A program made the position numbers and the translations under genes. The notes below the pieces were generated by a model. It was given only the letters and a program-made list of their open reading frames with translations. It was not told where the DNA came from and did not search any database. A stretch of 64,000 bases of DNA. It comes from Oscillospiraceae bacterium (GTDB taxonomy: Bacteria > Bacillota > Clostridia > Oscillospirales > CAG-272). Where the stretch lies: the NCBI GenBank assembly GCA_015063805.1, contig SVTK01000010.1, positions 1 through 64,000 on the forward strand, in the 5' to 3' direction. Of the stretch, positions 1 to 64,000 are shown piece after piece (positions within the stretch are counted from its first letter, which is position 1; every line of letters starts with the position of its first letter).

Positions 1-40
1 GAACAACCACCCCTCAAATATTGGTACGCAGTAAACAAAG

Positions 41-76
41 AAAAAGGCTCAGGAACGTTGATTCCTGAGCCTTTTT
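41..76 (-). terminator. Terminator after tRNA-Pro(UGG)
   Basis: A perfect 10-bp inverted repeat (46-55 with 62-71) is flanked by A5 on the left and T5 on the right, so it can terminate in both directions. On the minus strand it begins directly at the encoded CCA end of the tRNA-Pro gene and is its natural terminator. Confidence 0.85.
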
Positions 77-150
77 GGTCGGAGTGACAGGAATCGAACC
101 TGCGCCATCTTGGTCCCAAACCAAGCGCCTTACCATTAGGCAACACCCCG
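76..150 (-). tRNA. tRNA-Pro (UGG anticodon)
   Basis: The minus strand folds as a full cloverleaf. The 7-bp acceptor stem is CGGGGTG with CACTCCG, the anticodon stem is CTTGG/CCAAG with loop TTTGGGA (anticodon TGG), and the T arm contains GGTTCGATTCC. The CCA end is encoded at 76-78. The D arm is short. A consensus promoter lies about 200 nt upstream at 348-376 and a terminator follows at once. Confidence 0.93.
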
Positions 151-200
151 ATAAAATATTCAATTTTCTCTCAACTATGGTCAAACCTGTGGTCAAGCCG

Positions 201-332
201 CTATTTTCTCCGCCGCTCGATCACGATTCCCTCGTGTTTCCGCCGTTTTTCGCCCGATTGCTCGCTTTTTTGAAAACCGCAGCCGAAAACCACTGCATGC
301 TCCCAAACGTCGCACGTTACCTGCTTCGTCAC
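201..332 (-). other. tRNA-Pro leader, possible 43-codon ORF
   Basis: The stretch 151-472 has no recognisable gene. Between the consensus promoter (348-376) and the tRNA lies a leader of about 190 nt on the minus strand. It contains an open frame from GTG at 332 to TAG at 201 that would encode a 43-residue, Lys/Arg-rich peptide. There is no strong SD and I recognise no family, so this may simply be transcribed spacer. The part nearest the tRNA has an imperfect direct repeat with the core TGGTCAA (about 177-197). Confidence 0.2.
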
Positions 333-347
333 ATCCCAGCGCAAAAT

Positions 348-376
348 ATTATACCAAATCTGCGAGGCGTTGTCAA
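348..376 (-). promoter_or_regulatory. Consensus promoter for tRNA-Pro(UGG)
   Basis: On the minus strand a TTGACA -35 box (371-376) and a TATAAT -10 box (348-353) are separated by exactly 17 bp. This is a perfect sigma-A promoter and the only visible one for the downstream tRNA gene. Confidence 0.8.
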
Positions 377-472
377 GGTTGAATCGTTCAAACGTGTACG
401 ATTGTTTTGCGAAGAGACCTCTCGGTGTTTTGGTGGGGAATGGATGTGGAACGGCATAGACGAGCAGAGAAA

Positions 473-512
473 TGCCTCCCGGGCACGAGATGAACTCGTG
501 TGCCGGGAGGCA
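473..512 (-). terminator. Terminator of the SLH protein gene
   Basis: A long GC-rich hairpin (left arm 473-489, right arm 495-512, one bulge) starts 14 bp after the stop codon of the giant surface protein gene and is followed on the minus strand by a T-rich stretch. Confidence 0.75.
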
Positions 513-525
513 TTGGTTTTAGGGA

Positions 526-3500
526 TTATTCTTCAAATTCTTTCCAATCTCTGTTGGGCTGAAGTGCAAGCCAGATCTCAAATCCGTCGGCTTCGCGGCG
601 GTAGTCATGGCTGTTGGTCGCTTCCTGTACGGCAAGGTAATACCACTTTGCCGGATCAAGATTGTCGCTCCAGGTAACCATATTGGGAAGAAGGTTTGCG
701 GGATCCTTGACGATTCTCTGCAGTACGCGGTTGATTACCGTCATGGCCTCCGCGCGGGTGATGTCCTGATCGGGACGGAACAGGTCGTCGCCGTAACCGA
801 GGAGCCAGCCGTTGTTGGCTGCGATGCTGACTTCTTCTGCACTCCAGTGGTCGTACAGATCAGTGAAGTTGGCCGGCAGGGTGTTGCCATTGGTATCGAA
901 GCGTGCTGCAATTGCGGCAAACTCTGCTCTGGTGATGAAGCTGTCGGGACGGAAGGTGCCGTCGGGATAACCGTTGACGATGCCCATCGCAGTCAGCGTG
1001 GAGATGGCCGTGTTGAACCATGCCTTGGGTTCCACATCTGAGAATGCATTTTCCTTTGTCAGGTAGTTGTTCCGGACATCATCGCTGAGCAGGCGGAAGA
1101 AGATGGTAGCAACTTCTGCGCGGGTGATGGGGGCCTCGGGGCGAACAGTGCCGTCGGGATAACCGATGACATAGGCGAAGTGATCCAGGCTGAATACCGG
1201 AGGAACGGGCGTTCTTACGTTGGTAACGAGAACTTCCACATGGTCGCCGGCGCTCAGCGTGAAGTAATGCTTCTGCGTATCGAGCATATATCCTTCAGGT
1301 GCGACGGTTTCCACCCAGTAGTATACGCCTGCCTTCAGGTTCGTGACCTCAATCAGACCGTTGACATCGGTGCTGTAGCTCTCCATCAGAACATCGCCGA
1401 AGATGCCCGTCTGATACAGGGAGAAGACAGCATCTTTGAGCGAAGTGTTCTGATCTTCAGAATCCACTTTATGGAGCGTTACATTACCGGTCGCCAGAAG
1501 AACTTCCAGCTTGCCGAACATTGTGGTGATGATGTAGTTGTCGGCCTTGGTGCCGCTGCGCAGGGTATACGAGAAGGTATTGTCGGAAACACCAATTTCG
1601 GTCTGCGAACCGGTCACATTGAAGTCTGCGCCTTCTCCCTGTGCAAAGCCGTCACCCGTAACCTCAATCTGATGATTCACCAGGGGAGTACCGTCATAAT
1701 CCTTCATGTCGGATGCGGAGGTGAGGAATACGCTTCGCTTGGTGATGGCCATCTTGCCTTCCACGGTAGTGATCTTGAAGAGGGAAGTAAGATCCTTTCC
1801 GTTTTCGTCGCGGACCACGGGGGTACCGCTGACGGCTACGGTGTATTCACCGGCATCGGTGGCGGAAGCAGAAGCACTCACGCCGCTCACCTGATAGGTG
1901 ATGCCGTTGAACGTAAAGGTCAGGTTCTTGAAGCCTTTCACTTCCTTGGCGGTTCCGTCGTATTTGAAGGAACCGGATTTTGCTTCAAGGGTGATCTCGT
2001 ACTTATCCAGGCGATCGGTTACTGTGAGCTTGCCGTATTCCTTGGTGATCTCATAGTTCTCTGCACGCGTGCCCTGATTGAGGGTGTAGAAGAAGGTGTT
2101 GGGGCTTTCGCCGACATGAGTCTGGGAGCCGATCTCGTTGTAGGTCGCACCCTCACCTGCCGCAAAGCCATCGCCGGTTACGGTGATGCCGTGGGCAGTC
2201 AGCGGATAACCGTCATATTGCTTGGTGGCAGTGGGAGAGGTCATGGTCAGCGTGCGCTTGTTGATGACCAGCATGCCTTCCTTGACGATAACGGCGAACT
2301 GTGCGGAAACATCCTCGCCTGCGGCGTTCTTGATCACCGCAGTGCCGGAGGCGCTGACTGCATACTCATCTGCGCCGGTGCCCTTGCCGGAAGCGGTGAG
2401 GCCCGTGAGGGTGTAGCTGATGCCGTTCCAGGTGAACTTGACCTCATTCGATGCGGAAAGATCAAACTCAGCCTTGGGCTCGTTGGCCTCGAGAATATTG
2501 TTGTTGTTCGAGTCAACACCGACGACCAGCGTCTTGAAGCCGCTCACCGTCTTTTCGGTGCCGTCATATTTGAAGCTGCCCGAGTTGGCGGTCAGGTAAA
2601 TCTTGTATGCGACGTTGCGGTTGGTAACCGTCAGCTGACCCTCTTCCACGTGGATGTGGTAGTTGATGGCCTTGGTGCCGGACTTGAAGGTGTAGGTAAA
2701 GCTGTTGGCGGAGGTGCCGGGCAGGGTCTGGGAACCGGTGAAGGTGATATCCACGCCTTCGCCGTCCACAAAGCCGTCACCGCGGTTTGCGTTGACCAGG
2801 GGCGTCTTGCCGTTGGTGAGGGGAGTGCCGTCATACTGCTTGGTCAGATCTGCGGAGATCAGGTATACCTCGCGGTGCTGAATGTTCAGGGTGCCGCGAA
2901 TGTAATTGATCTTGAACTGATCGGTTACAACGGTGCCGTCCTCAGCGGTGACTACGGGGTCGCCGGTGATGTTGACCGTGTACTTGCCTGCATCCACGCC
3001 TTCGGCAAAGGCCTTAACGCCGCTGACGGTGTAGTTCTTGCCGTCGAAGGTGAAGGTCAGGGTCTTGAAGCCGTTGACGTATTCGATCTTGCCGGAGTAG
3101 ATCAGATCTGCCGAGTTTGCGATAAGGGTGATCTCGTACTTGGTTGCGTCGCTGCGGTTGATTACCTTCAGCTGGCCTTCGTTGACACGGATCTCATAGT
3201 TCTTTTCGTTGGTGCCGGACTTAAGGGTGTAGGTGAAGGTGTTGGCGCTGGTACCTACATTGGTCTGAGAACCGGTGAAGGTTACATCCACGCCCTCGCC
3301 GTCAGCGAAACCGCCTTCGGACACGGTGAGGGGATGGTTGCCGTTGGTCAGGGGAGTACCGTCATATTCCTTTTCCAGGCTGGTAGAGGAGAGTACCACA
3401 CGGCGCGGGTTGATGGTCATGCTGCCGTTTACGGTTCCCACAATGAACTGGCCGGTAACATCATTGCCTGCTGCGTCGAGAATGACCAGCTTGTCGAGAT

Positions 3501-6500
3501 TCTGAACCGTGACGGGGTAGGTACCTGCGTTGGTTGCGGCAGCCGATGCGGTGACACCCTCTGCGGTGAAGACATTGCCGTCGAAGGTGAAGGTCAGGGT
3601 CTTGAAGCCGGAAACCTGCTTTTCCTTGCCATCGTAGGTGAAGGTGCCGGAGTTGGCTTCCAGAGTGATCTCATACTTCTGCGTACGGTCCTTGACGGTA
3701 AGCGTGCCGTATTCGGTGGTAATGATGTAGTTGGCGAGCTTGGTGTTGGCCTTGGCCGCATAGGTGAAGAGGTTTTGGCTGGAGCCCACCAGGGTCTGGG
3801 TACCGCTTACGGTGTAGACAAGACCCTCAGTGCCCACGAAGGAACCCTTCGTCACCGAAATCTGATGATTGGTGAGGGGAAGGCTGTCATATTCCTTTTC
3901 GTCACTTGCGGAGGTAACGGTGACAGCGCGCTTCTGGATGACCAGCGTGCCGTTGTCAGTGTGGACGGTGAACTGTGCGGTGACATCGTGGCCGGCGTTG
4001 TCCCAAACCACGGGGGTACCCCATACACGGACGGTGTACTCGCCCGCGTCGGTGCCGACGCCTTCCACGTTCAGGCCGGTGACGGTGTAGACATTGCCGT
4101 CCACGGTGAACTTGGTCTGCTCAAGCTCGGTGATGGCGTGGGGCTGGCCGTCATATACGAGAACATCCGATTTTGCCTTTACGGTGATCTCGTACTTGGC
4201 GCCGCGGTTGTTGACCGTCAGGTTGCCAAAGTTCTTGGTAATGTTGTAGTTCTGTGCCTTGGTATTTGCGTTCAGCGTATATTCAAAGTGGTTGGTGCTG
4301 GTGCCGGGGAGGGTTCTCTCGCCGGTGACCTGGTAAGTGGCACCTTCCCCTGCGGCAAAGCCGTCGCCGGTGACGGTTACGGTGTTGTTGGTCAGAGGCA
4401 GACCGTCGTAGATCTTCTCTGCGTTTCCGGAGGTCATGGTGATATTACGCTGGGTGATCTGCATGGTGCCCTGTCTGTAGTTGACAGCGAACTGGTCGGT
4501 GACATCGTTGCCGCGGGCATCCTTGACGATGGCGTTGCCGCTGATCGTGACGGGATAGTAGCCTGCGTCGGTGCCCTTGGCCTCGGCGCGGACACCTTCA
4601 ACGGTGTAGGACACGCCGTTGATCTGGAAGGTCAGGGAGTTGAAGCCGCTGACGGACTTTTCGGTGCCGTCATACTGGAACTGGCCGTTGTTGGCAACGA
4701 CGGTGATCTCGTATTTTGCCTGTACAGAGAAGACAGTCAGCTTGCTGAATGCGGTGGTGATGTTGTAGTTCTCCGCCTTGGTTCCTGGGATGAGGGTGTA
4801 GGTGAAGGTGTTGTCGCTTTCGCCGGGGAGGAGCTGGGAACCGGTCACATGGTAAGTTGCGCCCTCGTTGTCGGCGAAGCCGGCACCGATGATGGAGATA
4901 TTGCTGTTGGTCAGGGGCGTACCGTCGTAGAACTTGCTGTCCTTTGCGGAAACAAGGGTCAGGGTACGCTTGTTGATGGTCAGCGTGCCGTGATCAATGT
5001 GCACGATGAACTGGGAGGTTACATCGTTTCCGCTTGCATCAAGAACAACGGGAGTACCGGTGATCTGAACGGGATAGCTGCCTGCATCGGTGGCAGAAAC
5101 CGAAGCGGTTACGCCGGTGACGGTGAAGTCAAGGCCGGCTACCTCAAATTCGGTGTTTCTGAAGCCGCTGACGGTCTTTTCCTTGCCGTCGTAGAGATAC
5201 TCGCCGGAGTTAACGTGCAGGGTGATCTCGTACTTGGCGGCGCGGTCGGTGACCGTAAGGGTGCCGTAGTTGATGGTGATGATGTAGTTATCGCGCTTGG
5301 TACCGGCGTGGGGTGCAAAGGTGAAGCGGTTTTCGCTCTCGCCGGGGAGGGTCTGGATACCGGTTACGGTGTAGGTTGCGCCTTCGTTTTCCGCGAAGCC
5401 GTCGCCGGTCACGGTGATGGTATCGTTGGTCAGGGGAGAGCCGTCATATTCCTTGGTATCGGTTGCCGAGGTCAGGATGAGGGTTCTCTTGGCAATGGTG
5501 ATCTCGCCGTGTACCACGGATACGTCGAACTGGTCAGACACGTCGTTGCCTGCCTTGTCGCGGACAATTGCGGTACCTGATACGGTGACGGAATAGGTGC
5601 CTGCATCGGTGCCCTTGCCCGATGCGGTCAGGCCTTCCACGGTGTAGTCAACATTGTTCACCTTGAAGGTCAGGGTCTTGAAGCCGCTGACGGACTTTTC
5701 GGTGCCGTCATACTGGAAGTTGCCGGAGAGAGCCTCTACCGTGATCTGGTTGGGAGCGGAGAGGTTGCGTACGGTGAGCTGGCCCTGGATCTTCTGGATG
5801 TTGTAGTTGCTCAGAAGCGTGCCTTCCTTGGGGGTGTAGGTGAAGCTGTTGGGGGTGGTACCAACGAGGGTCTGCGCGCCGGTAACGTGGGTGTTTACGC
5901 CCTCGCCTTCGGCAAAGCCGTCGCCGGTAACGGTTACGGTGTGATCATAGAGGGGTGTGCCGTCGTATTCTTTGTCACGGGTTGCGGAGGTCAGGGTGAC
6001 ATCGCGCTTGGTGATGATCAGTCTGCCGGGGAATGCGTCAACATCGAACTCGTTGCTCACATCATTGCCCAGTGCATCCTTGACCACAGGCGTGCCGGAG
6101 ACGGTGACAAAGTGCGTACCTGCATGGGTGGCCTTGCCTTCTGCGGTGAGACCGGAGATGGTGTAAACCTTGCCGTCAATGGTAGCGGTGAGGGATTTGA
6201 AGCCCGTCACGGTCTTTTCGGTACCGTCGTACTTGAACTCGCCGTCATTGGCGTAAACGGAAACCTCATACTTGGCGTCTCTGGTGACCACGCGGAGCTC
6301 GCCCTCGATCTTGGTGATGGTGTAGTTGTTCGAGAGCTGTCTGCTGGTCAGAACATAATCAAAGGTGTTGGGGCTGACGCCGACCAGGGTCTGGGAACCG
6401 GTTACGTTGAAGGTGACCAGGTTGGCATCCTTTGCGGCAAAGCCATCGCCGCCCACGGTAACGTTGTTGTTGGTCAGGGGTGTGCCGTCGTATTCCTTCT

Positions 6501-9500
6501 GTGCGCTGCCGGAGGTAAAGGTGACGCGGCGTGGGTTGACGGTCAGCATACCTTCAACTCTCTGTACGATGAACTGCTCGGACACGTCAGCATTTGCTGC
6601 GTCGCGGACAGTGGGCGTACCGGTAACCAGCGAAACGTACTTGCCTGCGTCGGTGCCGGCAGCAGAAGCGGTCAGGCCTTCCACGGTGTAGGTTGCGCCG
6701 TTGACGGTGAAGGTGGTGGTCTTCAGGCCGCTGACGGATTTTTCTTCGCCGTCATAGAGATAGGTAGCGGAGTTGGCTTCCACCGTGATCTCGAACTTGG
6801 CATCGCCGCGGTCGGTGACCGAGAGGGTACCGTATCTCCGGGTGATGGTGTAGTTCTGTGCCTTGGTGCCTGCGTTGAGGGTGTAGGTGAAGGTGTTGTC
6901 GGTGGTACCGACATAGGTGCGGGTACCGGTGACGGTATAGGATGCACCCTCGCCGGTGACAAAGTCGTCGCCGGAAACGGTGACGGTGCTGTTGGTGAGG
7001 GGCGTGCCGTCATATACCTTGGTGTCGGAGGCGGAGGTCAGGGTGATGGCACGGGGCTGAATGGTCAGCGCACCGTCCTTCACGGCGGAGACGATATACT
7101 TTCCGGTGGCGTCAATCGTGCCCACCACCGTGCTGCCGAATGCTGCGGGATAAACTGCCGCATCGGTGCCGGCAGCACCTACGGTGATCCCGGCAAACAC
7201 AGCGTTTGCGTCATCTGCGGTGTAGCCGCTGACGTGTTTCTGGCTGCCGTCATACTTGACGGTGGAGCTGTTGGCGGTCAGGGTGACGTTCTTATAATAG
7301 TAGAAATTGATGACATTTTTCGATGCGTCTGCATCCAGGGTAAGGTTTGCGGTCTGGCCATCCACGGGGGTGTAGCCGGAAACCGAAACGGGGGCCTCAT
7401 CGGTGACGGTGGTGCCGATCACCGCATTGTCAACCGTCTTGGAGGTGGCCAGGGAAGTGGTAGTGCCGTTCCAGTAGTAGTTGACGGTGTAAGAGGTGAA
7501 CTTAGCTTCCCATACCGCGTAGAGGTCGTTGCCGGCCGTGCCGGATACGACTACCGTATCGCCGGGCTGGTAATCCGCTGCTGTAGCGGCGGCATTGGTG
7601 CTCCAGCCGAGGAAGTCGTGGTTTGCATAGGAGAAGCCGGTATCATCCAGGGTGAGAACGGTGTGCTTGGTGTTATTGGGGAGATTGTTCAGCACATGGG
7701 TGTCGCCGGAGCCGTTGTTGGCGTGGTAGGTGAGAGCGGTGTTTTCCGGTGCGGTGTTGCCCCACTTGGCATAGAGTGTGACATCGGACAGGATCTGTAC
7801 CCGCTCGTTGGGCTGGTAAGTGGTGCCGCTTCCGTCGGCAGCAGTATTCCAGCCGAGGAAGAACTGGCCGGCCTTGGTCAGACCTGCAGCGGACTTCGCC
7901 ACAGCCTCACTGTACTCCAGGTAGGTATTGCTGTCGGTGGGGACTGCACCCGTACCGCCGTTGGCGTTATAGGTTACGGTGAAGGTGGTCTGGCTCACAT
8001 AGTAGGGGTAGAGCTCGATACTTTCATACAGCTTGGTGTCAAAGTTGAACATGGCACCGTCAGCCGTTACCCAGCCGATCCAGTCATAGGTACCGGTCAG
8101 GGGGTAGGCGGGGATCTTGTCGTTGGGAATCATGGTGCCGTAGTCCACATTAAAGGACTGCAGGATGGTGTTGTTATCGGTGCCGATACGGCCCGAATAG
8201 AAGGTAGCGGTTACGGTGGGTTCTACCCATTTTGCATAGACGGCAAGATTGCCTGCCGGCATGGTCTGTCCTTCGAAGACCACGGGAGAGCCGGCCAGCT
8301 CTGCGTTGTCATACCAGCCTGCAAAGGTGTAGCCGACGGGAACGGTGTCGGGACGTGCGGGGGTGTGTGCGACGTCATCCAGGCTGGCAGCGAACTGCTT
8401 GGTGATGGTGGACTCGGTGTTGCCGCCGTTGATAAACACGATGTTGTAGTCGTTTCTGGTGTAGAAGAACTCAACGTAGTAGGTATTGCTGTTGCCCACA
8501 CGGGTGAAGCCGGAGTTGTCGGGCAGGTTGTTGGTGTAGGTAAAGCCGATGATGGGGTAGTGGTCCTCTTTGGTGGTATTCCAGTTGTTCATGGAGCTGG
8601 TGAACACGTCCTTGTGATCCAGGGCGTAATTTTTTCCGTTGTAGGTACGGGCACCGGGAGTGCCGTCAAGTACCTCGGTGAAATAGTAGAGCTCCATGGT
8701 ATATCTGCCGCCGTCCGAGGAGGGCTTGTAGAAGGTATCGCCGCCCAAAGGCATGGTATCAATACCGCTCTGCCACGGTTCAGATGCGTCATTTCCCTGC
8801 CAGTTGGTGGTTGTACCCCAGATGGACGAGGTGGAGGAGGGCCAGAGATTGCCGATGTGTGCACCGTACTTGGCGGTGATGGTCAGGCTGTCAATGTTGC
8901 TCCATCTGCGGGAGGAATACTGCTTGAAATAGATGGAGTATTCATTGCGGTCATAATACACATCCACGATGGTGGAGCCGTCGGCGGCGATGGTTTTCTG
9001 GGTGATGGTCTGTGCGGTGAAACCGTCGTATCGCTTGGCGGATGCATTGGTGGATGCATTGGTGGTACCGGTTTTTTCCTCACTCTCGTGGTAAGAGTAG
9101 CCGTCGTCATCAGCGTTCTCCCACCAGTGAATGACCAGGTACTCGGTGTTGGTTGCATTCTTCCAGACTGCGTGAAGGGTGATGCTCTCGGTCAGGGAAG
9201 AGCCGAAGGTATAGGCGGTACCGTTCTCGGTGAGGGACCAGTGCGAGAAGGTATAGCCGGGACGTACCGGAGCATCAGGGGCCTTGGTTGCCGTCAGAGG
9301 GGGAACAAAGGTGGGCCAGATGTACGAGGCGCCGGCGCCGGACTCATAGGTGATCCAGTAGCCAGAGGAAATGATGGGGGTGAGGACGATGTCAGCGCCG
9401 TTGATGGTTACGCTATCGCCCACGGTGTTGCCGGCCTCATCCTTCCAGCCGGTGAGTGCGGTGTCGGCATAAAGATGCAGCGAAACGTCGGATACCGAGA

Positions 9501-9927
9501 TGGTGTCGCCGGTCTTGCCTTCCTTGGTGACCAGCACCGAGCCGTTCTCGGCGTTGAGGAAGTATACATAGTATGCCTCCTCGAATTTTGCGGTCAGTTT
9601 GATCTCTTCTTCAGCAGTGACCGCCAGTGCCTGGTTGAAGGAAGTAAAGAGGGTGTTGTCTTCAGTATACCACCCTGTAAACTTCATGGAATCCTTATAG
9701 GGAGCGGCAGGTTCCGTCAGGGCTTCACCGCTCTTTACGTTCTGTCTTGCGTATTCCGTTCCGTCGACATAAAACACGAAGGAAAGGATTGCGCCTGCCT
9801 CATCCCCGGGGGTCAGGGAAAGGGGAGTGGGCGAAGCACTTTCTGCCGCAATGTTGATGGGCAGAAACGATACGACCATGCACAGCGTAAGAAATACGCT
9901 GATCAGTCTCATCCAGTTCTTTTTCAT
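526..9927 (-). CDS. Giant S-layer-anchored surface protein (InlB repeats, MBG/YDG repeats, SpaA, SLH)
   Basis: A 3133-residue exported protein. Residues 1-28 are a signal peptide. Up to about residue 870 there are some six Listeria-Bacteroides/InlB-type repeats with the signatures GWYT, GYTFAGWYD and VTLYAKW. A run of about eleven bipartite modules of roughly 170 residues follows. Each pairs a half containing YDGTEK..VSGFK..DAG with a half containing KEYDGTPLTN..GDGFA..GSQT, which is typical of MBG/YDG adhesin domains. A SpaA/Cna-like domain (about 2810-2900, VETVAPEGYML) precedes three SLH domains (ITRAEVATIF, ITRAEFAAIA, ITRAEAMTVI) that should bind pyruvylated wall polymer. The start is fixed by GGAGG eight bases before ATG. 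It lies 52 bp downstream of a small co-oriented gene and is probably co-transcribed with it. It is likely an adhesin or S-layer-associated scaffold; no catalytic domain is seen. Confidence 0.9.
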   Translation of the reverse strand: MKKNWMRLISVFLTLCMVVSFLPINIAAESASPTPLSLTPGDEAGAILSFVFYVDGTEYARQNVKSGEALTEPAAPYKDSMKFTGWYTEDNTLFTSFNQALAVTAEEEIKLTAKFEEAYYVYFLNAENGSVLVTKEGKTGDTISVSDVSLHLYADTALTGWKDEAGNTVGDSVTINGADIVLTPIISSGYWITYESGAGASYIWPTFVPPLTATKAPDAPVRPGYTFSHWSLTENGTAYTFGSSLTESITLHAVWKNATNTEYLVIHWWENADDDGYSYHESEEKTGTTNASTNASAKRYDGFTAQTITQKTIAADGSTIVDVYYDRNEYSIYFKQYSSRRWSNIDSLTITAKYGAHIGNLWPSSTSSIWGTTTNWQGNDASEPWQSGIDTMPLGGDTFYKPSSDGGRYTMELYYFTEVLDGTPGARTYNGKNYALDHKDVFTSSMNNWNTTKEDHYPIIGFTYTNNLPDNSGFTRVGNSNTYYVEFFYTRNDYNIVFINGGNTESTITKQFAASLDDVAHTPARPDTVPVGYTFAGWYDNAELAGSPVVFEGQTMPAGNLAVYAKWVEPTVTATFYSGRIGTDNNTILQSFNVDYGTMIPNDKIPAYPLTGTYDWIGWVTADGAMFNFDTKLYESIELYPYYVSQTTFTVTYNANGGTGAVPTDSNTYLEYSEAVAKSAAGLTKAGQFFLGWNTAADGSGTTYQPNERVQILSDVTLYAKWGNTAPENTALTYHANNGSGDTHVLNNLPNNTKHTVLTLDDTGFSYANHDFLGWSTNAAATAADYQPGDTVVVSGTAGNDLYAVWEAKFTSYTVNYYWNGTTTSLATSKTVDNAVIGTTVTDEAPVSVSGYTPVDGQTANLTLDADASKNVINFYYYKNVTLTANSSTVKYDGSQKHVSGYTADDANAVFAGITVGAAGTDAAVYPAAFGSTVVGTIDATGKYIVSAVKDGALTIQPRAITLTSASDTKVYDGTPLTNSTVTVSGDDFVTGEGASYTVTGTRTYVGTTDNTFTYTLNAGTKAQNYTITRRYGTLSVTDRGDAKFEITVEANSATYLYDGEEKSVSGLKTTTFTVNGATYTVEGLTASAAGTDAGKYVSLVTGTPTVRDAANADVSEQFIVQRVEGMLTVNPRRVTFTSGSAQKEYDGTPLTNNNVTVGGDGFAAKDANLVTFNVTGSQTLVGVSPNTFDYVLTSRQLSNNYTITKIEGELRVVTRDAKYEVSVYANDGEFKYDGTEKTVTGFKSLTATIDGKVYTISGLTAEGKATHAGTHFVTVSGTPVVKDALGNDVSNEFDVDAFPGRLIITKRDVTLTSATRDKEYDGTPLYDHTVTVTGDGFAEGEGVNTHVTGAQTLVGTTPNSFTYTPKEGTLLSNYNIQKIQGQLTVRNLSAPNQITVEALSGNFQYDGTEKSVSGFKTLTFKVNNVDYTVEGLTASGKGTDAGTYSVTVSGTAIVRDKAGNDVSDQFDVSVVHGEITIAKRTLILTSATDTKEYDGSPLTNDTITVTGDGFAENEGATYTVTGIQTLPGESENRFTFAPHAGTKRDNYIITINYGTLTVTDRAAKYEITLHVNSGEYLYDGKEKTVSGFRNTEFEVAGLDFTVTGVTASVSATDAGSYPVQITGTPVVLDASGNDVTSQFIVHIDHGTLTINKRTLTLVSAKDSKFYDGTPLTNSNISIIGAGFADNEGATYHVTGSQLLPGESDNTFTYTLIPGTKAENYNITTAFSKLTVFSVQAKYEITVVANNGQFQYDGTEKSVSGFNSLTFQINGVSYTVEGVRAEAKGTDAGYYPVTISGNAIVKDARGNDVTDQFAVNYRQGTMQITQRNITMTSGNAEKIYDGLPLTNNTVTVTGDGFAAGEGATYQVTGERTLPGTSTNHFEYTLNANTKAQNYNITKNFGNLTVNNRGAKYEITVKAKSDVLVYDGQPHAITELEQTKFTVDGNVYTVTGLNVEGVGTDAGEYTVRVWGTPVVWDNAGHDVTAQFTVHTDNGTLVIQKRAVTVTSASDEKEYDSLPLTNHQISVTKGSFVGTEGLVYTVSGTQTLVGSSQNLFTYAAKANTKLANYIITTEYGTLTVKDRTQKYEITLEANSGTFTYDGKEKQVSGFKTLTFTFDGNVFTAEGVTASAAATNAGTYPVTVQNLDKLVILDAAGNDVTGQFIVGTVNGSMTINPRRVVLSSTSLEKEYDGTPLTNGNHPLTVSEGGFADGEGVDVTFTGSQTNVGTSANTFTYTLKSGTNEKNYEIRVNEGQLKVINRSDATKYEITLIANSADLIYSGKIEYVNGFKTLTFTFDGKNYTVSGVKAFAEGVDAGKYTVNITGDPVVTAEDGTVVTDQFKINYIRGTLNIQHREVYLISADLTKQYDGTPLTNGKTPLVNANRGDGFVDGEGVDITFTGSQTLPGTSANSFTYTFKSGTKAINYHIHVEEGQLTVTNRNVAYKIYLTANSGSFKYDGTEKTVSGFKTLVVGVDSNNNNILEANEPKAEFDLSASNEVKFTWNGISYTLTGLTASGKGTGADEYAVSASGTAVIKNAAGEDVSAQFAVIVKEGMLVINKRTLTMTSPTATKQYDGYPLTAHGITVTGDGFAAGEGATYNEIGSQTHVGESPNTFFYTLNQGTRAENYEITKEYGKLTVTDRLDKYEITLEAKSGSFKYDGTAKEVKGFKNLTFTFNGITYQVSGVSASASATDAGEYTVAVSGTPVVRDENGKDLTSLFKITTVEGKMAITKRSVFLTSASDMKDYDGTPLVNHQIEVTGDGFAQGEGADFNVTGSQTEIGVSDNTFSYTLRSGTKADNYIITTMFGKLEVLLATGNVTLHKVDSEDQNTSLKDAVFSLYQTGIFGDVLMESYSTDVNGLIEVTNLKAGVYYWVETVAPEGYMLDTQKHYFTLSAGDHVEVLVTNVRTPVPPVFSLDHFAYVIGYPDGTVRPEAPITRAEVATIFFRLLSDDVRNNYLTKENAFSDVEPKAWFNTAISTLTAMGIVNGYPDGTFRPDSFITRAEFAAIAARFDTNGNTLPANFTDLYDHWSAEEVSIAANNGWLLGYGDDLFRPDQDITRAEAMTVINRVLQRIVKDPANLLPNMVTWSDNLDPAKWYYLAVQEATNSHDYRREADGFEIWLALQPNRDWKEFEE

Positions 9928-9979
9928 TGGTTACCTCCAAGTGTGTGTCAAAAAATGGTCTATCTTGTGGATCTTTCTT

Positions 9980-10342
9980 TCAACTTCCGATTGCGCCGGT
10001 GTTTACCTGCGTGGACTGCATTTGGGGCTGCTGGGCCAGATGGCGTTCGATTCTTCTGATGGTGGATTTCAGTTCCACCAGTGCCGATCTGCAGCAGGGT
10101 TCGTCCAGGAGCCGTATCGGAATGCTGTGCGTTCCTTCGGAAAACAGGTCGTTTCGTGAGTACTGCGTGTTCAGCAGTCCCTCGGCGTTTGGGGCATAGA
10201 TTAAGATCAGATGGTAGGCAGTTTCGTTTGCGATCTCTGTCGCATCCAGAAACTGATCGATCTGCACCACACCGTTCTGCAGCAAATAATCACAGGCTGT
10301 GGGAAGCTCTCCACATACAGCGACGCGTATATTTTTTTTCAT
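9980..10342 (-). CDS. Small protein with a degenerate receiver-like fold
   Basis: A 120-residue protein without signal peptide or membrane segment. AAAGGAG lies 13 bases before ATG. The order beta (RVAVCGE), an amphipathic stretch, then HLILIYAPNAEGL resembles a response-regulator receiver domain. The acidic pair is missing and Tyr stands where the phospho-Asp would be, so it would be a pseudo-receiver at best; this is inference from pattern only. It sits directly upstream of the giant SLH gene and divergent from a LytTR response regulator, so a role in expression or biogenesis of that surface protein is possible. The C terminus is Gln/Thr-rich and probably disordered. Confidence 0.6.
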   Translation of the reverse strand: MKKNIRVAVCGELPTACDYLLQNGVVQIDQFLDATEIANETAYHLILIYAPNAEGLLNTQYSRNDLFSEGTHSIPIRLLDEPCCRSALVELKSTIRRIERHLAQQPQMQSTQVNTGAIGS

Positions 10343-10379
10343 GCTGCCTTAGGTTCTCCTTTCTGGGGATTTGGATTGT

Positions 10380-10407
10380 GTAGGAAGTATACCATAAAAT
10401 TTCCTAC
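10380..10407 (-). promoter_or_regulatory. Putative regulated promoter/operator
   Basis: A 7-bp perfect inverted repeat (GTAGGAA 10380-10386, TTCCTAC 10401-10407) overlaps a TATACT -10-like box (10386-10391, minus strand) ahead of the small receiver-like gene. No good -35 is visible at 17 bp, as expected for an activator-dependent promoter. The rest of 10343-10579 is AT-rich and holds no gene. A weak TCGACA-17-TATTAT pair precedes the divergent regulator gene. Confidence 0.35.
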
Positions 10408-10579
10408 TGTGCGAGTATGTGTAAAATTTGCCGTTTTTGCGCATAATTTTCCCTCGCTTTTTTTGAAAAAGTCAAAACAAGTTTTGGAAATTTTATCGAC
10501 AAAATCTGCATTCTGTGATATTATATAAATTGTAATATATACTGCATTGGGAATATCGATCGAGAAGTGGGGAGGAACC

Positions 10580-11314
10580 ATGAAAATTGCGATCTGTGAT
10601 GACGAAGCCTCCTGCAGAGCGCAGGCAATGGCGGCTGTGGAGCAGTACGTCGAGAAGAACAAAGACAAAAATATTAGCTTTACGCCGTTTTCGCACCCGG
10701 AGGATCTGCTGGAAGCAGCAGAAAAGTGCGGCGGCTATGATATCTATGTCTTGGACATCGTGATGCCGGGGATGAACGGCATTGCACTGGGGCTGAAACT
10801 GCGGGAAGCAGGGTATGACGGGAAGATCATCTACCTGACTTCCAGTGAAGAGTATTCTTTGGACGCCTTTCGTGTAAAGGCATTTGATTACATTCTCAAG
10901 CCCATCACCGATGAATCCTTCTCTCGGGCAATTGACGAAGCAGCGGCGCAGATTGCGGAGAAGAAAGATAAATATGTGCTGGTTAAATCCAAGGAGCGGA
11001 GTGTCAAGCTGACCTGTGAGAGCATCATGTATGCCGCCCTGAACCGCCGCTCTATTTCGTACTATCTGGTTGGCGGGCGTGTGGTGGAGTCGGTGTCTCT
11101 GCGGGGGACATTTTCGGACGCCATGGCGGAGCTTCTTGCTGACCGTCGGTTCTGTCTCTGCAGCGTCGGCATGGTGGTGAATCTCGACCACATCACCGAA
11201 ATTGAAAATGAGGCCGTGGTGTTTGGCAATACATATCGCCCTTTTCTGGGAGAGAAATATTGCCGCAAGCTGCGGAATGTGTGGTCAAATTATCTGTTTG
11301 ACGGGGAGGGATAA
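10580..11314 (+). CDS. LytTR-family response regulator
   Basis: A 244-residue two-component response regulator. The receiver domain (about 1-120) has the acidic pair Asp7-Asp8, phospho-acceptor Asp59 in YVLDIVMPGMNG, and the conserved Lys in FDYILKP. The C-terminal half matches a LytTR DNA-binding domain (YVLVKSKERSVKL, RGTFSDAMAEL, RFCLCSVGMVVNLDHI). ATG 10580 is chosen because GGAGG lies four bases upstream; an upstream in-frame TTG (10547) has no SD. The gene ends five bases before its partner kinase. LytTR regulators with GHKL kinases commonly control surface, peptide or competence functions; the divergent SLH operon is an obvious candidate target. Confidence 0.93.
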   Translation: MKIAICDDEASCRAQAMAAVEQYVEKNKDKNISFTPFSHPEDLLEAAEKCGGYDIYVLDIVMPGMNGIALGLKLREAGYDGKIIYLTSSEEYSLDAFRVKAFDYILKPITDESFSRAIDEAAAQIAEKKDKYVLVKSKERSVKLTCESIMYAALNRRSISYYLVGGRVVESVSLRGTFSDAMAELLADRRFCLCSVGMVVNLDHITEIENEAVVFGNTYRPFLGEKYCRKLRNVWSNYLFDGEG

Positions 11315-11319
11315 GGTCT

Positions 11320-12597
11320 GTGGAAGTTCTGAAGGAGATTTCTGTGATATGGTCATTGCTCCATGCGCTGATCATTTTCCTGTTTTTGTTTGAACCGCGT
11401 TACGCATGGAAAAAGACCATGACCGTTATCCTCGCGACCATAACGCCCCTGATTGTCATCAATATGGTGCTCTTTACGGTGCTGGAAATCAATGGGTACG
11501 GCACGCTGATGCTGGTTACCCTGTCATTGCCAAGCTGTATTGTGTTCTGGTTTCTGTCCAAATATCGGGACGGTCGCTTTTTTTTCACCTTCTGCATGGT
11601 GGATACCACGGTGCTGGAGATCGTCTATATTACCAACATTCTGAATCATTACTTCACCCCGGATACGTATATTGTCATGTTCGTGGTGCGTCTGTTGGCG
11701 TATCCGGTGCTGGAGATTTTGGTTTATCGGAAGCTTCGCCCCATTTTCATCCACGTACAGGCACATACGAAAAGAGGCTGGGGACTCTTTGCTGTCATTG
11801 GTTTTCTGTTTTATGTAGCCATTACCTTGATCATGACCTACCCCACTTCGGTGGTAGAACGCCCCCATCAACTGCCGGTATTGATCATTATGTTTATTCT
11901 GATGCCGGTGATCTATCTGCATATCATCTCAACACTGCGCCGCCAGCAAATGGTTTATGAGCAGAGTCAGCAGGAGAGCATCATGCGGCTGCAGGTTTCC
12001 AATGTGACGGCACGCATGAAGGAGATTGCGGAGGCGAACGACCGTTTTCGCGAAGAACGGCACAATTTCCGCCACAAGATGAAAGCCATTGCCAGCCTTG
12101 CGGCAGCGCATCAGTACGAGGAGCTGTTTGCCCTGATTGAGGAATATGAAGAGGATCTTCAGAAAACCAAAATTGTGCGGTACAGCCAAAATGCCATTAT
12201 CGACGCGGTATTGGCCATCTACATCAAGAAGGCGGAAAAGGCGGGCATTCCGGTCAAGCTGGGCTTTGCCTTCCCGGATACTTTTGAAGCGGGGGAAAGT
12301 GAGCTGGCTACAGCGCTGGCCAACGCCATTGAAAATGCCATTCATGCCTGCGAGAAGCTGCCGCAGGAGAAGCGCTTTATGGAAATCAAGGTGCTGTGCA
12401 AGCCCAAGTTCATTATCATGGTGAGAAACAGCTTTGATGGGACGGTCACGTTCGACGAGGAGGGAATTCCGCAGAATCCGGAGGAAGGGCACGGTTTTGG
12501 CACCCGCTCCATTGCCGCATTCTGCAAAAAAATCGGCGGGCAGGCCGAGTTCCACGCCGAGGGCGGCGTGTTTACCCTGTTCATGCATCTGAAATAA
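11320..12597 (+). CDS. GHKL-type sensor histidine kinase (AgrC/LytS-like)
   Basis: A 425-residue membrane kinase, partner of the preceding response regulator. Residues 1 to about 210 form roughly six hydrophobic helices with no large extracytoplasmic domain. A linker helix then leads to the phospho-acceptor motif FREERHNFRHKM (His248 most likely). The GHKL ATPase domain has the N-box ALANAIENAIHA and the G-box GHGFGTRSIAAF. The start is GTG with GGAGG ten bases upstream, inside the end of the regulator gene, so the two are translationally linked. This topology is typical of kinases sensing peptides or membrane-associated cues; the ligand is unknown. A strong terminator follows. Confidence 0.92.
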   Translation: MEVLKEISVIWSLLHALIIFLFLFEPRYAWKKTMTVILATITPLIVINMVLFTVLEINGYGTLMLVTLSLPSCIVFWFLSKYRDGRFFFTFCMVDTTVLEIVYITNILNHYFTPDTYIVMFVVRLLAYPVLEILVYRKLRPIFIHVQAHTKRGWGLFAVIGFLFYVAITLIMTYPTSVVERPHQLPVLIIMFILMPVIYLHIISTLRRQQMVYEQSQQESIMRLQVSNVTARMKEIAEANDRFREERHNFRHKMKAIASLAAAHQYEELFALIEEYEEDLQKTKIVRYSQNAIIDAVLAIYIKKAEKAGIPVKLGFAFPDTFEAGESELATALANAIENAIHACEKLPQEKRFMEIKVLCKPKFIIMVRNSFDGTVTFDEEGIPQNPEEGHGFGTRSIAAFCKKIGGQAEFHAEGGVFTLFMHLK

Positions 12598-12605
12598 CGG
12601 AGAAA

Positions 12606-12642
12606 AAGAAGGCCGCCTGACGATCAGTCAGGCGGCCTTCTT
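12606..12642. terminator. Bidirectional terminator
   Basis: A 15-bp stem (12606-12620 with 12628-12642), flanked by A-rich and T-containing sequence, lies between the convergent histidine kinase (+) and ABC ATPase (-) genes and can serve both. Confidence 0.85.
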
Positions 12643-12658
12643 CGGAATAAATCTTAGC

Positions 12659-13489
12659 TCAAAGCACCTTGGACAGGAACTCCACGGCGCGGGGGCATTG
12701 CGGATTGGAAAAGAACTCGGCGGGGGTGTTTTCCTCCATGATTACGCCCTCGTCCATGAAGCAGAGGCGGGTACCCACTTCGCGGGCAAAGCCCATTTCG
12801 TGGGTGACGATGACCATGGTCATGCCTTCGTCGGCCAGCTGTTTCATCAGCTCCAGCACCTCGCCCACCATTTCGGGGTCCAGTGCTGAGGTGGGTTCGT
12901 CGAAGAGGATTACCTCGGGGTTCATGGCCAGGGCGCGGGCGATGGCCACACGCTGTTTCTGGCCGCCCGAGAGGGTGGCAGGATAGACATTCGCCTTATC
13001 CTCCAGGCCGATGCGCTTCAGCAGGGACATGGCCTGCTCGCCGGCTTGTGCGATGATCTGCTTTTTATTTGTGGTAATGGCGATTTTCTCCTGCTTCTTC
13101 GCTTTGCTGCGGAAGAGATTGGTCAGGGGCAGGAAGAAGTTGTGGGTCCGTGCGCGGCGGAGATCGGTGGTGCCCACATAGACGGGGGAGAGCATGATGT
13201 TCTGCAGCACCGTCTTGTTGTTGAAGAGGTTGAACTGCTGGAAGACCATGCCCATCTTGCGGCGGTGGATGTTGATATCCACCGACATATCGGCGATATC
13301 GGTGCCGTTGAAGATGATCTGTCCGCCGGTGGGATCCTCCATGCAGTTGAGGCAGCGCAGGAAGGTGGACTTACCGCTGCCGGAGGGGCCGATGACGCAG
13401 ACGATATCCCCTTTGTTAATGGTGATGTTGATCCCCTTGAGCACCTCAAGGCGACCGAAACTCTTTTTCAGATCAATGACGTCGATCAC
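12659..13489 (-). CDS. Polar amino-acid ABC transporter ATPase with an insert
   Basis: The 276-residue ATPase of an amino-acid importer (GlnQ/HisP type). Walker [10 protein letters not shown] is at 34-42, the Q-loop is in VFQQFNLF, the signature is LSGGQKQR, Walker B is [12 protein letters not shown], and the switch His is in IVTHEMGF. It is about 30 residues longer than usual: a Lys/Arg-rich insertion ([10 protein letters not shown] and following) sits between the Q-loop and the helix before the signature, around residues 107-150. The start is GTG with AAAGGGGG upstream, and the gene overlaps the permease 3' end by 17 bp. It is the last gene of the importer operon. Confidence 0.93.
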
Positions 13490-14183
13490 TCTTCTGCAGC
13501 CCCCTTTCCATCACTTTGATGCCGAAGGAAATCAGCATGATGATGACGATGTAGATGATGGCCATCACCAGATAAGGCACCATGAACTCGTAGGAGTTGG
13601 TACCGATCATGTTGAAGGCGGTATAGAGGTTCGCCGCGCCCACGAAGGAAACAACCGAAGTTTCCTTAATCAGGGCGATAAACTCATTACCCATGGTGGG
13701 GAGGATGTTCTTCACCGCCTGGGGAATAACGATCTTGAGCATGGTGGTGGAGAAGGGAAGACCCACCGCACGGCCGGCCTCCATCTGTCCGTCGTCCACC
13801 GACTGAATGCCCGCGCGCATGATCTCGGAGATGTAGGCGCCGCTGTTGAGGCCGAAGACGGCCACGGAAACGTGGAGTCCCGGCATATTCATGCCCATCA
13901 TGGGCAGCATGACGTAGTAGAAAAGCAGAAGCTGTACCACCATAGGTGTGCCCCGGAAAAAGCCCACATAGAAGGAGCAGAAACCGTTGAGCACGCGGGG
14001 GAGCAGCTTATATTTTGGCACCACCCGCACGGTGGCGATGAGGGTGCCGATGACGATACCGATGACGAGACCCAGGACGGCGATGATGAGGGTGTTTTCC
14101 AGGCCCTCCAGCACCTTCACATAACCCCGGCGATCGATCAGTACCTCAAGAAATTTATCAATCTTTAACCCAAAATTTCCCAT
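13473..14183 (-). CDS. Amino-acid ABC transporter permease
   Basis: A 236-residue inner-membrane permease of the HisM/GlnP type with about five hydrophobic helices. The cytoplasmic coupling loop contains [20 protein letters not shown], which matches the EAA motif. The N-terminal half contains [11 protein letters not shown], a segment typical of this permease family. The SD TGAGG precedes ATG. It lies 79 bp downstream of the binding-protein gene, across a hairpin, and overlaps the ATPase gene. It should form a homodimer with two ATPase subunits. Confidence 0.94.
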
Positions 14184-14200
14184 GATACCTCATAATAGAG

Positions 14201-14229
14201 CCGCTCTCCCGCCCAAGGCGGAAGAGCGG
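14201..14229 (-). ncRNA. Intercistronic hairpin between binding protein and permease
   Basis: A GC-rich stem-loop (14201-14213 with 14217-14229) follows the binding-protein gene. No T-run follows it on the minus strand. It probably stabilises the upstream message, or partly terminates, so that binding protein exceeds permease and ATPase, as in many ABC operons. Confidence 0.5.
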
Positions 14230-14262
14230 TCGTTTTGTTTGATTGAATCGCAGAGCGGCGGA

Positions 14263-15108
14263 TCAGCCCAGCTCGTTGAAGGCATCCACGATGCACTTCG
14301 CGGGAGCGGAGTCGATGACTACGTAGTTGAGGTTGCCGTTGATCATGTCCTGAACAGCCTGGGTACCGTTCTGGTAACCGGTGCAGGTAACCTTGAAGCC
14401 GGCAAAGCCCCACTCTTCGTCACCCTCGACGTAGAACTTACCGGTGGTACCGTTCTGTACGCCGATCTTGGTGGAAGCATCCATACCGTTCAGAATAGCC
14501 TCGACAGCGGCTGCGTCTGCGCAGGCATCGAAGGTGGTGTCATCAGCCATAGCGATGAGCTTCTGGGAAGCGCTGTAGTAGGAATCGGTGAAGGTAACGT
14601 ACTCTTCGCGCTCGGGCTTAACGGTCAGACCGGCCATAGCGATGTCGCACTTCTGCTGGCCGACGGAGAGGCAAACTGCGTCGAAGTCCATGTTGTCGAT
14701 GACCAGCTCCATGTTCAGCTCCTTAGCGAGCAGAGCGGCGATCTCCATGTCGATGCCCAGGTAGCTCTCGCCTTCCATGTACTCGAAGGGAGCGAAAGCG
14801 GCGTTGGTGGCTACGACTAGCTGATCCTTAGAGGTGTCACGGGCAGCCGAGACCACGGGGGTGGGGGTGCCGTCGCCGAAATACTTGTTGCAGATCTCGT
14901 CGAAGGTGCCGTCTTCCATGATCTTCTTGATGAATGCGTTGGTCTTTTCCAGCAGCTCGGGCTGGGTCTTGTCCACGCCGAAGGCGTACTCTTCCTCGGT
15001 GAGGTTGATCTCGATCACCTTAACCTTGGGCGAAGCGGTGCCGCCGCAGGCAGTGAGAAGAGAAACCAGCATCAGGACAGCCAGAGCCAGGGAGAGAATC
15101 TTTTTCAT
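14263..15108 (-). CDS. Amino-acid ABC transporter binding lipoprotein, circularly permuted order
   Basis: A 281-residue lipoprotein: signal peptide with lipobox LLTAC and acylated Cys21. Residues 27-80 (LTEEEYAFGVDK..ELLEKTNAFIKKI..GTFDEICNKYFGDG) match the segment that normally ends family-3 solute-binding proteins. The usual first strand, QLVVATNAAFAPFEY, only begins near residue 96. It is followed by the normal core (YLGIDMEIAALLAKEL, DIAMAGLTVKPER, GVQNGTTG), and the protein stops after YVVIDSAPAKCIVDA, where the missing segment would follow. The fold elements are therefore all present but circularly permuted. GGAGG is nine bases before ATG 15108. It captures a polar amino acid for the downstream permease and ATPase. 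Confidence 0.9.
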   Translation of the reverse strand: MKKILSLALAVLMLVSLLTACGGTASPKVKVIEINLTEEEYAFGVDKTQPELLEKTNAFIKKIMEDGTFDEICNKYFGDGTPTPVVSAARDTSKDQLVVATNAAFAPFEYMEGESYLGIDMEIAALLAKELNMELVIDNMDFDAVCLSVGQQKCDIAMAGLTVKPEREEYVTFTDSYYSASQKLIAMADDTTFDACADAAAVEAILNGMDASTKIGVQNGTTGKFYVEGDEEWGFAGFKVTCTGYQNGTQAVQDMINGNLNYVVIDSAPAKCIVDAFNELG

Positions 15109-15190
15109 GATGTGTTTTCCTCCAAAATGAAATATGATTTGATTTTGCACCGCCGCAGAATGCAGAGTGCAAATGAATAAATACACGGCT

Positions 15191-15219
15191 ATTATACATC
15201 ATCTGCTGTCAAAAAGCAA
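15191..15219 (-). promoter_or_regulatory. Promoter of the amino-acid importer operon
   Basis: On the minus strand TTGCTT (15214-15219) and TATAAT (15191-15196) are 17 bp apart, about 85 bp before the binding-protein start. The same TTGCTT -35 is used before pth and the uracil permease. Confidence 0.65.
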
Positions 15220-15302
15220 GTGCTTTGGAAACATTTCTGTACAATTTCCGATAAATTTATCTGCAAATATGCATATTGGAGGAAATATTTTTCTGTGCTC
15301 GG

Positions 15303-16079
15303 TTATCTGGACGGCACCGAGGGGGATTGGAATTTCAGATACTCACTTGGGGGAACTCCGTACTGTTTGCGGAACAACTTGCCGAAGTAGAGTGGATCGG
15401 CGTATCCCACCGATTCGGCGACTTCATGCACCGAAGAGAAATCTTTGCTGTCAAAGATGGCTTTGGCCTGGGAGAGCCGCTTGCTCTCAATATACTTTTG
15501 GGGGGACATTCCGCAGACACCGGAAAAGATTTTCCGGAAATAGGTGCCGGACAGCCCGGAGATCTCGATCAGCTTTCCCACGGACAGCGAGCTGTCAAAA
15601 ATGTGCGTTTCGAGGTAATCACAGCTTTCCCGGATGAGGGCTTTCTGCGCCGCGGTCTGATAATGCAGCTCGGAGAGGGAGGCGAGGGAGGCCAGCAGAC
15701 TGTAGAAGTGGGAGATGCAGCGGTAATATTGCTGAGGTGCCGAGCGGAAGGCCCAGGTACGGTAGAGCTGTTTGAGGGTATCATATCCGGCAGGAAGGGT
15801 GGTATAGGGAAAGAGCTCGGGTTGGGAGCGGAAGGGGGTGCCGGAAAAATTGATGACCAGGTAGCGGCTGTCGTGGGGCGTGAGGCTCTCCACCGAGAAG
15901 CTCTCCCCTTGCGGGATAAACAGGATGTTTCCCTGACGGAGGGTAATGGTTTTCCCTGAGAATCGGTAGAGGCTTTCCCCGTTGATCTTATAGATAAAGG
16001 CATGGGAAACACGGTGATGGTAAACAGCGTGTCGGGAAGAGGGGCGTTCGTAGATGCTCTGCAGACTGAAGTTTTCCAT
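15303..16079 (-). CDS. AraC-family transcriptional regulator
   Basis: A 258-residue regulator. The N-terminal half has a cupin-type sensor fold (HHRVSHAFIYKI..ITLRQGNILFIPQGE). The C-terminal 100 residues carry two helix-turn-helix motifs (SVGKLIEISGLSGTYFRKIF and EVAESVGYADPLYFGKLFRK) ending in GVPPSEYL, typical of AraC/XylS. AGGAG lies about nine bases before ATG 16079. It stands alone between the importer operon and a divergent AEC transporter gene, either of which could be its target. Such regulators usually respond to sugars in this phylum; the ligand cannot be told from sequence. Confidence 0.92.
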   Translation of the reverse strand: MENFSLQSIYERPSSRHAVYHHRVSHAFIYKINGESLYRFSGKTITLRQGNILFIPQGESFSVESLTPHDSRYLVINFSGTPFRSQPELFPYTTLPAGYDTLKQLYRTWAFRSAPQQYYRCISHFYSLLASLASLSELHYQTAAQKALIRESCDYLETHIFDSSLSVGKLIEISGLSGTYFRKIFSGVCGMSPQKYIESKRLSQAKAIFDSKDFSSVHEVAESVGYADPLYFGKLFRKQYGVPPSEYLKFQSPSVPSR

Positions 16080-16278
16080 TTGAAAAATCTCCTGGTACGA
16101 AATCGGAAGTTTTTATGCTGGGATAAGCATAAATGATGTCAGCACATATGTCAACCTTTTGGGGGAAAAGACTGTGTCAAAAAATCGATGTGTTGCGTTC
16201 TATTTATTTACAAGAGGCCGGAAAATATGATAAGCTTTGCACGGACGAAAAACGCAGAATTTCTGCGAGAAAGAGGAC

Positions 16279-17199
16279 ATGATGGGAATCGTGATCAACA
16301 ATGTGGCGATGCTTCTGCTGTTTGCGATGATCGGCTGGCTTCTGGCTGTGGGGGGGCTGGTGAAGCACGAGCACGCGGTGATGCTGTCCCGGCTGCTGGT
16401 GTGGCTGTTTTTGCCGGCGAAGGTGTTTGCCAGCTTTGCCTCCCGGTGCACGCCTGCCTACCTGGCAGAGAATTATTCGCTGCTCCTGTTGTCGGTGGCT
16501 GTGCTGGCGGTGATGGCACTGATCGTTTATCTGGCCGTTCCCCGGTTTGTGAAAAATCGGGATGAGCAAAGTGTGTACAAATACTCCCTGCTGATCGCCA
16601 ATTACGGCTACATGGGCTATGCTCTGGTGGAGAGCCTGTACGGACAGGCGGTTCTGCTGGATATGATGATGTTTGCCCTGCCCATGTCGGCCTATGTCTA
16701 TACCGAGGGGTATCGGATGCTGACGGCAACCTCCAAGGTGTCCCTGCGCAAGCTCATCAATCCGGTGTTTGTGGCCATTCTGCTGGGGTGTACGGTTGGG
16801 CTGTCGGGACTGCCGCTGCCCGATGTCATCGAAAAAACGGCGTCCAGCGCATCCGCCTGCGCGGCCCCTATCAGTATGCTGCTGACGGGAATTACCGTCT
16901 CGGAGTTCCGCCTGGGAGAGCTGCTGCGGCAAAAGGGAGCCTATGTGGTATCCGCGATGAAGCTGATTCTGATCCCGCTGGTGCTGTGCGCCGTGCTCAG
17001 CCGCTTCTGCACCAAGGAGACGGTGGTCATTACCATGTTTGTTTACGGTCTGCCCTGTGGCATGAACCCGATCATTTTCGGCAAGCTGGCGGGCAGGGAC
17101 TGCCGGAGCAGTACGGCTATCGTCTTGATCTCCACGCTGTTCTCTCTGCTGACCGTTCCGCTTTGCCTGGCCATGGTTGACTTTTTCTTCACAATCTAA
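16279..17199 (+). CDS. AEC-family transporter (auxin efflux carrier type)
   Basis: A 306-residue membrane protein with about ten transmembrane helices in two halves, typical of the AEC family of organic-anion/malonate-type permeases. Family-like segments are LVWLFLPAKVFASFA in helix 2-3 and SAYVYTEGY at the central break. Tandem ATG codons (16279, 16282) follow AAGAGGAC; the second has better SD spacing. It is divergent from the AraC regulator across 200 bp, which suggests control by it. The substrate is unknown. A bidirectional terminator follows. Confidence 0.85.
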   Translation: MMGIVINNVAMLLLFAMIGWLLAVGGLVKHEHAVMLSRLLVWLFLPAKVFASFASRCTPAYLAENYSLLLLSVAVLAVMALIVYLAVPRFVKNRDEQSVYKYSLLIANYGYMGYALVESLYGQAVLLDMMMFALPMSAYVYTEGYRMLTATSKVSLRKLINPVFVAILLGCTVGLSGLPLPDVIEKTASSASACAAPISMLLTGITVSEFRLGELLRQKGAYVVSAMKLILIPLVLCAVLSRFCTKETVVITMFVYGLPCGMNPIIFGKLAGRDCRSSTAIVLISTLFSLLTVPLCLAMVDFFFTI

Positions 17200-17205
17200 A
17201 ACAAA

Positions 17206-17237
17206 GGGGCTATCGTGCGAATTTGCACGATAGCCCC
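17206..17237. terminator. Bidirectional terminator between AEC gene and mscL
   Basis: A perfect 14-bp stem (17206-17219 with 17224-17237) lies between two convergent genes, with A-rich and T-rich flanks. Confidence 0.85.
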
Positions 17238-17251
17238 CCAATTATTTGGTT

Positions 17252-17704
17252 TTATTTGCTTTTGAGCAGGTCGCGGATTTCGGTCAGCAGCTCCTCCTGA
17301 GTGGGAGCCTTGGGCTTGGCGGCCTCTTCTGCAGCCTTTGCGGCGGCAGCGGCAGCCTCCTCTGCCTTCTTCTTGGCTTCCAGCTTCTCGCGGCCCATGC
17401 TGATGAGCTTCACGAAAAGGAAGACCGAGATGGCGATGAGGAAGAAGTCAACGATATTCTGAATGAAGGCGCCGTACTTGATGGCAGCCTCTGCGACGCC
17501 GGCGGCTTCGTCGGCGGGGGTGATGATATACTTGAGGTCGGCAAAGTTTGCACCGCCGGTCAGCTTGCTGATGGCAGGCATGATGATGTCGTTGACCAGG
17601 GAGGTCACGATCTTGCTGAAGGCTCCGCCGACCACAACGCCGACGGCCATATCCACAACATTGCCCTTAAATGCGAATTTTTTGAAATCTGCCCAGAGTC
17701 CCAT
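17252..17704 (-). CDS. mscL: Large-conductance mechanosensitive channel MscL
   Basis: A 150-residue protein that forms the homopentameric emergency osmotic release channel. The N-terminal helix and TM1 read FAFKGNVVDMAVGVVVGGAFSK, the pore helix hallmark of MscL. A periplasmic loop leads to TM2 (IVDFFLIAISVFLFVKLI). An Ala/Lys/Glu-rich linker and a C-terminal helix (EELLTEIRDLL) form the cytoplasmic bundle. The linker is longer than in E. coli MscL. AAAGGAA precedes ATG. Single gene, convergent with the AEC gene. Confidence 0.97.
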   Translation of the reverse strand: MGLWADFKKFAFKGNVVDMAVGVVVGGAFSKIVTSLVNDIIMPAISKLTGGANFADLKYIITPADEAAGVAEAAIKYGAFIQNIVDFFLIAISVFLFVKLISMGREKLEAKKKAEEAAAAAAKAAEEAAKPKAPTQEELLTEIRDLLKSK

Positions 17705-17779
17705 AGTAATGTTCCTTTCTTACGACAAGATTTGATGAATTCATTATAGCACGGCCCGCGGCGGGGTGTCAAGGATTTT

Positions 17780-20700
17780 TTACAACTTTTCCTCTCTTCC
17801 CCCTGAATTTTCCTGCAATTCCAGGTATCGGGTGAAGAGGGCGGTGAGGGTTTCGAGGACATTCTCCCCCGACCGCAGACGCAAGCTGATATAAGCCTCC
17901 GCTGCGCTGACAAAGCGCAGGCGGCCGGTGTATTCTCCCGCCAGCTCGCTCCACAGGGCGATGTCGGTTTCGGCGGGGACGATCTGTACCTCGCCGCTGC
18001 GCTGCATGACCTTTTTCATCCCCGCCTGCTGTGCCAGAGCGCGGATGAGAGCGATTTGCAGGAGGTTGTTGGCGGCGCGGGGGGGCTCACCGAAGCGGTC
18101 GATGAGCTCGTCGCCCAGATCGTCCAGGTCAAGCTGACTTTCGATGAGGGCAATGCGCCGGTAGAGGTCCATGCGCTGTGCCGAGGATTTCACATAGCGC
18201 TCGGGCAGGAAAGCATCGTAGCTCAGGTCCACCGTGCAGTCCACCTTGGGTTTGATCTTCTCGCCGCGTTCCTCCAGCACCGCTTCATTGAGGAGCTTGA
18301 TATAGAGATCATAGCCCACCGCATCCAGGTGACCGTGCTGCTCGGCCCCCAGCAGGTTGCCCGCACCCCGGATCTCCATGTCCCGCAGGGCGATGCGGAA
18401 GCCGGCACCGAACTCGGCGTTCTCCCGGATGGCCTCCAGTCGCTTGGTGGAGATCTCCGAGAGGGTCTTCCCCTTGCGGTAGGTGAAGTAGGCATAGGCC
18501 CGGCGGGAGGAGCGTCCCACACGGCCGCGGAGCTGGTGAAGCTGGGACAGACCGAAACGGTCGGCGTTTTCCACGATGAGGGTGTTGGCGTTGGGCACGT
18601 CCACGCCGGTTTCAATGATGGTGGTGCTGACGAGAATATCGGTTTCTCCGGTGAGCAGGGACTGCCAAATGTCCTCCAGCGTTTCCTTGTCCATTTTGCC
18701 GTGGGCCACGGTGATGTGGGCATCGGGCAGGGCATCGGCCAGCCGTCCCGCCACCTGATAGATGGATTCGATGGCATTGTGCAGGTAGAAGACCTGCCCG
18801 CCGCGGCGAAGCTCCCGTCGCAGGGCCTCCAGGATGATCATGTCGTCATGCTCCAGCACGTAGGTCTGCACCGGCAGACGGTCCCCGGGGGCTTCGTCCA
18901 GGATGGAAATATCCCGCAGGCCGCCCATGGCCATGTTCAGGGTCCGAGGAATGGGAGTGGCAGTGAGGGTCAGCACGTCCACATTGCCGCAGAGCTGCTT
19001 GAGCTTTTCCTTCTGGGCCACGCCGAAGCGCTGCTCCTCGTCCACAATCAGCAAGCCCAGGTCGCGGAACTTCACATCCTGGGAGAGCAGACGGTGGGTG
19101 CCGATGATGAGGTCGGTTTCTCCCCGAGCCAGGCGGCGCAGGGACTGGGCAATCTGCTTGGGGGTGCGGAAGCGGGAGAGCATATCCATGCGTACCGGGA
19201 AGGCGCGCATCCGGGAGAGGGCAGTTTGATAGTGCTGGAGCGCCAGGATGGTGGTGGGAACGAGGATAGCCACCTGCTTGCCCGCAAGGATGGCCTTAAA
19301 GGCGGCGCGAAGGGCAACCTCGGTTTTGCCGAAGCCTACATCGCCGCAGAGCAGGCGGTCCATGGGGATGTGGTTTTGCATATCCCCCTTGATGTCGGCG
19401 ATGGCGCGAAGCTGGCAGTCGGTCTCCACATAGTCGAAGGACTCCTCAAATTCCCGCTGGCACTCGTCGTCGGCGGGGAATGCATAGCCGGCCTTGCGCA
19501 TCCGGGCGGCATAGAGGGCGATGAGGTCCTTGGCCATGTCCTTGACCGCGGCCTTGGCGCGGGATTTGGCGCGGTCCCACTCGCCGCCCCCGAATTTCGA
19601 GAGCTTCAGCAGGCCGTCATCGGCGTGGGCGCCGATGTATTTGGACACCATGTCCAGCTGGTTGACGGGCAGGAAGAGCTTATCCTTGCCCGCGTAGCGG
19701 ATGTTGATATAGTCCCGGGAGACCCCGTCCACCGTGAGGTTTTCGATGCCCATGTACTGGCCGATACCGTAGGCGGCGTGGACCACATAGTCCCCCACCT
19801 GCAGGTCGGCATAGGACATGATCTGCTCCCCGGCGTTTTTGTGCTTCTTGCGGCGTTTGAGCTGACCGGGCAGCCGGGATTTCCCGCCCCGCAGCTCGGG
19901 ATCGGTGGAGAGCAGGGCAATGCGGGGCGTGGGGAGCTCATAGCCCCCGATGAAGGAGCCGCGGACGAGGACTACCCGCCCGTGAGGCAGGGAGGGGACA
20001 TCCAGTGTACTGCCGTCCCCGCCCATGAGGTTGGGAATTTCCCGCTCTTCCAGCATGGTGTGGAGACTGCGCATGGCGGCATCGTTCTCGCAGAGAAGAA
20101 GAATGCGGTAGTCGGCGGCAATGTACTGGGTCAGATCCTCACAGAGGAGGGGAAAGTTGTCGGCATAGGAGACGGTCTGCTTGGAGCGGAAGCCGAAGAG
20201 CCCCCCCAGCCGCTTGCCCGCCATGCCGCCCCCGAAGGCATCGAAGTGCACCGTCACCGATTTGGCGCAGAACTCGTCAAAAGCATCGGCATCGTGGCCG
20301 TAGTCGGCGTATTTGGGTGAGATCAGTCCGTTCTCCAGCAGATCCAGGACGCTTTGGTCGTTGTGCCAGGAGGTGGCGTTCAGCCGATCCTTGACCCCGT
20401 TGGTGTCCCGGATCAGGCAGATTCCCGCCGCGCCCCCGGGGTCGGCGGAACTGCGGTAGGAGAGGTGATCCAGCAGGCAGGCCCGCTCGGGGTAGACCAG
20501 GGAGATATATTTGTCCAGAAAGTGCAGCTCACCGCCTCCGTCGATAGCGGCAAGCTCCCCTGCGAGGGAGGTCTTGGCCGCTTCATCCTTTACCTGGGCC
20601 GACAGTGCCAGCACGGCACGGCGCAGGCGAGGACGGAGATTTTCATCGCAGAGCAATTCTCGGGCAGGGGGAAGCTCTGCCGCCACAATATTTTCGGTGA

Positions 20701-21394
20701 TGCGCTGGGTGTCGGGGTCGAAGATCCCCATGCGGTCGATCTCGTCCCCGAAGAGCTCAATGCGCAGAGGATGCGCGCCGTGGATGCGCTCGCCACCCGC
20801 CGCCGTAAAGCGCCCCCGGGGCGGGAAGAGGTCGAGGATTCCCCCGCGGACGGCAAACTGTCCCGCGCTCTCCACCTGCTCCACCCGGGCATAGCCCGCC
20901 GCTACCAGTGCTTCAGCGATCTCCGCCGGTTCGATGCGGGTGGAGAAGTCCAGCCGCAGGGTGGCGGAAAGCAGGCGCTCGGGGGGAATGGTGTAGCCGA
21001 TGGCGGCATCGGGGGTGGTGAGAATCACATCGTAATCCCCCGCGAGAATGCCGAAAAGAACCCCAACACGCTCCTGCTCGGTTTCGTGGGAGGCCACAAT
21101 GTTATAGAGATTGAGATCCCGGGCGCTGTAGAAGGCGGCCTTCAGATCAAAGGTGGCGAAGAAATTGCGCAGGCGCACCGCCTCCCGTTCCTCGGCGCAG
21201 ACCATCAGCACCGGGCAGGAGAAGCGATCCCGCAGATCGCGGATCAGCGAAATGTACAGCGCACCCGCCGCACCCTCACACAGACCCGTGACAGCGATGG
21301 GCAGAGGCTTGGGCTTCCACTGTGCCTCCACCGCATCGAAAAGCTGCATATATTCCCGGTCGGCCCGGATGAGATCGCAGAGGATTGCACTCAT
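17780..21394 (-). CDS. mfd: Transcription-repair coupling factor
   Basis: A 1204-residue Mfd that releases RNA polymerase stalled at lesions and recruits UvrA. The UvrB-like N-terminal module spans about 1-350. The RNA-polymerase-interacting CarD-like domain starts near residue 505 (YADLQVGDYVVHAAYGIGQY). The RecG-like translocase has Walker A LLCGDVGFGKTEVAL, DEEQ box LIVDEEQRFGV, LTATPIPRTLN and the QLRGRVGRS motif VI. A C-terminal D7 domain follows. Its start codon overlaps the pth stop (ATGA), so translation is coupled to pth, a common pairing in Bacillota. Confidence 0.98.
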   Translation of the reverse strand: MSAILCDLIRADREYMQLFDAVEAQWKPKPLPIAVTGLCEGAAGALYISLIRDLRDRFSCPVLMVCAEEREAVRLRNFFATFDLKAAFYSARDLNLYNIVASHETEQERVGVLFGILAGDYDVILTTPDAAIGYTIPPERLLSATLRLDFSTRIEPAEIAEALVAAGYARVEQVESAGQFAVRGGILDLFPPRGRFTAAGGERIHGAHPLRIELFGDEIDRMGIFDPDTQRITENIVAAELPPARELLCDENLRPRLRRAVLALSAQVKDEAAKTSLAGELAAIDGGGELHFLDKYISLVYPERACLLDHLSYRSSADPGGAAGICLIRDTNGVKDRLNATSWHNDQSVLDLLENGLISPKYADYGHDADAFDEFCAKSVTVHFDAFGGGMAGKRLGGLFGFRSKQTVSYADNFPLLCEDLTQYIAADYRILLLCENDAAMRSLHTMLEEREIPNLMGGDGSTLDVPSLPHGRVVLVRGSFIGGYELPTPRIALLSTDPELRGGKSRLPGQLKRRKKHKNAGEQIMSYADLQVGDYVVHAAYGIGQYMGIENLTVDGVSRDYINIRYAGKDKLFLPVNQLDMVSKYIGAHADDGLLKLSKFGGGEWDRAKSRAKAAVKDMAKDLIALYAARMRKAGYAFPADDECQREFEESFDYVETDCQLRAIADIKGDMQNHIPMDRLLCGDVGFGKTEVALRAAFKAILAGKQVAILVPTTILALQHYQTALSRMRAFPVRMDMLSRFRTPKQIAQSLRRLARGETDLIIGTHRLLSQDVKFRDLGLLIVDEEQRFGVAQKEKLKQLCGNVDVLTLTATPIPRTLNMAMGGLRDISILDEAPGDRLPVQTYVLEHDDMIILEALRRELRRGGQVFYLHNAIESIYQVAGRLADALPDAHITVAHGKMDKETLEDIWQSLLTGETDILVSTTIIETGVDVPNANTLIVENADRFGLSQLHQLRGRVGRSSRRAYAYFTYRKGKTLSEISTKRLEAIRENAEFGAGFRIALRDMEIRGAGNLLGAEQHGHLDAVGYDLYIKLLNEAVLEERGEKIKPKVDCTVDLSYDAFLPERYVKSSAQRMDLYRRIALIESQLDLDDLGDELIDRFGEPPRAANNLLQIALIRALAQQAGMKKVMQRSGEVQIVPAETDIALWSELAGEYTGRLRFVSAAEAYISLRLRSGENVLETLTALFTRYLELQENSGGREEKL

Positions 21395-22041
21395 GCCTCT
21401 ACCTCGGGACGGAAGCCGTTGCAGGCCTGCATGGCTTCATCGGTTTTGCCCTGCAGAAGCAGCTCGATTCCCCCGCAGACGGTGGGAAAGGCCGAGAAGA
21501 GGGCCTTCTGCTCGCCGGGCGTAAAGTTCGAGAGCACCCACGCGGCCAGGTCGTAGTCGGGATGAGGCTTCTGCCCGACCCCCACCTTGATGCGGGGGAA
21601 GTTGTCGGCCCCCAGCTGGTAGATGATGCTCTTGATGCCGTTGTGGCCCCCGTCGCTGCCCTTGCCCCGCACCCGCAGACGACCGACTTCAAGGGAAATG
21701 TCGTCAAAGACAACGATGATGTTCTGGGGAGGGATCTTGTAGAAGTCAGCGGCCTCACGAACTGCCTCCCCCGAGGCGTTCATGAAGGTCTGGGGGAGCA
21801 TCAGCAGAGCACGGACTCCGCCGATGGTGCACTCGCCCACCAAGGCCTTGAATTTGGCCCGGTCGATGCGGGTGTTCTTGGTCTGCCGCAGGTATTCCAG
21901 CGACAAAAAGCCCGCGTTGTGGCGGGTGTTGGCGTACTCGGCTCCGGGATTGCCCAGTCCCACGATGAGGTGGGTGATGGGGGCAGTCGAGGTTTCGCGG
22001 GGCTGTTCGATTTGCTTGAACAGATCAAAAATGTTGGCCAT
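21391..22041 (-). CDS. pth: Peptidyl-tRNA hydrolase
   Basis: A 216-residue enzyme that recycles peptidyl-tRNA released from stalled ribosomes. Conserved motifs are LIVGLGNPGAEYANTRHNAGF (catalytic His), the KPQTFMN-equivalent LPQTFMNASGEAV, VVFDDISLEVGRLRVRGKGSDGGHNGIKSI, and GVGQKP. It is a little longer at the N terminus than E. coli Pth (MANIFDLFKQIEQPRE). GGAGG lies six bases before ATG 22041. First gene of the pth-mfd pair. Confidence 0.97.
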   Translation of the reverse strand: MANIFDLFKQIEQPRETSTAPITHLIVGLGNPGAEYANTRHNAGFLSLEYLRQTKNTRIDRAKFKALVGECTIGGVRALLMLPQTFMNASGEAVREAADFYKIPPQNIIVVFDDISLEVGRLRVRGKGSDGGHNGIKSIIYQLGADNFPRIKVGVGQKPHPDYDLAAWVLSNFTPGEQKALFSAFPTVCGGIELLLQGKTDEAMQACNGFRPEVEA

Positions 22042-22145
22042 GGTATCCTCCGTAAGTGTGCAGGCTGTCCGGCGAACAGCACAAATCGACGGGAACGAAG
22101 GGGGACTCCCCCTCCGCGCCCGCCGCGCTTGGTTTGATTGGGTAT

Positions 22146-22174
22146 ATTTTAGCACAAATCCGCCGCGAAAGCAA
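22146..22174 (-). promoter_or_regulatory. Promoter of pth-mfd
   Basis: On the minus strand TTGCTT (22169-22174) and TAAAAT (22146-22151) are 17 bp apart. A perfect 10-bp hairpin (22161-22170 with 22180-22189) overlaps the -35 region and lies downstream of the SGNH gene, so the end of that transcript and the pth promoter are superimposed. Confidence 0.55.
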
Positions 22175-22230
22175 GGGCTTTTCGCGGCGGATGAAAGTTT
22201 TTTGCGGGCCAAATAATTGAAAAGATCGGA

Positions 22231-24036
22231 TCAGCGAAGACGCAGAACGCCGCGGGAGGGGAGGGATTTGACGGAGCTTCGCGGGGCATTGGGATCGGCC
22301 GATCCGCAGGCGGAGCATAATCTCCCCTGATAGAGGTGAGTGCATTCGGAAACGTGGAGAAATTCCAGTCTGCAGTTTTTGATCTCGTGTCCGTCGGCAC
22401 CGATATAGGAAAATTCAAAATCCTGTCCGCCGGCCCAGTTTACGGAGCTGTTCTGATCCTTGGTGCCGCCGATGAAGAAATGATTTGCTTCGCCGTACGC
22501 TGTGCCGTCCACAAACAGAAAAACAGAATTGGTGCCGTCGGCAGCGATTCGGTTTTCCAGGCGGTAGGTGTGGGACGCTTTCGTATCTACACCCAGGCCC
22601 TCCAGCGCAACGCCGTAGTTTTCATACTGTTCGTTTGCGCGCTCACCCAGACCGATGAGGCCGGAATCGGAATTGGTTTTGAACAGATAGGTGTTCCCGT
22701 TTGTGGATGCTTTTTCCCGGGCGGACAGCAGCATACCGCTCCATTTTCCCCCGGCACGGAATTCAACGGCCCAGGGAAGATCGCTGCGAAGCAGAACGGG
22801 CTTCTCCAGCCGGTATCTGATATTCTGAAGGACTCCGTTGCTGAGCGTACCCTCGATTGCCGTCAGCGAATTGTTCTGTTCCCCCACGGAGACCGCATTC
22901 TTCCCTTCAAATTTCCAGCGGTAATCGGCCGGGGGATACACGGCTCTTGCGGTGATTTTGATGTCGCCCGTTACCCTGGCAATGTTGATTTTTCCGTTGG
23001 CGTAGCAGGTATCGGTGATATCTTTGCCGCCCATGGTTACCTTTACCTCTTGCTTCAGATCGGATTCAGTCTGCAGAGCGGCGGTGAAACTGCCGCCGGT
23101 CAGGACGGATGCACGTTCCGTGGTGCATTTCACATCGGACAGGGCATATTCTATGCGGCTTGTGGTTGAAGGGGTGCCGAGCATAACAGAGACCAGTGCG
23201 TTGGTGATGAGATCCATTCCCTGCGGATTGGGATGTACGCGGCCGTCTCCCATATAAGTGTCAAAAATTTTGGCATCCTTGACGATCCCGCAGTTCTCCA
23301 GATCCACGGGTGTGCATTCGAAATGTCGGATGATCCTGGTCAGTTCGGCGTTGAAGGCGGTGGGTTGTCCCACGTCGGCATAATTGTCCTTTTTGTCGGG
23401 GTAGCGGCGGGCCGTCGGGGTCATGCAGTAGATTTCGGCATCGGGATAGCGCGTGATCATTTTGTGGAGCATGACGGCATAGGCTTCGCAGGTGGTTTTG
23501 GGAGAAGCGTAATGGTAGGTGCCGTCGTCAACGGTCTTGATCAGCGCATCATAGTCGATCTCTGCGGTGCCCAGGGTGGATTGATAGTAGCTGAAATCGT
23601 TGGTGCCTATGAATACGATGATCACATCCGGTTCTTCGCCGGTGCGGTCATTGTGCAGATTGACACAGCGAGTCCGGTAGCCCACAGAATTGGCGCCTTT
23701 TCGGGGGTAAAACACCGTTGAGCCGCTCCATGAGTTGTTGACGAGGAGCTTCATATCCAGCGCATCAATGGTCTGCCGCCACCAGGTATCGGGGAGCTCG
23801 ACCCCAAGCCGTCCGTCGGAGTAGTAGATCGTGTTGCTGCCGATGGTGGAGTTGTATGCGGTGTTGTTGGAAAAACCTTCATAAGTGGAGATGCTGTCGC
23901 CCAGAATGGAGACGGTTTTTCCGGAAAAACGGTTTTTGAGTTCCGGTTCTTCTGCAAAGATCGTGGCGGGGACAGGGGAGAGAATCATGAACATAACTGC
24001 AAGCAATGCGGCAAACGCTTTTTTGATCGTTTTCAT
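22231..24036 (-). CDS. Secreted SGNH/GDSL hydrolase
   Basis: A 601-residue exported protein: signal peptide 1-28, then an SGNH esterase domain to about residue 290. Block I is VSILGDSIST (nucleophile Ser), the block II Gly lies in NNSWSGST, block III is IGTNDFSYY, and block V is GDGRVHPN (Asp-x-x-His). The remaining 300 residues are beta-rich and unrecognised, with a Cys-containing C terminus (CTHLYQGRLCSACGS) suggestive of a small metal-binding or disulfide knuckle. It probably deacylates a polysaccharide or cell-wall glycan outside the cell. A consensus promoter (24084-24112) drives it as a single gene. Confidence 0.85.
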   Translation of the reverse strand: MKTIKKAFAALLAVMFMILSPVPATIFAEEPELKNRFSGKTVSILGDSISTYEGFSNNTAYNSTIGSNTIYYSDGRLGVELPDTWWRQTIDALDMKLLVNNSWSGSTVFYPRKGANSVGYRTRCVNLHNDRTGEEPDVIIVFIGTNDFSYYQSTLGTAEIDYDALIKTVDDGTYHYASPKTTCEAYAVMLHKMITRYPDAEIYCMTPTARRYPDKKDNYADVGQPTAFNAELTRIIRHFECTPVDLENCGIVKDAKIFDTYMGDGRVHPNPQGMDLITNALVSVMLGTPSTTSRIEYALSDVKCTTERASVLTGGSFTAALQTESDLKQEVKVTMGGKDITDTCYANGKINIARVTGDIKITARAVYPPADYRWKFEGKNAVSVGEQNNSLTAIEGTLSNGVLQNIRYRLEKPVLLRSDLPWAVEFRAGGKWSGMLLSAREKASTNGNTYLFKTNSDSGLIGLGERANEQYENYGVALEGLGVDTKASHTYRLENRIAADGTNSVFLFVDGTAYGEANHFFIGGTKDQNSSVNWAGGQDFEFSYIGADGHEIKNCRLEFLHVSECTHLYQGRLCSACGSADPNAPRSSVKSLPSRGVLRLR

Positions 24037-24083
24037 GTGTCATCCTCATGTGTATGTACTTTTGTGAGAGGTTCTATGAGATA

Positions 24084-24112
24084 ATTATAAACTGGTGTTG
24101 CAAGAATGTCAA
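24084..24112 (-). promoter_or_regulatory. Consensus promoter of the SGNH hydrolase gene
   Basis: On the minus strand TTGACA (24107-24112) and TATAAT (24084-24089) with a 17-bp spacer. The rest of the 24037-24409 gap holds only this promoter and the terminator at 24381-24402. Confidence 0.8.
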
Positions 24113-24380
24113 GGAATTTGAACAGATAGGCAGGCGACGGTCGGTGGATGATGTGCTTTTCAGTCGTTGGTTTTTTGTGGTAACGTCTTATCGGTATGTG
24201 GATTTAATTTTTTTGAGCATATTGGGGGCGTGAGGCAGGGAAGTCGGTGAAAAGCAGATACTGTGGCAGAGGATAAGTTTTGTGTTGTGATGCTGGGAGT
24301 CATCTTGCATTATGCGCCGTACTGCGGTTTGGGTCAGAGGTCGTGGGGCGAAAAGCAAGAAACTGCAGCGGAACGGAAAA

Positions 24381-24402
24381 GGGGAGCGCATATGCACTCC
24401 CC
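24381..24402 (-). terminator. Terminator of the Ig/InlB-repeat protein gene
   Basis: A hairpin of GGGGAG with CTCCCC arms, followed by TTTT on the minus strand, eight bases after the stop of the 24410 gene. Confidence 0.75.
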
Positions 24403-24409
24403 TTGAGGC

Positions 24410-25309
24410 TTATTCTTCGTCCTCTTTGCCGATCGGATCTTCAATCGGTGTGAAAATGACGGAGATATCATGTTCCCGACGAATTTTTTTGAATGTATAT
24501 TCATTCACTGCGCCTACCGACTTGCCGTCTACCAGTACGTCAGCAATCACATATCCTTCGTTGGGGGCGAAGGAATAGGTGATACTTTTTCCGTACTTTA
24601 CCGTGGAAGTGCCGGCCGGTGTGATTTCACCGCCTTCCGTGGCAGTTGCGGTGATATCAAGCTTTTGGTTGTACCGATTCCACAGAACCATCAGCCAATA
24701 ATCGGGCTGAGCCTCGTTTTGCGGGCGCTCTTGTACAATGAGTACGTCTGTTTTCGCCGTTCTGCCGCCATAGCTGATGTCAATGGCCGTGTCATGATGT
24801 GCCAGCTCCAGCGCGGCGCCGTGGGGAATTGACGCAACCACTGCGGTATAATCCAGCGGTGTCGTGCTGCCGTCGGCGTACAATGCGGTTACCACCATAG
24901 CCGAAAGGTCGAGCGAGTCGCCCTCGGTGTAGCTCAGCTTGGGCTGGGTTGTGACGGTAATTCCGGAGAGCATCTTTGCGGGATCTGCATTCATGACGGT
25001 GTAGGTGCCGCCCATCGTCACCTTGAAGCCAACTTGGCCGTCGGCAACCGTCCCGGCTACGCAGGTGCCGTCGGGCAGGACGATCGTTACCGATGTATAG
25101 GTGCAGGGCAGGCGCAGGGTGGGCTGCTTTTCTGCCAGAATTGTGTTGTTCTCCACTGCAATGGAGACGGTGAAGCTTCCGGCGGCCTCGGCCGTGCGAT
25201 CTATCGTCAGCTTAGGGTTGAAGGCGGTTTCTTCAGCCGCAGCGGGCAGACAGAGCAAACAGCAAAGAAGCATAAACAGAATAGCAATTGTAATTTTTTT
25301 CATCTTCAT
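24410..25309 (-). CDS. Secreted Ig-like/InlB B-repeat protein
   Basis: A 299-residue exported protein. The signal peptide ends near residue 25 (LCLPAAAEE). The middle contains a bacterial Ig-like domain (GITVTTQPKLSYTEGDSLDL..TALYADGS). The C-terminal third has a divergent InlB B-repeat (GGEITPAGTSTVKYGKSITY..NEGYVIADVLVDG). The end is acidic. No anchor is visible. It starts 14 bp after the 1663-residue repeat protein, with its own AAGGAAGG, so the two form an operon and the products may act together at the cell surface. The function is not recognisable beyond adhesion or carbohydrate contact. Confidence 0.8.
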   Translation of the reverse strand: MKMKKITIAILFMLLCCLLCLPAAAEETAFNPKLTIDRTAEAAGSFTVSIAVENNTILAEKQPTLRLPCTYTSVTIVLPDGTCVAGTVADGQVGFKVTMGGTYTVMNADPAKMLSGITVTTQPKLSYTEGDSLDLSAMVVTALYADGSTTPLDYTAVVASIPHGAALELAHHDTAIDISYGGRTAKTDVLIVQERPQNEAQPDYWLMVLWNRYNQKLDITATATEGGEITPAGTSTVKYGKSITYSFAPNEGYVIADVLVDGKSVGAVNEYTFKKIRREHDISVIFTPIEDPIGKEDEE

Positions 25310-25323
25310 CTTCCTTCCTTTCC

Positions 25324-28300
25324 TCAGTCAAAGATCCAGGTGCCCAGCGGTTTTTCCTTTTCATCCACGATGTCAATCTTCTTTTCTCCGCTTTCCTCAA
25401 AAGCAGAGCCGTCGATGAGCAGATTTTCGGCATCAATATCGGTATTGATGATCTGCGTGGCGTTTTCCCAGTCGGCGACCAGGATGTTTTCGTATTCCGC
25501 TTCCGCGCGCGCGCTCATGAACATTGCGGCGGGGTTGACGGCAACGTCCCGGTCAAAGAGGAGTGTCTCCAGCGAAACGCCGTTCCACCAGTTCATGACG
25601 GGATACTTCCAGCGCGGGTTGGTGACGACTTTGGCACCATTGGTTGTTTGGATCTGTGCGGGCCGACGCTTGAGGATCAGATCGACCTTTCCTTCGGTCT
25701 TCGCGCCAAGCAGATCGGACAGACGAAGCTCATCGCGGCCGTTGTGCTTGTCGTGACCGGGACGTCCGGGATTGGGGTAGTGGCCGTTGCCCAGGGCGCG
25801 GTATTCGCCGAAGTAGTTCTTGTACATATAGATGGTGCTGCCGTCGCGAACATCAAAGTCAGTGCCGTTGTTGATGAAATTGCTGTCGGTGAAACGGAAG
25901 TAATACGAACTGGCATATTTGTTGAGTGAAAGGACCTGCACAGCCGTGCCGTTGTTGATGAAGGTGTTGTTTCTCCATGTGCTGAGGATTTGTGATCCTG
26001 TCAGCCGCATACCGATGTCAAAGCGGATTGCGATGGTGTTGTTGATGTAAATGTTGCCGTTCATGGAGGAGACGAGCCCCTTCCAGGATGTGTCAAGTGC
26101 CACATCGTAGTCGTAGAATACGCAGTTGTTGACGGTTCCGGCACCATTACGGACCGCAATCATCTCATCACTGCTTCCGCTGCGATCGGGGGCGATAAAG
26201 CAAATATTGGACATTTTGGGCCCCTGTGCTTCGTTGAGATCCACACTGCCGATCAGACGGGTGTTTGTTCTTCCGTGCAGATTCAGCCTTGTGCCAAGTT
26301 TGGTGGGAATTGTGATCGTTCCCACGTAATCGATATCAGCCAATCTGATGGAGATGATCGAGCTTTTATCATTTTCCACGATCTCCTGCAGGAGGCTGTT
26401 GAGTCCCTGGTGGAATTCGCCGTCTTCGTCGATATAGTCTTCCACGCTCAAAATGTCAAGGAGCGCACAGTCATATTCTCCGATCGACCGATAGTCACTC
26501 ATACAGGTAACGCCGATATCTCCGGTGATGGTCTGGCCCTCGATCGTTGCCGTTACGGTTGCCCAGAGGCGGACATAGGCATAACGTGCCGGCTTGAAGT
26601 AGAGTTCCCAGTTGCTTCCGTTTGCGTTCGGAATGACCTCGGTTACATAGGCCTTATCGCTGAGGCTGAAGACCGCTTCCGTACCGTATAACGGCTCGAT
26701 CCAGACCTTCGACACCGTGATCTTTGCCTTGTTGCCCGGCAAGACTTCATAATATTTTGCGCCTTCACTGTCGGTTTTGATCTCGGCTGCCGTAATGTCG
26801 AAATCCCTGAACAGCTTGTAGGGGTCATTTTCGGAGGGAGCGGCAGCTGACGTACTGCCCATCGACCCCGTTCCTCCTTCGATGATGTCGATGATCTCCC
26901 CGCGCGCAAACGAAAAACCAACCACATAGTCGCCCAGATAGAGCTCATGGATATGCATTTTCTTTGCTGCATAAATCCGATAATCGTTGATCAGCAGCTT
27001 GTCGTTCTGTTTGATTTGCAGCGAATAGTTGAGTTCGCCGGACGGAGGCTTCGGCAGGGTGATCTTCAGATCGTATCTGCCGGCCGCCCCGGGGCGCTCT
27101 GCCCAGGCAATCGAGAAGTTGGAAAAGTCAGTTCTGTTGTAATTGACTTTAACCTCGATCCCGGCGCGTTCTTCGGCGGTGAATCCATCCTCGGATAGGA
27201 ACCAGATGGAGCCGTTTTCCAGATCAAACCAGGAAATGTCGGGGAGATAATTCTCTGTGGTGCGCGCCTGTGCGGAGAAGAATGCATATTCGGGGATTGA
27301 GACCGACAGCGTGTGTGCACCGGTGATCGACTTGCCGTTGCTGAGATAGCGGTACTGCAGGACGGTTTCGCCCGGCTCGACATATTTGAGATCCCAGCAC
27401 AGGCCCCCGTCGCTGGCCATTTGCGTGACAACCTTCACACTCTTTCCGGAGAGGACCGTCAGGTCGGTTACCGGGACATGGGCGTCAATCGTGCCGTAGT
27501 AGAGACGAAGCGTCGTTGTGTGCTCAAGCTGGATTGGCAGCTGCTCAATCGAAAGCAGCTTTGTGTTGGGATTTTCCTGGGGGGTGTTGCTGACCCAGGT
27601 TAACGTGCGGAACAGCAGACCGGGTTTCGGTTCCATTTGGAGGGAAAGCGCTCTGCTCTCTGCCATGCTGCTGCCGTTTGCATTCGTGTAGCGCAGCCGG
27701 AAAGAGGTGCTGGAACTGGGCAGTTCAAGGATCGCGCTGTCAAAGGTCACTTTGAAATCGTATCTTGCGGTTGCATCGGGGGCGGCAGGATCCCGCTTGA
27801 CTGCTTCAGCCTTGACCCCGTTCCCGAGCCAGTTCGTGGAAAGCCCCTGGATTTCGGTATATGTAAACCCGTTTTTCGACATAAACCACAGCGTAGTCTG
27901 CCCTTCAAACGGCAGGACGTAGCTGGTGATGAAATTCGCCTCGCTGCGTGTCTGCGTGGTATGCCAGCTGCTTGCGGGGAGGCTGACGGTGACTTCTGTG
28001 GTGTAGACGGTGCTGCCGTCGGTGTAGGTCAGGGTAACCGTGCCGAAGGTCTTGGGGGTAAGGCGATAGCGAAGGCCATCGCTGGCCTTCGCGACCGTCA
28101 GAATTGTGGGGTCGGACGAGGTCAGCGTGCCCGATGTCAGAGCGGTCTGCGTGCCGGAGGAGGTGCCGTAGTAGAGATAGAGATTCGGCGTAGAGCCGGG
28201 CGACAGCGGATACGACGACAGCGGCTGAGCGCTGTTGTTGAGATTGGTTTTATACAGCAGCGCCGGCTTTTCCTGCATCTTGAGGAAGAGGTTGCTGCTG

Positions 28301-30315
28301 CTCATCGAATCACTGACCAGTTTGAGCGAGGAATTCGTCTGGGGCAGCTTGACGATGCTGCTGTCGATGGTTACCTTGATGTCATAGCGCGCGGTGGTAT
28401 CGGAATCGGCGGCGTTGCGCTTGACCGGCGTGACGGTGACACCGTTTCCGCAGGGAGTACCGGTGTTGTTCGCCCACCAAACGGCCGAAAGGTTCTGCAG
28501 CGTATTGTAAGAGAACCCGGGTTCCGACAGGAACCACAGCGTGGTCAGGCTTTCCCGCGGCAGGGTGTAGCTTGAGCTGATAATGTAAGTTTCAGCACTG
28601 CGTGTCTGCGCGGTGTACCAGCCGCTGCCGGGCAAGTTGACGGTAACCTCTGCCGTGTAGGCCGTGCCGCCTTCGGTATACGTCAGCGTGACTGTGCCGA
28701 GGGACTTTGTGGTAAGGCGGTAGCGCTCGCCATTTCGCGAGACCGTCAGGATGTTCTCATTGGACGAGGTCAGCGTGCCCGCTGTCAGGGCAGTCTGCGT
28801 GCCGGAGGACGTGCCGTAGAAGAGATAGATATCGCGCGTACTGCCGAGCGACGGATTGAACAATGCCAGCGGGGATGCGTTCTTTTGCGTTGTACTTGTT
28901 TTGTACAGCAGCGTCGGCTTTTCCTGCATCTTGAGGGAGAGGTTGCTGCTGCGCAACGAATCGCCAACCAGTTTGAGCGAAGAAGTCGTCTGAGGCAGAT
29001 CGACGGTGTCGCTGTCGATGATTACCTCGATGTCATAGCGTGCGGCCGTATCGGAATCAGCAGCGTTGCGCTTGACTGTCTTGACGGTAACGCCGTCCAA
29101 GCAGGGGGTGTCAACTCTGTTCACCTGCCAAACGGCAGAAAGGTTTTGCACCATGTTGTAGGAGAACCCGGATTCCGACAGGAACCACAGCGAAGTTTTT
29201 CCTTCCGTGGGCAGGGTAAAGCTGGTGATGTAATTTGCCGCATTGTACGCCCGTGCAGAGAACCACGCCTGTGTTGGCAGGACAACGCTTACTTCTGCCG
29301 TGTACTTAATGCTTCCGTCGGTATAGGTCAGCGTTACCGTACCGGGGGCCTTGTAGGTCAGGCGGTATATGTCGCCATCCTTCTCAACCACCAGCAGATT
29401 GGGGTTGGAGGAGGTCAGTGTGCCCGCCGTCAGCGCGGTCTGCGTGCCGGAGGCCGCGCCGTAATAAAGGTAGATAGACGAACTGTTACCGAGTGTAAAT
29501 GCACATTCGGCCAGCGGCTGGGGGGCGTTGCTGGGCTTGGTTTTGAACTGCAGTTCGGGAACTTCCTCCATGCGGAGCGTGAGTCTCAGCCCGGACGTGG
29601 TGTCGAAGTGCAGCTGCAGAACTGTGTTATTGGGGATATCTACCACAGCGCCGTCGAAGGTCACCTTGACGTCGTACCGTGCAGCTTCATTGGGGTCGGC
29701 AGCGTTGCGCTTGACCGCCTTGATGTCGACACCGTCGGCAGTTCCGCAGGGCGTATCGATGTTGTTCATTCGCCAGCTCGCGGTAATGTTCTGTGTTATA
29801 TTGTAAGAGAAGCCTTCCTCCGACAGGTACCACAGCTCGGTTTTGCTGTCACGCGGCAGCGTGTAGTCTGCGACGTAGGTTTTTTTGCTGCGTTCCTGGG
29901 CGGAGTACCATCCCTCGAAGGGAAGTCCGACGGTGACTTCTGCCGTGTAGGTGGTGCTTCCGGCAGTATAAGAGAGCGTCACCGTGCCGAATTTTTTGGT
30001 GCGGAAACGGACACGGTCGCCGTTCTGCTCGACCGACAGCACTGTCTCATCGGAGGAAGTCGGCAGCCCCGTCAAGCGAGTCTGTGTTCCGGAGGCCGTA
30101 CCGTAGTATAGGTAGAGATTTGTATTGGAATAGGCGGAAAAAGTATAGGTCGACAGCGGCCATGCTTTGCCGGCATCTCCGGTTTTGAACAGCAATGTCG
30201 GTGTCTCTTCCGCGGCTTTGGAGGTATCGAGAGATTCCGCGAATGCAGGTGCAGCGAACACACCCTCCATAATCAAAAGCATGGCAAATACAAATGCCAA
30301 AATACGTTTTTTCAT
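25324..30315 (-). CDS. Large secreted repeat protein with beta-helix domain
   Basis: A 1663-residue exported protein with a signal peptide (1-27). Residues about 35-1090 hold five repeats of roughly 210 residues. Each has LLFKT.., YLYYGTASGTQT, a TVTLTYTDGSTVYTAEV strand, WYSAQ, LWFLSE.GFSYN and VKRNAAD..ARYD. The last repeat is divergent. The C-terminal part (about 1250-1560) resembles a right-handed parallel beta-helix of the pectate-lyase type (NNCVFYDYDVAL, YINNTIAIRF, RNNTFINNGTAVQV, DSNFINNG). No SLH or sortase motif is seen, so it may be released or held by partners. AAAGGAG precedes ATG. It is first in a two-gene operon with the Ig/InlB protein. The beta-helix suggests polysaccharide binding or cleavage; catalytic residues cannot be assigned. 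Confidence 0.82.
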   Translation of the reverse strand: MKKRILAFVFAMLLIMEGVFAAPAFAESLDTSKAAEETPTLLFKTGDAGKAWPLSTYTFSAYSNTNLYLYYGTASGTQTRLTGLPTSSDETVLSVEQNGDRVRFRTKKFGTVTLSYTAGSTTYTAEVTVGLPFEGWYSAQERSKKTYVADYTLPRDSKTELWYLSEEGFSYNITQNITASWRMNNIDTPCGTADGVDIKAVKRNAADPNEAARYDVKVTFDGAVVDIPNNTVLQLHFDTTSGLRLTLRMEEVPELQFKTKPSNAPQPLAECAFTLGNSSSIYLYYGAASGTQTALTAGTLTSSNPNLLVVEKDGDIYRLTYKAPGTVTLTYTDGSIKYTAEVSVVLPTQAWFSARAYNAANYITSFTLPTEGKTSLWFLSESGFSYNMVQNLSAVWQVNRVDTPCLDGVTVKTVKRNAADSDTAARYDIEVIIDSDTVDLPQTTSSLKLVGDSLRSSNLSLKMQEKPTLLYKTSTTQKNASPLALFNPSLGSTRDIYLFYGTSSGTQTALTAGTLTSSNENILTVSRNGERYRLTTKSLGTVTLTYTEGGTAYTAEVTVNLPGSGWYTAQTRSAETYIISSSYTLPRESLTTLWFLSEPGFSYNTLQNLSAVWWANNTGTPCGNGVTVTPVKRNAADSDTTARYDIKVTIDSSIVKLPQTNSSLKLVSDSMSSSNLFLKMQEKPALLYKTNLNNSAQPLSSYPLSPGSTPNLYLYYGTSSGTQTALTSGTLTSSDPTILTVAKASDGLRYRLTPKTFGTVTLTYTDGSTVYTTEVTVSLPASSWHTTQTRSEANFITSYVLPFEGQTTLWFMSKNGFTYTEIQGLSTNWLGNGVKAEAVKRDPAAPDATARYDFKVTFDSAILELPSSSTSFRLRYTNANGSSMAESRALSLQMEPKPGLLFRTLTWVSNTPQENPNTKLLSIEQLPIQLEHTTTLRLYYGTIDAHVPVTDLTVLSGKSVKVVTQMASDGGLCWDLKYVEPGETVLQYRYLSNGKSITGAHTLSVSIPEYAFFSAQARTTENYLPDISWFDLENGSIWFLSEDGFTAEERAGIEVKVNYNRTDFSNFSIAWAERPGAAGRYDLKITLPKPPSGELNYSLQIKQNDKLLINDYRIYAAKKMHIHELYLGDYVVGFSFARGEIIDIIEGGTGSMGSTSAAAPSENDPYKLFRDFDITAAEIKTDSEGAKYYEVLPGNKAKITVSKVWIEPLYGTEAVFSLSDKAYVTEVIPNANGSNWELYFKPARYAYVRLWATVTATIEGQTITGDIGVTCMSDYRSIGEYDCALLDILSVEDYIDEDGEFHQGLNSLLQEIVENDKSSIISIRLADIDYVGTITIPTKLGTRLNLHGRTNTRLIGSVDLNEAQGPKMSNICFIAPDRSGSSDEMIAVRNGAGTVNNCVFYDYDVALDTSWKGLVSSMNGNIYINNTIAIRFDIGMRLTGSQILSTWRNNTFINNGTAVQVLSLNKYASSYYFRFTDSNFINNGTDFDVRDGSTIYMYKNYFGEYRALGNGHYPNPGRPGHDKHNGRDELRLSDLLGAKTEGKVDLILKRRPAQIQTTNGAKVVTNPRWKYPVMNWWNGVSLETLLFDRDVAVNPAAMFMSARAEAEYENILVADWENATQIINTDIDAENLLIDGSAFEESGEKKIDIVDEKEKPLGTWIFD

Positions 30316-30545
30316 TTTTTCTCCTTTCGATGATGCTTAGATGAAAACAGTCTTTATCCTTTTAATAATAGTGGTAGATCTTCTGTGGCTGTCTCACAAG
30401 AAAAGCCCCCTTTTCCCATTTATCGTTTTTAATTTCGCTTTCTTGGGTAAATCCCCCCGATAATAAAGACTTCAAAAACAGGGGGAAGGTTTTGTTTTTT
30501 GAAAATTTGAAAAAAGAAGTTTGGGGCGGAGATACAGAAATGAGA

Positions 30546-30583
30546 AAAAGAAGCAAGAAACGGGTGTGTTTCTTGCTTCTTTT
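30546..30583. terminator. Bidirectional terminator after the truncated integrase
   Basis: A perfect 16-bp inverted repeat (30546-30561 with 30568-30583) with A-rich and T-rich arms. It lies just past the end of integrase homology and is read through in the residual open frame. The rest of 30316-30545 is upstream sequence of the 1663-residue protein gene with no gene. Confidence 0.7.
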
Positions 30584-30595
30584 CGGTTTACATTT

Positions 30596-30835
30596 GATTG
30601 ATTGTTCAGATAATTCGCCCTCGCGCAGGGTGTTGATCCAGTCCTCGAGATCATGCCGGGTCAGCTCTCCCAGCGGCACATTTCCGTCGCAGCGCTTGAA
30701 TAATGCCCGACTGTGGTGCTTGTATGTCTGGAGTGTCTTGTCGGTTACTCCTCTCGCGGAAGCTGCCCGAAAGAACAGGGAAAAGGCCTGTTCTACGGTG
30801 ATTTCGTCTGTCTTTTTCATCGTGATTCTCGCCAT
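30596..30835 (-). pseudogene. N-terminal stub of a second tyrosine integrase
   Basis: The first 80 residues (VEQAFSLFFRAASARGVTDKTLQTY..LTRHDLEDWINTLREGELSEQSI) match the SAM-like core-binding domain of a tyrosine recombinase and parallel the N terminus of the complete integrase at 34885-35826. Homology then stops. The frame stays open to 30362, but only through terminator and AT-rich sequence, so the catalytic domain is lost. Its start lies 65 bp from the left att repeat, against 67 bp for the complete integrase and the right repeat. It is therefore probably the remains of an earlier element at the same tRNA. Confidence 0.75.
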
Positions 30836-30899
30836 TTCTGCACCTCTTGAATGATCGAAATTTCAGAAAATTCAAGCGCTGCAGTAAAAGGCTCGAAAG

Positions 30900-30983
<84 letters not shown>

Positions 30984-30985
30984 GG

Positions 30986-31006
30986 GCGGCCAAGCGAGTT
31001 GGCCGC
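30986..31006. repeat. Inverted repeat at the inner edge of the left att site
   Basis: A perfect 8-bp inverted repeat, GCGGCCAA with TTGGCCGC, lies two bases inside the element from the end of the att repeat. It is GC-rich in AT-rich surroundings and may be an integrase or excision-factor site. The rest of 31007-31143 shows nothing recognisable. Confidence 0.5.
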
Positions 31007-31143
31007 TTGAAACATCCAAAAGTGTTGAAATCCAAAGAAAGAACTTCTTTATACACTTTGCAATCGTATGCTGTGTATGCTTGATTTTTAGTTTATTGTT
31101 TCATTCTAACAGATGCAATTCACATGGCTTTATACCGTGCAAA

Positions 31144-31704
31144 TTACAGCCCCATTTCTTTTACCCGCCGATAGAATGTATTCGGCTTCAAACTTACTTC
31201 ATCCATCGCGGCTCTTGCGGTAATCTCTCCCGCACGCCACCGCGCACAGACAGCCTTAAACCGCGCCTCGTCAACGTCAACTGGTTTGCGGCCTTTGTAC
31301 TTGCCTTCGCTCTTGGCAATCTCTATACCCTCTCTCTGCCGTTCCAGAATGCTTTCTCGTTCAAGTTCAGCCAGCGCACCGAAAACGGTCAACATAAACC
31401 GTCCCTGCGGCGTCGTGGTGTCAATACTTTCTTTCAGCGAAACAAACTCTACACCCTTTTCGGTTAGTTCAGCGACTATTGAAAGCAAGTCGCGTGTGTT
31501 CCTTGCAATGCGGGAGATACTTTCTACAATCACCATATCTCCCTCTCGGACATACGCCATCATTGCCCGAAATTCTGTGCGCTCGGTGTTCTTGCCGCTT
31601 GCTTTGTCGATGAACAGCTTTTCTACTGCTTGCTCTTCCATCATTTTGAGTTGTCGCGCTTCGTTTTGTTCAACTGTGGAGCATCTGACATATCCTACCC
31701 GCAT
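31144..31704 (-). CDS. Serine recombinase (resolvase/invertase family)
   Basis: A 186-residue small serine recombinase. The N-terminal catalytic domain begins VGYVRCSTVEQNEARQ, with the nucleophile Ser in RCST. VIVESISRIARNTRDLL carries the second conserved Ser-Arg block. LFGALAELERE is here VFGALAELERESILERQREGIEIAK, leading into the long E-helix. The C-terminal GKYKGRKPVD and ITARAAMDEVSLKPNTFYR form a Hin/resolvase-type helix-turn-helix. ATG 31704 has AAAGGA ten bases upstream; the in-frame GTG at 31713 lacks SD spacing. It could resolve multimers or invert DNA of the element. It has no in-frame TAG and ends in TAA. Confidence 0.93.
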   Translation of the reverse strand: MRVGYVRCSTVEQNEARQLKMMEEQAVEKLFIDKASGKNTERTEFRAMMAYVREGDMVIVESISRIARNTRDLLSIVAELTEKGVEFVSLKESIDTTTPQGRFMLTVFGALAELERESILERQREGIEIAKSEGKYKGRKPVDVDEARFKAVCARWRAGEITARAAMDEVSLKPNTFYRRVKEMGL

Positions 31705-31871
31705 ATACTGCACATCCTTTCTTTACTCTACCAATAGTATACCACAAAAAAGAAAGAATGTCAATAGGGTTATTGTTTTATTTGAAATATTTCAAATGTT
31801 GTTTTGCATATGTGTGACACATAATTTCGTGCTTGTTTATATTGTCAAAAGGGTATAGTCTATTGAAACAG

Positions 31872-31909
31872 ATATCCAAGGAGCGGGAATTGTCCCGCTC
31901 CTTGGATAT
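31872..31909 (-). terminator. Terminator downstream of the SHOCT gene
   Basis: A perfect 17-bp stem (31872-31888 with 31893-31909, 4-nt loop) lies six bases after the stop codon of the SHOCT-domain gene. It is the only structure in the 31705-31915 gap. Confidence 0.8.
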
Positions 31910-31915
31910 GTGTGT

Positions 31916-32575
31916 TTATTGGCCAAGCAATTGTTTTTTCTTTGCGTCAAATTCCTCTTGTGTTAAAATACCGCTGTCGAGAAGCTCCTTAAATTTCTTA
32001 AGCTCATCTGCGGAAGAGATAGGAACGCTTATAGGCGCATGCTTTGCGCTTTTGGCTTCGTCCACCTTTTGTTTAATATAATTTGCGACTTCTTTCATTT
32101 TTTCGTTGCTCACATTGTATTTCTCAAAGGTGAAGGTGTTTTCGTTGAAAAAATTGCTGTGGCGATTGTTCATCATGGTAGAAGCGGTTTCTAACTGTAA
32201 ATAACCAATGGTAAAACCGCTTTTCTTAAACTGAACGCCGATGCAGTCAACATAATAAATTGTTTTTTCTCCATCCGTGATATTGCCCGTAATGAAAGAG
32301 CCGACACTTGCATTTACACGAATTACACATTTTTCTTCGTATACGTCAATATGTCTTCCACGCGCACCGCTGATACTATAAATTGCTGTATTATTGCCCC
32401 CCGTACATGGTGCACTATCAGAATAAATTTCTTTTGGCTTTCTACGTTTGGAGATAAGTAAAATGATGACAATCAATATAATTCCTATTATTGGTATTAA
32501 AATGGTAGGTCTGAAGATAAGTGAAATGATGACAATCAATATAAGTGCTATTATTAGTACTGTAGTGTTACGCAT
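31916..32575 (-). CDS. Membrane protein with C-terminal SHOCT domain
   Basis: A 219-residue protein. Two Ile/Leu-rich transmembrane helices occupy residues 4-42, followed by KRRKPKE. The middle part (HIDVYEEKCVIRV..ITDGEKTIYYVDCIGVQFKKSG..GYLQLET) resembles a PH-like or DUF4429-type beta domain. The C terminus (ADELKKFKELLDSGILTQEEFDAKKKQLLG) is a clear SHOCT domain. Such proteins are common on mobile elements and prophages of Bacillota, with unknown function, perhaps in membrane association or oligomerisation. The DNA coding the two helices is a tandem 63-bp duplication. No in-frame TAG; ends in TAA. Confidence 0.82.
   Translation of the reverse strand: MRNTTVLIIALILIVIISLIFRPTILIPIIGIILIVIILLISKRRKPKEIYSDSAPCTGGNNTAIYSISGARGRHIDVYEEKCVIRVNASVGSFITGNITDGEKTIYYVDCIGVQFKKSGFTIGYLQLETASTMMNNRHSNFFNENTFTFEKYNVSNEKMKEVANYIKQKVDEAKSAKHAPISVPISSADELKKFKELLDSGILTQEEFDAKKKQLLGQ
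32452..32562 (-). repeat. Tandem 63-bp duplication in a transmembrane segment
   Basis: The segment from 32452 is repeated with a 63-bp offset from 32515 with few differences (shared ATGATGACAATCAATATAA). It encodes two successive Ile-rich helices of the SHOCT protein, so the second helix arose by in-frame duplication. Confidence 0.75.
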
Positions 32576-32620
32576 AACTTTTTTCCTTTCTTAATACAGT
32601 TCTTAATACAGTGAACTCAA

Positions 32621-32809
32621 TTACGTTGTCTTCATCAATTCCTGCACCGCAATCTGTAATGCACGCGGCACGCCGTCCATTTTGATATACTTCGCAACCG
32701 TTGAACCGCTACGGCCAATTTCCCGCCCAACAGCTGAATAATTTCCGAGCTGTGCGTACAGCCGGTGCATCTCAACGATTTCTGCGGGGGTGACCCTTGG
32801 CGCACCCAT
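32621..32809 (-). CDS. Small helix-turn-helix protein
   Basis: A 62-residue protein with a homeodomain-like/resolvase-type HTH (TPAEIVEMHRLYAQLGNYSAVGREIGRSGSTVAKYI). Its ATG follows directly on the TAA of the upstream gene, so the two are co-translated; the SD is weak (GAGGAC, further upstream). It is probably a DNA-binding regulator or excision-type factor of the element. It is too short for firmer assignment. Ends in TAA. Confidence 0.65.
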   Translation of the reverse strand: MGAPRVTPAEIVEMHRLYAQLGNYSAVGREIGRSGSTVAKYIKMDGVPRALQIAVQELMKTT

Positions 32810-33007
32810 TTACTTAACAACCTTGTCCTCGGGACGGAGAATAGTTTCTTTCATTGCCTTCTCAAACTGTTCTTTCACATACTCCTCAGGCATCCATTTC
32901 TTGTCTGCTCCTGCTTCAGCCAAAATCTTGTTCATCTTGTCCAGTTGGATAAAAAAGTTTTTCGGAACAACAATTCTGCCTTTTTCGGTGTCGATGATGA
33001 TACGCAT
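32810..33007 (-). CDS. Small element protein of unknown function
   Basis: A 65-residue protein with a strong SD (AGGAGG, eight bases before ATG). The N terminus (MRIIIDTEKGRIVVPKNFF) is beta-like and the rest helical and charged (EEYVKEQFEKAMKETI). I do not recognise it. It is the first gene of a two-gene unit with the small HTH protein, and its promoter must lie in the 33008-33110 AT-rich stretch. Confidence 0.65.
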   Translation of the reverse strand: MRIIIDTEKGRIVVPKNFFIQLDKMNKILAEAGADKKWMPEEYVKEQFEKAMKETILRPEDKVVK

Positions 33008-33109
33008 AATAGCGTCCTCCTAAAATAAAATATTTATATCCTGTGCTATCCGCACAAAACATCACAATAAACACTTTGTTTTCGCCAAATTTCAAGAGAA
33101 TACAGATAT

Positions 33110-33214
33110 AATCAACTCGAATATGACTTGAATCAACTGCAATTCAATTAAAATCGAATGCAATTCACATGAAATCAAACTGAAACAAATTGAATTCCAT
33201 TAAAGTGCATATGA
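33110..33214. repeat. Degenerate 21-bp iteron-like array
   Basis: Units starting at 33110, 33131, 33152, 33173 and 33194 recur every 21 bp. The first four open with AATC, and neighbours share AATCAACT (units 1-2) and TGCAATTCA (units 2-3) at the same phase. The 33008-33538 gap otherwise holds no gene and is very AT-rich, with TTCGYGAAAAAA repeats near 33391-33420 and a promoter at 33454. Arrays of 20-22-bp iterons upstream of an initiator-like gene are typical of plasmid origins. Confidence 0.55.
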
Positions 33215-33453
33215 ATCACAACGATAACGGCGAATTTTATCCGCATTTCAGCGCGAAACAGGTCAAATCATTTTGGATACGGCCATTTTCTTTTTGATTT
33301 TCCCGAAACATACCCGTACTGCGGAATTTCCTTGTGTTTGCATCTCTTTCTATATATAAAGACCCCATGCAGAGATGAAAGGTTTTATATTTCGTGAAAA
33401 AATTCAAAAATTCGCGAAAAAAGTCTTTTTTTTGCTCCCTCAACCGACCTTAT

Positions 33454-33482
33454 TTGATTTTTTATAAAAAATATTGTATAAT
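33454..33482 (+). promoter_or_regulatory. Promoter of the TAG-containing operon
   Basis: TTGATT (33454-33459), 17-bp spacer, TATAAT (33477-33482). A short palindrome GAAAGT..ACTTTC just downstream (about 33491-33506) could be an operator. Confidence 0.7.
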
Positions 33483-33538
33483 ATTTACAGAAAGTAAAAA
33501 CTTTCTAAATTTAAAAAATGTGAAAAAGGAGTATAATT

Positions 33539-33799
33539 ATGCAACTCACCATAAGTACTTTGGTAGAAAAATTATTAGATGCTATCGATAAGGATTAGAA
33601 CCCCAATTTCCGGCTTTCGTTCTATGATTCCGTTCGTCAGTTGGAATTTCAAATCTCACGAGAAAGAAAAAAGATGGTGGACGAGATTGTAAATGAGGTT
33701 TTGTCGAGACTCAGTATATCAACCGACACGACGGAAGCAGTCCAAAAGATAGAACAATTATCAAATACAATTCAAAATCTTGGAAAGGAGAGAAAATAA
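33539..33799 (+). CDS. Small coiled-coil protein with one in-frame TAG (recoded gene 1)
   Basis: AAAGGAG lies eight bases before ATG 33539. The frame runs 86 codons to TAA at 33797 and is interrupted only by TAG at codon 20 (33596-33598). Reading TAG as Gln gives KDQNPNFRLSFYDSVRQLEF, a continuous amphipathic helix region, then IEQLSNTIQNLGKE. No family is recognised; the length and charge suit a small helical accessory or partition-type protein. Under the standard code only a 19-residue peptide would be made, and the downstream part has no start signal. One base separates it from the next gene, whose SD lies in its own last codons. Confidence 0.6.
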
Positions 33800-33800
33800 G

Positions 33801-34403
33801 ATGCCGCAGACCTATCCCCATCAGCGGACGATAACTATACATCGTGAACCCGCAAAGCACAACTTCCTCGGAATTCAAAATGATAACTGGTAGGCTGCCG
33901 CCCGCGATCTGGGCGCGCACGCCACTATGTTATATCTGTACCTTGCATCCAATGCGAACGGCTTTGAATTAGCCCTCTCGCAAAAGGCAGTCACAGAAGC
34001 AATTGGGATGCCGCGCTCAACCTATCATGACCAATTTCACAAGCTGGTCAGCAAAGGTTATCTGGTTTTAGAGCATGGGAACACCTATGCTTTTTATGAA
34101 ACGCCCCAGCCGCGTCCCGGAGAAGAGGACAAAAATGCCATGTCGGGCGACGGTTTTGAAGCTCCGCAGGAAAACACCCCTATATCCTCTGACGGACAAA
34201 CATTACCGCCCATGGATAGAGAAATAAATAATATAAATAATACAATAAATAAGAAAAATATTTAGGAAGCCCCCTTAAAGGGAAAGTATCATGTAGAGAC
34301 GACAATCAGAGAAGTTGTTATCCCCAATCCGGATGAGGAGAGAAGAAAAGAGAAATCAACCCCAAGTCCATGGCAGAATGAGAAAGGGGAGTTTATATTC
34401 TGA
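33801..34403 (+). CDS. Replication-initiator-like HTH protein with two in-frame TAGs (recoded gene 2)
   Basis: AAGGAG lies before ATG 33801. A 200-codon frame ends in TGA at 34401 and is broken only by TAG at codons 31 (33891-33893) and 155 (34263-34265). The segment W-TAG-AAARDLGAHATMLYLYLASN, then KAVTEAIGMPRSTYHDQFHKL and GYLVLEHGNTYAFYE, matches a winged-helix type found on small Bacillota elements. In relatives known to me the residue after Trp is Gln, as TAG-to-Gln would give. The C-terminal tail after codon 155 (EAPLKGKYHVETTIREVVIP..) stays open for 45 codons. The stop overlaps the next start (TGATG). With the upstream iterons it is a candidate replication initiator. Confidence 0.72.
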
Positions 34404-34834
34404 TGTGTCCAAGAGCAAACAGCTATGTGGAAAACTTCTGCAATCACCTCCGACGCAATGGGTATAGTGAAAAGTATGAGCAAGCGGGAATATACAGCAT
34501 CAGCATTGACCAGACGCTTGTTTACATTGGCAAAAGCCATAATATGCTCGTTCGTGTGGCATAGCATTATGTCAATATCAAGAAGCAAGAGGAATGCAAA
34601 TACCGTATCTTGGCAGAGGCTTGCCGTAAACATCACAGCATCAATTTTGACGTGATGTATTATGCAAAAGAAATTGATGAAGATGCCGTTACAGAAGAAA
34701 TCGGCCAGAAGGAAGGGGAATTGATACGGCAATACCGTCCTGCGTTGAATACATAGATACCCCATGAGGACAATTGGCGTGAGTATGATTTCGTCCCCAT
34801 CGACGTTAGAAAAGTGCGGAAAACGCTGTTGTAA
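34403..34834 (+). CDS. GIY-YIG nuclease-like protein with two in-frame TAGs (recoded gene 3)
   Basis: ATG 34403 overlaps the stop of recoded gene 2 (TGATG). A 143-codon frame ends in TAA at 34832 and is broken only by TAG at codons 54 (34562-34564) and 118 (34754-34756). The GIY-YIG motif is intact (GIYSISIDQTLVYIG), with KYRILAEACRKH, catalytic-type Arg in MLVRVA, and Glu in QKEGELIRQYRPALN. TAG read as Gln gives RVAQHY and LNTQIP, both natural for this domain. As standard code the protein would be split into three pieces, two without starts. It may be a homing-type or element-competition nuclease. Confidence 0.72.
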
Positions 34835-34841
34835 ATAAAGA

Positions 34842-34869
34842 GAAGCGGGAGCAAATTCACTCCCGCTTC
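34842..34869. terminator. Bidirectional terminator
   Basis: A perfect stem GAAGCGGGA (34842-34850) with TCCCGCTTC (34861-34869) between the convergent recoded operon (+) and integrase (-). Confidence 0.8.
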
Positions 34870-34884
34870 ATTCGTTTGTTTATG

Positions 34885-35826
34885 TTATTTCCGTCTCGTG
34901 TCTATCTTGATTCTTTGATTATTGGATTTCATCTGCGCAAGGGGTGAAAAATTATCATAATTTTTCGTCAAATCTGCATCGAAAATTGCGCAGTAATGTT
35001 TTGTCATAGCAAGCGTCGAATGCCCCAAAAGCTTCTGCAAAGTAAATGCATCGCCGCCGCAGTCAATGAGATACTTTCGCGCGAACGTGTGTCGGAAGAG
35101 ATGTATACTTGTCTTCTGGACACCGCGCCGCGTATTGTAGCGTGCAATGGACTGCCGTAGACCGTTCTCTGTCATCTGTGAGCCGGTCTCGGTGCAGAAT
35201 AGATAGTCCGACTCGCCGCCCTCTCGATAGCGCAGATATTCCCGCAGAATGGCAATCATCGGCGTGCAGAGAGGAATTACCTGCACCTTGCGGTTTTTTG
35301 TGTGGCGATAGAAAACCGTCCCGCTGTCCAAATCCACATCACGGATTAAGATAGCACGAACCGTCGCGGCGCGGCATCCGCAGTTAAGCAAAAAGTTAAT
35401 AATTACCCAGTCCCGGTATTCCGCAAAGGTTGTCTTGCGGATATCGGGCTTTTTTAACAGCTTCTCCAATTCAGTATCGCTGTAAGTTTCCTTCACGGTT
35501 TCCTCGCTCTTGTAGAGCCGCACATTGAGTCGGGTTATTCCTTCCTCATTGCACCAAGAAAAGAATGATTTCAGCACTCGTGTATAGCTGTTGATACTAT
35601 TGGCCGCAAGTCCGCTGTCCCGCATACTCACAATCATATCATCCAAGTCTGCCTTTTGGAGCAGGGAAATATCCTGCTTAATATCCAGATGTTTTGCAAT
35701 GGCTTGAAACTGGCTTTGATAACTCACCAGCGTCTTTTCGGCAAGCCCTTTTATCTTGCGCGAAAGCATAAATTTTGCGAAGGTTTCCTCGACCGACTCG
35801 GTCAAATTCAACTTGATTTTTGCCAT
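34885..35826 (-). CDS. Tyrosine integrase of the tRNA-Ala element
   Basis: A 313-residue tyrosine recombinase. The SAM-like core-binding domain spans about 8-98. The catalytic domain has all expected residues: Arg in NCGCRAATVRAIL, Lys in HTKNRKVQVIPL, HLFRHTFA (His-x-x-Arg), LLGHSTLAMTKHY (second His and the nucleophile Tyr). AGAGGA precedes ATG 35826. It starts 67 bp inside the right att repeat and points away from the tRNA, the usual arrangement for tRNA-targeting elements. No in-frame TAG; ends in TAA. It should catalyse integration at the anticodon-loop region of tRNA-Ala(GGC). Confidence 0.95.
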   Translation of the reverse strand: MAKIKLNLTESVEETFAKFMLSRKIKGLAEKTLVSYQSQFQAIAKHLDIKQDISLLQKADLDDMIVSMRDSGLAANSINSYTRVLKSFFSWCNEEGITRLNVRLYKSEETVKETYSDTELEKLLKKPDIRKTTFAEYRDWVIINFLLNCGCRAATVRAILIRDVDLDSGTVFYRHTKNRKVQVIPLCTPMIAILREYLRYREGGESDYLFCTETGSQMTENGLRQSIARYNTRRGVQKTSIHLFRHTFARKYLIDCGGDAFTLQKLLGHSTLAMTKHYCAIFDADLTKNYDNFSPLAQMKSNNQRIKIDTRRK

Positions 35827-35892
35827 CTTTCTGTCCTCTTGATTTCATAAATTTATGCCAAAAATCAAGCGCACAGGCAACATTGTCAAGAA

Positions 35893-36007
<115 letters not shown>

Positions 36008-36058
36008 ATATGCGGTGCGTGCGTGTCTGTCATCCTGACTGCACGGGACGCCCCGCGA

Positions 36059-36135
36059 TGGTCGAGATGACAGGATTTGAACCTGCGGCCTCTTGGTCCC
36101 GAACCAAGCGCTCTACCAAGCTGAGCCACATCTCG
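36059..36135 (-). tRNA. tRNA-Pro (CGG anticodon)
   Basis: A complete 77-nt cloverleaf on the minus strand: acceptor CGAGATG/CATCTCG, anticodon loop TTCGGGA (anticodon CGG), T arm GCAGGTTCAAATCCTGT, and CCA encoded at 36059-36061. It is upstream of tRNA-Ala in the same transcript. Confidence 0.96.
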
Positions 36136-36155
36136 TGGTCGTAAACAGCTTGTTT

Positions 36156-36184
36156 ATTATATCACGTTCCGGGGGATTTGTCAA
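36156..36184 (-). promoter_or_regulatory. Consensus promoter of the tRNA-Pro/Ala operon
   Basis: On the minus strand TTGACA (36179-36184) and TATAAT (36156-36161), 17-bp spacer, 20 bp before tRNA-Pro. Confidence 0.85.
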
Positions 36185-36297
36185 GTTGTTTTTTCGGAAA
36201 ATACAAATTTTTTTCTTTGCCGGTGAGAAGAGGAGCGAAAGGAAAGAAAAGGAGAATTTTGGCGAAGGAAAAGAAGGGAGTGCCAGCGGAATAGGGC

Positions 36298-36326
36298 TTG
36301 ACCTTTGGAGGTAAATATGATATACT
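36298..36326 (+). promoter_or_regulatory. Promoter of the cell-envelope operon
   Basis: TTGACC (36298-36303), 17-bp spacer, TATACT (36321-36326), 60 bp before the first gene of the co-directional cluster 36388-46953. The remainder of 36185-36387 shows nothing else. Confidence 0.7.
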
Positions 36327-36387
36327 TATCTATATATACCCATTTTTGCCCCCGCGCGTTTTTTTCGGGGAAAAAGAAGGCTGCTAC

Positions 36388-37893
36388 ATGAAAAAGATCA
36401 CTGCATTTTCCTACTTGTATCAATACTACGTCCTGCCCGAGGAATATTCCTCCGGTGAGGCTTTTTTGACTGCTGCTGCCCACCGCCCCACCCTGACTTT
36501 GGTTCACCTGCGGGAGACCGATTGTGTTGCTCCCTACTTCATTGAAGAGAATACCGAGTCGGTGCGTCTCAAACTGGCTCGTCCTCAGCGCATTCATCTC
36601 ATGGAGGTGTACCTGCTTTCTGCTGAGGAATACCGTGCGCGTCTTGCTGAGATTACCGCGTCCCGCTGCCCCGGCTGCTACTACCACGATCATCCCGATG
36701 CCGAAGGCAGTCACGGGAGCCGGGCAAAGGAAATGACCCTGGACGGGCTTTGTCTGCTCCGCACCGAGGAGGAGAAGCCCTATTCCCTCATTGACGCGGC
36801 AGACGCTTTTTGGTCTGACTTGCTGGATGGGGAGGATGCCGTGCGCAAGCCCCTCTTTGACGGCAATCTGACTGAGGCGGCGGATGCTCTATCCGTACTT
36901 TACGGGCGGCACTTTGCCTGTGCCTCCCACACCCTGTTTGCGGTCAACCGCTCGGTTGGACAGCGGTATCTCATGTTCGGTGCCCTCTCTCCCGAGGCGC
37001 GGGTAATCAACCGCTATGTCATTACCCGTGCGCCCAAAGAGGTGACCGAGTATTGGATGCTCTTTGATCAGCTTCCCCGTGGGCTGAGCCGTTACATACC
37101 TGTTCCGGGTTATGATCTCAATCAAAATCCTCCCACCGTGGATTTCGTTCCGTTGGAGGGGTCCTCCGATCGCTGGCATCTGAAGGTGTATGCACCGCCT
37201 GCCGCGGGTGGCGTGCAGGCACCCCGCGAGGTTTACCGCTGGCTTTGCGCCTACCTGGGGGAAGATCTGCTCTTCACCCGTGCGGCTGAGCTGAACATTG
37301 AAGTGACGGCCGACTACGCTGAGCACCGCCCCATCGCTGATTTTATCCGTGCCCTCCGTCGGGCCGAGGGATTCTTCTTCCAGCACCGGATTGCAAAAGC
37401 GTTCTCCCATCCCATGGAGCTGATCCTTCCCCCTGCAGACCGGGGCAGCCGCACCACGGCTGAGCGGATCAGTACGGTGGTGCCTGCCTTATCGGTGGAG
37501 CTGACCGGGCGAATGTTCTCGGGCTATCTCGCCCGGGTGATTGATGAATGGCGCATTCCCGTCTGCACGCTGACGCTTGATTTGGCCGAGCCGAGCCGCC
37601 GGGAAGCACAGCTGGCGCTGGTCTGCGGTGAGTTGATCCGCGATCTGCAGCGGGACGGGCTGATTGCTCTCCTGGACATTGCCCAGGCCGAGGATAAGCT
37701 GTATCTGAATTTTTTCTCGGCCGCCGGTGGGGAAACGGTAGAAGCCCTGCGGGATCTTGCGCCTGAGTTTGAGGGTATGAATCCCACCCTGACTCTGCGC
37801 ACCCACAAAGAGACCGCCATGATGCGGCTCAACTTTACCCTGGAGCCCATCCGTCGGGTGGGGGTAGAACGGGAGGTCGTTTATGAAAGCTAA
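36388..37893 (+). CDS. Conserved-looking cytosolic protein of unknown function
   Basis: A 501-residue protein without signal peptide or membrane segment. ATG 36388 follows AAAGAAGG. I recognise no family. Visible features are a CPGCYYHDHPD cluster near residue 95 that could bind metal, an N-terminal half rich in Glu/Arg helices, and a C-terminal beta-rich part. Its last codons overlap the start of the AlgX-like gene (ATGAAAGCTAA), so it is co-translated with it. It heads an operon of exported envelope proteins and may be the cytosolic partner of that set; this is inferred from context only. Confidence 0.7.
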   Translation: MKKITAFSYLYQYYVLPEEYSSGEAFLTAAAHRPTLTLVHLRETDCVAPYFIEENTESVRLKLARPQRIHLMEVYLLSAEEYRARLAEITASRCPGCYYHDHPDAEGSHGSRAKEMTLDGLCLLRTEEEKPYSLIDAADAFWSDLLDGEDAVRKPLFDGNLTEAADALSVLYGRHFACASHTLFAVNRSVGQRYLMFGALSPEARVINRYVITRAPKEVTEYWMLFDQLPRGLSRYIPVPGYDLNQNPPTVDFVPLEGSSDRWHLKVYAPPAAGGVQAPREVYRWLCAYLGEDLLFTRAAELNIEVTADYAEHRPIADFIRALRRAEGFFFQHRIAKAFSHPMELILPPADRGSRTTAERISTVVPALSVELTGRMFSGYLARVIDEWRIPVCTLTLDLAEPSRREAQLALVCGELIRDLQRDGLIALLDIAQAEDKLYLNFFSAAGGETVEALRDLAPEFEGMNPTLTLRTHKETAMMRLNFTLEPIRRVGVEREVVYES

Positions 37894-38950
37894 TCTGTGC
37901 CGCATCTATGTGGGGCTGATTTTGGCGTTTTGCCTTTTTTTCTCGGTGGGTGCCTTCTTTTTCGGCCCCGATGCCGACGCCGAGGGCAGGGAGCTCTCTC
38001 CCATGCCGGCCCTGCGCACCGAGGAGGGAAAGCTCAACCTGGCCTTCACCACCCAGCTGGAATCGGCCTTTGCCGATCGCTTTGCTCTGCGGAGTGAGCT
38101 GGTCACGGCGCAGAGCATTCTGCGGGCGGGGCTCTTCGGTACCGGAAACGAGAAGGTGATCGTGGGTCGGGGAGGATACCTCTTTTTCGGCGACACCCTG
38201 GATGATTACCTGGGACGCAATCCCATGACCGATACCGAGATCGAAGCTGCTGCTGATGCGCTGGCGCAGATGAGTCGATTTGCCAAAGAGCAGGGGGCGA
38301 AGTTTATCTTCACCGCCGCCCCAAACAAGAACACCCTCTACGGCGAGTATATGCCCGCCCGCTACCTGCCCCGTACCGGGGAGAGTGACATGGACCGCCT
38401 CTTTGCCGCCCTGGATGTGCGGGAGGTGGACTACCTTGACCTGCGGAGTGTCCTGACCGCTGAGGACCTCTACCACAAGCGGGATACCCACTGGAACGGC
38501 GAGGGGGCCCGTATGGCCTACGGTGGACTGATGAGTGCTCTGAATCTGCCTTATGACGATTATGTGGATGCGCCGTACCAAACGGTGACCGACTTCCCCG
38601 GGGATCTGGATGCTCTCCTCACCCCCACCCTGAGCCGCACCGATGAAAATGTGGTGTACACGCTGCCCGAATTTGCCTATACTTCAAATTATGTCACGCC
38701 GATGGATCTGATCATCTCCACCCGCTGCGATACCGCACCTCAGCGGAGTGCGCTGATTTTCCGTGATTCCTTCGGCAGTGCACTGATCCCTTATTTTTCC
38801 TCCGCTTTCTCGACGGTGACCTATGAGCGTGCCAATCCCTACCGCATTGATCAGCTGACACGCAAACCCGCCGATGTGGTGATCGTGGAGATCGCCGAGC
38901 GAAACCTGCGTGATCTGGTAGGGGCTGCCGAACGTTTGGCAGGAAAGTGA
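37883..38950 (+). CDS. AlgX/DHHW-type SGNH-like acyltransferase protein
   Basis: A 355-residue protein with an N-terminal membrane anchor or signal (residues 7-27). The body has features of AlgX/AlgJ/DltD-type glycan O-acetylation proteins: VGRGGYLFFGDTLDDYLG early, AAPNKNTLYGEYMP, the Asp-x-His motif KRDTHWNGEGA, and a GDS-like block IFRDSFGSALIPYF. In characterised systems such proteins act outside the membrane with an MBOAT (AlgI/DltB) acyl exporter. No MBOAT gene is in this window, so the donor would come from elsewhere. It overlaps the previous gene by 11 bp. Confidence 0.83.
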   Translation: MKANLCRIYVGLILAFCLFFSVGAFFFGPDADAEGRELSPMPALRTEEGKLNLAFTTQLESAFADRFALRSELVTAQSILRAGLFGTGNEKVIVGRGGYLFFGDTLDDYLGRNPMTDTEIEAAADALAQMSRFAKEQGAKFIFTAAPNKNTLYGEYMPARYLPRTGESDMDRLFAALDVREVDYLDLRSVLTAEDLYHKRDTHWNGEGARMAYGGLMSALNLPYDDYVDAPYQTVTDFPGDLDALLTPTLSRTDENVVYTLPEFAYTSNYVTPMDLIISTRCDTAPQRSALIFRDSFGSALIPYFSSAFSTVTYERANPYRIDQLTRKPADVVIVEIAERNLRDLVGAAERLAGK

Positions 38951-38983
38951 CACGGCGGAATATCCGTGAAAGGAGCTTATGCA

Positions 38984-40051
38984 ATGGGAAAATACCTTCG
39001 CTTTGCCGCGCTGGGACTGACAGCCCTTCTACTGTCGGGCTGCGGTCGCTTCGACGGTACCTACTACTACAATCACGCAGTCTACGCTGACTTTGACCCC
39101 GCTTCCCTGGCGGGGGAGCAGCCCTCCCCCATTACCCTGAATGTGGGGGCTGCCACAACGCAGGCCCCTGTGACCGAGGCACCTGTTCCCGGTGGGGATC
39201 TGCCCGATGCGGCACCCCGTTTTTTGCCCATGACGGTGCTGGAGGAAACGCCGGTTTACGTTTCCGCCAATGCCGGCTCGCGGCAGATCGGTACTCTCTT
39301 TGCCGGCGATGCGGTGGAGATGAGTGAGGCCGAGAACGGCTATCTGTGTGTACGGGTGGACGGCTCGATTCTCGGCTACTGTGAAAAGGGCTCTGCGGTG
39401 TCCGGCGAGTACAAGATGTACGGTGAGCTGCCGGTGGAGTACGGACTTGCCCGGAATGAAAAGTACGAATTTGTTCCGGCCAGCTCCCACCTGGTGGACA
39501 TCACCCGCTACACCGATAAGGTGATCGTTGCCATGCAGCTGTCCACGGAGGATACCTCCATCGGTGAGCCCTTCTACAACCGCAATCTCTGCATGATCCA
39601 GTATGATACGGTACAGAAGCTGCTGAAGGCGGTGGAACTCTTCGAAGCAGACGGCTACTACATCAAGATTTACGATGCCTACCGTCCCACCTCGGTACAG
39701 CAGCGCTGGTTTGATGTGATCGGCGTGCACAAGTGGGTGGCCGACCCTTCCATCGGTATGGGAGGCCGGCATGACCGGGGCTGCGCCATTGATATGTCCC
39801 TGGTAGACGCCAACGGCAACGAGCTGGAATTTCCCACCCCCATGCACACGCTCACCGAGGCCGCCTCCCGCTATGCGTACATGACCGATGCGGCAAAGAA
39901 GAATGTGGAATACATGACCCAAATTATGGTGAAGTGCGGCTTTGATTACATCAATTCCGAGTGGTGGCACTTCCAGGACACCGAGATTGAGTCCTATCTG
40001 CCCACCGATCATCCCATCGACGAGATCCCGCTGGTGGCGGGAGAAGCGTAA
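38984..40051 (+). CDS. Lipoprotein with SH3-like domain and VanX-type D-Ala-D-Ala dipeptidase domain
   Basis: A 355-residue lipoprotein (lipobox LLLSGC). ATG 38984 follows AAAGGAG by eight bases. An Ala/Pro/Thr linker leads to an SH3-like domain (about 85-150, VYVSANAGSRQIGTLFAGD). The rest is an M15D peptidase: catalytic-type Arg in DAYRPTS, zinc ligands in GGRHDRGCAIDMSL (SxHxxGxxxD-like, Gly for Ser), and ExWWH in NSEWWHFQD. VanX-like enzymes hydrolyse D-Ala-D-Ala. Outside the membrane this one more likely trims cell-wall peptides than confers glycopeptide resistance. No vanH, vanA or vanRS is nearby. Confidence 0.87.
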   Translation: MGKYLRFAALGLTALLLSGCGRFDGTYYYNHAVYADFDPASLAGEQPSPITLNVGAATTQAPVTEAPVPGGDLPDAAPRFLPMTVLEETPVYVSANAGSRQIGTLFAGDAVEMSEAENGYLCVRVDGSILGYCEKGSAVSGEYKMYGELPVEYGLARNEKYEFVPASSHLVDITRYTDKVIVAMQLSTEDTSIGEPFYNRNLCMIQYDTVQKLLKAVELFEADGYYIKIYDAYRPTSVQQRWFDVIGVHKWVADPSIGMGGRHDRGCAIDMSLVDANGNELEFPTPMHTLTEAASRYAYMTDAAKKNVEYMTQIMVKCGFDYINSEWWHFQDTEIESYLPTDHPIDEIPLVAGEA

Positions 40052-40065
40052 AGGAGGGGATGAAC

Positions 40066-42288
40066 ATGGAACAGACACAGAACAAGAACTTGAAAAACCG
40101 GTTTCGCACGGTGGCAAAGATCGAGAACCGGATGCTTTGTCCCGCCTGCCCGGTGGTGATTGAACGGGCGGTTTTCGTATATGACTATGAGCTTGGCAAC
40201 AAGCTGATCCAGTTTGTCCTGCGCAACACCGGTGAGAAGGTAGTGACGGGGGCGGTGGTCCGCTTCCGGTGCTACGACGGGGCGGGGAACTGCCTCTACC
40301 CCGGTGATGTGCCGGATTTCAGCATTACCTTCACCGATCAGAACTGCCCGCGGGGGGAATATTTCACTGACCGTCGCGCGGTGAAGCTTTTCTCCTATGA
40401 CATTGTCAATTACCGTGCCTGGGTGACTCGGGTTACTTACGCCGACGGGAGTGCTGAGGATTTTGCGCCCGAGCAGTACATCGAGCGGGCACCCCGCATC
40501 CTGTTCAGCACGCTGCTGACGCCGAAGGAGGAAAAGGCCCTCAAGAAGGCCTGGGGCAAGCAGGCTCGCTGCGTTCCCGTGGCTATCCGCGATAAGATGT
40601 GGATGTGCTGCTGCGGAACCTGTACCGAGGAAGAGGTTTGTCCCGAGTGTGGGAAAAACAGAACCCTCCTCTCCCCCTATTTCGGCGAAGAGGCAACCTA
40701 CGCCTATGCCGTGTCCCGGGCGCGCCGGGGAGGACTTCTCCGGGGAATCGTGGCCGCGGTCCTGATTCTCTGCCTGCTGGGGGCCCTCGGCGCCGGCGCA
40801 TGGTACATGATGAAGGTGGCCTATCCCGCCGCTACGGTGAAGGTGACCGACCTTTATTTGGCGGAGGGGCGTTACAATGAGGCCCTTGCCTTTGTCCGGA
40901 AGCGCAAGGATGCCGCCCAGGAGGCCAGGGTGCTGGCAGCGGGACGGGATGCCGCCCTTGCCGCGTTGGACTATGAGACTGCCCTCCTATACGACAGCCT
41001 GACCGACACCCCCGATGCCGAGGCCATCTACCGCCGTGCCGCCGCCGATGCCCTGACGGCCATCCGGATGCAGACGGTGGATTTCACCGCCGCCGGCTAC
41101 GGTCTGCTGACCTCGGATGAGGCACTGTACGATGAGCTGATTCACGGCCTGATCAATTACTGTGAGGAAAACAGCCTGTACCGCCAGGCGGCAAGCTATA
41201 CCCGTATGCTCCATAATATGGAGGAGGAAGCCCTGGTGCAGGTGTTCAACGATGCCGTCAACACTTCCCTGGAGCGAGGCAATTATGAGGAAGCCCTTTC
41301 CTGGGCGGAGCAGCATCCCAATGAGGAGTTTTACCTCGGCCTGGTGGATACTTTGTTTGAGCAGTATTTCTCGGCAGGAGATTATGCCCGGGCGCTGGAG
41401 TTTGCCATCAACTATGCTGAGAGTGAAGTCTACTTCTCCCGGATTATGGAGGCGGCAGACGACCGCTTTGTGGCTGAGCATATTACCGATATTTACTTCA
41501 AGCTCTCCGAGGAAGACCGGAGAATTTTCCATGCCTCTCCGCTGGCTCTGTCCAAGCAGGTGGCTTACATTGACGCAGAGGGAAATGTCAAAGGGCTTGA
41601 GGGCGTCAGTTGGAGCGATGCGGTCTCCCTTTCCATGAACGAGTTCCACACCCTCTGTCTCTTCTCTGACGGCAGAGTGGAGGCCGCGGGCAATTCAGGC
41701 TATGGCCGCACCAGCGTAAGCAGCTGGAAGAACGTGGTGGACATTGCCGCAGGTGAGCGGCACTCGGTTGGACTTCGTGCCGTGGGTAAGGTATCCGCGG
41801 TGGGCGACAACAGCGTGGGACAGTGTGATGTAACCGGTTGGAGCGGCATTTTGGATGTAGCCGCCGGTCGCTATCACACGGTAGGATTGCGCTTCAACGG
41901 TACGGTGGTTGCCACCGGTTCCAATACCAGCGGTCAGTGTAATGTGTCAGGTTATGCCGACATCATTGCGGTGGAGGCGGGAGACTGGATGACGGTGCTT
42001 CTCCATCGGGACGGCAGCGTGACGGTGCTGGGCAACACCGCTCTTGGAGTGGATGAGGCCAACAGCTGGACCGATATTGTGGCCATCTCTGCAGGCAGTT
42101 CCCATGTGCTTGGGCTGACCTCTGACGGCCGCGTGCTCATGGCGGGACGTCCCATCTCCGGAGACGCCGGTTCCCCCGAGGGCTGGCCTGCCGTCACCGA
42201 GATCGCGGCGGGCAGCGTGTGTATCGCCGGCCTGACCGCCGACGGGCAGCTTTACCTTGCCGGAGACGGTGCACCGGCTGTGCATTGA
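40066..42288 (+). CDS. Membrane protein: zinc knuckle, TM, TPR-like helices, RCC1-type propeller
   Basis: A 740-residue protein. The second ATG (40066) has the best spacing to AAGGAGG. Residues 1-180 are cytosolic and beta-rich (FVLRNTGEKVVTGAVVRFRC). A Cys-rich knuckle (CCCGTCTEEEVCPECGKN) follows near 185. One transmembrane helix (RGIVAAVLILCLLGALGAGAW) is near 230. About 250-500 are TPR-like helical pairs (LAEGRYNEALAFV, ALERGNYEEALSWAEQ-like). The C-terminal 230 residues hold six or so RCC1/BNR-type repeats (HTLCLFSDGRVEAAGNSGYG, HSVGLRAVGKVSAVGDNSVG). The exported propeller probably binds a ligand or partner; the function is unknown. Confidence 0.8.
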   Translation: MEQTQNKNLKNRFRTVAKIENRMLCPACPVVIERAVFVYDYELGNKLIQFVLRNTGEKVVTGAVVRFRCYDGAGNCLYPGDVPDFSITFTDQNCPRGEYFTDRRAVKLFSYDIVNYRAWVTRVTYADGSAEDFAPEQYIERAPRILFSTLLTPKEEKALKKAWGKQARCVPVAIRDKMWMCCCGTCTEEEVCPECGKNRTLLSPYFGEEATYAYAVSRARRGGLLRGIVAAVLILCLLGALGAGAWYMMKVAYPAATVKVTDLYLAEGRYNEALAFVRKRKDAAQEARVLAAGRDAALAALDYETALLYDSLTDTPDAEAIYRRAAADALTAIRMQTVDFTAAGYGLLTSDEALYDELIHGLINYCEENSLYRQAASYTRMLHNMEEEALVQVFNDAVNTSLERGNYEEALSWAEQHPNEEFYLGLVDTLFEQYFSAGDYARALEFAINYAESEVYFSRIMEAADDRFVAEHITDIYFKLSEEDRRIFHASPLALSKQVAYIDAEGNVKGLEGVSWSDAVSLSMNEFHTLCLFSDGRVEAAGNSGYGRTSVSSWKNVVDIAAGERHSVGLRAVGKVSAVGDNSVGQCDVTGWSGILDVAAGRYHTVGLRFNGTVVATGSNTSGQCNVSGYADIIAVEAGDWMTVLLHRDGSVTVLGNTALGVDEANSWTDIVAISAGSSHVLGLTSDGRVLMAGRPISGDAGSPEGWPAVTEIAAGSVCIAGLTADGQLYLAGDGAPAVH

Positions 42289-42325
42289 TCAGACCGAGAC
42301 ATTGAAAAAGGATTCTTTGGAAACT

Positions 42326-44347
42326 ATGAAGAAAATATTGCGTCCCACTCTGCTTGTGCTGGGGATTGTGCTGCTCCTGTCCGCCGCGGCCCTGTTTGCG
42401 GCGATGACGGCTCTGCAGCCTGTGACGGTAGAAGCAGGTGGAACTGTTCCGGCGGCGGAAGCCTTCTGCCGCTATCCCTTCCTTCGCTGGGGGGTGTCGG
42501 GTGATCCGGAGGACAGCCCGGCAGACCCCGGCGTTCCGGGGGAATACCCCGTGGTCCTGCGGGTGCTTGGCATTCCCCGAACTGCAGTGCTGACGGTGGC
42601 TGACACCACGCCGCCTCGCCTGACTCCCGTTCCCCACAGCTGTTTTCTGGGAGATGAGGTGACCATTGACCGCCTTGTGACGGTGGAGGATGAAACCGAC
42701 ACACGGCTGTCCTATGTAACCCCGCCCGATTTTTCCCGTGGAGGGGCACAGACGGTGACCGTGTGCGCTGTGGATGCGGGCGGAAACCGCACCACAGTTG
42801 ATGTGCCTCTGTCGGTGTACGCCATCTCCCAGGATGTGACGGTGGAGGCGGGGGCCTCTGTGGAGTATGTGGAAGATCTGATTACCCGCGCCATTGCCGG
42901 AGAAATTGTCTTTGGTGATGCCCTTGATGGGCTGGATACCGCCCGGGTGGGCGAACACGAGGTCCGCTTCCTGCTGGATGGCTGTGAGATCAATATGACC
43001 TTGACGGTGGCCGATACCGTCAGCCCCACGGGGACTGTCCGGATTGTGTCGGTTCTTGCGGGGGGTACGGCTCGTCCTGAGGATTTCCTGCGCAGCGTGA
43101 CCGACAAAACCGAGGTCACCGTGGAATTTGCCGTGGAGCCTGATTTTTCGTCCAAGGGTGTCTGTCCGGTGGAGCTTCTGCTCACGGATGCAGGGGGCAA
43201 CACCACCACGCTGCGCAGCTCTGCACGGGTTTATGCAGCTCCGGCTGACTGCACGCTGGAGATGGGGACCTTCACCCCCGATGACCTGTGGGAGATCCTG
43301 CTGGGGGGAGATGTGCTGACGGTGGATGAGGCTCTGCTGGCTGATCCCCGCCCCGGGGTGTTTGAGCTTCCCCTGACCACCTCGCGAGGCGAAGTGCTGA
43401 CACAGACCGTCACCTTCACCGATTCCTATGTCCCCGTGGGCAGGTCCCAAAACCGTGCCGTTCTTGTGGGAGAGGTGCTGGATGCCGAGGCCTTCATTGC
43501 CTATGCTGCCGATTCTACGCCTCTGACCTATACCTTCACCGACGGCAAGGTTCCCGATTTTTCTGCGGTGGGAGCGCATTCTGTCTCAATCACCGTGACC
43601 GATCTGGGCGGAAATTCCATCGAACTTTCCGCTCAGCTCACCGTACTGCCGGATACCGAGGCCCCCGTGCTTCACGGGGTGACAGACCGGGTGATCTACC
43701 TCGGTGAGGGGATTTCCTATTTGCGTGGCGTTTCGGCCAGCGATAATTGTGACGGTGAGGTGGAGGTGAAGGTGGACTCCTCCAAGGTCCGCCCCAGACA
43801 GGCCGGCAGTTATGCCGTAACCTATTCCGCCGAGGATCGGGCAGGGAATGTCACCAGCCGCACCGTGACTTTCACGGTGAAGGCGGCCGACCTGGATGCC
43901 CTGAACGAAATTGCCGACGGCGTGCTTGCTTCCATTCTCAAGCCCGGCATGACCGAGCGGCAGCGTGCCCGTGCCATCTACGATTGGGTGACCTGGAATA
44001 TGTCCTATACCGCCTATGCCGATAAGACCGATTATGTGGCTGCCGCGTTCTATGGCTTCAACAACCGGCGTGGGGATTGCTTTGTGTACTACGCTATGTC
44101 CCGCGTTCTGCTGACCCGGGCGGGATTTGAAAATCTGGAGATCCAGCGCGACAAGCCCAACCAGCCCCATTTCTGGAACCTGGTGAAAATGCCGGAGGGA
44201 TGGTACCACTTTGATACCTGTCCCCACTACGCCGCACATCCTCTGGTCAGTTTCCTTCTGACCGATGCCCAGGTGAAGGCCTATTCCGAGAACCATGTGG
44301 CCGATTATTACAGTTTCGATGCCTCACTGTATCCTGCCACCCCTTGA
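42326..44347 (+). CDS. Surface protein with Ig-like domains and a transglutaminase-type peptidase
   Basis: A 673-residue protein anchored by an N-terminal helix (LLVLGIVLLLSAAALFAAM). About 40-530 consist of repeated Ig-like (HYR/DUF5011-type) domains with VADTTPPRLTPV, VSVYAISQDVTVEAG, TVSPTGTVRIV, LPDTEAPVLHGV and DNCDGEVEVKVDSS. The C-terminal domain is transglutaminase-like: Cys in NRRGDCFVYYAMSRVLL, His in QPHFWNLV, Asp in YHFDTCPHY. ATG 42326 is preferred because the hydrophobic helix follows at once; TTG 42317 is closer to AAAGGA and remains possible. The catalytic triad is intact, suggesting an extracellular protease or peptide crosslinker. Confidence 0.85.
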   Translation: MKKILRPTLLVLGIVLLLSAAALFAAMTALQPVTVEAGGTVPAAEAFCRYPFLRWGVSGDPEDSPADPGVPGEYPVVLRVLGIPRTAVLTVADTTPPRLTPVPHSCFLGDEVTIDRLVTVEDETDTRLSYVTPPDFSRGGAQTVTVCAVDAGGNRTTVDVPLSVYAISQDVTVEAGASVEYVEDLITRAIAGEIVFGDALDGLDTARVGEHEVRFLLDGCEINMTLTVADTVSPTGTVRIVSVLAGGTARPEDFLRSVTDKTEVTVEFAVEPDFSSKGVCPVELLLTDAGGNTTTLRSSARVYAAPADCTLEMGTFTPDDLWEILLGGDVLTVDEALLADPRPGVFELPLTTSRGEVLTQTVTFTDSYVPVGRSQNRAVLVGEVLDAEAFIAYAADSTPLTYTFTDGKVPDFSAVGAHSVSITVTDLGGNSIELSAQLTVLPDTEAPVLHGVTDRVIYLGEGISYLRGVSASDNCDGEVEVKVDSSKVRPRQAGSYAVTYSAEDRAGNVTSRTVTFTVKAADLDALNEIADGVLASILKPGMTERQRARAIYDWVTWNMSYTAYADKTDYVAAAFYGFNNRRGDCFVYYAMSRVLLTRAGFENLEIQRDKPNQPHFWNLVKMPEGWYHFDTCPHYAAHPLVSFLLTDAQVKAYSENHVADYYSFDASLYPATP

Positions 44348-44374
44348 TCAATCCGAAATCTGCAAAGGAGAACG

Positions 44375-44932
44375 ATGATGAATACCTTCAACCGCTTCCT
44401 TGTCTTGCTTGCCGTCCTGCTGGCGGCGCTGGCCCTTTCCGCCTGCGGGGAAACCCCGGCTGTGGTGGACGGAGAAAGCAGCACCACCCCCGCCGAGACT
44501 ACCGCGGCTCCGCAGCCTGCCGAACCCCCTGCCGTGTACGGTCTGACGGTGGGCGAGAGCCTGCTTTATCCCGGTGCAGACCCTGCCGCTCTGCTTCCCG
44601 CCCTGGGCGAGCCCCTGGACCGCCTGGAGGCACCCAGCTGTGTCCATGACGGGATGGACCGGGTGTACTACTACGCCGGATACGAGATCAATACAAACCC
44701 CACCGCTGACGGCGGCGAGGTGATCGTGTCCATCTACCTGTCGGATGACAGTATCACCACCGACGAGGGCCTCCGCATCGGGGACAAGGCCGAAAAGGTC
44801 ACCGGACTGTACGGCGAGGCCACTCCCAAGGATGGGCTTTACATCTACACCAAATCCGACCGCGGCGTGTCGGTGTCCCTGAACATTCAAACCAACGGAT
44901 CGGGGGAAGTGACCTCGATCTTCTACAGCTGA
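44375..44932 (+). CDS. Small lipoprotein
   Basis: A 185-residue lipoprotein: hydrophobic signal with lipobox LALSAC, then a Thr/Ala/Pro linker (SSTTPAETTAAP) and a compact beta-rich domain with two-fold similar halves (YGLTVGESLLYPGADP.. and TDEGLRIGDKAEKVTGLYGEA). Tandem ATGs at 44375 and 44378 follow AAAGGAG. I do not recognise the family; the second half has the G-x-x-x-x-V-x-x-L-Y-G-x-P pattern seen in many small Clostridia lipoproteins. It lies 27 bp after the transglutaminase gene, in the envelope operon. Confidence 0.75.
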   Translation: MMNTFNRFLVLLAVLLAALALSACGETPAVVDGESSTTPAETTAAPQPAEPPAVYGLTVGESLLYPGADPAALLPALGEPLDRLEAPSCVHDGMDRVYYYAGYEINTNPTADGGEVIVSIYLSDDSITTDEGLRIGDKAEKVTGLYGEATPKDGLYIYTKSDRGVSVSLNIQTNGSGEVTSIFYS

Positions 44933-44942
44933 GGAGGATATT

Positions 44943-45569
44943 ATGCTGACCTGTGAACGCACTTCTGTGATGAACCTGGAAAACGCTGTCCGCGGGATGC
45001 GGAATCCTCTCAACAGCTGGGACCGATCGGACAGTTATTACACCGAGGACGGGTATGTGCTGGGGGAATCCGACCTGCAGCTGGCCGCCAAACTGGCCCG
45101 GGCCGGCTCGGACCACCGCAAATTCCTGCGGCAGATCTTGGTATCGGTGGACATCACCGCGCCCCTCTACTGGTGGAAAGAATTTGATACCTACAAGGTG
45201 GGAACGGTGGCCAACTCCTGCTCCACTATGCACAAGATCCATGCCGCTCCCTTTACCCGTGCAGACTTTTCCTGCGACCGCATGACGGCTCCCGCCCTTG
45301 CGGTGCTGGATGGCGTGATCGATTTCCTCGAAACCGAGCGCCAGGCCTTCTGCGAGACCAAGGAGATCGGCCATTGGCATAATATGATCCAGATGCTGCC
45401 CACCTCCTATAACCAGATGCGTACCGTCACCCTCAACTATGAGGTGCTGGTGAACATCTACTATGCCCGCCGCAACCATAAGCTGGCCGAGTGGCATACC
45501 CTCTGTGCCTGGATCGAAGCGCTGCCCTATGCCAAGGAACTGATCTGCGTCAAGGACAAGGAAGCCTGA
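44943..45569 (+). CDS. Conserved protein of a Bacillota/phage family, function unknown
   Basis: A 208-residue cytosolic protein with a strong SD (GAGGAGG). It has the recognisable segments FLRQILVSVDITAPLYWWKE, FDTYKVGTVANSCSTMHKI, and NQMRTVTLNYEVLVNIY followed by ARRNHKLAEW. I know this pattern from a hypothetical family common in Bacillota genomes and their phages, but no established activity. The conserved Trp-Trp-Lys-Glu and Ser-Thr-Met-His suggest a ligand pocket; a remote likeness to flavin-dependent thymidylate synthases has crossed my mind but cannot be shown here. Its presence in an envelope operon is unexplained. Confidence 0.75.
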   Translation: MLTCERTSVMNLENAVRGMRNPLNSWDRSDSYYTEDGYVLGESDLQLAAKLARAGSDHRKFLRQILVSVDITAPLYWWKEFDTYKVGTVANSCSTMHKIHAAPFTRADFSCDRMTAPALAVLDGVIDFLETERQAFCETKEIGHWHNMIQMLPTSYNQMRTVTLNYEVLVNIYYARRNHKLAEWHTLCAWIEALPYAKELICVKDKEA

Positions 45570-45591
45570 CCGCAGAAAGGAGTACATAACG

Positions 45592-46953
45592 GTGAAACAT
45601 TCGCTGAAATTTGACGTTGCCGTAATCGGCGGAGGGCCGGGGGGCATCCCCGCGGCATTGGCCGCCGCACGCCGGGGGGCAAAGGTGATCCTGGTGGAGC
45701 GCAACGGCCATCTCGGGGGCAACCTGGTGATGGGCCTCCCCCTGTTGGGATACCTGGATCAGAACGGCCGACAGATCATCGGTGGCATTGCCCAAGAGTT
45801 TATCGACGATATGATGGCCGCAGGGCACAGCTGGGGACACGCCCGCTGTCCGCTGCACAACTCCATCACCCTGGTGCATCCCGAGCATTTCAAGCTTATG
45901 CTCCTGCAGAAATGTGTGGACGCGGGAATCGAGATGCTCTTCCACAGTGAGCTGACCGGCGCGGTGGTGAACAACGGCCGCCTGCAGGCGGTGCGGGTGA
46001 TGGGCAAGGGAACCGAGGTGGAGATCTCTGCCGATGTTTTCGTGGATGCCACCGGAGACGGCGACCTGGCCTACCTTGCAGGCTGCCGCTATGAGAAGGG
46101 GGCCGAGGACAGCGGCGTGCTGCAGCCGCCTACGGTCATGTTTGCCCTGACGGGCTTTGAAGAGGAGAAATTCTTCGAATTTCTCGAGGCCCATCCCGAG
46201 AATCTGCGTCAGCTGGACACCATGGAGATCGGGCCGGGCTACGATACTTCGCTCTGGCGCCGGGAACCCACCCATGTCTTTGTGGGAATGCAGGCCTACC
46301 TGGAGGAGCTCCGTCAGAAGGAAAATATCCCCGTTCTGCGGGAGAATATCATCTACATCAATTCCACCGTACCGGGGAAGATCTTTGTCAACACCGTCCG
46401 GGTGCCGGGCTGTGACGGCAGCGATCTCTTCAGCCTGAGCCGCGGGGAGATCGACGGGCATCTGCAGATCCCGGGCATTCTCGATATGTTCCGCCGTTTT
46501 GTCCCCGGCTTTGCGCACGTGGTGCTGGACTCCATCAGCCCTGCCATCGGTATCCGCGAATCCCGCCGGTTTGCGGGCCTGGAGCAGCTCACCGTGGACC
46601 GCGTGCTGGCCGGCGCTGTCCCCGCCGACACCGTCGCCCTCGGGGGCTATAAAGTGGACATCCACAACGGCGAGGGGAAGGGAACCATCCTCAAGCAGGT
46701 CAAGCAGCCCTACGGCATTCCCCTGGGATGCCTGATCTCGGCTGATGTGGACGGCCTCCTGCTCAGCGGCCGGTGTATTTCCATGGACTCTCCCACCCTC
46801 GGTTCCATGCGGATCATGCCTACCTGCATGGCCATCGGCGAGGCCGTAGGCGTCTGTGCCGCCCACGCGGTGCAGAAGGGCGTGTCGGTCCGCGAGGTGC
46901 CTGCCGACACCGTGACGGCAGATCTCCTTGCCGCCGGCGCAATCCTGAAATAA
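45592..46953 (+). CDS. FAD-dependent oxidoreductase
   Basis: A 453-residue flavoprotein of the FAD_oxidored type. The N-terminal dinucleotide motif is DVAVIGGGPGGIPAALAAARRGAKVILVE. A second FAD contact is DVFVDATGDGDLAYLAG, and the C-terminal FAD-binding part is LLLSGRCISMDSPTLGSMRIMPTCMAIGEAVGVCAA. The start is GTG with AAAGGAG ten bases upstream. The family includes enzymes and subunits of unknown substrate. It is the last gene of the envelope operon, before a strong terminator. Confidence 0.9.
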   Translation: MKHSLKFDVAVIGGGPGGIPAALAAARRGAKVILVERNGHLGGNLVMGLPLLGYLDQNGRQIIGGIAQEFIDDMMAAGHSWGHARCPLHNSITLVHPEHFKLMLLQKCVDAGIEMLFHSELTGAVVNNGRLQAVRVMGKGTEVEISADVFVDATGDGDLAYLAGCRYEKGAEDSGVLQPPTVMFALTGFEEEKFFEFLEAHPENLRQLDTMEIGPGYDTSLWRREPTHVFVGMQAYLEELRQKENIPVLRENIIYINSTVPGKIFVNTVRVPGCDGSDLFSLSRGEIDGHLQIPGILDMFRRFVPGFAHVVLDSISPAIGIRESRRFAGLEQLTVDRVLAGAVPADTVALGGYKVDIHNGEGKGTILKQVKQPYGIPLGCLISADVDGLLLSGRCISMDSPTLGSMRIMPTCMAIGEAVGVCAAHAVQKGVSVREVPADTVTADLLAAGAILK

Positions 46954-46965
46954 TATAATACAGCA

Positions 46966-46999
46966 CGAGCCGAGCGTCAGAATGCTGACGCTCGGCTCG
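46966..46999 (+). terminator. Terminator of the envelope operon
   Basis: A perfect 15-bp stem (46966-46980 with 46985-46999) followed by CACTTTTT, 13 bp after the oxidoreductase stop. Confidence 0.9.
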
Positions 47000-47051
47000 C
47001 ACTTTTTATCCCCCGGCCGCGCAGGAAAGTTTTCGCGGAGGGATGGTGAAG

Positions 47052-47245
47052 GGAGTGGCGCACCGATGGTGCGCCACTCCGTCGAGTTTGCCTGTTTGGG
47101 GATTTTCAATCCCCAAACAGGCAAACATCGCATCAAATTTCTTCGAAATTTTGCCAAAACGTCTTGCAGCCGTTTTGGCCGTGCTGCCGAGTGCCCGGCA
47201 GCACGGAGGAAGGGAGGAGCCTTTTTCAAAAGGCTCCTCCCTTCC
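47052..47245. repeat. Array of six consecutive perfect hairpins
   Basis: Six different perfect inverted repeats follow each other with little or no spacing: 47052-47080 (13-bp stem), 47086-47126 (19 bp), 47135-47151 (7 bp), 47153-47179 (9 bp), 47180-47205 (10 bp) and 47208-47245 (18 bp, then TTTT on the plus strand). They fill the gap between the convergent oxidoreductase and M23 peptidase genes. The last one can terminate transcription; the others exceed what termination needs. Confidence 0.8.
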
Positions 47246-47247
47246 TT

Positions 47248-48030
47248 TTACCCCTCGTAGGCTACATCCGCGGTAAGGCTTGTCTTGATGCTGTCCGCCA
47301 GATAATCCAGGGGATCCGCATACTCGTCGCCCACCATCAGCTCAAAGTGCAGATGGGGCACTTCGGCAATCTCGATCATGGCGCTCTCTCCGATGTTGGC
47401 GATGAGCTGGCCTGCACGAACCTCAACGCCCTCTTCAATCCCCACGGGAATCACCTTCGACAGGTTGCGATAGACCGTCATAGCGTCTCCCTTGTGCTTC
47501 ACCGAGATGCACTGCCCCATCATGGGGTCCTCCCAAACCTGGGCAATGACACCGTCCGCGGCAGCACACACCGATGCCCCCATCTGGGCGGCAATGTCCA
47601 TGCCGCAGTGGGTACGGTAGTCAGCCATGGTGTCCGACCATACGGGAACCTCCAGGTCATGGCCCTGCAGGAGTTGTCCGCTGACGGGAAGCAGAAGCTT
47701 CAGGGGCGTGGCGTCCACAGGCGCGGAGGTCTGAGTTTCGGGTGCTTTTGTTGTCTCGGGTGCGGTGGTGATGGGTGCGGGAGCCGCGGTGGTTGCGGGA
47801 ACGGCGGTGGTGTCAGGGGTGGCAGTGCGCACAGGATCCTTGGTGTTCACCGGCGGGGTGGTGCGCAGGGACTCGGTGGTGACGGCGGGGGGCTGGGTCT
47901 CGGTTCCCTCCCGGCGGGCGCGGTTTGCCGAAGAGGTGGCAATGGCCAGCACGGCCAGGACGGCCAAGAGGGAAAGGATGATCAGATATGCGGCGCGGTT
48001 GATTTGGGGATTCTTTTCTTTATTCTCCAT
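47248..48030 (-). CDS. Membrane-anchored M23 metallopeptidase (SpoIIQ-like)
   Basis: A 260-residue protein: a transmembrane helix at 13-33, then a Thr/Ala/Pro linker (about 45-105), then a LytM/M23 domain. The zinc-ligand motifs are present (HCGMDIAA as HxxxD, and HLHFEL as HxH), so endopeptidase activity against peptidoglycan is possible. Size and topology resemble the sporulation protein SpoIIQ, but no sporulation genes are adjacent, so I leave the symbol blank. Single gene. Confidence 0.87.
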   Translation of the reverse strand: MENKEKNPQINRAAYLIILSLLAVLAVLAIATSSANRARREGTETQPPAVTTESLRTTPPVNTKDPVRTATPDTTAVPATTAAPAPITTAPETTKAPETQTSAPVDATPLKLLLPVSGQLLQGHDLEVPVWSDTMADYRTHCGMDIAAQMGASVCAAADGVIAQVWEDPMMGQCISVKHKGDAMTVYRNLSKVIPVGIEEGVEVRAGQLIANIGESAMIEIAEVPHLHFELMVGDEYADPLDYLADSIKTSLTADVAYEG

Positions 48031-48151
48031 AGTTGTACTCCTTCGTGTGGAATTTGGCAGCCGTTGGGGCTATCTCCTGGGGTTATTTTTGCCCCATTGG
48101 GCGGTTTTATGCAGAGAAGATAAAAAAAGAAGGTGGGGACGTGTTCGGGAT

Positions 48152-48520
48152 CTATGGGGAAGTTTCCTTCTCCCGGCGGAAGAGAACCACGCATCCCGAG
48201 AGCACCAGCATCCCCCCGAACAGGCGGCGAAGCAGATCAGGGTGAAGCTGGGGGGCCAGAGCAGAGCCAAGCCATGCCCCCACCGCACCTGCACCGGCCA
48301 AAATGGCGATCAGCGTCCAGCGGATTTTGCGGCGGGGAATGTGGTACAGAAGGGCCCCGCCTCCTGAGGAGAGGAAAAAAAGTAGATTGAAGCCCTGGGC
48401 GGTGAGCTGCGGGAGATGGCGGATAAGGGTGAGGTAAATGACAAACAGCCCGCCGCTGCCCACCCCCATCCCTGTGAGGAGCGCAATCACCCCTGCGGCG
48501 GCAAAATCCAGCAGTTGCAT
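48152..48520 (-). CDS. TauE/SafE-type permease, half-size protein 2
   Basis: A 122-residue membrane protein with four hydrophobic segments. It contains GVIALLTGMGVGSGGLFVIYLTL, the glycine-rich motif that opens each half of TauE/SafE (DUF81) anion exporters. AAGGAGG precedes ATG, inside the gap to the upstream half-gene (10 bp). Full-size family members have about 250 residues with two such halves; here the halves are separate genes. The stop codon is TAG, the only TAG stop I found among host genes in this window. The likely role is sulfite/organosulfonate-type or other anion export. Confidence 0.8.
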   Translation of the reverse strand: MQLLDFAAAGVIALLTGMGVGSGGLFVIYLTLIRHLPQLTAQGFNLLFFLSSGGGALLYHIPRRKIRWTLIAILAGAGAVGAWLGSALAPQLHPDLLRRLFGGMLVLSGCVVLFRREKETSP

Positions 48521-48530
48521 AGGTCCTCCT

Positions 48531-48905
48531 TCAGCGCAGCAGCATGAACGCCCCCGAGAAGATCACCAGGGCAGCGAAAATGCGGCGGGTAATTTTGGGG
48601 TGAATGCGATCCAGCAGCAGGGCACCCAGCACGCCGCCCACGGCGGCGGGAAGGGCCAGGGGGAGAAAATCCCCCAGGGGAAGTGCTCCCACCCCGCCGT
48701 AGCGCAGGGCGGAGATCAGCGTGATGGGCAGGGTGGTGATCAGGGCTGAGGCATAGATGTCCCGACTCTCGGCCCCGGGGCCGAGGGCTGCTCGGAGCAG
48801 GAAGACCAGGATCACCCCGCCCCCGGCCCCCAGCAGGCCGTTGATCACCCCCGCCGCCAGTCCCCCGAGGATCAGCCCCCATCGGGGGAAACGGTTTCCT
48901 TCCAT
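48531..48905 (-). CDS. TauE/SafE-type permease, half-size protein 1
   Basis: A 124-residue membrane protein with four hydrophobic segments and the family motif GLAAGVINGLLGAGGGVILVF. ATG 48905 follows GGAGG by six bases; a longer frame upstream (to 48968) is Lys/Arg-rich and lacks an SD. It is translated just before the second half-size protein, and the two probably form a heterodimeric permease. Divergent from ftsK. Confidence 0.82.
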   Translation of the reverse strand: MEGNRFPRWGLILGGLAAGVINGLLGAGGGVILVFLLRAALGPGAESRDIYASALITTLPITLISALRYGGVGALPLGDFLPLALPAAVGGVLGALLLDRIHPKITRRIFAALVIFSGAFMLLR

Positions 48906-48951
48906 GTTTGCCTCCTGCGGCCGACTTCTTTTGCGGCCGGCAAATTTCCTC

Positions 48952-48980
48952 TTGTAATTTTCTTTCATTAATGGTATAAT
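48952..48980 (+). promoter_or_regulatory. ftsK promoter
   Basis: TTGTAA (48952-48957), 17-bp spacer, TATAAT (48975-48980). A start of transcription near 48987 leaves a 100-nt leader and supports the GTG 49086 start rather than the ATG at 48984. Confidence 0.75.
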
Positions 48981-49085
48981 AAAATGGAGCGGTGCCTGCC
49001 GTTCTTTTTGGCGTGGCCTTTTGTGGGTAGTATGCCCCCCGAGGCCGGTTTTATGCCCCCAATTTCACCGAAAGGATATGTTTCT

Positions 49086-51929
49086 GTGGCTAATCAAAAG
49101 AAGACGCCCGCGGCGTCCACGCAGAAGAAAAAATCCGCCGCCCCGCAAAAGGGACACGGCGGAAATAACCGCACTGCCAAGCCTTCCCCTGCGGCAGAGA
49201 AAAAGACAGCCAAGGCCGCCCCCAAGTCTGCGCCCACGGCACAGGTGCGGGAAAAAACGCCCCCCAATCCCGATCGCATTCTGCATCAGGTGATCCCCTA
49301 TATTTTGGCCGTTGCCGCCCTCTTCCTCCTGGTTTGCTTTATTCTCACCGATGTGGTGAGGCTGGAGCAGCCCATGGGCGTGGTGGGGCATTGGCTGCAC
49401 AGCCTGCTGTGCGGGCTTTGGAGCTGGGGCGCTTTTTACATTCCTTTGCTGCTGGTCTATTTCGCCATTGTCTGGCGTCGCTCGGTGGGAGACGGCAGCT
49501 TGGGCTATAAGCTTTTGTTTGCTTTCCTTTGTCTTACCTTCTGCTCTTCCCTGGTGGAGGCATTTGCCATCCGCGGGGGCGGGGAAGTGCCCGGGATCAA
49601 CCCCGTGACCCTTTGGCAGGCCGGCTGTGCCCTGCGGGGAGGCGGCGTGATCGGCGGCACAGTGGGCAACCTCTGCTTCCGCGGCTTCGGCTTTGTGGGA
49701 ACGCTGATTGTGGTGATCGCCCTTCTGTTGGTCTTCATCATGTTTCTCTTCGGCCTTACCCCCTCGGCCATTGTGCTGTATGTGCGCTACTGGCTCAAGG
49801 TGCGGGAGGAAAAGAAGAAGGAACAGGAGAACCAGCCCCCCATTTTCATCAACCCGCCGAAAATTCCTCAGCCCACCCCCTCGGCTGAACCGCAGCCCGT
49901 TTCCGAAAAGCCCGGGAAACGGCGCAAGAAGTTTGATGTGGATGTGCCCATCAATTCCACCGGAAAGATTGAAGATATCGACCTGCCCATTCCCGATCTG
50001 CCCGAGGCGCCTTTGCCCGGTGACGGTGATGTGCCGGAGGAAAACCCCATTGATCCCGCCATCTTCGACGAGGTGCTGTCGGAGACGTCCGGCGGACAGG
50101 CCCCGGCGGCGCAGGACGATCCCTTTGTGGGGGACGTGACCGCCATTGCCACCGAAGGGGTTGAGGAACGGGAGAAGCTCAAGCCGACCCGCGGAAAACC
50201 TGCCGCCCGTCAGCTGGAGGAAGCCGCCGACGAACAGTTGGATCTGCGCAAAATTTTTGCCGATCCCACCGCATTGGACAAAGCGGCCGAAGCGGCGATG
50301 AATCCTCCGCCTGTCCCGGAGGGAGAGGGCTTTGCAGCCGACGGAGAAATCGTGCTGGATGTGGAAAGAAGTGCCCCCTTCGGCACCCCCTCTCCTGTGG
50401 CATCTCCCAATTTTGTCATGCCTCCTCCTCCCTATGTGTTCCCTCCTGTTACCCTATTGAAGGTTGACCCTGCGCCTCCCAGCGGAGACGTGCGTGCCGA
50501 ACTGCAGCAGAACGCCGAGAAGCTGGTGGATACCCTGTCCAGCTTCAACGTGCGGACCAAGATTGTCAATGTATCCCGCGGACCCACCATTACCCGGTAC
50601 GAGCTTCAGCCCGAGGCTGGTACCCGTGTCCGCTCCATCGCCAACCTGGTGGATGACATTGCTCTCAATCTGGCCACTACGGGTGTGCGCATTGAGGCGC
50701 CCATCCCCGGAAAGGCCGCAGTGGGTATTGAGGTGCCCAACAAAGTGGTTGCCACCGTTTACGCCCGGGAGCTGATCGAATCGGATGCCTTCCAGTCGGC
50801 CAAGAGCCGCCTGACCGCCTGCCTCGGCCGGGACGTGGCGGGTGCCCCCATCTTCTGCGACCTGGCTAAGATGCCCCACCTGCTCATTGCCGGTACCACC
50901 GGATCGGGTAAGTCGGTTTGTATCAACAGTATTCTGCTCAGTATTCTCTACAAGGCTTCTCCCGACGAGGTGAAGCTGATCCTCATCGACCCCAAAAAGG
51001 TTGAATTGAACGTTTATAATGGCATTCCCCACCTGCTGGTGCCTGTGGTGAGCGACCCCAAGAAGGCGGCAGGCTCCCTGAACTGGGCGGTGGGCGAGAT
51101 GGAACGCCGCTACGAGCTCATTGAAGAGGCCGGTGTGCGCAACCTCCAGGGCTACAATGCCTATATCGAAAGTCACCCCGAGCGGGGGGAGAAGCTGCAT
51201 CAGATCGTCATTGTCATCGACGAGCTGGCCGATCTGATGATGACGGCCAAGGACGATGTGGAGACCTCCATCTGCCGCATTGCCCAGAAGGCCCGCGCCG
51301 CAGGGATGCACCTGGTCATCGGTACCCAACGTCCTTCGGTGGATGTCATCACTGGTCTGATCAAGGCCAATGTGCCCTCCCGAATTGCATTTACCACCGT
51401 GTCTCAGGTGGACTCCCGTACCATCATCGATATCGCCGGTGCCGAGAAGCTGATTGGACGCGGCGATATGCTCTATTCCCCCGTGGGTTCTACCCGCCCC
51501 ATTCGTGTGCAGGGTGCCTTCGTCAGCGACAACGAGGTGGAGTCGGTGATCGACTTCATCAAGAACAACTCCGGCGAGGGCGAGTACAGCGAAGAGGTGA
51601 TTGAGAGCATCGAGAAGGAAGCTGCACGCTGCGGCCAGTCCAAGAAGGGCGGCAGCAACAGCCTGGAGGACATTGATGCCGAGGCGGCTGACGAGCCTGC
51701 CGATCCCATGCTCCGGCCCGCCATTGAGCTGGCCATCGAGTGCGGAAAGATTTCCACCTCCCTGATTCAGCGCCGCCTTTCCCTCGGCTACGGTCGTGCC
51801 GCCAAGCTCATTGACCGCATGGAGCGGCTGGGCTATGTCAGCGCCCCCGACGGGCAGAAGCCCCGCGATGTCCTGATTACCCGCCAGCAGTTCATGGAAA
51901 TGGTGATTCGGGATGAGGATCTCGGATAA
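49086..51929 (+). CDS. FtsK/SpoIIIE DNA translocase
   Basis: A 947-residue chromosome translocase. GTG 49086 follows AAAGGA by nine bases. The N terminus is Lys/Ala/Pro-rich, then come about four transmembrane helices (residues 65-235) that anchor it at the division site. A long Pro/Glu-rich linker leads to the motor: Walker A GTTGSGKSVCINSI, ILIDPKKVEL, and Walker B IVIVIDELADLMM. The C-terminal gamma winged helix reads LIQRRLSLGYGRAAKLIDRMERLG. FtsK and SpoIIIE cannot be separated by sequence alone. Confidence 0.96.
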   Translation: MANQKKTPAASTQKKKSAAPQKGHGGNNRTAKPSPAAEKKTAKAAPKSAPTAQVREKTPPNPDRILHQVIPYILAVAALFLLVCFILTDVVRLEQPMGVVGHWLHSLLCGLWSWGAFYIPLLLVYFAIVWRRSVGDGSLGYKLLFAFLCLTFCSSLVEAFAIRGGGEVPGINPVTLWQAGCALRGGGVIGGTVGNLCFRGFGFVGTLIVVIALLLVFIMFLFGLTPSAIVLYVRYWLKVREEKKKEQENQPPIFINPPKIPQPTPSAEPQPVSEKPGKRRKKFDVDVPINSTGKIEDIDLPIPDLPEAPLPGDGDVPEENPIDPAIFDEVLSETSGGQAPAAQDDPFVGDVTAIATEGVEEREKLKPTRGKPAARQLEEAADEQLDLRKIFADPTALDKAAEAAMNPPPVPEGEGFAADGEIVLDVERSAPFGTPSPVASPNFVMPPPPYVFPPVTLLKVDPAPPSGDVRAELQQNAEKLVDTLSSFNVRTKIVNVSRGPTITRYELQPEAGTRVRSIANLVDDIALNLATTGVRIEAPIPGKAAVGIEVPNKVVATVYARELIESDAFQSAKSRLTACLGRDVAGAPIFCDLAKMPHLLIAGTTGSGKSVCINSILLSILYKASPDEVKLILIDPKKVELNVYNGIPHLLVPVVSDPKKAAGSLNWAVGEMERRYELIEEAGVRNLQGYNAYIESHPERGEKLHQIVIVIDELADLMMTAKDDVETSICRIAQKARAAGMHLVIGTQRPSVDVITGLIKANVPSRIAFTTVSQVDSRTIIDIAGAEKLIGRGDMLYSPVGSTRPIRVQGAFVSDNEVESVIDFIKNNSGEGEYSEEVIESIEKEAARCGQSKKGGSNSLEDIDAEAADEPADPMLRPAIELAIECGKISTSLIQRRLSLGYGRAAKLIDRMERLGYVSAPDGQKPRDVLITRQQFMEMVIRDEDLG

Positions 51930-51963
51930 ATTTTTGTTTGACTGTGAATAAAGGAGAATTGTG

Positions 51964-52431
51964 ATGAAAAAGATTGTTGCCCTTATGCTGCTGCTCTGCC
52001 TGGTGGCTATTCCCGCCTGCGCCAATGAGAATGCTAATGCCCCCGATATGCCCGAGACCCACGCCGCCGCCATTGACCCCGATAAGGTCAAGACGGTGAG
52101 ATTGGTTCGTCTCAATGAGAACGGTGAGGAAGACTATACAGCACTCCTGCAGGAAAACAACCTGGCGATTCCCCTGCTTGCCACCGTATTTGATACCGCC
52201 GCCGAGGCAAAGCCCGCGGCCGAGCGTCGTTGTGATATCCGCGGCACCATGCGGATGTCCGATGGCAGCGAGATTGTGTTTGAGGTTTTCACCGATGACA
52301 CCATGGAAACCGGCGGTGCTGTGCTGGAAGGCGCGAAGATGCGCCAGTTTATTTACTCTTTTGTTCCCGGCTTTGCCTCTGTGCCCGAGACTACCGATGC
52401 CGCCGATGCTGCGGAGGGGGCAGAGGGCTGA
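51964..52431 (+). CDS. Small lipoprotein
   Basis: A 155-residue lipoprotein with lipobox VAIPAC after a hydrophobic signal. ATG 51964 follows AAAGGAG. The body has KTVRLVRLNENGEEDYTALL and a beta-rich part, and the last residues are Ala/Glu-rich. I recognise no family. Its stop overlaps the tmk start (TGATG), so it is translationally coupled to thymidylate kinase and is in the ftsK-tmk-mltG run. Confidence 0.75.
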   Translation: MKKIVALMLLLCLVAIPACANENANAPDMPETHAAAIDPDKVKTVRLVRLNENGEEDYTALLQENNLAIPLLATVFDTAAEAKPAAERRCDIRGTMRMSDGSEIVFEVFTDDTMETGGAVLEGAKMRQFIYSFVPGFASVPETTDAADAAEGAEG

Positions 52432-53096
52432 TGGGACGCTTTATTGTGCTGGACGGCCTTGACGGCTCGGGGAAGGGAACCCAGGCCGAGCTGCTTCGCC
52501 GCCGCCTGACCGAGGAGGGCCGCGAGGTGATGCTCATCTCCTTCCCTCACTACGGCACCCCCGGTGCCGCCGCGGTGGAGTTCTACCTCGGTGGGCAGCT
52601 GGGCAGTGACCCCGCCGGCACCAATGCCTATGCCGCCTCCACCTTTTACGCCGTAGACCGTTATCTGTCCTGGCGCACCGAGTGGGGTGATTTCCTCACT
52701 CGCCCCGATACGGTGGTGATCGCCAACCGCTACACCTCGGCCAATGCGGTACATCAGCTGTCCAAGCTGCCCCGGGAGGAGTGGGATGCATTCCTTGACT
52801 GGCTGGGTGACTTTGAATTTGATCGGCTGGGGCTCCCCCGTCCCGATCTCACAGTATATCTGGAGATGACGCCGGCCATTTCCATGCGCCTGGTGTCCCA
52901 CCGCTCGGCCGAAACCGGGCAGAAGAAGGACATCCATGAGTTGGATCCCCACCACCTTGAGGCCAGCTACGGGGCGGCGGTCTATGCCGCATCCCGCTGG
53001 GGCTGGCACCGCCTGCCCTGCTACGCAGGGGACGAGCCCCGCGCCATCGAGGACATCGCCGGGGATGTATACGCGGCGGTGAAGGGTATACTTTAA
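52431..53096 (+). CDS. tmk: Thymidylate kinase
   Basis: A 221-residue dTMP kinase. The P-loop is FIVLDGLDGSGKGTQAELL, the DRY-like motif is VDRYLSWRTEW, the base/phosphate segment is VVIANRYTSANAVHQLSKL, and LTVYLEMTP precedes the lid (SAETGQKKDIHE). The lid and the Gly-Lys-Gly-Thr P-loop suit the family, though the sequence is rather divergent from E. coli Tmk. It converts dTMP to dTDP. ATG overlaps the stop of the preceding lipoprotein gene. Confidence 0.92.
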   Translation: MGRFIVLDGLDGSGKGTQAELLRRRLTEEGREVMLISFPHYGTPGAAAVEFYLGGQLGSDPAGTNAYAASTFYAVDRYLSWRTEWGDFLTRPDTVVIANRYTSANAVHQLSKLPREEWDAFLDWLGDFEFDRLGLPRPDLTVYLEMTPAISMRLVSHRSAETGQKKDIHELDPHHLEASYGAAVYAASRWGWHRLPCYAGDEPRAIEDIAGDVYAAVKGIL

Positions 53097-53188
53097 GTCC
53101 GGACTGTAAATATTGCGTCAATTTTTTGGTACGGGCGTGTATTTCGCCCAAAATTTGATATAATGTGATTAGGTTGGAGAATAACGGT

Positions 53189-53740
53189 ATGGTTTACCTT
53201 TTTTTAGCAAACGGATTTGAGGAGATTGAGGCACTTTGCCCCCTTGACCTGCTTCGCCGCGCCGGCGTTGAAGTCAGGACGGTGGCAATTTCCACCGGTG
53301 GCTTGGCTGTTACCGGTGCCCACGGGATTACGGTGATGGCAGATATGGCCGAGGCGGATTTCGATCCCCATGCCGAGGCTGAGATGCTGATCCTCCCCGG
53401 CGGAATGCCCGGTGCCGCCAATCTGGATGCCTCCACTGCGGTGGATGCGGCCATTGCCTGCGCGGTTGAGCGGGGCAGCTTCCTCTCCGCCATCTGCGCC
53501 GCGCCTATGATTTTGGGTCGCCGCGGCCTGCTGGCAGGACTTGAGGCCATCTGCTTCCCCGGCTTTGAGGATGAGCTGAAGGGTGCCGAACTGTCTGCAT
53601 CCCGCGTGGTGCGGGACGGACGCGTGATTACCGCTGCCGGAATGGGTGTGGCTCTGGACTTCGGCCTTGCGCTGGTGGCCGCCCTGAAGGGCGACGAGGC
53701 CGCCCGTAACCTGCGCTGTGCTGTGCTTGCCGACCGCTGA
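53189..53740 (+). CDS. DJ-1/PfpI-family protein
   Basis: A 183-residue protein of the DJ-1/ThiJ type. VYLFLANGFEEIEALCPLDLLRRAG opens the fold (conserved Glu), MLILPGGMPGA follows, and the nucleophile elbow LSAICAAPMIL contains the conserved Cys. The C-terminal ITAAGMGVALDFGLALV is typical. ATG 53189 follows TTGGAGA. A TATAAT at 53159-53164 lies 20 bp upstream but without a good -35. Members act in stress protection, deglycation or as chaperones; the specific role is not clear. The stop overlaps the CPBP gene (TGATG). Confidence 0.92.
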   Translation: MVYLFLANGFEEIEALCPLDLLRRAGVEVRTVAISTGGLAVTGAHGITVMADMAEADFDPHAEAEMLILPGGMPGAANLDASTAVDAAIACAVERGSFLSAICAAPMILGRRGLLAGLEAICFPGFEDELKGAELSASRVVRDGRVITAAGMGVALDFGLALVAALKGDEAARNLRCAVLADR

Positions 53741-54651
53741 TGTGGCGCCGCGGAATTTTCACCGCCCCCGCCCTGGTGCTGGCGGTTTATGTTCTTCTGC
53801 TTTGCTCCCGCTTCTTGGATACCTCCCTGTTTGCCGACGGAAACAGCTACCTGACGGTGGTGGTACTGCAGCTGCTGATCTTCCTGCTCCCCGCTGCCAT
53901 CTACTGTAAGCTGCGGGGGGATCACATCCGCGGCCGTCTGCGGATCCGCTTTGTGGGGCTGGAACAGCTTCTGCTGGTCCTGGCGGCGGCCATGACCTTG
54001 ATCTGCGGGGCTTTGGTGATCAGCTTCGCCATGGGAGGCGATCAGAACGATCTGCGTTTCTCCCTGTATGAACAGTTTGCGGCCATGACCGATGGGGGGG
54101 CGGGAAATCTGCTCTATGCTGTACTGGCCTTTGCCGTGCTTCCCGCCGTCTGTGAGGAGTTTGTCTTCCGCGGGGTGCTCTGCGCCGAGCTGGAGAAGAA
54201 CGGATTACCCGCTTCGGTGCTGATCAGCGCACTTTTCTTTGCCATGCTTCACTTTGATCTGCCCCGGTTTCCCCTCTATTTTTTTGCAGGGGTGGTGCTG
54301 GCCATGGTGCTCTATGCGACCCGGTCGGTTCTCGGGCCCATCTTCGTGCACCTGCTCTACAATCTTTTCGGACTTTTCGGCCGTCCCTATATGACCGAGC
54401 TCTATGCGCGGACGGGCAGTACTTCGCTGTTTGTTTTTCTTTTGGCGGTACTCCTCCTGCTCTCCCTGATCCTCTTTTTCGGGGAGGCTTCCCGCAGCTA
54501 CAGCGGCTATGCCCGCCGCGGCCTCCGGGCTGATGACTACCGCCCCGACTCCCCCAGGGAGAAGGGAAGCTCCCCCTTCGCCGAAGCCCTGCTGACTCCT
54601 CTGGGCCTGCTGGCGGCACTGTTTTATGTGATCGTGATTATTGCCGTTTGA
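53740..54651 (+). CDS. CPBP intramembrane metalloprotease
   Basis: A 303-residue membrane protein with about eight helices. The CPBP/Abi (CAAX protease-like) motifs are present: CEEFVFRGVL, FAMLHFDLPRFPLYFFAGVV (motif 2 His) and FVHLLYNLFG (motif 3). It likely cleaves membrane peptides or modifies surface proteins. Translation is coupled to the DJ-1 gene. The C-terminal loop before the last helix is charged. Confidence 0.9.
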   Translation: MWRRGIFTAPALVLAVYVLLLCSRFLDTSLFADGNSYLTVVVLQLLIFLLPAAIYCKLRGDHIRGRLRIRFVGLEQLLLVLAAAMTLICGALVISFAMGGDQNDLRFSLYEQFAAMTDGGAGNLLYAVLAFAVLPAVCEEFVFRGVLCAELEKNGLPASVLISALFFAMLHFDLPRFPLYFFAGVVLAMVLYATRSVLGPIFVHLLYNLFGLFGRPYMTELYARTGSTSLFVFLLAVLLLLSLILFFGEASRSYSGYARRGLRADDYRPDSPREKGSSPFAEALLTPLGLLAALFYVIVIIAV

Positions 54652-54691
54652 TGCGGCCTATCCCATCCGAACCGATGAAGGAATAGAACCT

Positions 54692-56473
54692 ATGAACAAT
54701 ACACCAAGTCAACCCAACAATTCTCCGCGTCCGACGGTGAAACGGCCCGTGCGGGCCATGCGCCAGCCGGGAGATGTTCCGCAGACTCCGGGAATTCAGA
54801 ACGCCGCTCCGCCCATGGGGCAGACCCCTGCCGTTCAGCGTCCTGTACCCGCCCGTGCACCCCAGGTGCAGAACGGTCAGGCTCCTGCCGTTCAGCGTCC
54901 GGTACCTGCCCGTGCACCCCAGGCGCAGAATGGTCAGGCTCCTGCCGTTCAGCGGCCGGTACCTGCTCGTGCATCCCAGGCACAGAACGGCCAGGCCCCT
55001 GCAGTTCAGCGTCCTGTACCCGCCCGTGCACCCCAGGCGCAGAACGGCCAGGCCCCTGCCGTTCAGCGTCCTGTACCCGCCCGTGCACCCCAGGCGCAGG
55101 GTGGGCAGGCTTCTGCCGTTCAGCGTCCGACACCCGCTCGTGCACCACAAGCGCAGAACGGTCGGCAGTCTGCAGGTGTTCCCCCCAGAATTGATCCGAT
55201 ACAGGAGGCTCCCACCACCCAGGTGGATCTGACCGCCCCCCGCACGGTGACCGACGATAATTCTGCCACCCGCCGTATGGATGTGTCCACTGACGAAGGA
55301 AAAAAGAAAAAGCGTCCCGAGGACACCGAGGGCAAGAAGAAAAAACAGATGTCCGAGGGCGCGGCCACCCTGCTCAGCATTGTCAAGGCCATCACCTATA
55401 TCGTGTTTGTCATTGTTCTGGCGGGCTTCCTTTCTTACTATATCATCCGCGTGGCCAACGATATGTTTGCCTTTGTGAAATCGGATGAAATGGTGGAGGT
55501 CGTGATCCCCGAATACGCCACCATTGATGATGTCAGCCAGATTCTGTCGGAGAACGGGATTATTACCTATCCCGACGTATTTAAGATCTACGCTAAGCTC
55601 AACAAGGACAACGGCGAATTTATGGCGGGCAGCTATACCATCAATGCCATGATGAACTACGACGAGCTGCTTATGGCATTCAAGGAAAAGTTTGTGCGCG
55701 GTACCATACGCCTGACGATCCCCGAGGGGTATACGGTGGACGAGATTATCGATCTCTTCATCGAAAACGGTGTGGGCATGGTGGAACGGGAGGAGGACGT
55801 ATTTGTGTCCGCCACCCGCGAGGATTATGTAGCGGCGGTGAACAACCTGGAGCTGTATGCCGAATATTTCGAGTTTGTCCGCGCCCTAATCGGCAATGTG
55901 TCGGAGGATCGGTTCTACCCCCTGGAGGGATATCTCTTCCCCGATACCTACGAGTTCTACACCGACTCCAAGCCTTCTCAGATCGTGTATAAGCTGCTCA
56001 ACCGCTTCAATAACGTCTTCAAGAGCGAGTTCTACGACCGGGCAGATGAACTGGGCTATACAGTGGACGAAATTGTCACCTTGGCTTCCATGATTGAGAA
56101 GGAGACCCGCCTCTATCATGAGTTCGAGTCGGTTTCCTCGGTCTTCCACAACCGTCTCCGGGATCCGGCAAACTTTGCTTTCCTGGAAAGTGATGCCACC
56201 ATCATGTATGCTATCCATCATGATACCGGAGAGCGCAAGGAGGACATGACCCACGAGGATGTGTCCTATGTTTCTCCCTACAACACCTATACCAACCGCG
56301 GTCTTCCTCCGGGCCCCATCGCCAACCCCAGTTACCAGGCGCTGACCTGCGCCCTTTACCCCGAGGACACCGATTATTACTACTTTGTCTCCCGCAAGAA
56401 CGGGGAGACCGTCTTCTCCCGCACCCTGGACGAGCACAATGCTGCTGTGGCCGCTGCGGCTGCGGAGGGATAA
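54692..56473 (+). CDS. mltG: Endolytic transglycosylase MltG (YceG) with N-terminal tandem repeats
   Basis: A 593-residue protein that cleaves nascent glycan strands. Residues 46-159 are six 19-residue repeats (PAVQRPVPARAPQAQNGQA type). One transmembrane helix is near 225-250 (KAITYIVFVIVLAGFLSYYII). A LysM-like segment (VVIPEYATIDDVSQIL) precedes the YceG domain with the catalytic-type Glu in VTLASMIEKETRLYHEF and the closing NRGLPPGPIANPSYQAL. The cytosolic repeat region is unusual for MltG. ATG 54692 follows GAAGGAA. Last gene of the ftsK-mltG run. Confidence 0.95.
   Translation: MNNTPSQPNNSPRPTVKRPVRAMRQPGDVPQTPGIQNAAPPMGQTPAVQRPVPARAPQVQNGQAPAVQRPVPARAPQAQNGQAPAVQRPVPARASQAQNGQAPAVQRPVPARAPQAQNGQAPAVQRPVPARAPQAQGGQASAVQRPTPARAPQAQNGRQSAGVPPRIDPIQEAPTTQVDLTAPRTVTDDNSATRRMDVSTDEGKKKKRPEDTEGKKKKQMSEGAATLLSIVKAITYIVFVIVLAGFLSYYIIRVANDMFAFVKSDEMVEVVIPEYATIDDVSQILSENGIITYPDVFKIYAKLNKDNGEFMAGSYTINAMMNYDELLMAFKEKFVRGTIRLTIPEGYTVDEIIDLFIENGVGMVEREEDVFVSATREDYVAAVNNLELYAEYFEFVRALIGNVSEDRFYPLEGYLFPDTYEFYTDSKPSQIVYKLLNRFNNVFKSEFYDRADELGYTVDEIVTLASMIEKETRLYHEFESVSSVFHNRLRDPANFAFLESDATIMYAIHHDTGERKEDMTHEDVSYVSPYNTYTNRGLPPGPIANPSYQALTCALYPEDTDYYYFVSRKNGETVFSRTLDEHNAAVAAAAAEG
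54827..55168 (+). repeat. Six 57-bp tandem repeats in mltG
   Basis: Six units begin at 54827, 54884, 54941, 54998, 55055 and 55112, each 57 bp and encoding 19 residues with few changes. The near-identity at DNA level suggests recent expansion or contraction by slippage or recombination. No spacers are present, so this is not CRISPR. Confidence 0.92.
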
Positions 56474-56478
56474 AAACA

Positions 56479-56518
56479 GACCCGTCGGATCTGCACAGTG
56501 TGCGGATGCCGACGGGTC
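56479..56518 (+). terminator. Terminator after mltG
   Basis: Stem GACCCGTCGG (56479-56488) with CCGACGGGTC (56509-56518), then ATTTTT. It lies between convergent mltG and the uracil permease gene. Confidence 0.88.
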
Positions 56519-56538
56519 ATTTTTACTTATTCGGGAAA

Positions 56539-57891
56539 TTACTTCTCAGACTTTTCCTTGCCCAGAATCGCGTTGGTGACGATACCCAGGATCAGCGCGG
56601 TGGCGATGGCGGTGATGGAGATCTGACCGAAGTTGAGGGTCAGGCCGCCGATGCCGGGGATGAGGATGGCGGCAACCACGAAGAGGTTGCGGTTCTCGCC
56701 CAGGTCAACCACCTGGAGCATCTTCAGACCGGAAACGGCGATGAAGCCGTAGAGGGCGATGCAGATGCCGCCGATGATGCAGGAGGGAATGGTGTTGACG
56801 AACTGTACGAAGGGGTTGAAGAAGGATACCACGATGGCCATGACAGCGGTGGTGGCGATGGTGAAGATGGAGGCGTTGCCGGTGATGGCTACGCAGCCGA
56901 CGCACTCACCGTAAGTAGTGTTGGGGCATCCGCCGAAAATGGAGCCAACGATGGAGCCAACGCCGTCGCCCATAACAGTCTTGCCCAGGCCGGGTTCCTT
57001 GATGAGGTCGCGGCCGATGATGGAGGAGAGGTTCTTGTGGTCAGCAATGTGCTCGGCCAGAACCACGAAAGCAACGGGGACGAAGAGCAGGGCGATGGAA
57101 GCGATGCCTGCGCCGCCGCCCAGGAGGGAGCCGCCTTCCTTGATGGCCTGAACGAAGGTCATCTCGGGAACGCGGAAGATGTCGGAGAACTGGAAGCCGT
57201 CGGCGAAGAGGCCGGTAAGGGCGGAGTAGTCAACGATCTTGAGGTACTCGATGTTAGCCAGCGAGCCCACCAGGGTGCAGATGGAAGCGAAAACGTAGCC
57301 GGCGAGAATACCGATGACGAAGGGGATGAGCTTCATGCCGCGGGTGCCCTTGACCGAAGCGATAACGGTGACGAAGAAGGTAACCAGACCGCAGAGGATG
57401 GCAACCAGGTTGTAGTTTTCTGCGCTGACGGCGGTGTTGTTAAGGTTGTTGATGGCAGAGCCGGAAAGGCTGAGACCGATGAGTGCAACGGTGGGGCCGA
57501 TGATGACGGGAGGCAGGAGCTTATTGACCCACTCGGTGCCCACAAAGTGGATGATGACCGAGATGAGGACGTAAACCAGACCTGCAAATACAGCACCGAC
57601 GATGATGCCGAGGAAGCCGAAGGCGGCGGCACCGATCAGGGGAGAAATGAAGGCGAAGGAGCTGCCCAGGAAAACGGGGCTCTTGCCGCGGGTGATGAGC
57701 AGGTAGACCAGCGTGCCTGCACCTGCACCCAGCAGAGCTGCGGCCTGATCCATGACGATGGTGCTCTGCCCGCCGTTGACCAGAACGGGAACCAGCAGGG
57801 TTGCGGCGATGATGGCCAGCAGCTGCTGCAGAGCAAAAATGAGGTTGGCGCCGAACTTCGGTTTGTCGTGGATGTCGTAAACCAGTTTCAT
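56539..57891 (-). CDS. uraA: Uracil/xanthine permease (UraA type)
   Basis: A 450-residue nucleobase:cation symporter with 12-14 helices. It has GANLIFALQQLLAIIAATLLVPVLV, the family motif VGSIVGSIFGGCPNTTYGECVG, and AEHIADHKNLSSIIGRDL with the substrate-contact Glu. ATG 57891 follows AAAGAGGA; longer open sequence upstream (to 58077) is leader RNA, not coding. The sequence suits uracil rather than xanthine transport (LGKTVMGDGVGS). It is preceded by a 240-nt leader with an apparent attenuator. Confidence 0.93.
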   Translation of the reverse strand: MKLVYDIHDKPKFGANLIFALQQLLAIIAATLLVPVLVNGGQSTIVMDQAAALLGAGAGTLVYLLITRGKSPVFLGSSFAFISPLIGAAAFGFLGIIVGAVFAGLVYVLISVIIHFVGTEWVNKLLPPVIIGPTVALIGLSLSGSAINNLNNTAVSAENYNLVAILCGLVTFFVTVIASVKGTRGMKLIPFVIGILAGYVFASICTLVGSLANIEYLKIVDYSALTGLFADGFQFSDIFRVPEMTFVQAIKEGGSLLGGGAGIASIALLFVPVAFVVLAEHIADHKNLSSIIGRDLIKEPGLGKTVMGDGVGSIVGSIFGGCPNTTYGECVGCVAITGNASIFTIATTAVMAIVVSFFNPFVQFVNTIPSCIIGGICIALYGFIAVSGLKMLQVVDLGENRNLFVVAAILIPGIGGLTLNFGQISITAIATALILGIVTNAILGKEKSEK

Positions 57892-57984
57892 ATAATCCTC
57901 TTTCTCCGCCATCAAAGTTTGAGGAAACGTCAGCCGCCGTGGCGGTGAACGGCTGCCGCCATTCCCGCAGGCAAAGACACAGCA

Positions 57985-58030
57985 TAAAAAAACTGCCCGA
58001 GGGCGGTCACGCCAACGGCGGCCGTCCCAC
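57985..58030 (-). terminator. Apparent attenuator in the uracil permease leader
   Basis: On the minus strand a GC-rich block with overlapping short inverted repeats (58030 down to 57993) is followed by T7 (57992-57986), 100 bp before the uraA start. This looks like an intrinsic terminator within the 240-nt leader (58133-57892), so expression is probably set by attenuation. I see no PyrR-binding consensus and no purine-riboswitch core. The leader upstream has several other short hairpins. Confidence 0.5.
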
Positions 58031-58133
58031 AGACAGAGTTCTTCCGTAACGGAACAGTGCTCCGAGGATGAACCCAAGCTGCGATTCTTAACCTTCGGAA
58101 ATATGATGCGGGACTCCCCGCAGATACAAGCCC

Positions 58134-58162
58134 ATTATAACACGATGTGACAAAAAAAGCAA
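58134..58162 (-). promoter_or_regulatory. Promoter of the uracil permease leader
   Basis: On the minus strand TTGCTT (58157-58162) and TATAAT (58134-58139), 17-bp spacer. Confidence 0.7.
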
Positions 58163-58221
58163 GCATTTTTTGACAAATTGTGAATTTGGCCAAAAATGCT
58201 TGCTGATTTTGTGCAGGATGC

Positions 58222-59322
58222 TTAGGGGATGATACGGGCACCTTCGAGAGCCATAAGAGGAGGTTCATCCATGGCAAAGCGGGAGATGCACCCGGCAAGG
58301 ACAGGGAAGGCATCCCATACCAGAGTAATGATTTCGTCTTCGGCAAGGTGCACAACCAAGCCCTCCGCTGTGGGACAGAAGGGAGTATCCGGCTCGAGAG
58401 GGAAGGTGGCAGCCAGTTCCTCCATTGCCTCGCCTAAGAAATCCGCCAGGGTAATGCGGCGGTTGTCGGTGAGGTCGTATACATAGGGGATGACGTTGTC
58501 CCCGTCGGTCAGCTCTACGGTGCAGAGGATACCCAGCTGCTGTTCGGCAAGGGTCGCACGGGGATTCCGTGCCATCTTCAGCAGGGTGTTCGGTACAGCG
58601 AGGTCGTCGGTGGCGGAAAAGGAATCACTCTCTGCTTTTTCCGGGGCGAAGGTGAGTGTTGACTGTCTGAGTGCTTCATCCAGAGAAATGCCGCGCATTG
58701 CCTGGGGCAGGATTGCGGCCACGATGCGGCCCGAGAAGGCCTCCTCGGGGGCCAAAGTGCACACAGGTTCCAAAATTTCTTCTGCCCATGCGGTAGTGGC
58801 GGTGGTCAGCGAACCGGTGTCACCTTTTCCGGCAGGAGCGGCGGTTTCGGCGGGAGCGGCGGTGCCTGCCCGCTGAAGATCCGCTTCTACGGAGGCATCC
58901 ATAACCCCCACGGAAGAGTAGGTGCTGTAGGCCTCGGCATCGTGATATGCCTCGGGGGCAGCCCTGTCGGCGGAGGTGAGGGAGCCGAGTACAGCGTTGC
59001 CGATGATGACCAGGCAAAGCATGGCGGCTACCCCCACCGAGCCTGCCGCGGTCAGACGGCGAATGCGGTTCTCCCGGTGGACCTGCTTCATGATATTGCT
59101 GTGGAGCGCAGGGGGAGGTGTCAGCTCGGCACCGCTGATCTCGGTGCGCAGATTTTTCAGAGCTTCAGCCAGCTGGCGGCAGGCATCGCAGGTCTGCAGA
59201 TGCGCCTCAACGGCTTCCTTTTCCCCGGCAGTGAGCTCGCCGTCCAGATAGGCGGAGAGAAGCTCACCCACTGCATCGCAGTCGGGGCAGGAATGGGGTG
59301 TATTCTGTGGTGACGGTATCAT
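58222..59322 (-). CDS. Anti-sigma factor with zinc finger (zf-HC2)
   Basis: A 366-residue single-pass membrane protein. The N terminus is a ZAS anti-sigma domain with the His-x3-Cys-x2-Cys motif HLQTCDACRQL. A transmembrane helix (AAMLCLVIIGNAVLGSL) is near 100. The extracytoplasmic part has an Ala/Thr-rich linker and a C-terminal domain (about 200-366) with similarity to sensor domains such as DUF3298 (VIPYVYDLTDNRRITLADFLG, CPTAEGLVVHL). AAAGGAG precedes ATG. It is 84 bp downstream of its sigma factor and should hold it at the membrane until an envelope signal arrives. Confidence 0.88.
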   Translation of the reverse strand: MIPSPQNTPHSCPDCDAVGELLSAYLDGELTAGEKEAVEAHLQTCDACRQLAEALKNLRTEISGAELTPPPALHSNIMKQVHRENRIRRLTAAGSVGVAAMLCLVIIGNAVLGSLTSADRAAPEAYHDAEAYSTYSSVGVMDASVEADLQRAGTAAPAETAAPAGKGDTGSLTTATTAWAEEILEPVCTLAPEEAFSGRIVAAILPQAMRGISLDEALRQSTLTFAPEKAESDSFSATDDLAVPNTLLKMARNPRATLAEQQLGILCTVELTDGDNVIPYVYDLTDNRRITLADFLGEAMEELAATFPLEPDTPFCPTAEGLVVHLAEDEIITLVWDAFPVLAGCISRFAMDEPPLMALEGARIIP

Positions 59323-59406
59323 AAAAAAGTTGTACTCCTTTTGGGCGGCCTGTGCGCGCCCCTTCCATGCATAATTTATCTTTTCGTTAAGAATAGACGC
59401 GCGAAA

Positions 59407-60048
59407 TCAGAAAAAGTTCCCTTTTTCCAAAAATTCTTTCACATGAATGCGGGCACGGGAAAGCCGGCTCTTGACGGTGCCCATCTCCAGTCCCAGCATC
59501 TCCGCGATTTCGGTGTAGGAGAAGCCCCGCATATCCCGCAGAACCAGGATCTCTCGGTGATCGGCCCGCAGGGAGGCGATGGCGGCCTGCAGAGCGGCGG
59601 AGCGTTCATTCTGCTCGGCCTGCAGAGCAGGGTCATGCTCGGGATGATCGTCAGCCAGTTCAATTTCTCTGCCCCGCTCGTCGGTGTCTTCATCCTCCAC
59701 CGTCAGCGACAGGGTGGAGTGATTGTTCTGCCGGCGCAGATAATCCAAGGTGGTGTTGCGGGCAATGCGGAAGACCCAGCCCGAGAAGCTGCAGTCTCCG
59801 CGGAAGCTGCCCAGGGTACGCCAAAGCTTGATGAAGACGTCCTGGGTGATGTCAGCAGAATCTTCCCGGTGGCGGGTGTATTGAAAGGCCAGGTTGTAGA
59901 CCATTTTTTCGTAGCGGTCCAGCAGGGCGGAGAAGGCATCCTCATCTCCTGCCGCGGCCCGTTTGATCAGCGCGGACAACTCCGGCGGATCCTTTGCGTC
60001 TGCGTGTATGGGGTGATCGGGATCTATTCGGTGGGGCTTCAGGATCAA
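59407..60048 (-). CDS. ECF RNA polymerase sigma factor
   Basis: A 213-residue sigma-70 family protein. Region 2 is ALLDRYEKMVYNLAFQYTRHREDSADITQDVFIKLWRTL, with GWVFRIARNTTLDYLRR. An acidic linker (VEDEDTDERGREIELADDHPEHD) leads to region 4 (LRADHREILVLRDMRGFSYTEIAEMLGLEMGTVKSRLSRAR). The start is TTG with AAGGAGGAG six bases upstream; an ATG near it is out of frame. It is paired with the anti-sigma gene downstream and probably responds to envelope stress. It lies 37 bp after dusB. Confidence 0.94.
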   Translation of the reverse strand: MILKPHRIDPDHPIHADAKDPPELSALIKRAAAGDEDAFSALLDRYEKMVYNLAFQYTRHREDSADITQDVFIKLWRTLGSFRGDCSFSGWVFRIARNTTLDYLRRQNNHSTLSLTVEDEDTDERGREIELADDHPEHDPALQAEQNERSAALQAAIASLRADHREILVLRDMRGFSYTEIAEMLGLEMGTVKSRLSRARIHVKEFLEKGNFF

Positions 60049-60085
60049 GGCATTCTCCTCCTTTCCTTTGAAATTTTGGGGCGGA

Positions 60086-61093
60086 TCAGGCCAGCAAACC
60101 CGACAGGATCTGCAGCATTTCTTCGGTGCGCTCGGCCTGCATGATGGCAGCCCGGGCGGCGGCAGAGCCGGGGCGGCTGTGGATATACCAGGCCATATGC
60201 TTGCGGGCTTCCCGGACCCCGATGCTCTCCCCCTTGTCTGCCACCAGCAGACGGAGGTGCTCGGCGGCTACGGCTACCCGTTCCTCGGTGGAGGGGGGGA
60301 CAAACTCCCGTCCCTCCAGGGCTGCGGCCAGCTCGGCAAAGAGCCAGGGGTTGCCCTGAGCGCCCCGGCCGATCATGTAGCCGTCACAGCCGCTGATCTC
60401 GGCCATGCGGCGAAGGTCGGCGGCCGAGGCAATATCGCCGTTGCCGATGACGGGCACGTCCACGGCGGCCTTGACGGCGGCGATGACGTTGTAGTCGGCG
60501 GAGGGAGCGTACATCTGCTTGCGGGTACGGGCATGGATACAGATAGCCGCCGCGCCGGCATCGGCCATGCGGCGGGCAAACTCGGGAGCGTTGATGGAAT
60601 TTTCATCCCAGCCCGAGCGGATCTTTACGGTGACCGGGAGGGAAACAGCATCCGACACCGCCCGGACAATGGCGGCGGCCCGTTCCGGGTCCCGCATCAG
60701 GGCACTGCCCTCGCCGTTTCCCGCCACCTTGGGCACGGGACAGCCCATGTTGATGTCAATGGCGGCAGGGGGCTCGGCCATGGAAGCCCCCAAGTACTCG
60801 CCGCTCTCCAGCAGGCGTGCGGCCTCAGCCATAAAATCGGGGTCGCTGCCGAAGAGCTGAAGGGCGTGGTTGTGCTCCTCGGGGCGGATGGCGGCCAGGG
60901 GAGCGGAGCGAGCGGCCTCAGGGCGGCGGCTTCGCTGTTCGTAGACCAGGGCTTTGGCCGAGATCATTTCGGAAACGGTATATTCGGCACCCATGGTGCG
61001 GCAGATGCGACGGAAAGCATAGTCGGTGACACCGGCCATAGGGGCGAGCATCAGCCTGTGACGGAGCTGAATACAGCCAAGGGAAAAGGCCAT
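60086..61093 (-). CDS. dusB: tRNA-dihydrouridine synthase
   Basis: A 335-residue FMN enzyme that reduces uridine in the tRNA D-loop. LAPMAGVTDYAFRRICR, DINMGCPVPKVAGNGEGSALM (catalytic Cys), VTVKIRSGW, IHARTRKQMY, and PVIGNGDI with GYMIGRGAQGNPW are all present. GGAGG precedes ATG. Its placement between a DeoR regulator (20 bp upstream) and the sigma factor suggests a four-gene transcript. Confidence 0.95.
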   Translation of the reverse strand: MAFSLGCIQLRHRLMLAPMAGVTDYAFRRICRTMGAEYTVSEMISAKALVYEQRSRRPEAARSAPLAAIRPEEHNHALQLFGSDPDFMAEAARLLESGEYLGASMAEPPAAIDINMGCPVPKVAGNGEGSALMRDPERAAAIVRAVSDAVSLPVTVKIRSGWDENSINAPEFARRMADAGAAAICIHARTRKQMYAPSADYNVIAAVKAAVDVPVIGNGDIASAADLRRMAEISGCDGYMIGRGAQGNPWLFAELAAALEGREFVPPSTEERVAVAAEHLRLLVADKGESIGVREARKHMAWYIHSRPGSAAARAAIMQAERTEEMLQILSGLLA

Positions 61094-61113
61094 GGGAATT
61101 CCTCCTGTGGGAA

Positions 61114-61863
61114 TCAGGTTTTTTGCAGCTGTGCCGACGAAAGCGATGCCGGCAGAGGTTGATTACTCACGATGTAGTCGCAGTCCTCCCGGCCGCAGAC
61201 CCGGAAGAGGAAGCTGTGGCCAAACTTGGAGTCATCAGCCAAGAAGACCCGGGTGGCCGCACGGTGAAGCATGGCGCGGCGCAACTCAGTTTCCTCTTCA
61301 GAAAAGTCGGAGATCTCGCCTTCAAGAGAGATTCCGCAGGAAGAGAAAAAGAAGAGATCGGCCCGGAACTGCTCGACGGTGCGGATGGCGGAAGCTCCCG
61401 CAAAGGCGCGGTTACGGGGCAGGAACTGTCCCCCGGTGCAGAAGACGCGGACGTGATCCCGGCCCAACTCTCCCAGCTTTTCGGTGAGGGGGAGGGAGTT
61501 GGTGACCACCGTCAGGTCCTTGTAATTGCCGAGATGATCGGCCAGGTGGGAGGCGGTGGTGGAGGCATCGATAAACAGTGCCATGCCGTCCCGGATCAGG
61601 GTGGCTGCCCGGGCAGCGATGAGGGCCTTTTTTTCGGAGTTTTCCTGTTCCCGGTGGAAGGCGGGCATATCTGTGTTGGTATATTTGGCCAGCACGGCAC
61701 CGCCGTAGACCCGGCGGATCAGGCCCAGTTGCTCAAGAGAGGTCAGATCCCGGCGAACGGTGGACTCGCTGGTGAACAGTTCCCTGGCAAGGCGGCGGAT
61801 GCTCAGCGTGCGGTGGATCTCCAGTAAATCGAGAATTTCCTTGTGGCGCTGGTATTGAATCAT
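61114..61863 (-). CDS. DeoR-family transcriptional regulator
   Basis: A 249-residue regulator. The N-terminal winged helix reads HKEILDLLEIHRTLSIRRLARELFTSESTVRRDL, with RRVYGGAVLA ending the DNA-binding part. The sensor domain has LFIDASTTASHLADHL, VVTNSL, FCTGGQF and VFLADDSKFGHSF, the sugar-phosphate-binding pattern of DeoR/GlpR. GGAGGGA precedes ATG. It probably represses its own promoter through the TTTGCGC repeats at 61911-61950. No sugar gene is adjacent in the window. Confidence 0.93.
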   Translation of the reverse strand: MIQYQRHKEILDLLEIHRTLSIRRLARELFTSESTVRRDLTSLEQLGLIRRVYGGAVLAKYTNTDMPAFHREQENSEKKALIAARAATLIRDGMALFIDASTTASHLADHLGNYKDLTVVTNSLPLTEKLGELGRDHVRVFCTGGQFLPRNRAFAGASAIRTVEQFRADLFFFSSCGISLEGEISDFSEEETELRRAMLHRAATRVFLADDSKFGHSFLFRVCGREDCDYIVSNQPLPASLSSAQLQKT

Positions 61864-61896
61864 GATATCCCTCCTTTTCGGGTTCCGGATGCTTCT

Positions 61897-61950
61897 ATTG
61901 TATCACAGCTTTCGCGCAAACGCAAGCATTTTCGCGCAAAAATGCGCAAA
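61897..61950 (-). promoter_or_regulatory. deoR-type promoter with repeated operator
   Basis: On the minus strand TTGCGT (61920-61925) and TACAAT (61897-61902), 17-bp spacer. TTTGCGCGAA occurs at 61911-61920 and again at 61931-61940, exactly 20 bp apart, with a further TTTGCGCA at 61943-61950. The first repeat lies inside the spacer, so bound repressor would block RNA polymerase. Confidence 0.7.
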
Positions 61951-61954
61951 AGAA

Positions 61955-61992
61955 GCAGGAGGCCCTGCGCAAATCCGCGTGGTACCTCCTGC
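61955..61992 (-). terminator. Terminator of the metal importer operon
   Basis: Stem GCAGGAGG (61955-61962) with CCTCCTGC (61985-61992) and further internal pairing, then TTCTTTT on the minus strand. It lies 23 bp after the permease stop. Confidence 0.75.
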
Positions 61993-62015
61993 GGTCAGAC
62001 AGAAATATTTTCGGT

Positions 62016-62810
62016 TTACCGACGGACAAGGGAAAGCAGGGCATATACCGCCAAATTGGCCGCTACCACCGTGGCGCCGGGGGCAAGATCAAATGCGTAG
62101 GACACGCAAAGCCCCACGATAAAGCAGACGGCCGAGATAATCCCCGCGGCGGTGAGCACATGGCCGAAGCGGCGGCAGATCCGCATGGCGGACATGGCGG
62201 GGAAGAGCACAAGGGCCGAGATGAGCAGGGTGCCCATCAGCCGCATCCCCAGCACCACCGTGACGGCGGTGAAGAGAGCAAGGGCAAGTCGCACCCCGCC
62301 GATGCGCTGGCCGGTGGCCCGGGCAAAGCCCTCGTCAAAGGTCAGGGAGAGAATTCGGTCCCGGAAGAGGAGGAAGAATACCAGCACGCCTGCCCCCAGC
62401 AGGAGGCAGAGCCACATTTCCTCGGTGCGGACGGCCAGGATGCTGCCGAACATATAGCTGTAGACATCGGTGCTTTTCCCTGCCATGGCCAGCACGCCGA
62501 TGGCAAGGGAGGCGGTGGAGAGCATAGCCACCGAAGCATCCCCCCGTTTGCCTTCCCGCTCGCCTGCGGCCAGCAGAAGAACGGCGGCCAGCATGACCAC
62601 AGGAATTGCCACCCAAAGGGGGCTGAGGTGGAGGGCGGTGGCCACCGAAACTGCGCCGAAGGCCACATGGGAGAGGCCGTCTCCGATCATGGCGTAGCGG
62701 CGCAGGACCAGGCTGACCCCCAGCAGGGCGGCGCAGAGGGCAACGACGGTGCCGGCGATCAGCGCCCGGCGCATGAAGGCGTATTCAAATATAGAGAAAA
62801 AATTATGCAT
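62016..62810 (-). CDS. Zn/Mn ABC transporter permease (ZnuB type)
   Basis: A 264-residue permease with about eight helices of the ABC-3 family. It has MRRALIAGTVVALCAALLGVSLVLRRYAMIGDGLSHVAFG at the start, VYSYMFGSILAV, ATGQRIGGVRLAL, and LLISALVLFPAMSAM. The start ATG 62810 overlaps the ATPase stop by eight bases. It is the last gene of the znuA-C-B type operon. Confidence 0.94.
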   Translation of the reverse strand: MHNFFSIFEYAFMRRALIAGTVVALCAALLGVSLVLRRYAMIGDGLSHVAFGAVSVATALHLSPLWVAIPVVMLAAVLLLAAGEREGKRGDASVAMLSTASLAIGVLAMAGKSTDVYSYMFGSILAVRTEEMWLCLLLGAGVLVFFLLFRDRILSLTFDEGFARATGQRIGGVRLALALFTAVTVVLGMRLMGTLLISALVLFPAMSAMRICRRFGHVLTAAGIISAVCFIVGLCVSYAFDLAPGATVVAANLAVYALLSLVRR

Positions 62811-63498
62811 GTCGATCACCTCCCGTGAAGCCGCGGTCGCTTTTGCCGTAAGTCTGGGCGGTGCCGAACCAATGGCTCCCCGTGCCCAGGTGAAGAATAT
62901 GGGTGGCATATTCCATGGCGTGAGGGATGTCATGGGTGACCATGATTACGGTAAGTCCTTCCCGGTGCAGACTGTCAATGAGGCGGTAGAGCTCGGTTGA
63001 GGCCATGGGGTCAAGTCCCGCGGTGGGCTCATCCAGCAGGAGCAGTTTTTCCGCGGCGCAGAGTGCTCTGGCCAAAAGTACCCGCTGCTGCTGACCTCCC
63101 GACAGATGGGCGTAGGGGCGGCGGCGCAGATCGTCGATGCCCAGCCGCCGCAGGTTTTGCTCGACTTTGCTGCGGGTGTCGGGGGCGGGCAGAAGGGCGG
63201 CGCGATTGAGACAGCCGGTGCGCACTACCTCCTCCACCGAGGCGGGAAAGTCCCGCTGCTGCTTGGTTTGCTGGGGCAGATAACCCATGTCCCGGCGGCC
63301 AAGACCGTCTCCGCGCAGGATTCTTCCGGCCGTGGGTGAGATCATTCCCAACAGCCCCCGCAGAAGGGTGCTTTTGCCCGAGCCGTTTTCCCCCACGATG
63401 CAGAGGTAATCCCCCTGTTCCACGGTGAAGGAGAGTTTGTCGATGACGTGGCGGCCCTCATAGGCCAGGGACAGATTTTGGACGGTGAACAGTGCCAT
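62803..63498 (-). CDS. Zn/Mn ABC transporter ATPase (ZnuC type)
   Basis: A 231-residue ATPase. Walker A is GENGSGKSTLLRGLL, the Q-loop is YLPQQTK, the signature is LSGGQQQRVLLARAL, Walker B is LLLLDEPTAGLD, and the switch His is in VTHD. The second ATG (63498) is six bases from AAAGGAG, while the first (63504) abuts it, so 63498 is taken as the start. The C terminus is rich in Gly/His/Asp. Confidence 0.94.
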   Translation of the reverse strand: MALFTVQNLSLAYEGRHVIDKLSFTVEQGDYLCIVGENGSGKSTLLRGLLGMISPTAGRILRGDGLGRRDMGYLPQQTKQQRDFPASVEEVVRTGCLNRAALLPAPDTRSKVEQNLRRLGIDDLRRRPYAHLSGGQQQRVLLARALCAAEKLLLLDEPTAGLDPMASTELYRLIDSLHREGLTVIMVTHDIPHAMEYATHILHLGTGSHWFGTAQTYGKSDRGFTGGDRHA

Positions 63499-63522
63499 GG
63501 GCATCTCCTTTCGGGGAAGGGA

Positions 63523-64000
63523 TCAATTTAGTGCCTCCGCCAGGGCGTCGGCGTTGCGGTGCATCAGATCGAGATAGGTCACGCCTGCCGCGAAGTCTGC
63601 GGGGGAAAGATTGTGGCAGGAGTGCAGTTCCAGCCGTTTGGCCCCGGTTTCGGCGGTGATGGCATCGGCCACCTCACCTCGGGAAAATTCAATGGTAAAG
63701 ACGACGGGGATCTGCTCGGCCTTGATCCGCTCGATCAGGGCCGCTACGGTGGCGGGGGCGGGTTCCCCCTCGACGGCACAGCCGGGGTAGGCAGCGTAGG
63801 CGGTGAGCCCGTAGTCATGGGTGAGATAACGGAAGGGGAAGCGATCCCCGAAAATGAGGGTGCGGCGGGCGGCCTGCGCCGTGATCTCGGTGAGGCGGGC
63901 ATCAAGTGCCTCCAGTTCCTCAAGATAAGCATCGGTATTGGTGCGGTAGAGAGCGGCGTTCTCGGGAACGAGCGCACACAGCTCCTGGCAGATGGTCTCG
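63523..64000 (-). CDS. Zn/Mn ABC transporter binding protein, C-terminal part (cut by window end)
   Basis: The frame enters at the window edge and ends in TGA at 63523. The visible 158 residues match the C-terminal lobe of ZnuA/TroA-type cluster-9 proteins: helix LEELEALDARLTEITAQAAR, then LIFGDRFPFRYLTHDYGLTAYAAYPG, VVFTIEFSRGEVADAI and LSPADFAAGVTYLDLM. The His of THDY and the Asp/Glu residues suit metal binding. The N-terminal half and signal peptide lie beyond 64000. It precedes the ATPase gene by 24 bp. Confidence 0.92.
   Translation of the reverse strand, partial: ETICQELCALVPENAALYRTNTDAYLEELEALDARLTEITAQAARRTLIFGDRFPFRYLTHDYGLTAYAAYPGCAVEGEPAPATVAALIERIKAEQIPVVFTIEFSRGEVADAITAETGAKRLELHSCHNLSPADFAAGVTYLDLMHRNADALAEALN

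What the first reader, a model, noticed from the sequence alone, without database searches (positions are those of the whole stretch)
33539..34834. Three-gene operon readable only if TAG is a sense codon, probably Gln
Three adjacent frames (33539-33799, 33801-34403, 34403-34834) have good SD signals, a TGATG coupling junction, and TAA or TGA ends. Inside 429 codons there are five TAGs (33596, 33891, 34263, 34562, 34754), no TAA, no TGA and no frameshift. Sense Gln codons in the set are 12 CAA and 8 CAG, so TAG would be about a fifth of Gln codons. Decay by C-to-T change should hit CAA as readily as CAG and give TAA too. Read as Gln, the codons give W-Q-AAARDLGAH, RVAQHY and LNTQIP, which fit the HTH and GIY-YIG families as I know them. 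TAG-to-Gln recoding is established in some gut phages. I know of no description of it in a small tRNA-integrated element of a standard-code host, though I cannot search.
Basis: partly seen in the sequence, partly recalled or inferred. Interest (0 to 1): 0.93.

Follow-up and report, generated by a model that had tools for sequence, protein, structure and literature searches.

The report
Mobile island gated by stop-codon recoding
A 5-kb mobile DNA island in a bacterium carries three genes that stay open only if the stop codon TAG is read as an amino acid, by comparison with relatives likely glutamine, while its other genes are open in the normal code; no tRNA that reads TAG was found, so it is likely brought in by an infecting phage, which would make the genetic code itself the switch that turns the island on.

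Summary
They lie in a 4,993-bp island between 84-bp repeats at a tRNA-Ala gene, 42% G+C in a 56% G+C host. TAG fits Gln: on DNA-verified relatives Gln scores +55 nats, the next residue (Glu) -16; three window sites are Gln in 104-120 of the 120 listed homologues. It is a family trait: 21 of 32 related genome loci (29 of 32 named as Clostridia) carry in-frame TAG in these genes, and searches that read through stops met TAG but no TAA or TGA. Recoding is confined by gene: TAG is 29% of Gln codons in the GIY-YIG nuclease, 7% in the replication-initiator-like gene, about 0 in integrase and resolvase, some of which appear to end on TAG. The host has RF1 and frames ending on TAG. No UAG-reading tRNA was recognised in the islands, in 33 of 34 host tRNA matches, in two strain genomes carrying TAG-bearing islands, or in related recoded phage records. 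Best reading: a satellite-like island whose initiator and nuclease are made full length only when a recoded phage supplies the tRNA. TAG=Gln is strong; the trans-supplied tRNA is inferred.

The parts
30900..30983 (.). left attachment repeat (84 bp, identical to 35893-35976), carrying a copy of part of the tRNA-Ala gene
31144..31713 (-). serine recombinase / resolvase, standard code, 0 TAG, ends TAA
   Evidence: Pfam PF00239 E=8e-44; similar gene in 17 loci including the window
31916..32575 (-). SHOCT-domain protein, standard code, 0 TAG, ends TAA
   Evidence: Pfam PF09851 E=3e-10
32621..32809 (-). small HTH-like protein, standard code, 0 TAG, ends TAA
   Evidence: PF13936 E=3e-4, below its cut-off; similar gene in 18 loci
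32810..33007 (-). small protein of unknown function, standard code, 0 TAG, ends TAA
   Evidence: no Pfam match; similar gene in 19 loci
33454..33482 (+). sigma-70-like promoter (TTGATT-17-TATAAT) just upstream of the operon
   Evidence: consensus match only
33539..33799 (+). gene 1, 86-aa protein of unknown function, TAG at 33596 (Q20)
33801..34403 (+). gene 2, 200-aa winged-helix replication-initiator / helicase-loader-like protein, TAG at 33891 (Q31) and 34263 (Q155)
   Evidence: phrog_270 E=2e-8; primosome DnaB, RctB N-domain, weak
34403..34834 (+). gene 3, 143-aa GIY-YIG endonuclease, TAG at 34562 (Q54) and 34754 (Q118)
   Evidence: PF01541 over cut-off; T4 EndoII, UvrC GIY-YIG
34842..34869 (+). 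hairpin terminator-like site after the operon, found on both strands
34885..35826 (-). tyrosine integrase, 313 aa, standard code, 0 TAG, ends TAA
35893..35976 (.). right attachment repeat, overlapping the tRNA-Ala gene
35932..36007 (-). tRNA-Ala (GGC), the integration site

Best explanation
The window holds a 5-kb tRNA-integrated island whose initiator-like/nuclease operon uses TAG as a sense codon, predicted to be glutamine, and the tRNA that reads it is likely supplied in trans by an infecting TAG-recoded phage. The integrase, resolvase, SHOCT protein and two small proteins are open in the standard code and could be made in the host at any time. In the uninfected host the ribosome would stop at codons 20, 31 and 54 of the three operon genes, giving fragments without the HTH domain or the Glu and Asn that are catalytic in GIY-YIG enzymes (residue roles recalled). 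When a recoded phage brings its UAG-reading tRNA-Gln, full-length initiator and nuclease would appear, so the island would replicate and act on DNA only while such a phage is present (inferred, untested). The island would thus behave like a phage satellite that senses its helper through the genetic code.
For: TAG=Gln: (Gln +55.2 nats over 57 TAG in 35 columns, next residue Glu -16.4; mean Gln fraction at TAG columns 0.35 against 0.045 background; highest of 5000 random placements 0.13). Family-wide: 21 of 32 genome loci with at least one aligned TAG in the operon. No competing stops: strong nuclease matches (7 distinct, window included) each hold 1-3 TAG, 16 in all, and no TAA or TGA; of 8 initiator matches hold TAG, none TAA/TGA; the weak nuclease matches (21, 8; most in frames of about 600 aa, probably host UvrC) show no stop. 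Gene confinement: TAG/(TAG+CAA+CAG) 35/122 nuclease, 21/306 initiator-like gene, 5/55 gene 1, 1/338 integrase core, 1/147 resolvase core; nuclease v integrase Fisher p=3e-21; five integrase and three resolvase frames have a TAG after the core, probably their stop. Host: frames ending on TAG and RF1. No CTA-anticodon tRNA in the window, by default ARAGORN in 35 related loci, by Rfam in the element, in 33 of 34 tRNA matches of the host assembly, or in 45 of 46 and 48 of 50 tRNA matches of two strain genomes carrying TAG-bearing islands. A recoded 27-kb phage record has the same kind of nuclease upstream of its terminase.
Against: No decoding tRNA was found anywhere, so its source is not shown; the recoded phage records related to L033 lack one too (records may be fragments). 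11 of 32 related loci have no TAG in the operon, so recoding is not obligatory. Two of three phage records found with the nuclease beside this terminase type (L109, L110) have TAG-free terminases. Helper, packaging, replication role and nuclease target are untested. Site 34263 is Asn in most relatives, and only 15 of 57 TAG fall in columns at least half Gln. The host assembly is 89% complete and lacks several expected tRNAs.
Confidence: 0.5

Rival explanations
1. TAG is Gln, but read at low level by the host's own tRNA-Gln(CUG) by near-cognate pairing. The TAGs act as a constant brake that keeps a dose-sensitive initiator and nuclease scarce; no phage is needed.
For: No dedicated UAG-reading tRNA among the tRNAs read in two strain genomes, which both hold tRNA-Gln(CTG). 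TAG is densest in the nuclease, the gene most likely to be toxic. TAG positions are not significantly fixed (within-sequence shuffle p=0.14 nuclease, 0.07 initiator), as expected if any TAG will do.
Against: Nuclease genes with three TAG would be made at very low levels. In related phage records a terminase with 10 TAG and a 3125-aa frame with 17 could hardly be made that way, so a real decoder probably exists in this gene pool.
Confidence: 0.22
2. The island or its phage kin encode their own UAG-reading tRNA that ARAGORN and the Rfam tRNA model do not recognise (split, shortened or otherwise odd).
For: None of the parties that use the code has a recognisable decoder. In one survey 375 of 715 code-15 phages had a Sup-CTA tRNA, so nearly half had none predicted (PMC11210395, passage seen).
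Against: Relaxed ARAGORN over 37 sequences gave 1, 4 and 11 CTA candidates at 90, 80 and 70% thresholds, none in the window's island; the one at 90% lies inside an initiator gene (L066). The largest unassigned stretch of the window's island is about 0.5 kb (33008-33538).
Confidence: 0.12
3. The operon was captured from a recoded phage and is a silent passenger in this host, kept only by recent arrival.
For: A related nuclease and winged-helix gene sit in a recoded phage record. No expression data.
Against: Relatives about 45-70% alike in other genomes keep the same reading frames with TAG but no TAA or TGA in the matched parts, and sites such as W30-Q31 are unchanged in 120 of 120 listed homologues, which points to selection on the read-through protein.
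Confidence: 0.11
4. Ordinary decay: the five TAG are nonsense mutations in a dying prophage remnant.
For: A truncated integrase of what looks like an older element lies beside the island (30362-30835).
Against: Five of five are TAG, none TAA/TGA; TAG falls on Gln-rich columns; same pattern in other genomes.
Confidence: 0.03

Closest known systems
TAG-to-Gln recoded (code 15) gut phages (crAss-like, Lak and others)
   Same: TAG read as Gln in a standard-code host. Peters et al. 2022 (PMC9523058, passages seen) report Gln at TAG by proteomics in two crAss-like phages and say such phages are particularly prevalent in Firmicutes and Bacteroidetes hosts.
   Different: Those are whole phages, about half with a predicted Sup-CTA tRNA (375 of 715, PMC11210395, passage seen). 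This is a 5-kb integrated island with no structural gene found, and the recoded genes are initiator-like and nuclease genes.
Small phage satellites such as PICIs and PICMIs
   Same: Small chromosomal island with integrase and a replication-type module and no structural genes (general features recalled; PICMI abstract start seen, PMC10803314).
   Different: Known satellites answer helper proteins or helper infection (recalled); no listing ties one to a change of genetic code. Helper and packaging here are unknown.
GIY-YIG endonucleases: T4 EndoII, UvrC N-domain, phrog_1111
   Same: Pfam GIY-YIG just over its cut-off; predicted fold nearest T4 EndoII and UvrC (best E 1e-3).
   Different: A small stand-alone enzyme with in-frame TAG in 17 of 24 distinct DNA-read members; target unknown.
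25-27-kb phage records of the IMGVR_UViG_3300037249_000425 type
   Same: That record (L033) has the nuclease upstream of the terminase, a TAG-free integrase (Pfam) and TAG in many other genes.
   Different: Phage records with terminase and portal-type genes; kin differ in code use (terminase 0 to 10 TAG at 75-79% identity).

Membership tests
code 15 (TAG=Gln) genetic element | in-frame TAG aligned with Gln in homologues | tested here: met
code 15 (TAG=Gln) genetic element | encodes a Sup-CTA tRNA | tested here: not met
   not obligatory, 375 of 715 code-15 phages had one (PMC11210395)
code 15 (TAG=Gln) genetic element | Gln found by proteomics at TAG | not testable with these tools
   no spectra available
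integrative mobile element | integrase, att direct repeats, tRNA target, foreign G+C | tested here: met
   84-bp repeats 4,993 bp apart; 0.419 v 0.563 G+C; repeats 4.4-9.6 kb apart in 6 of 13 relatives tested
phage satellite | no structural genes, small, replication-type module | tested here: met
phage satellite | induced and packaged by a helper phage | not testable with these tools
   no induction or particle data
prophage | terminase, portal, tail genes between the att sites | tested here: not met
   none among the genes between 30900 and 35976
GIY-YIG endonuclease | GIY and YIG motifs, conserved Arg, Glu, Asn | tested here: met
   PF01541 above cut-off; G29-I30-Y31, Y41-I42-G43, R51, E104, N116 invariant in 17 aligned; motif roles recalled
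pyrrolysine (UAG=Pyl) gene | UAG at a Pyl site with tRNA-Pyl(CTA) | tested here: not met
   TAG columns favour Gln; no CTA tRNA at default thresholds in host, islands or two strain genomes; pyl enzymes were not searched

The most novel reading that the evidence does not exclude
The genetic code itself is the induction signal: a standard-code island keeps its replication initiator and a DNA nuclease locked behind UAG codons, and the UAG-reading tRNA of an invading recoded phage is the key that unlocks them, giving a satellite or a defence that fires only against phages that change the code.
Probability: 0.35. Interest if true: 0.96.

Novelty: new variant of a known kind. Interest (0 to 1): 0.87.

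Why it matters
TAG recoding is known from phages, about half of which bring a recognisable decoder. Here small islands resident in standard-code bacteria use TAG as a sense codon only in one operon, with no decoder in sight, in many genomes. Either a phage's tRNA acts as a signal for a third party, or a UAG decoder is hidden in these cells. Both would be new as far as my searches go, and both are testable in ordinary amber-suppressor laboratory strains. Standard gene calling would also cut these genes in carrier genomes.

Tried and rejected
Decay of a pseudogene: rejected (TAG only, on Gln-rich columns, in many genomes). A recoded host: rejected, 7 of 108 host frames end on TAG and RF1 is present. 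Pyrrolysine: not favoured. Own suppressor tRNA: ARAGORN at default, relaxed ARAGORN (1, 4 and 11 CTA candidates at 90, 80, 70% in 37 sequences, none in the window's island; two of those in L052 lie in its attachment repeats), Rfam and a home-made cloverleaf scan gave no convincing one; the home-made scan is weak, it missed the window's own tRNA-Ala and tRNA-Pro(TGG). A DNA pattern for CTA tRNAs over 33 carrier genomes gave 10 matches, none a tRNA by ARAGORN, but the same pattern class catches only 19 of 30 of the host's own tRNAs, so it is moderate evidence. Fixed TAG position as a regulatory lock: site 54 is TAG in 9 of 14 Gln-type sequences, but shuffles give p=0.14, not significant. Circular free form: no end overlap in 11 stretches tested, some not whole contigs. 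Iteron-like origin upstream: only weak repeats. Named phages and plasmids: no match for the nuclease (phages) or the initiator (phages, plasmids) by tblastn. Viral contigs: none with the nuclease alone, 7 loci with its alignment, none confirmed of 39 pattern matches with the initiator alignment. PADLOC: weak hits only (best E 0.002). Literature: the listings showed no report of TAG recoding in a satellite or integrated island; Borges et al. 2022 is not held and is recalled only.

Full report
OBSERVATION. Three frames at 33539-33799, 33801-34403 and 34403-34834 hold five TAG (33596, 33891, 34263, 34562, 34754), no internal TAA or TGA, 12 CAA and 8 CAG. Each start has a Shine-Dalgarno-like stretch and genes 2 and 3 overlap as TGATG. 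A sigma-70-like promoter lies at 33454-33482 and a hairpin terminator-like site at 34842-34869 (consensus matches only).

THE ELEMENT. An 84-bp exact direct repeat, 30900-30983 and 35893-35976, start to start 4,993 bp; the right copy overlaps tRNA-Ala (GGC). G+C is 0.419 inside the element against 0.563 in 200 kb of host. Besides the operon it holds a tyrosine integrase, a resolvase, a SHOCT-domain protein, a small HTH-like protein and a small unknown; all five are open in the standard code, end on TAA and contain no TAG. No structural phage gene was found. A truncated integrase of what looks like an older element lies just outside (30362-30835).

WHAT THE GENES ARE. Gene 2 is a winged-helix protein like phage replication initiators (phrog_270, E=2e-8); its modest model (mean pLDDT 61) is nearest primosomal DnaB and the RctB N-domain, none at E 0.001. 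Gene 3 is a GIY-YIG endonuclease (Pfam just over its cut-off); its model (pLDDT 77) is nearest T4 EndoII and UvrC (best E about 1e-3). Gene 1 has no known function.

TAG IS GLUTAMINE. Among the 120 listed best of 963 (gene 2) and 799 (gene 3) homologues, site 31 is Gln in 120, site 54 in 104 (14 Glu, 2 Ala), site 118 in 120, site 155 is Asn in 116. All six further relatives of gene 1 have Gln at site 20. Those proteins may come from gene calls with or without code 15, so I repeated the test on DNA: 32 genome loci, four viral contigs (L032-L035) and the window, TAG masked. Over 57 TAG in 35 columns Gln scores +55.2 nats and the next best, Glu, -16.4; for the window's TAGs alone Gln is +5.6 and the next, Met, -1.0. 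The mean Gln fraction at TAG columns is 0.35 against 0.045 overall; the highest of 5000 random placements was 0.13. Only 15 of the 57 TAG fall in columns with at least half Gln; many others lie in variable columns, some near the ends of the frames, and say little.

IT IS A FAMILY TRAIT. 21 of 32 related genome loci have at least one aligned in-frame TAG in the operon; 11 have none (frames there were cut at TAA and TGA, so this call does not test for those). In searches that read through and count all stops, seven distinct strong nuclease matches (window, three in G306, G307, G770, G1124; G1173 has the same place and score as G770) hold one to three TAG each, 16 in all, and no TAA or TGA; of eight initiator matches six hold TAG and none TAA or TGA. 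The weak nuclease matches, most in frames of about 600 aa and so probably UvrC, have no stop inside (21, 8, some apparently the same genomes). G306, G307 and G1124 also gave loci, and G259 seems to be the genome of L053, so these sets overlap.

THE CODE IS CONFINED BY GENE. As a share of Gln codons TAG is 35/122 in the nuclease (24 sequences, 17 with TAG), 21/306 in the initiator-like gene (35, 15 with TAG), 5/55 in gene 1 (11, 5 with TAG), 1/338 in the integrase core (30) and 1/147 in the resolvase core (17), the last two at the very end of the matched stretch; nuclease v integrase p=3e-21, nuclease v initiator p=1e-8. Five integrase and three resolvase frames have a TAG after the core, probably their stop. 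These p-values ignore relatedness. The host assembly has 7 of 108 open frames of 250 aa or more that end on TAG and encodes RF1, as do the four other carrier genomes tested.

NO DECODER FOUND. No CTA-anticodon tRNA in the window, in 35 related loci at default ARAGORN, or by Rfam in the element; relaxed ARAGORN gave a few scattered candidates in relatives and none in the window's island. In the host assembly 33 of 34 tRNA matches were read and none is CTA; the assembly is 89% complete and misses several tRNAs. In two strain genomes with TAG-bearing islands, G306 and G303, 45 of 46 and 48 of 50 tRNA matches were read, 41 and 43 anticodons, none CTA; the three unread ones are cut at contig ends. 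G306 lacks Trp and Asn tRNAs in its list, so it is not quite complete.

RECODED PHAGE KIN. A 27-kb viral record (L033) carries a TAG-free integrase, a winged-helix gene (2 TAG), the GIY-YIG gene (5 TAG), a terminase (10 TAG) and a 3125-aa frame with 17 TAG. Its terminase kin show 0 to 10 TAG at 75-79% identity, many of the TAG on Gln columns, and no TAA or TGA. The nuclease also lies upstream of the terminase in L109 and L110, whose terminases have no TAG. Record L034 has TAG in its winged-helix and nuclease frames but none in terminase or portal. Ten kin records have no tRNA over the cut-off; L033's has one, tRNA-Thr. So the nuclease module occurs in both phages and islands, and the use of TAG changes among close kin.

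MECHANISM. Supported: TAG is kept as a sense codon, Gln by alignment; other genes of the same islands avoid it, and the host uses TAG as stop; no resident decoder was recognised. Inferred: in the uninfected host the products would stop at residues 19, 30 and 53, so the initiator lacks its HTH and the nuclease its Glu104 and Asn116; a phage that supplies a UAG-reading tRNA would unlock both. Read-through by the host's tRNA-Gln is the main rival. The supE test in a laboratory strain separates them.

NOVELTY. Code 15 is known from phages, with proteomic evidence (PMC9523058, passages seen); 375 of 715 code-15 phages carry Sup-CTA tRNAs (PMC11210395, passage seen). I saw no report of it in a satellite or island in the listings, which cover open-licence papers only.

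Noticed in passing
window 30362-30835 and 30867-30983: Truncated integrase N-terminal part beside a 117-bp repeat (89%) of the present element's right end: looks like a remnant of an older element at the same tRNA-Ala site.
   Followed up: partly
L108-L118 (IMG/VR records, up to 27 kb): Related phage records differ between no TAG and many TAG in the same terminase gene (0, 4, 7 or 10 TAG at 67-79% identity): rapid gain or loss of TAG use, with no suppressor tRNA recognised.
   Followed up: partly
L217, L218, L219 (strain genome G306): Three separate places in one genome, each with an integrase nearby, carry a TAG-bearing GIY-YIG gene with different partner genes, and no UAG-reading tRNA was recognised in that genome.
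   Followed up: partly
window 32443-32568: Tandem 63-bp direct repeat (81%) at the start of the SHOCT-protein gene.
   Followed up: no
window 526-9927 and 25324-30315 (minus strand): Two very large open frames (3133 and 1663 aa); the second gave no Pfam match over its cut-off, the first was not searched.
   Followed up: no
window 31868-31913: Near-perfect hairpin with 21-nt arms between the resolvase and SHOCT genes.
   Followed up: no
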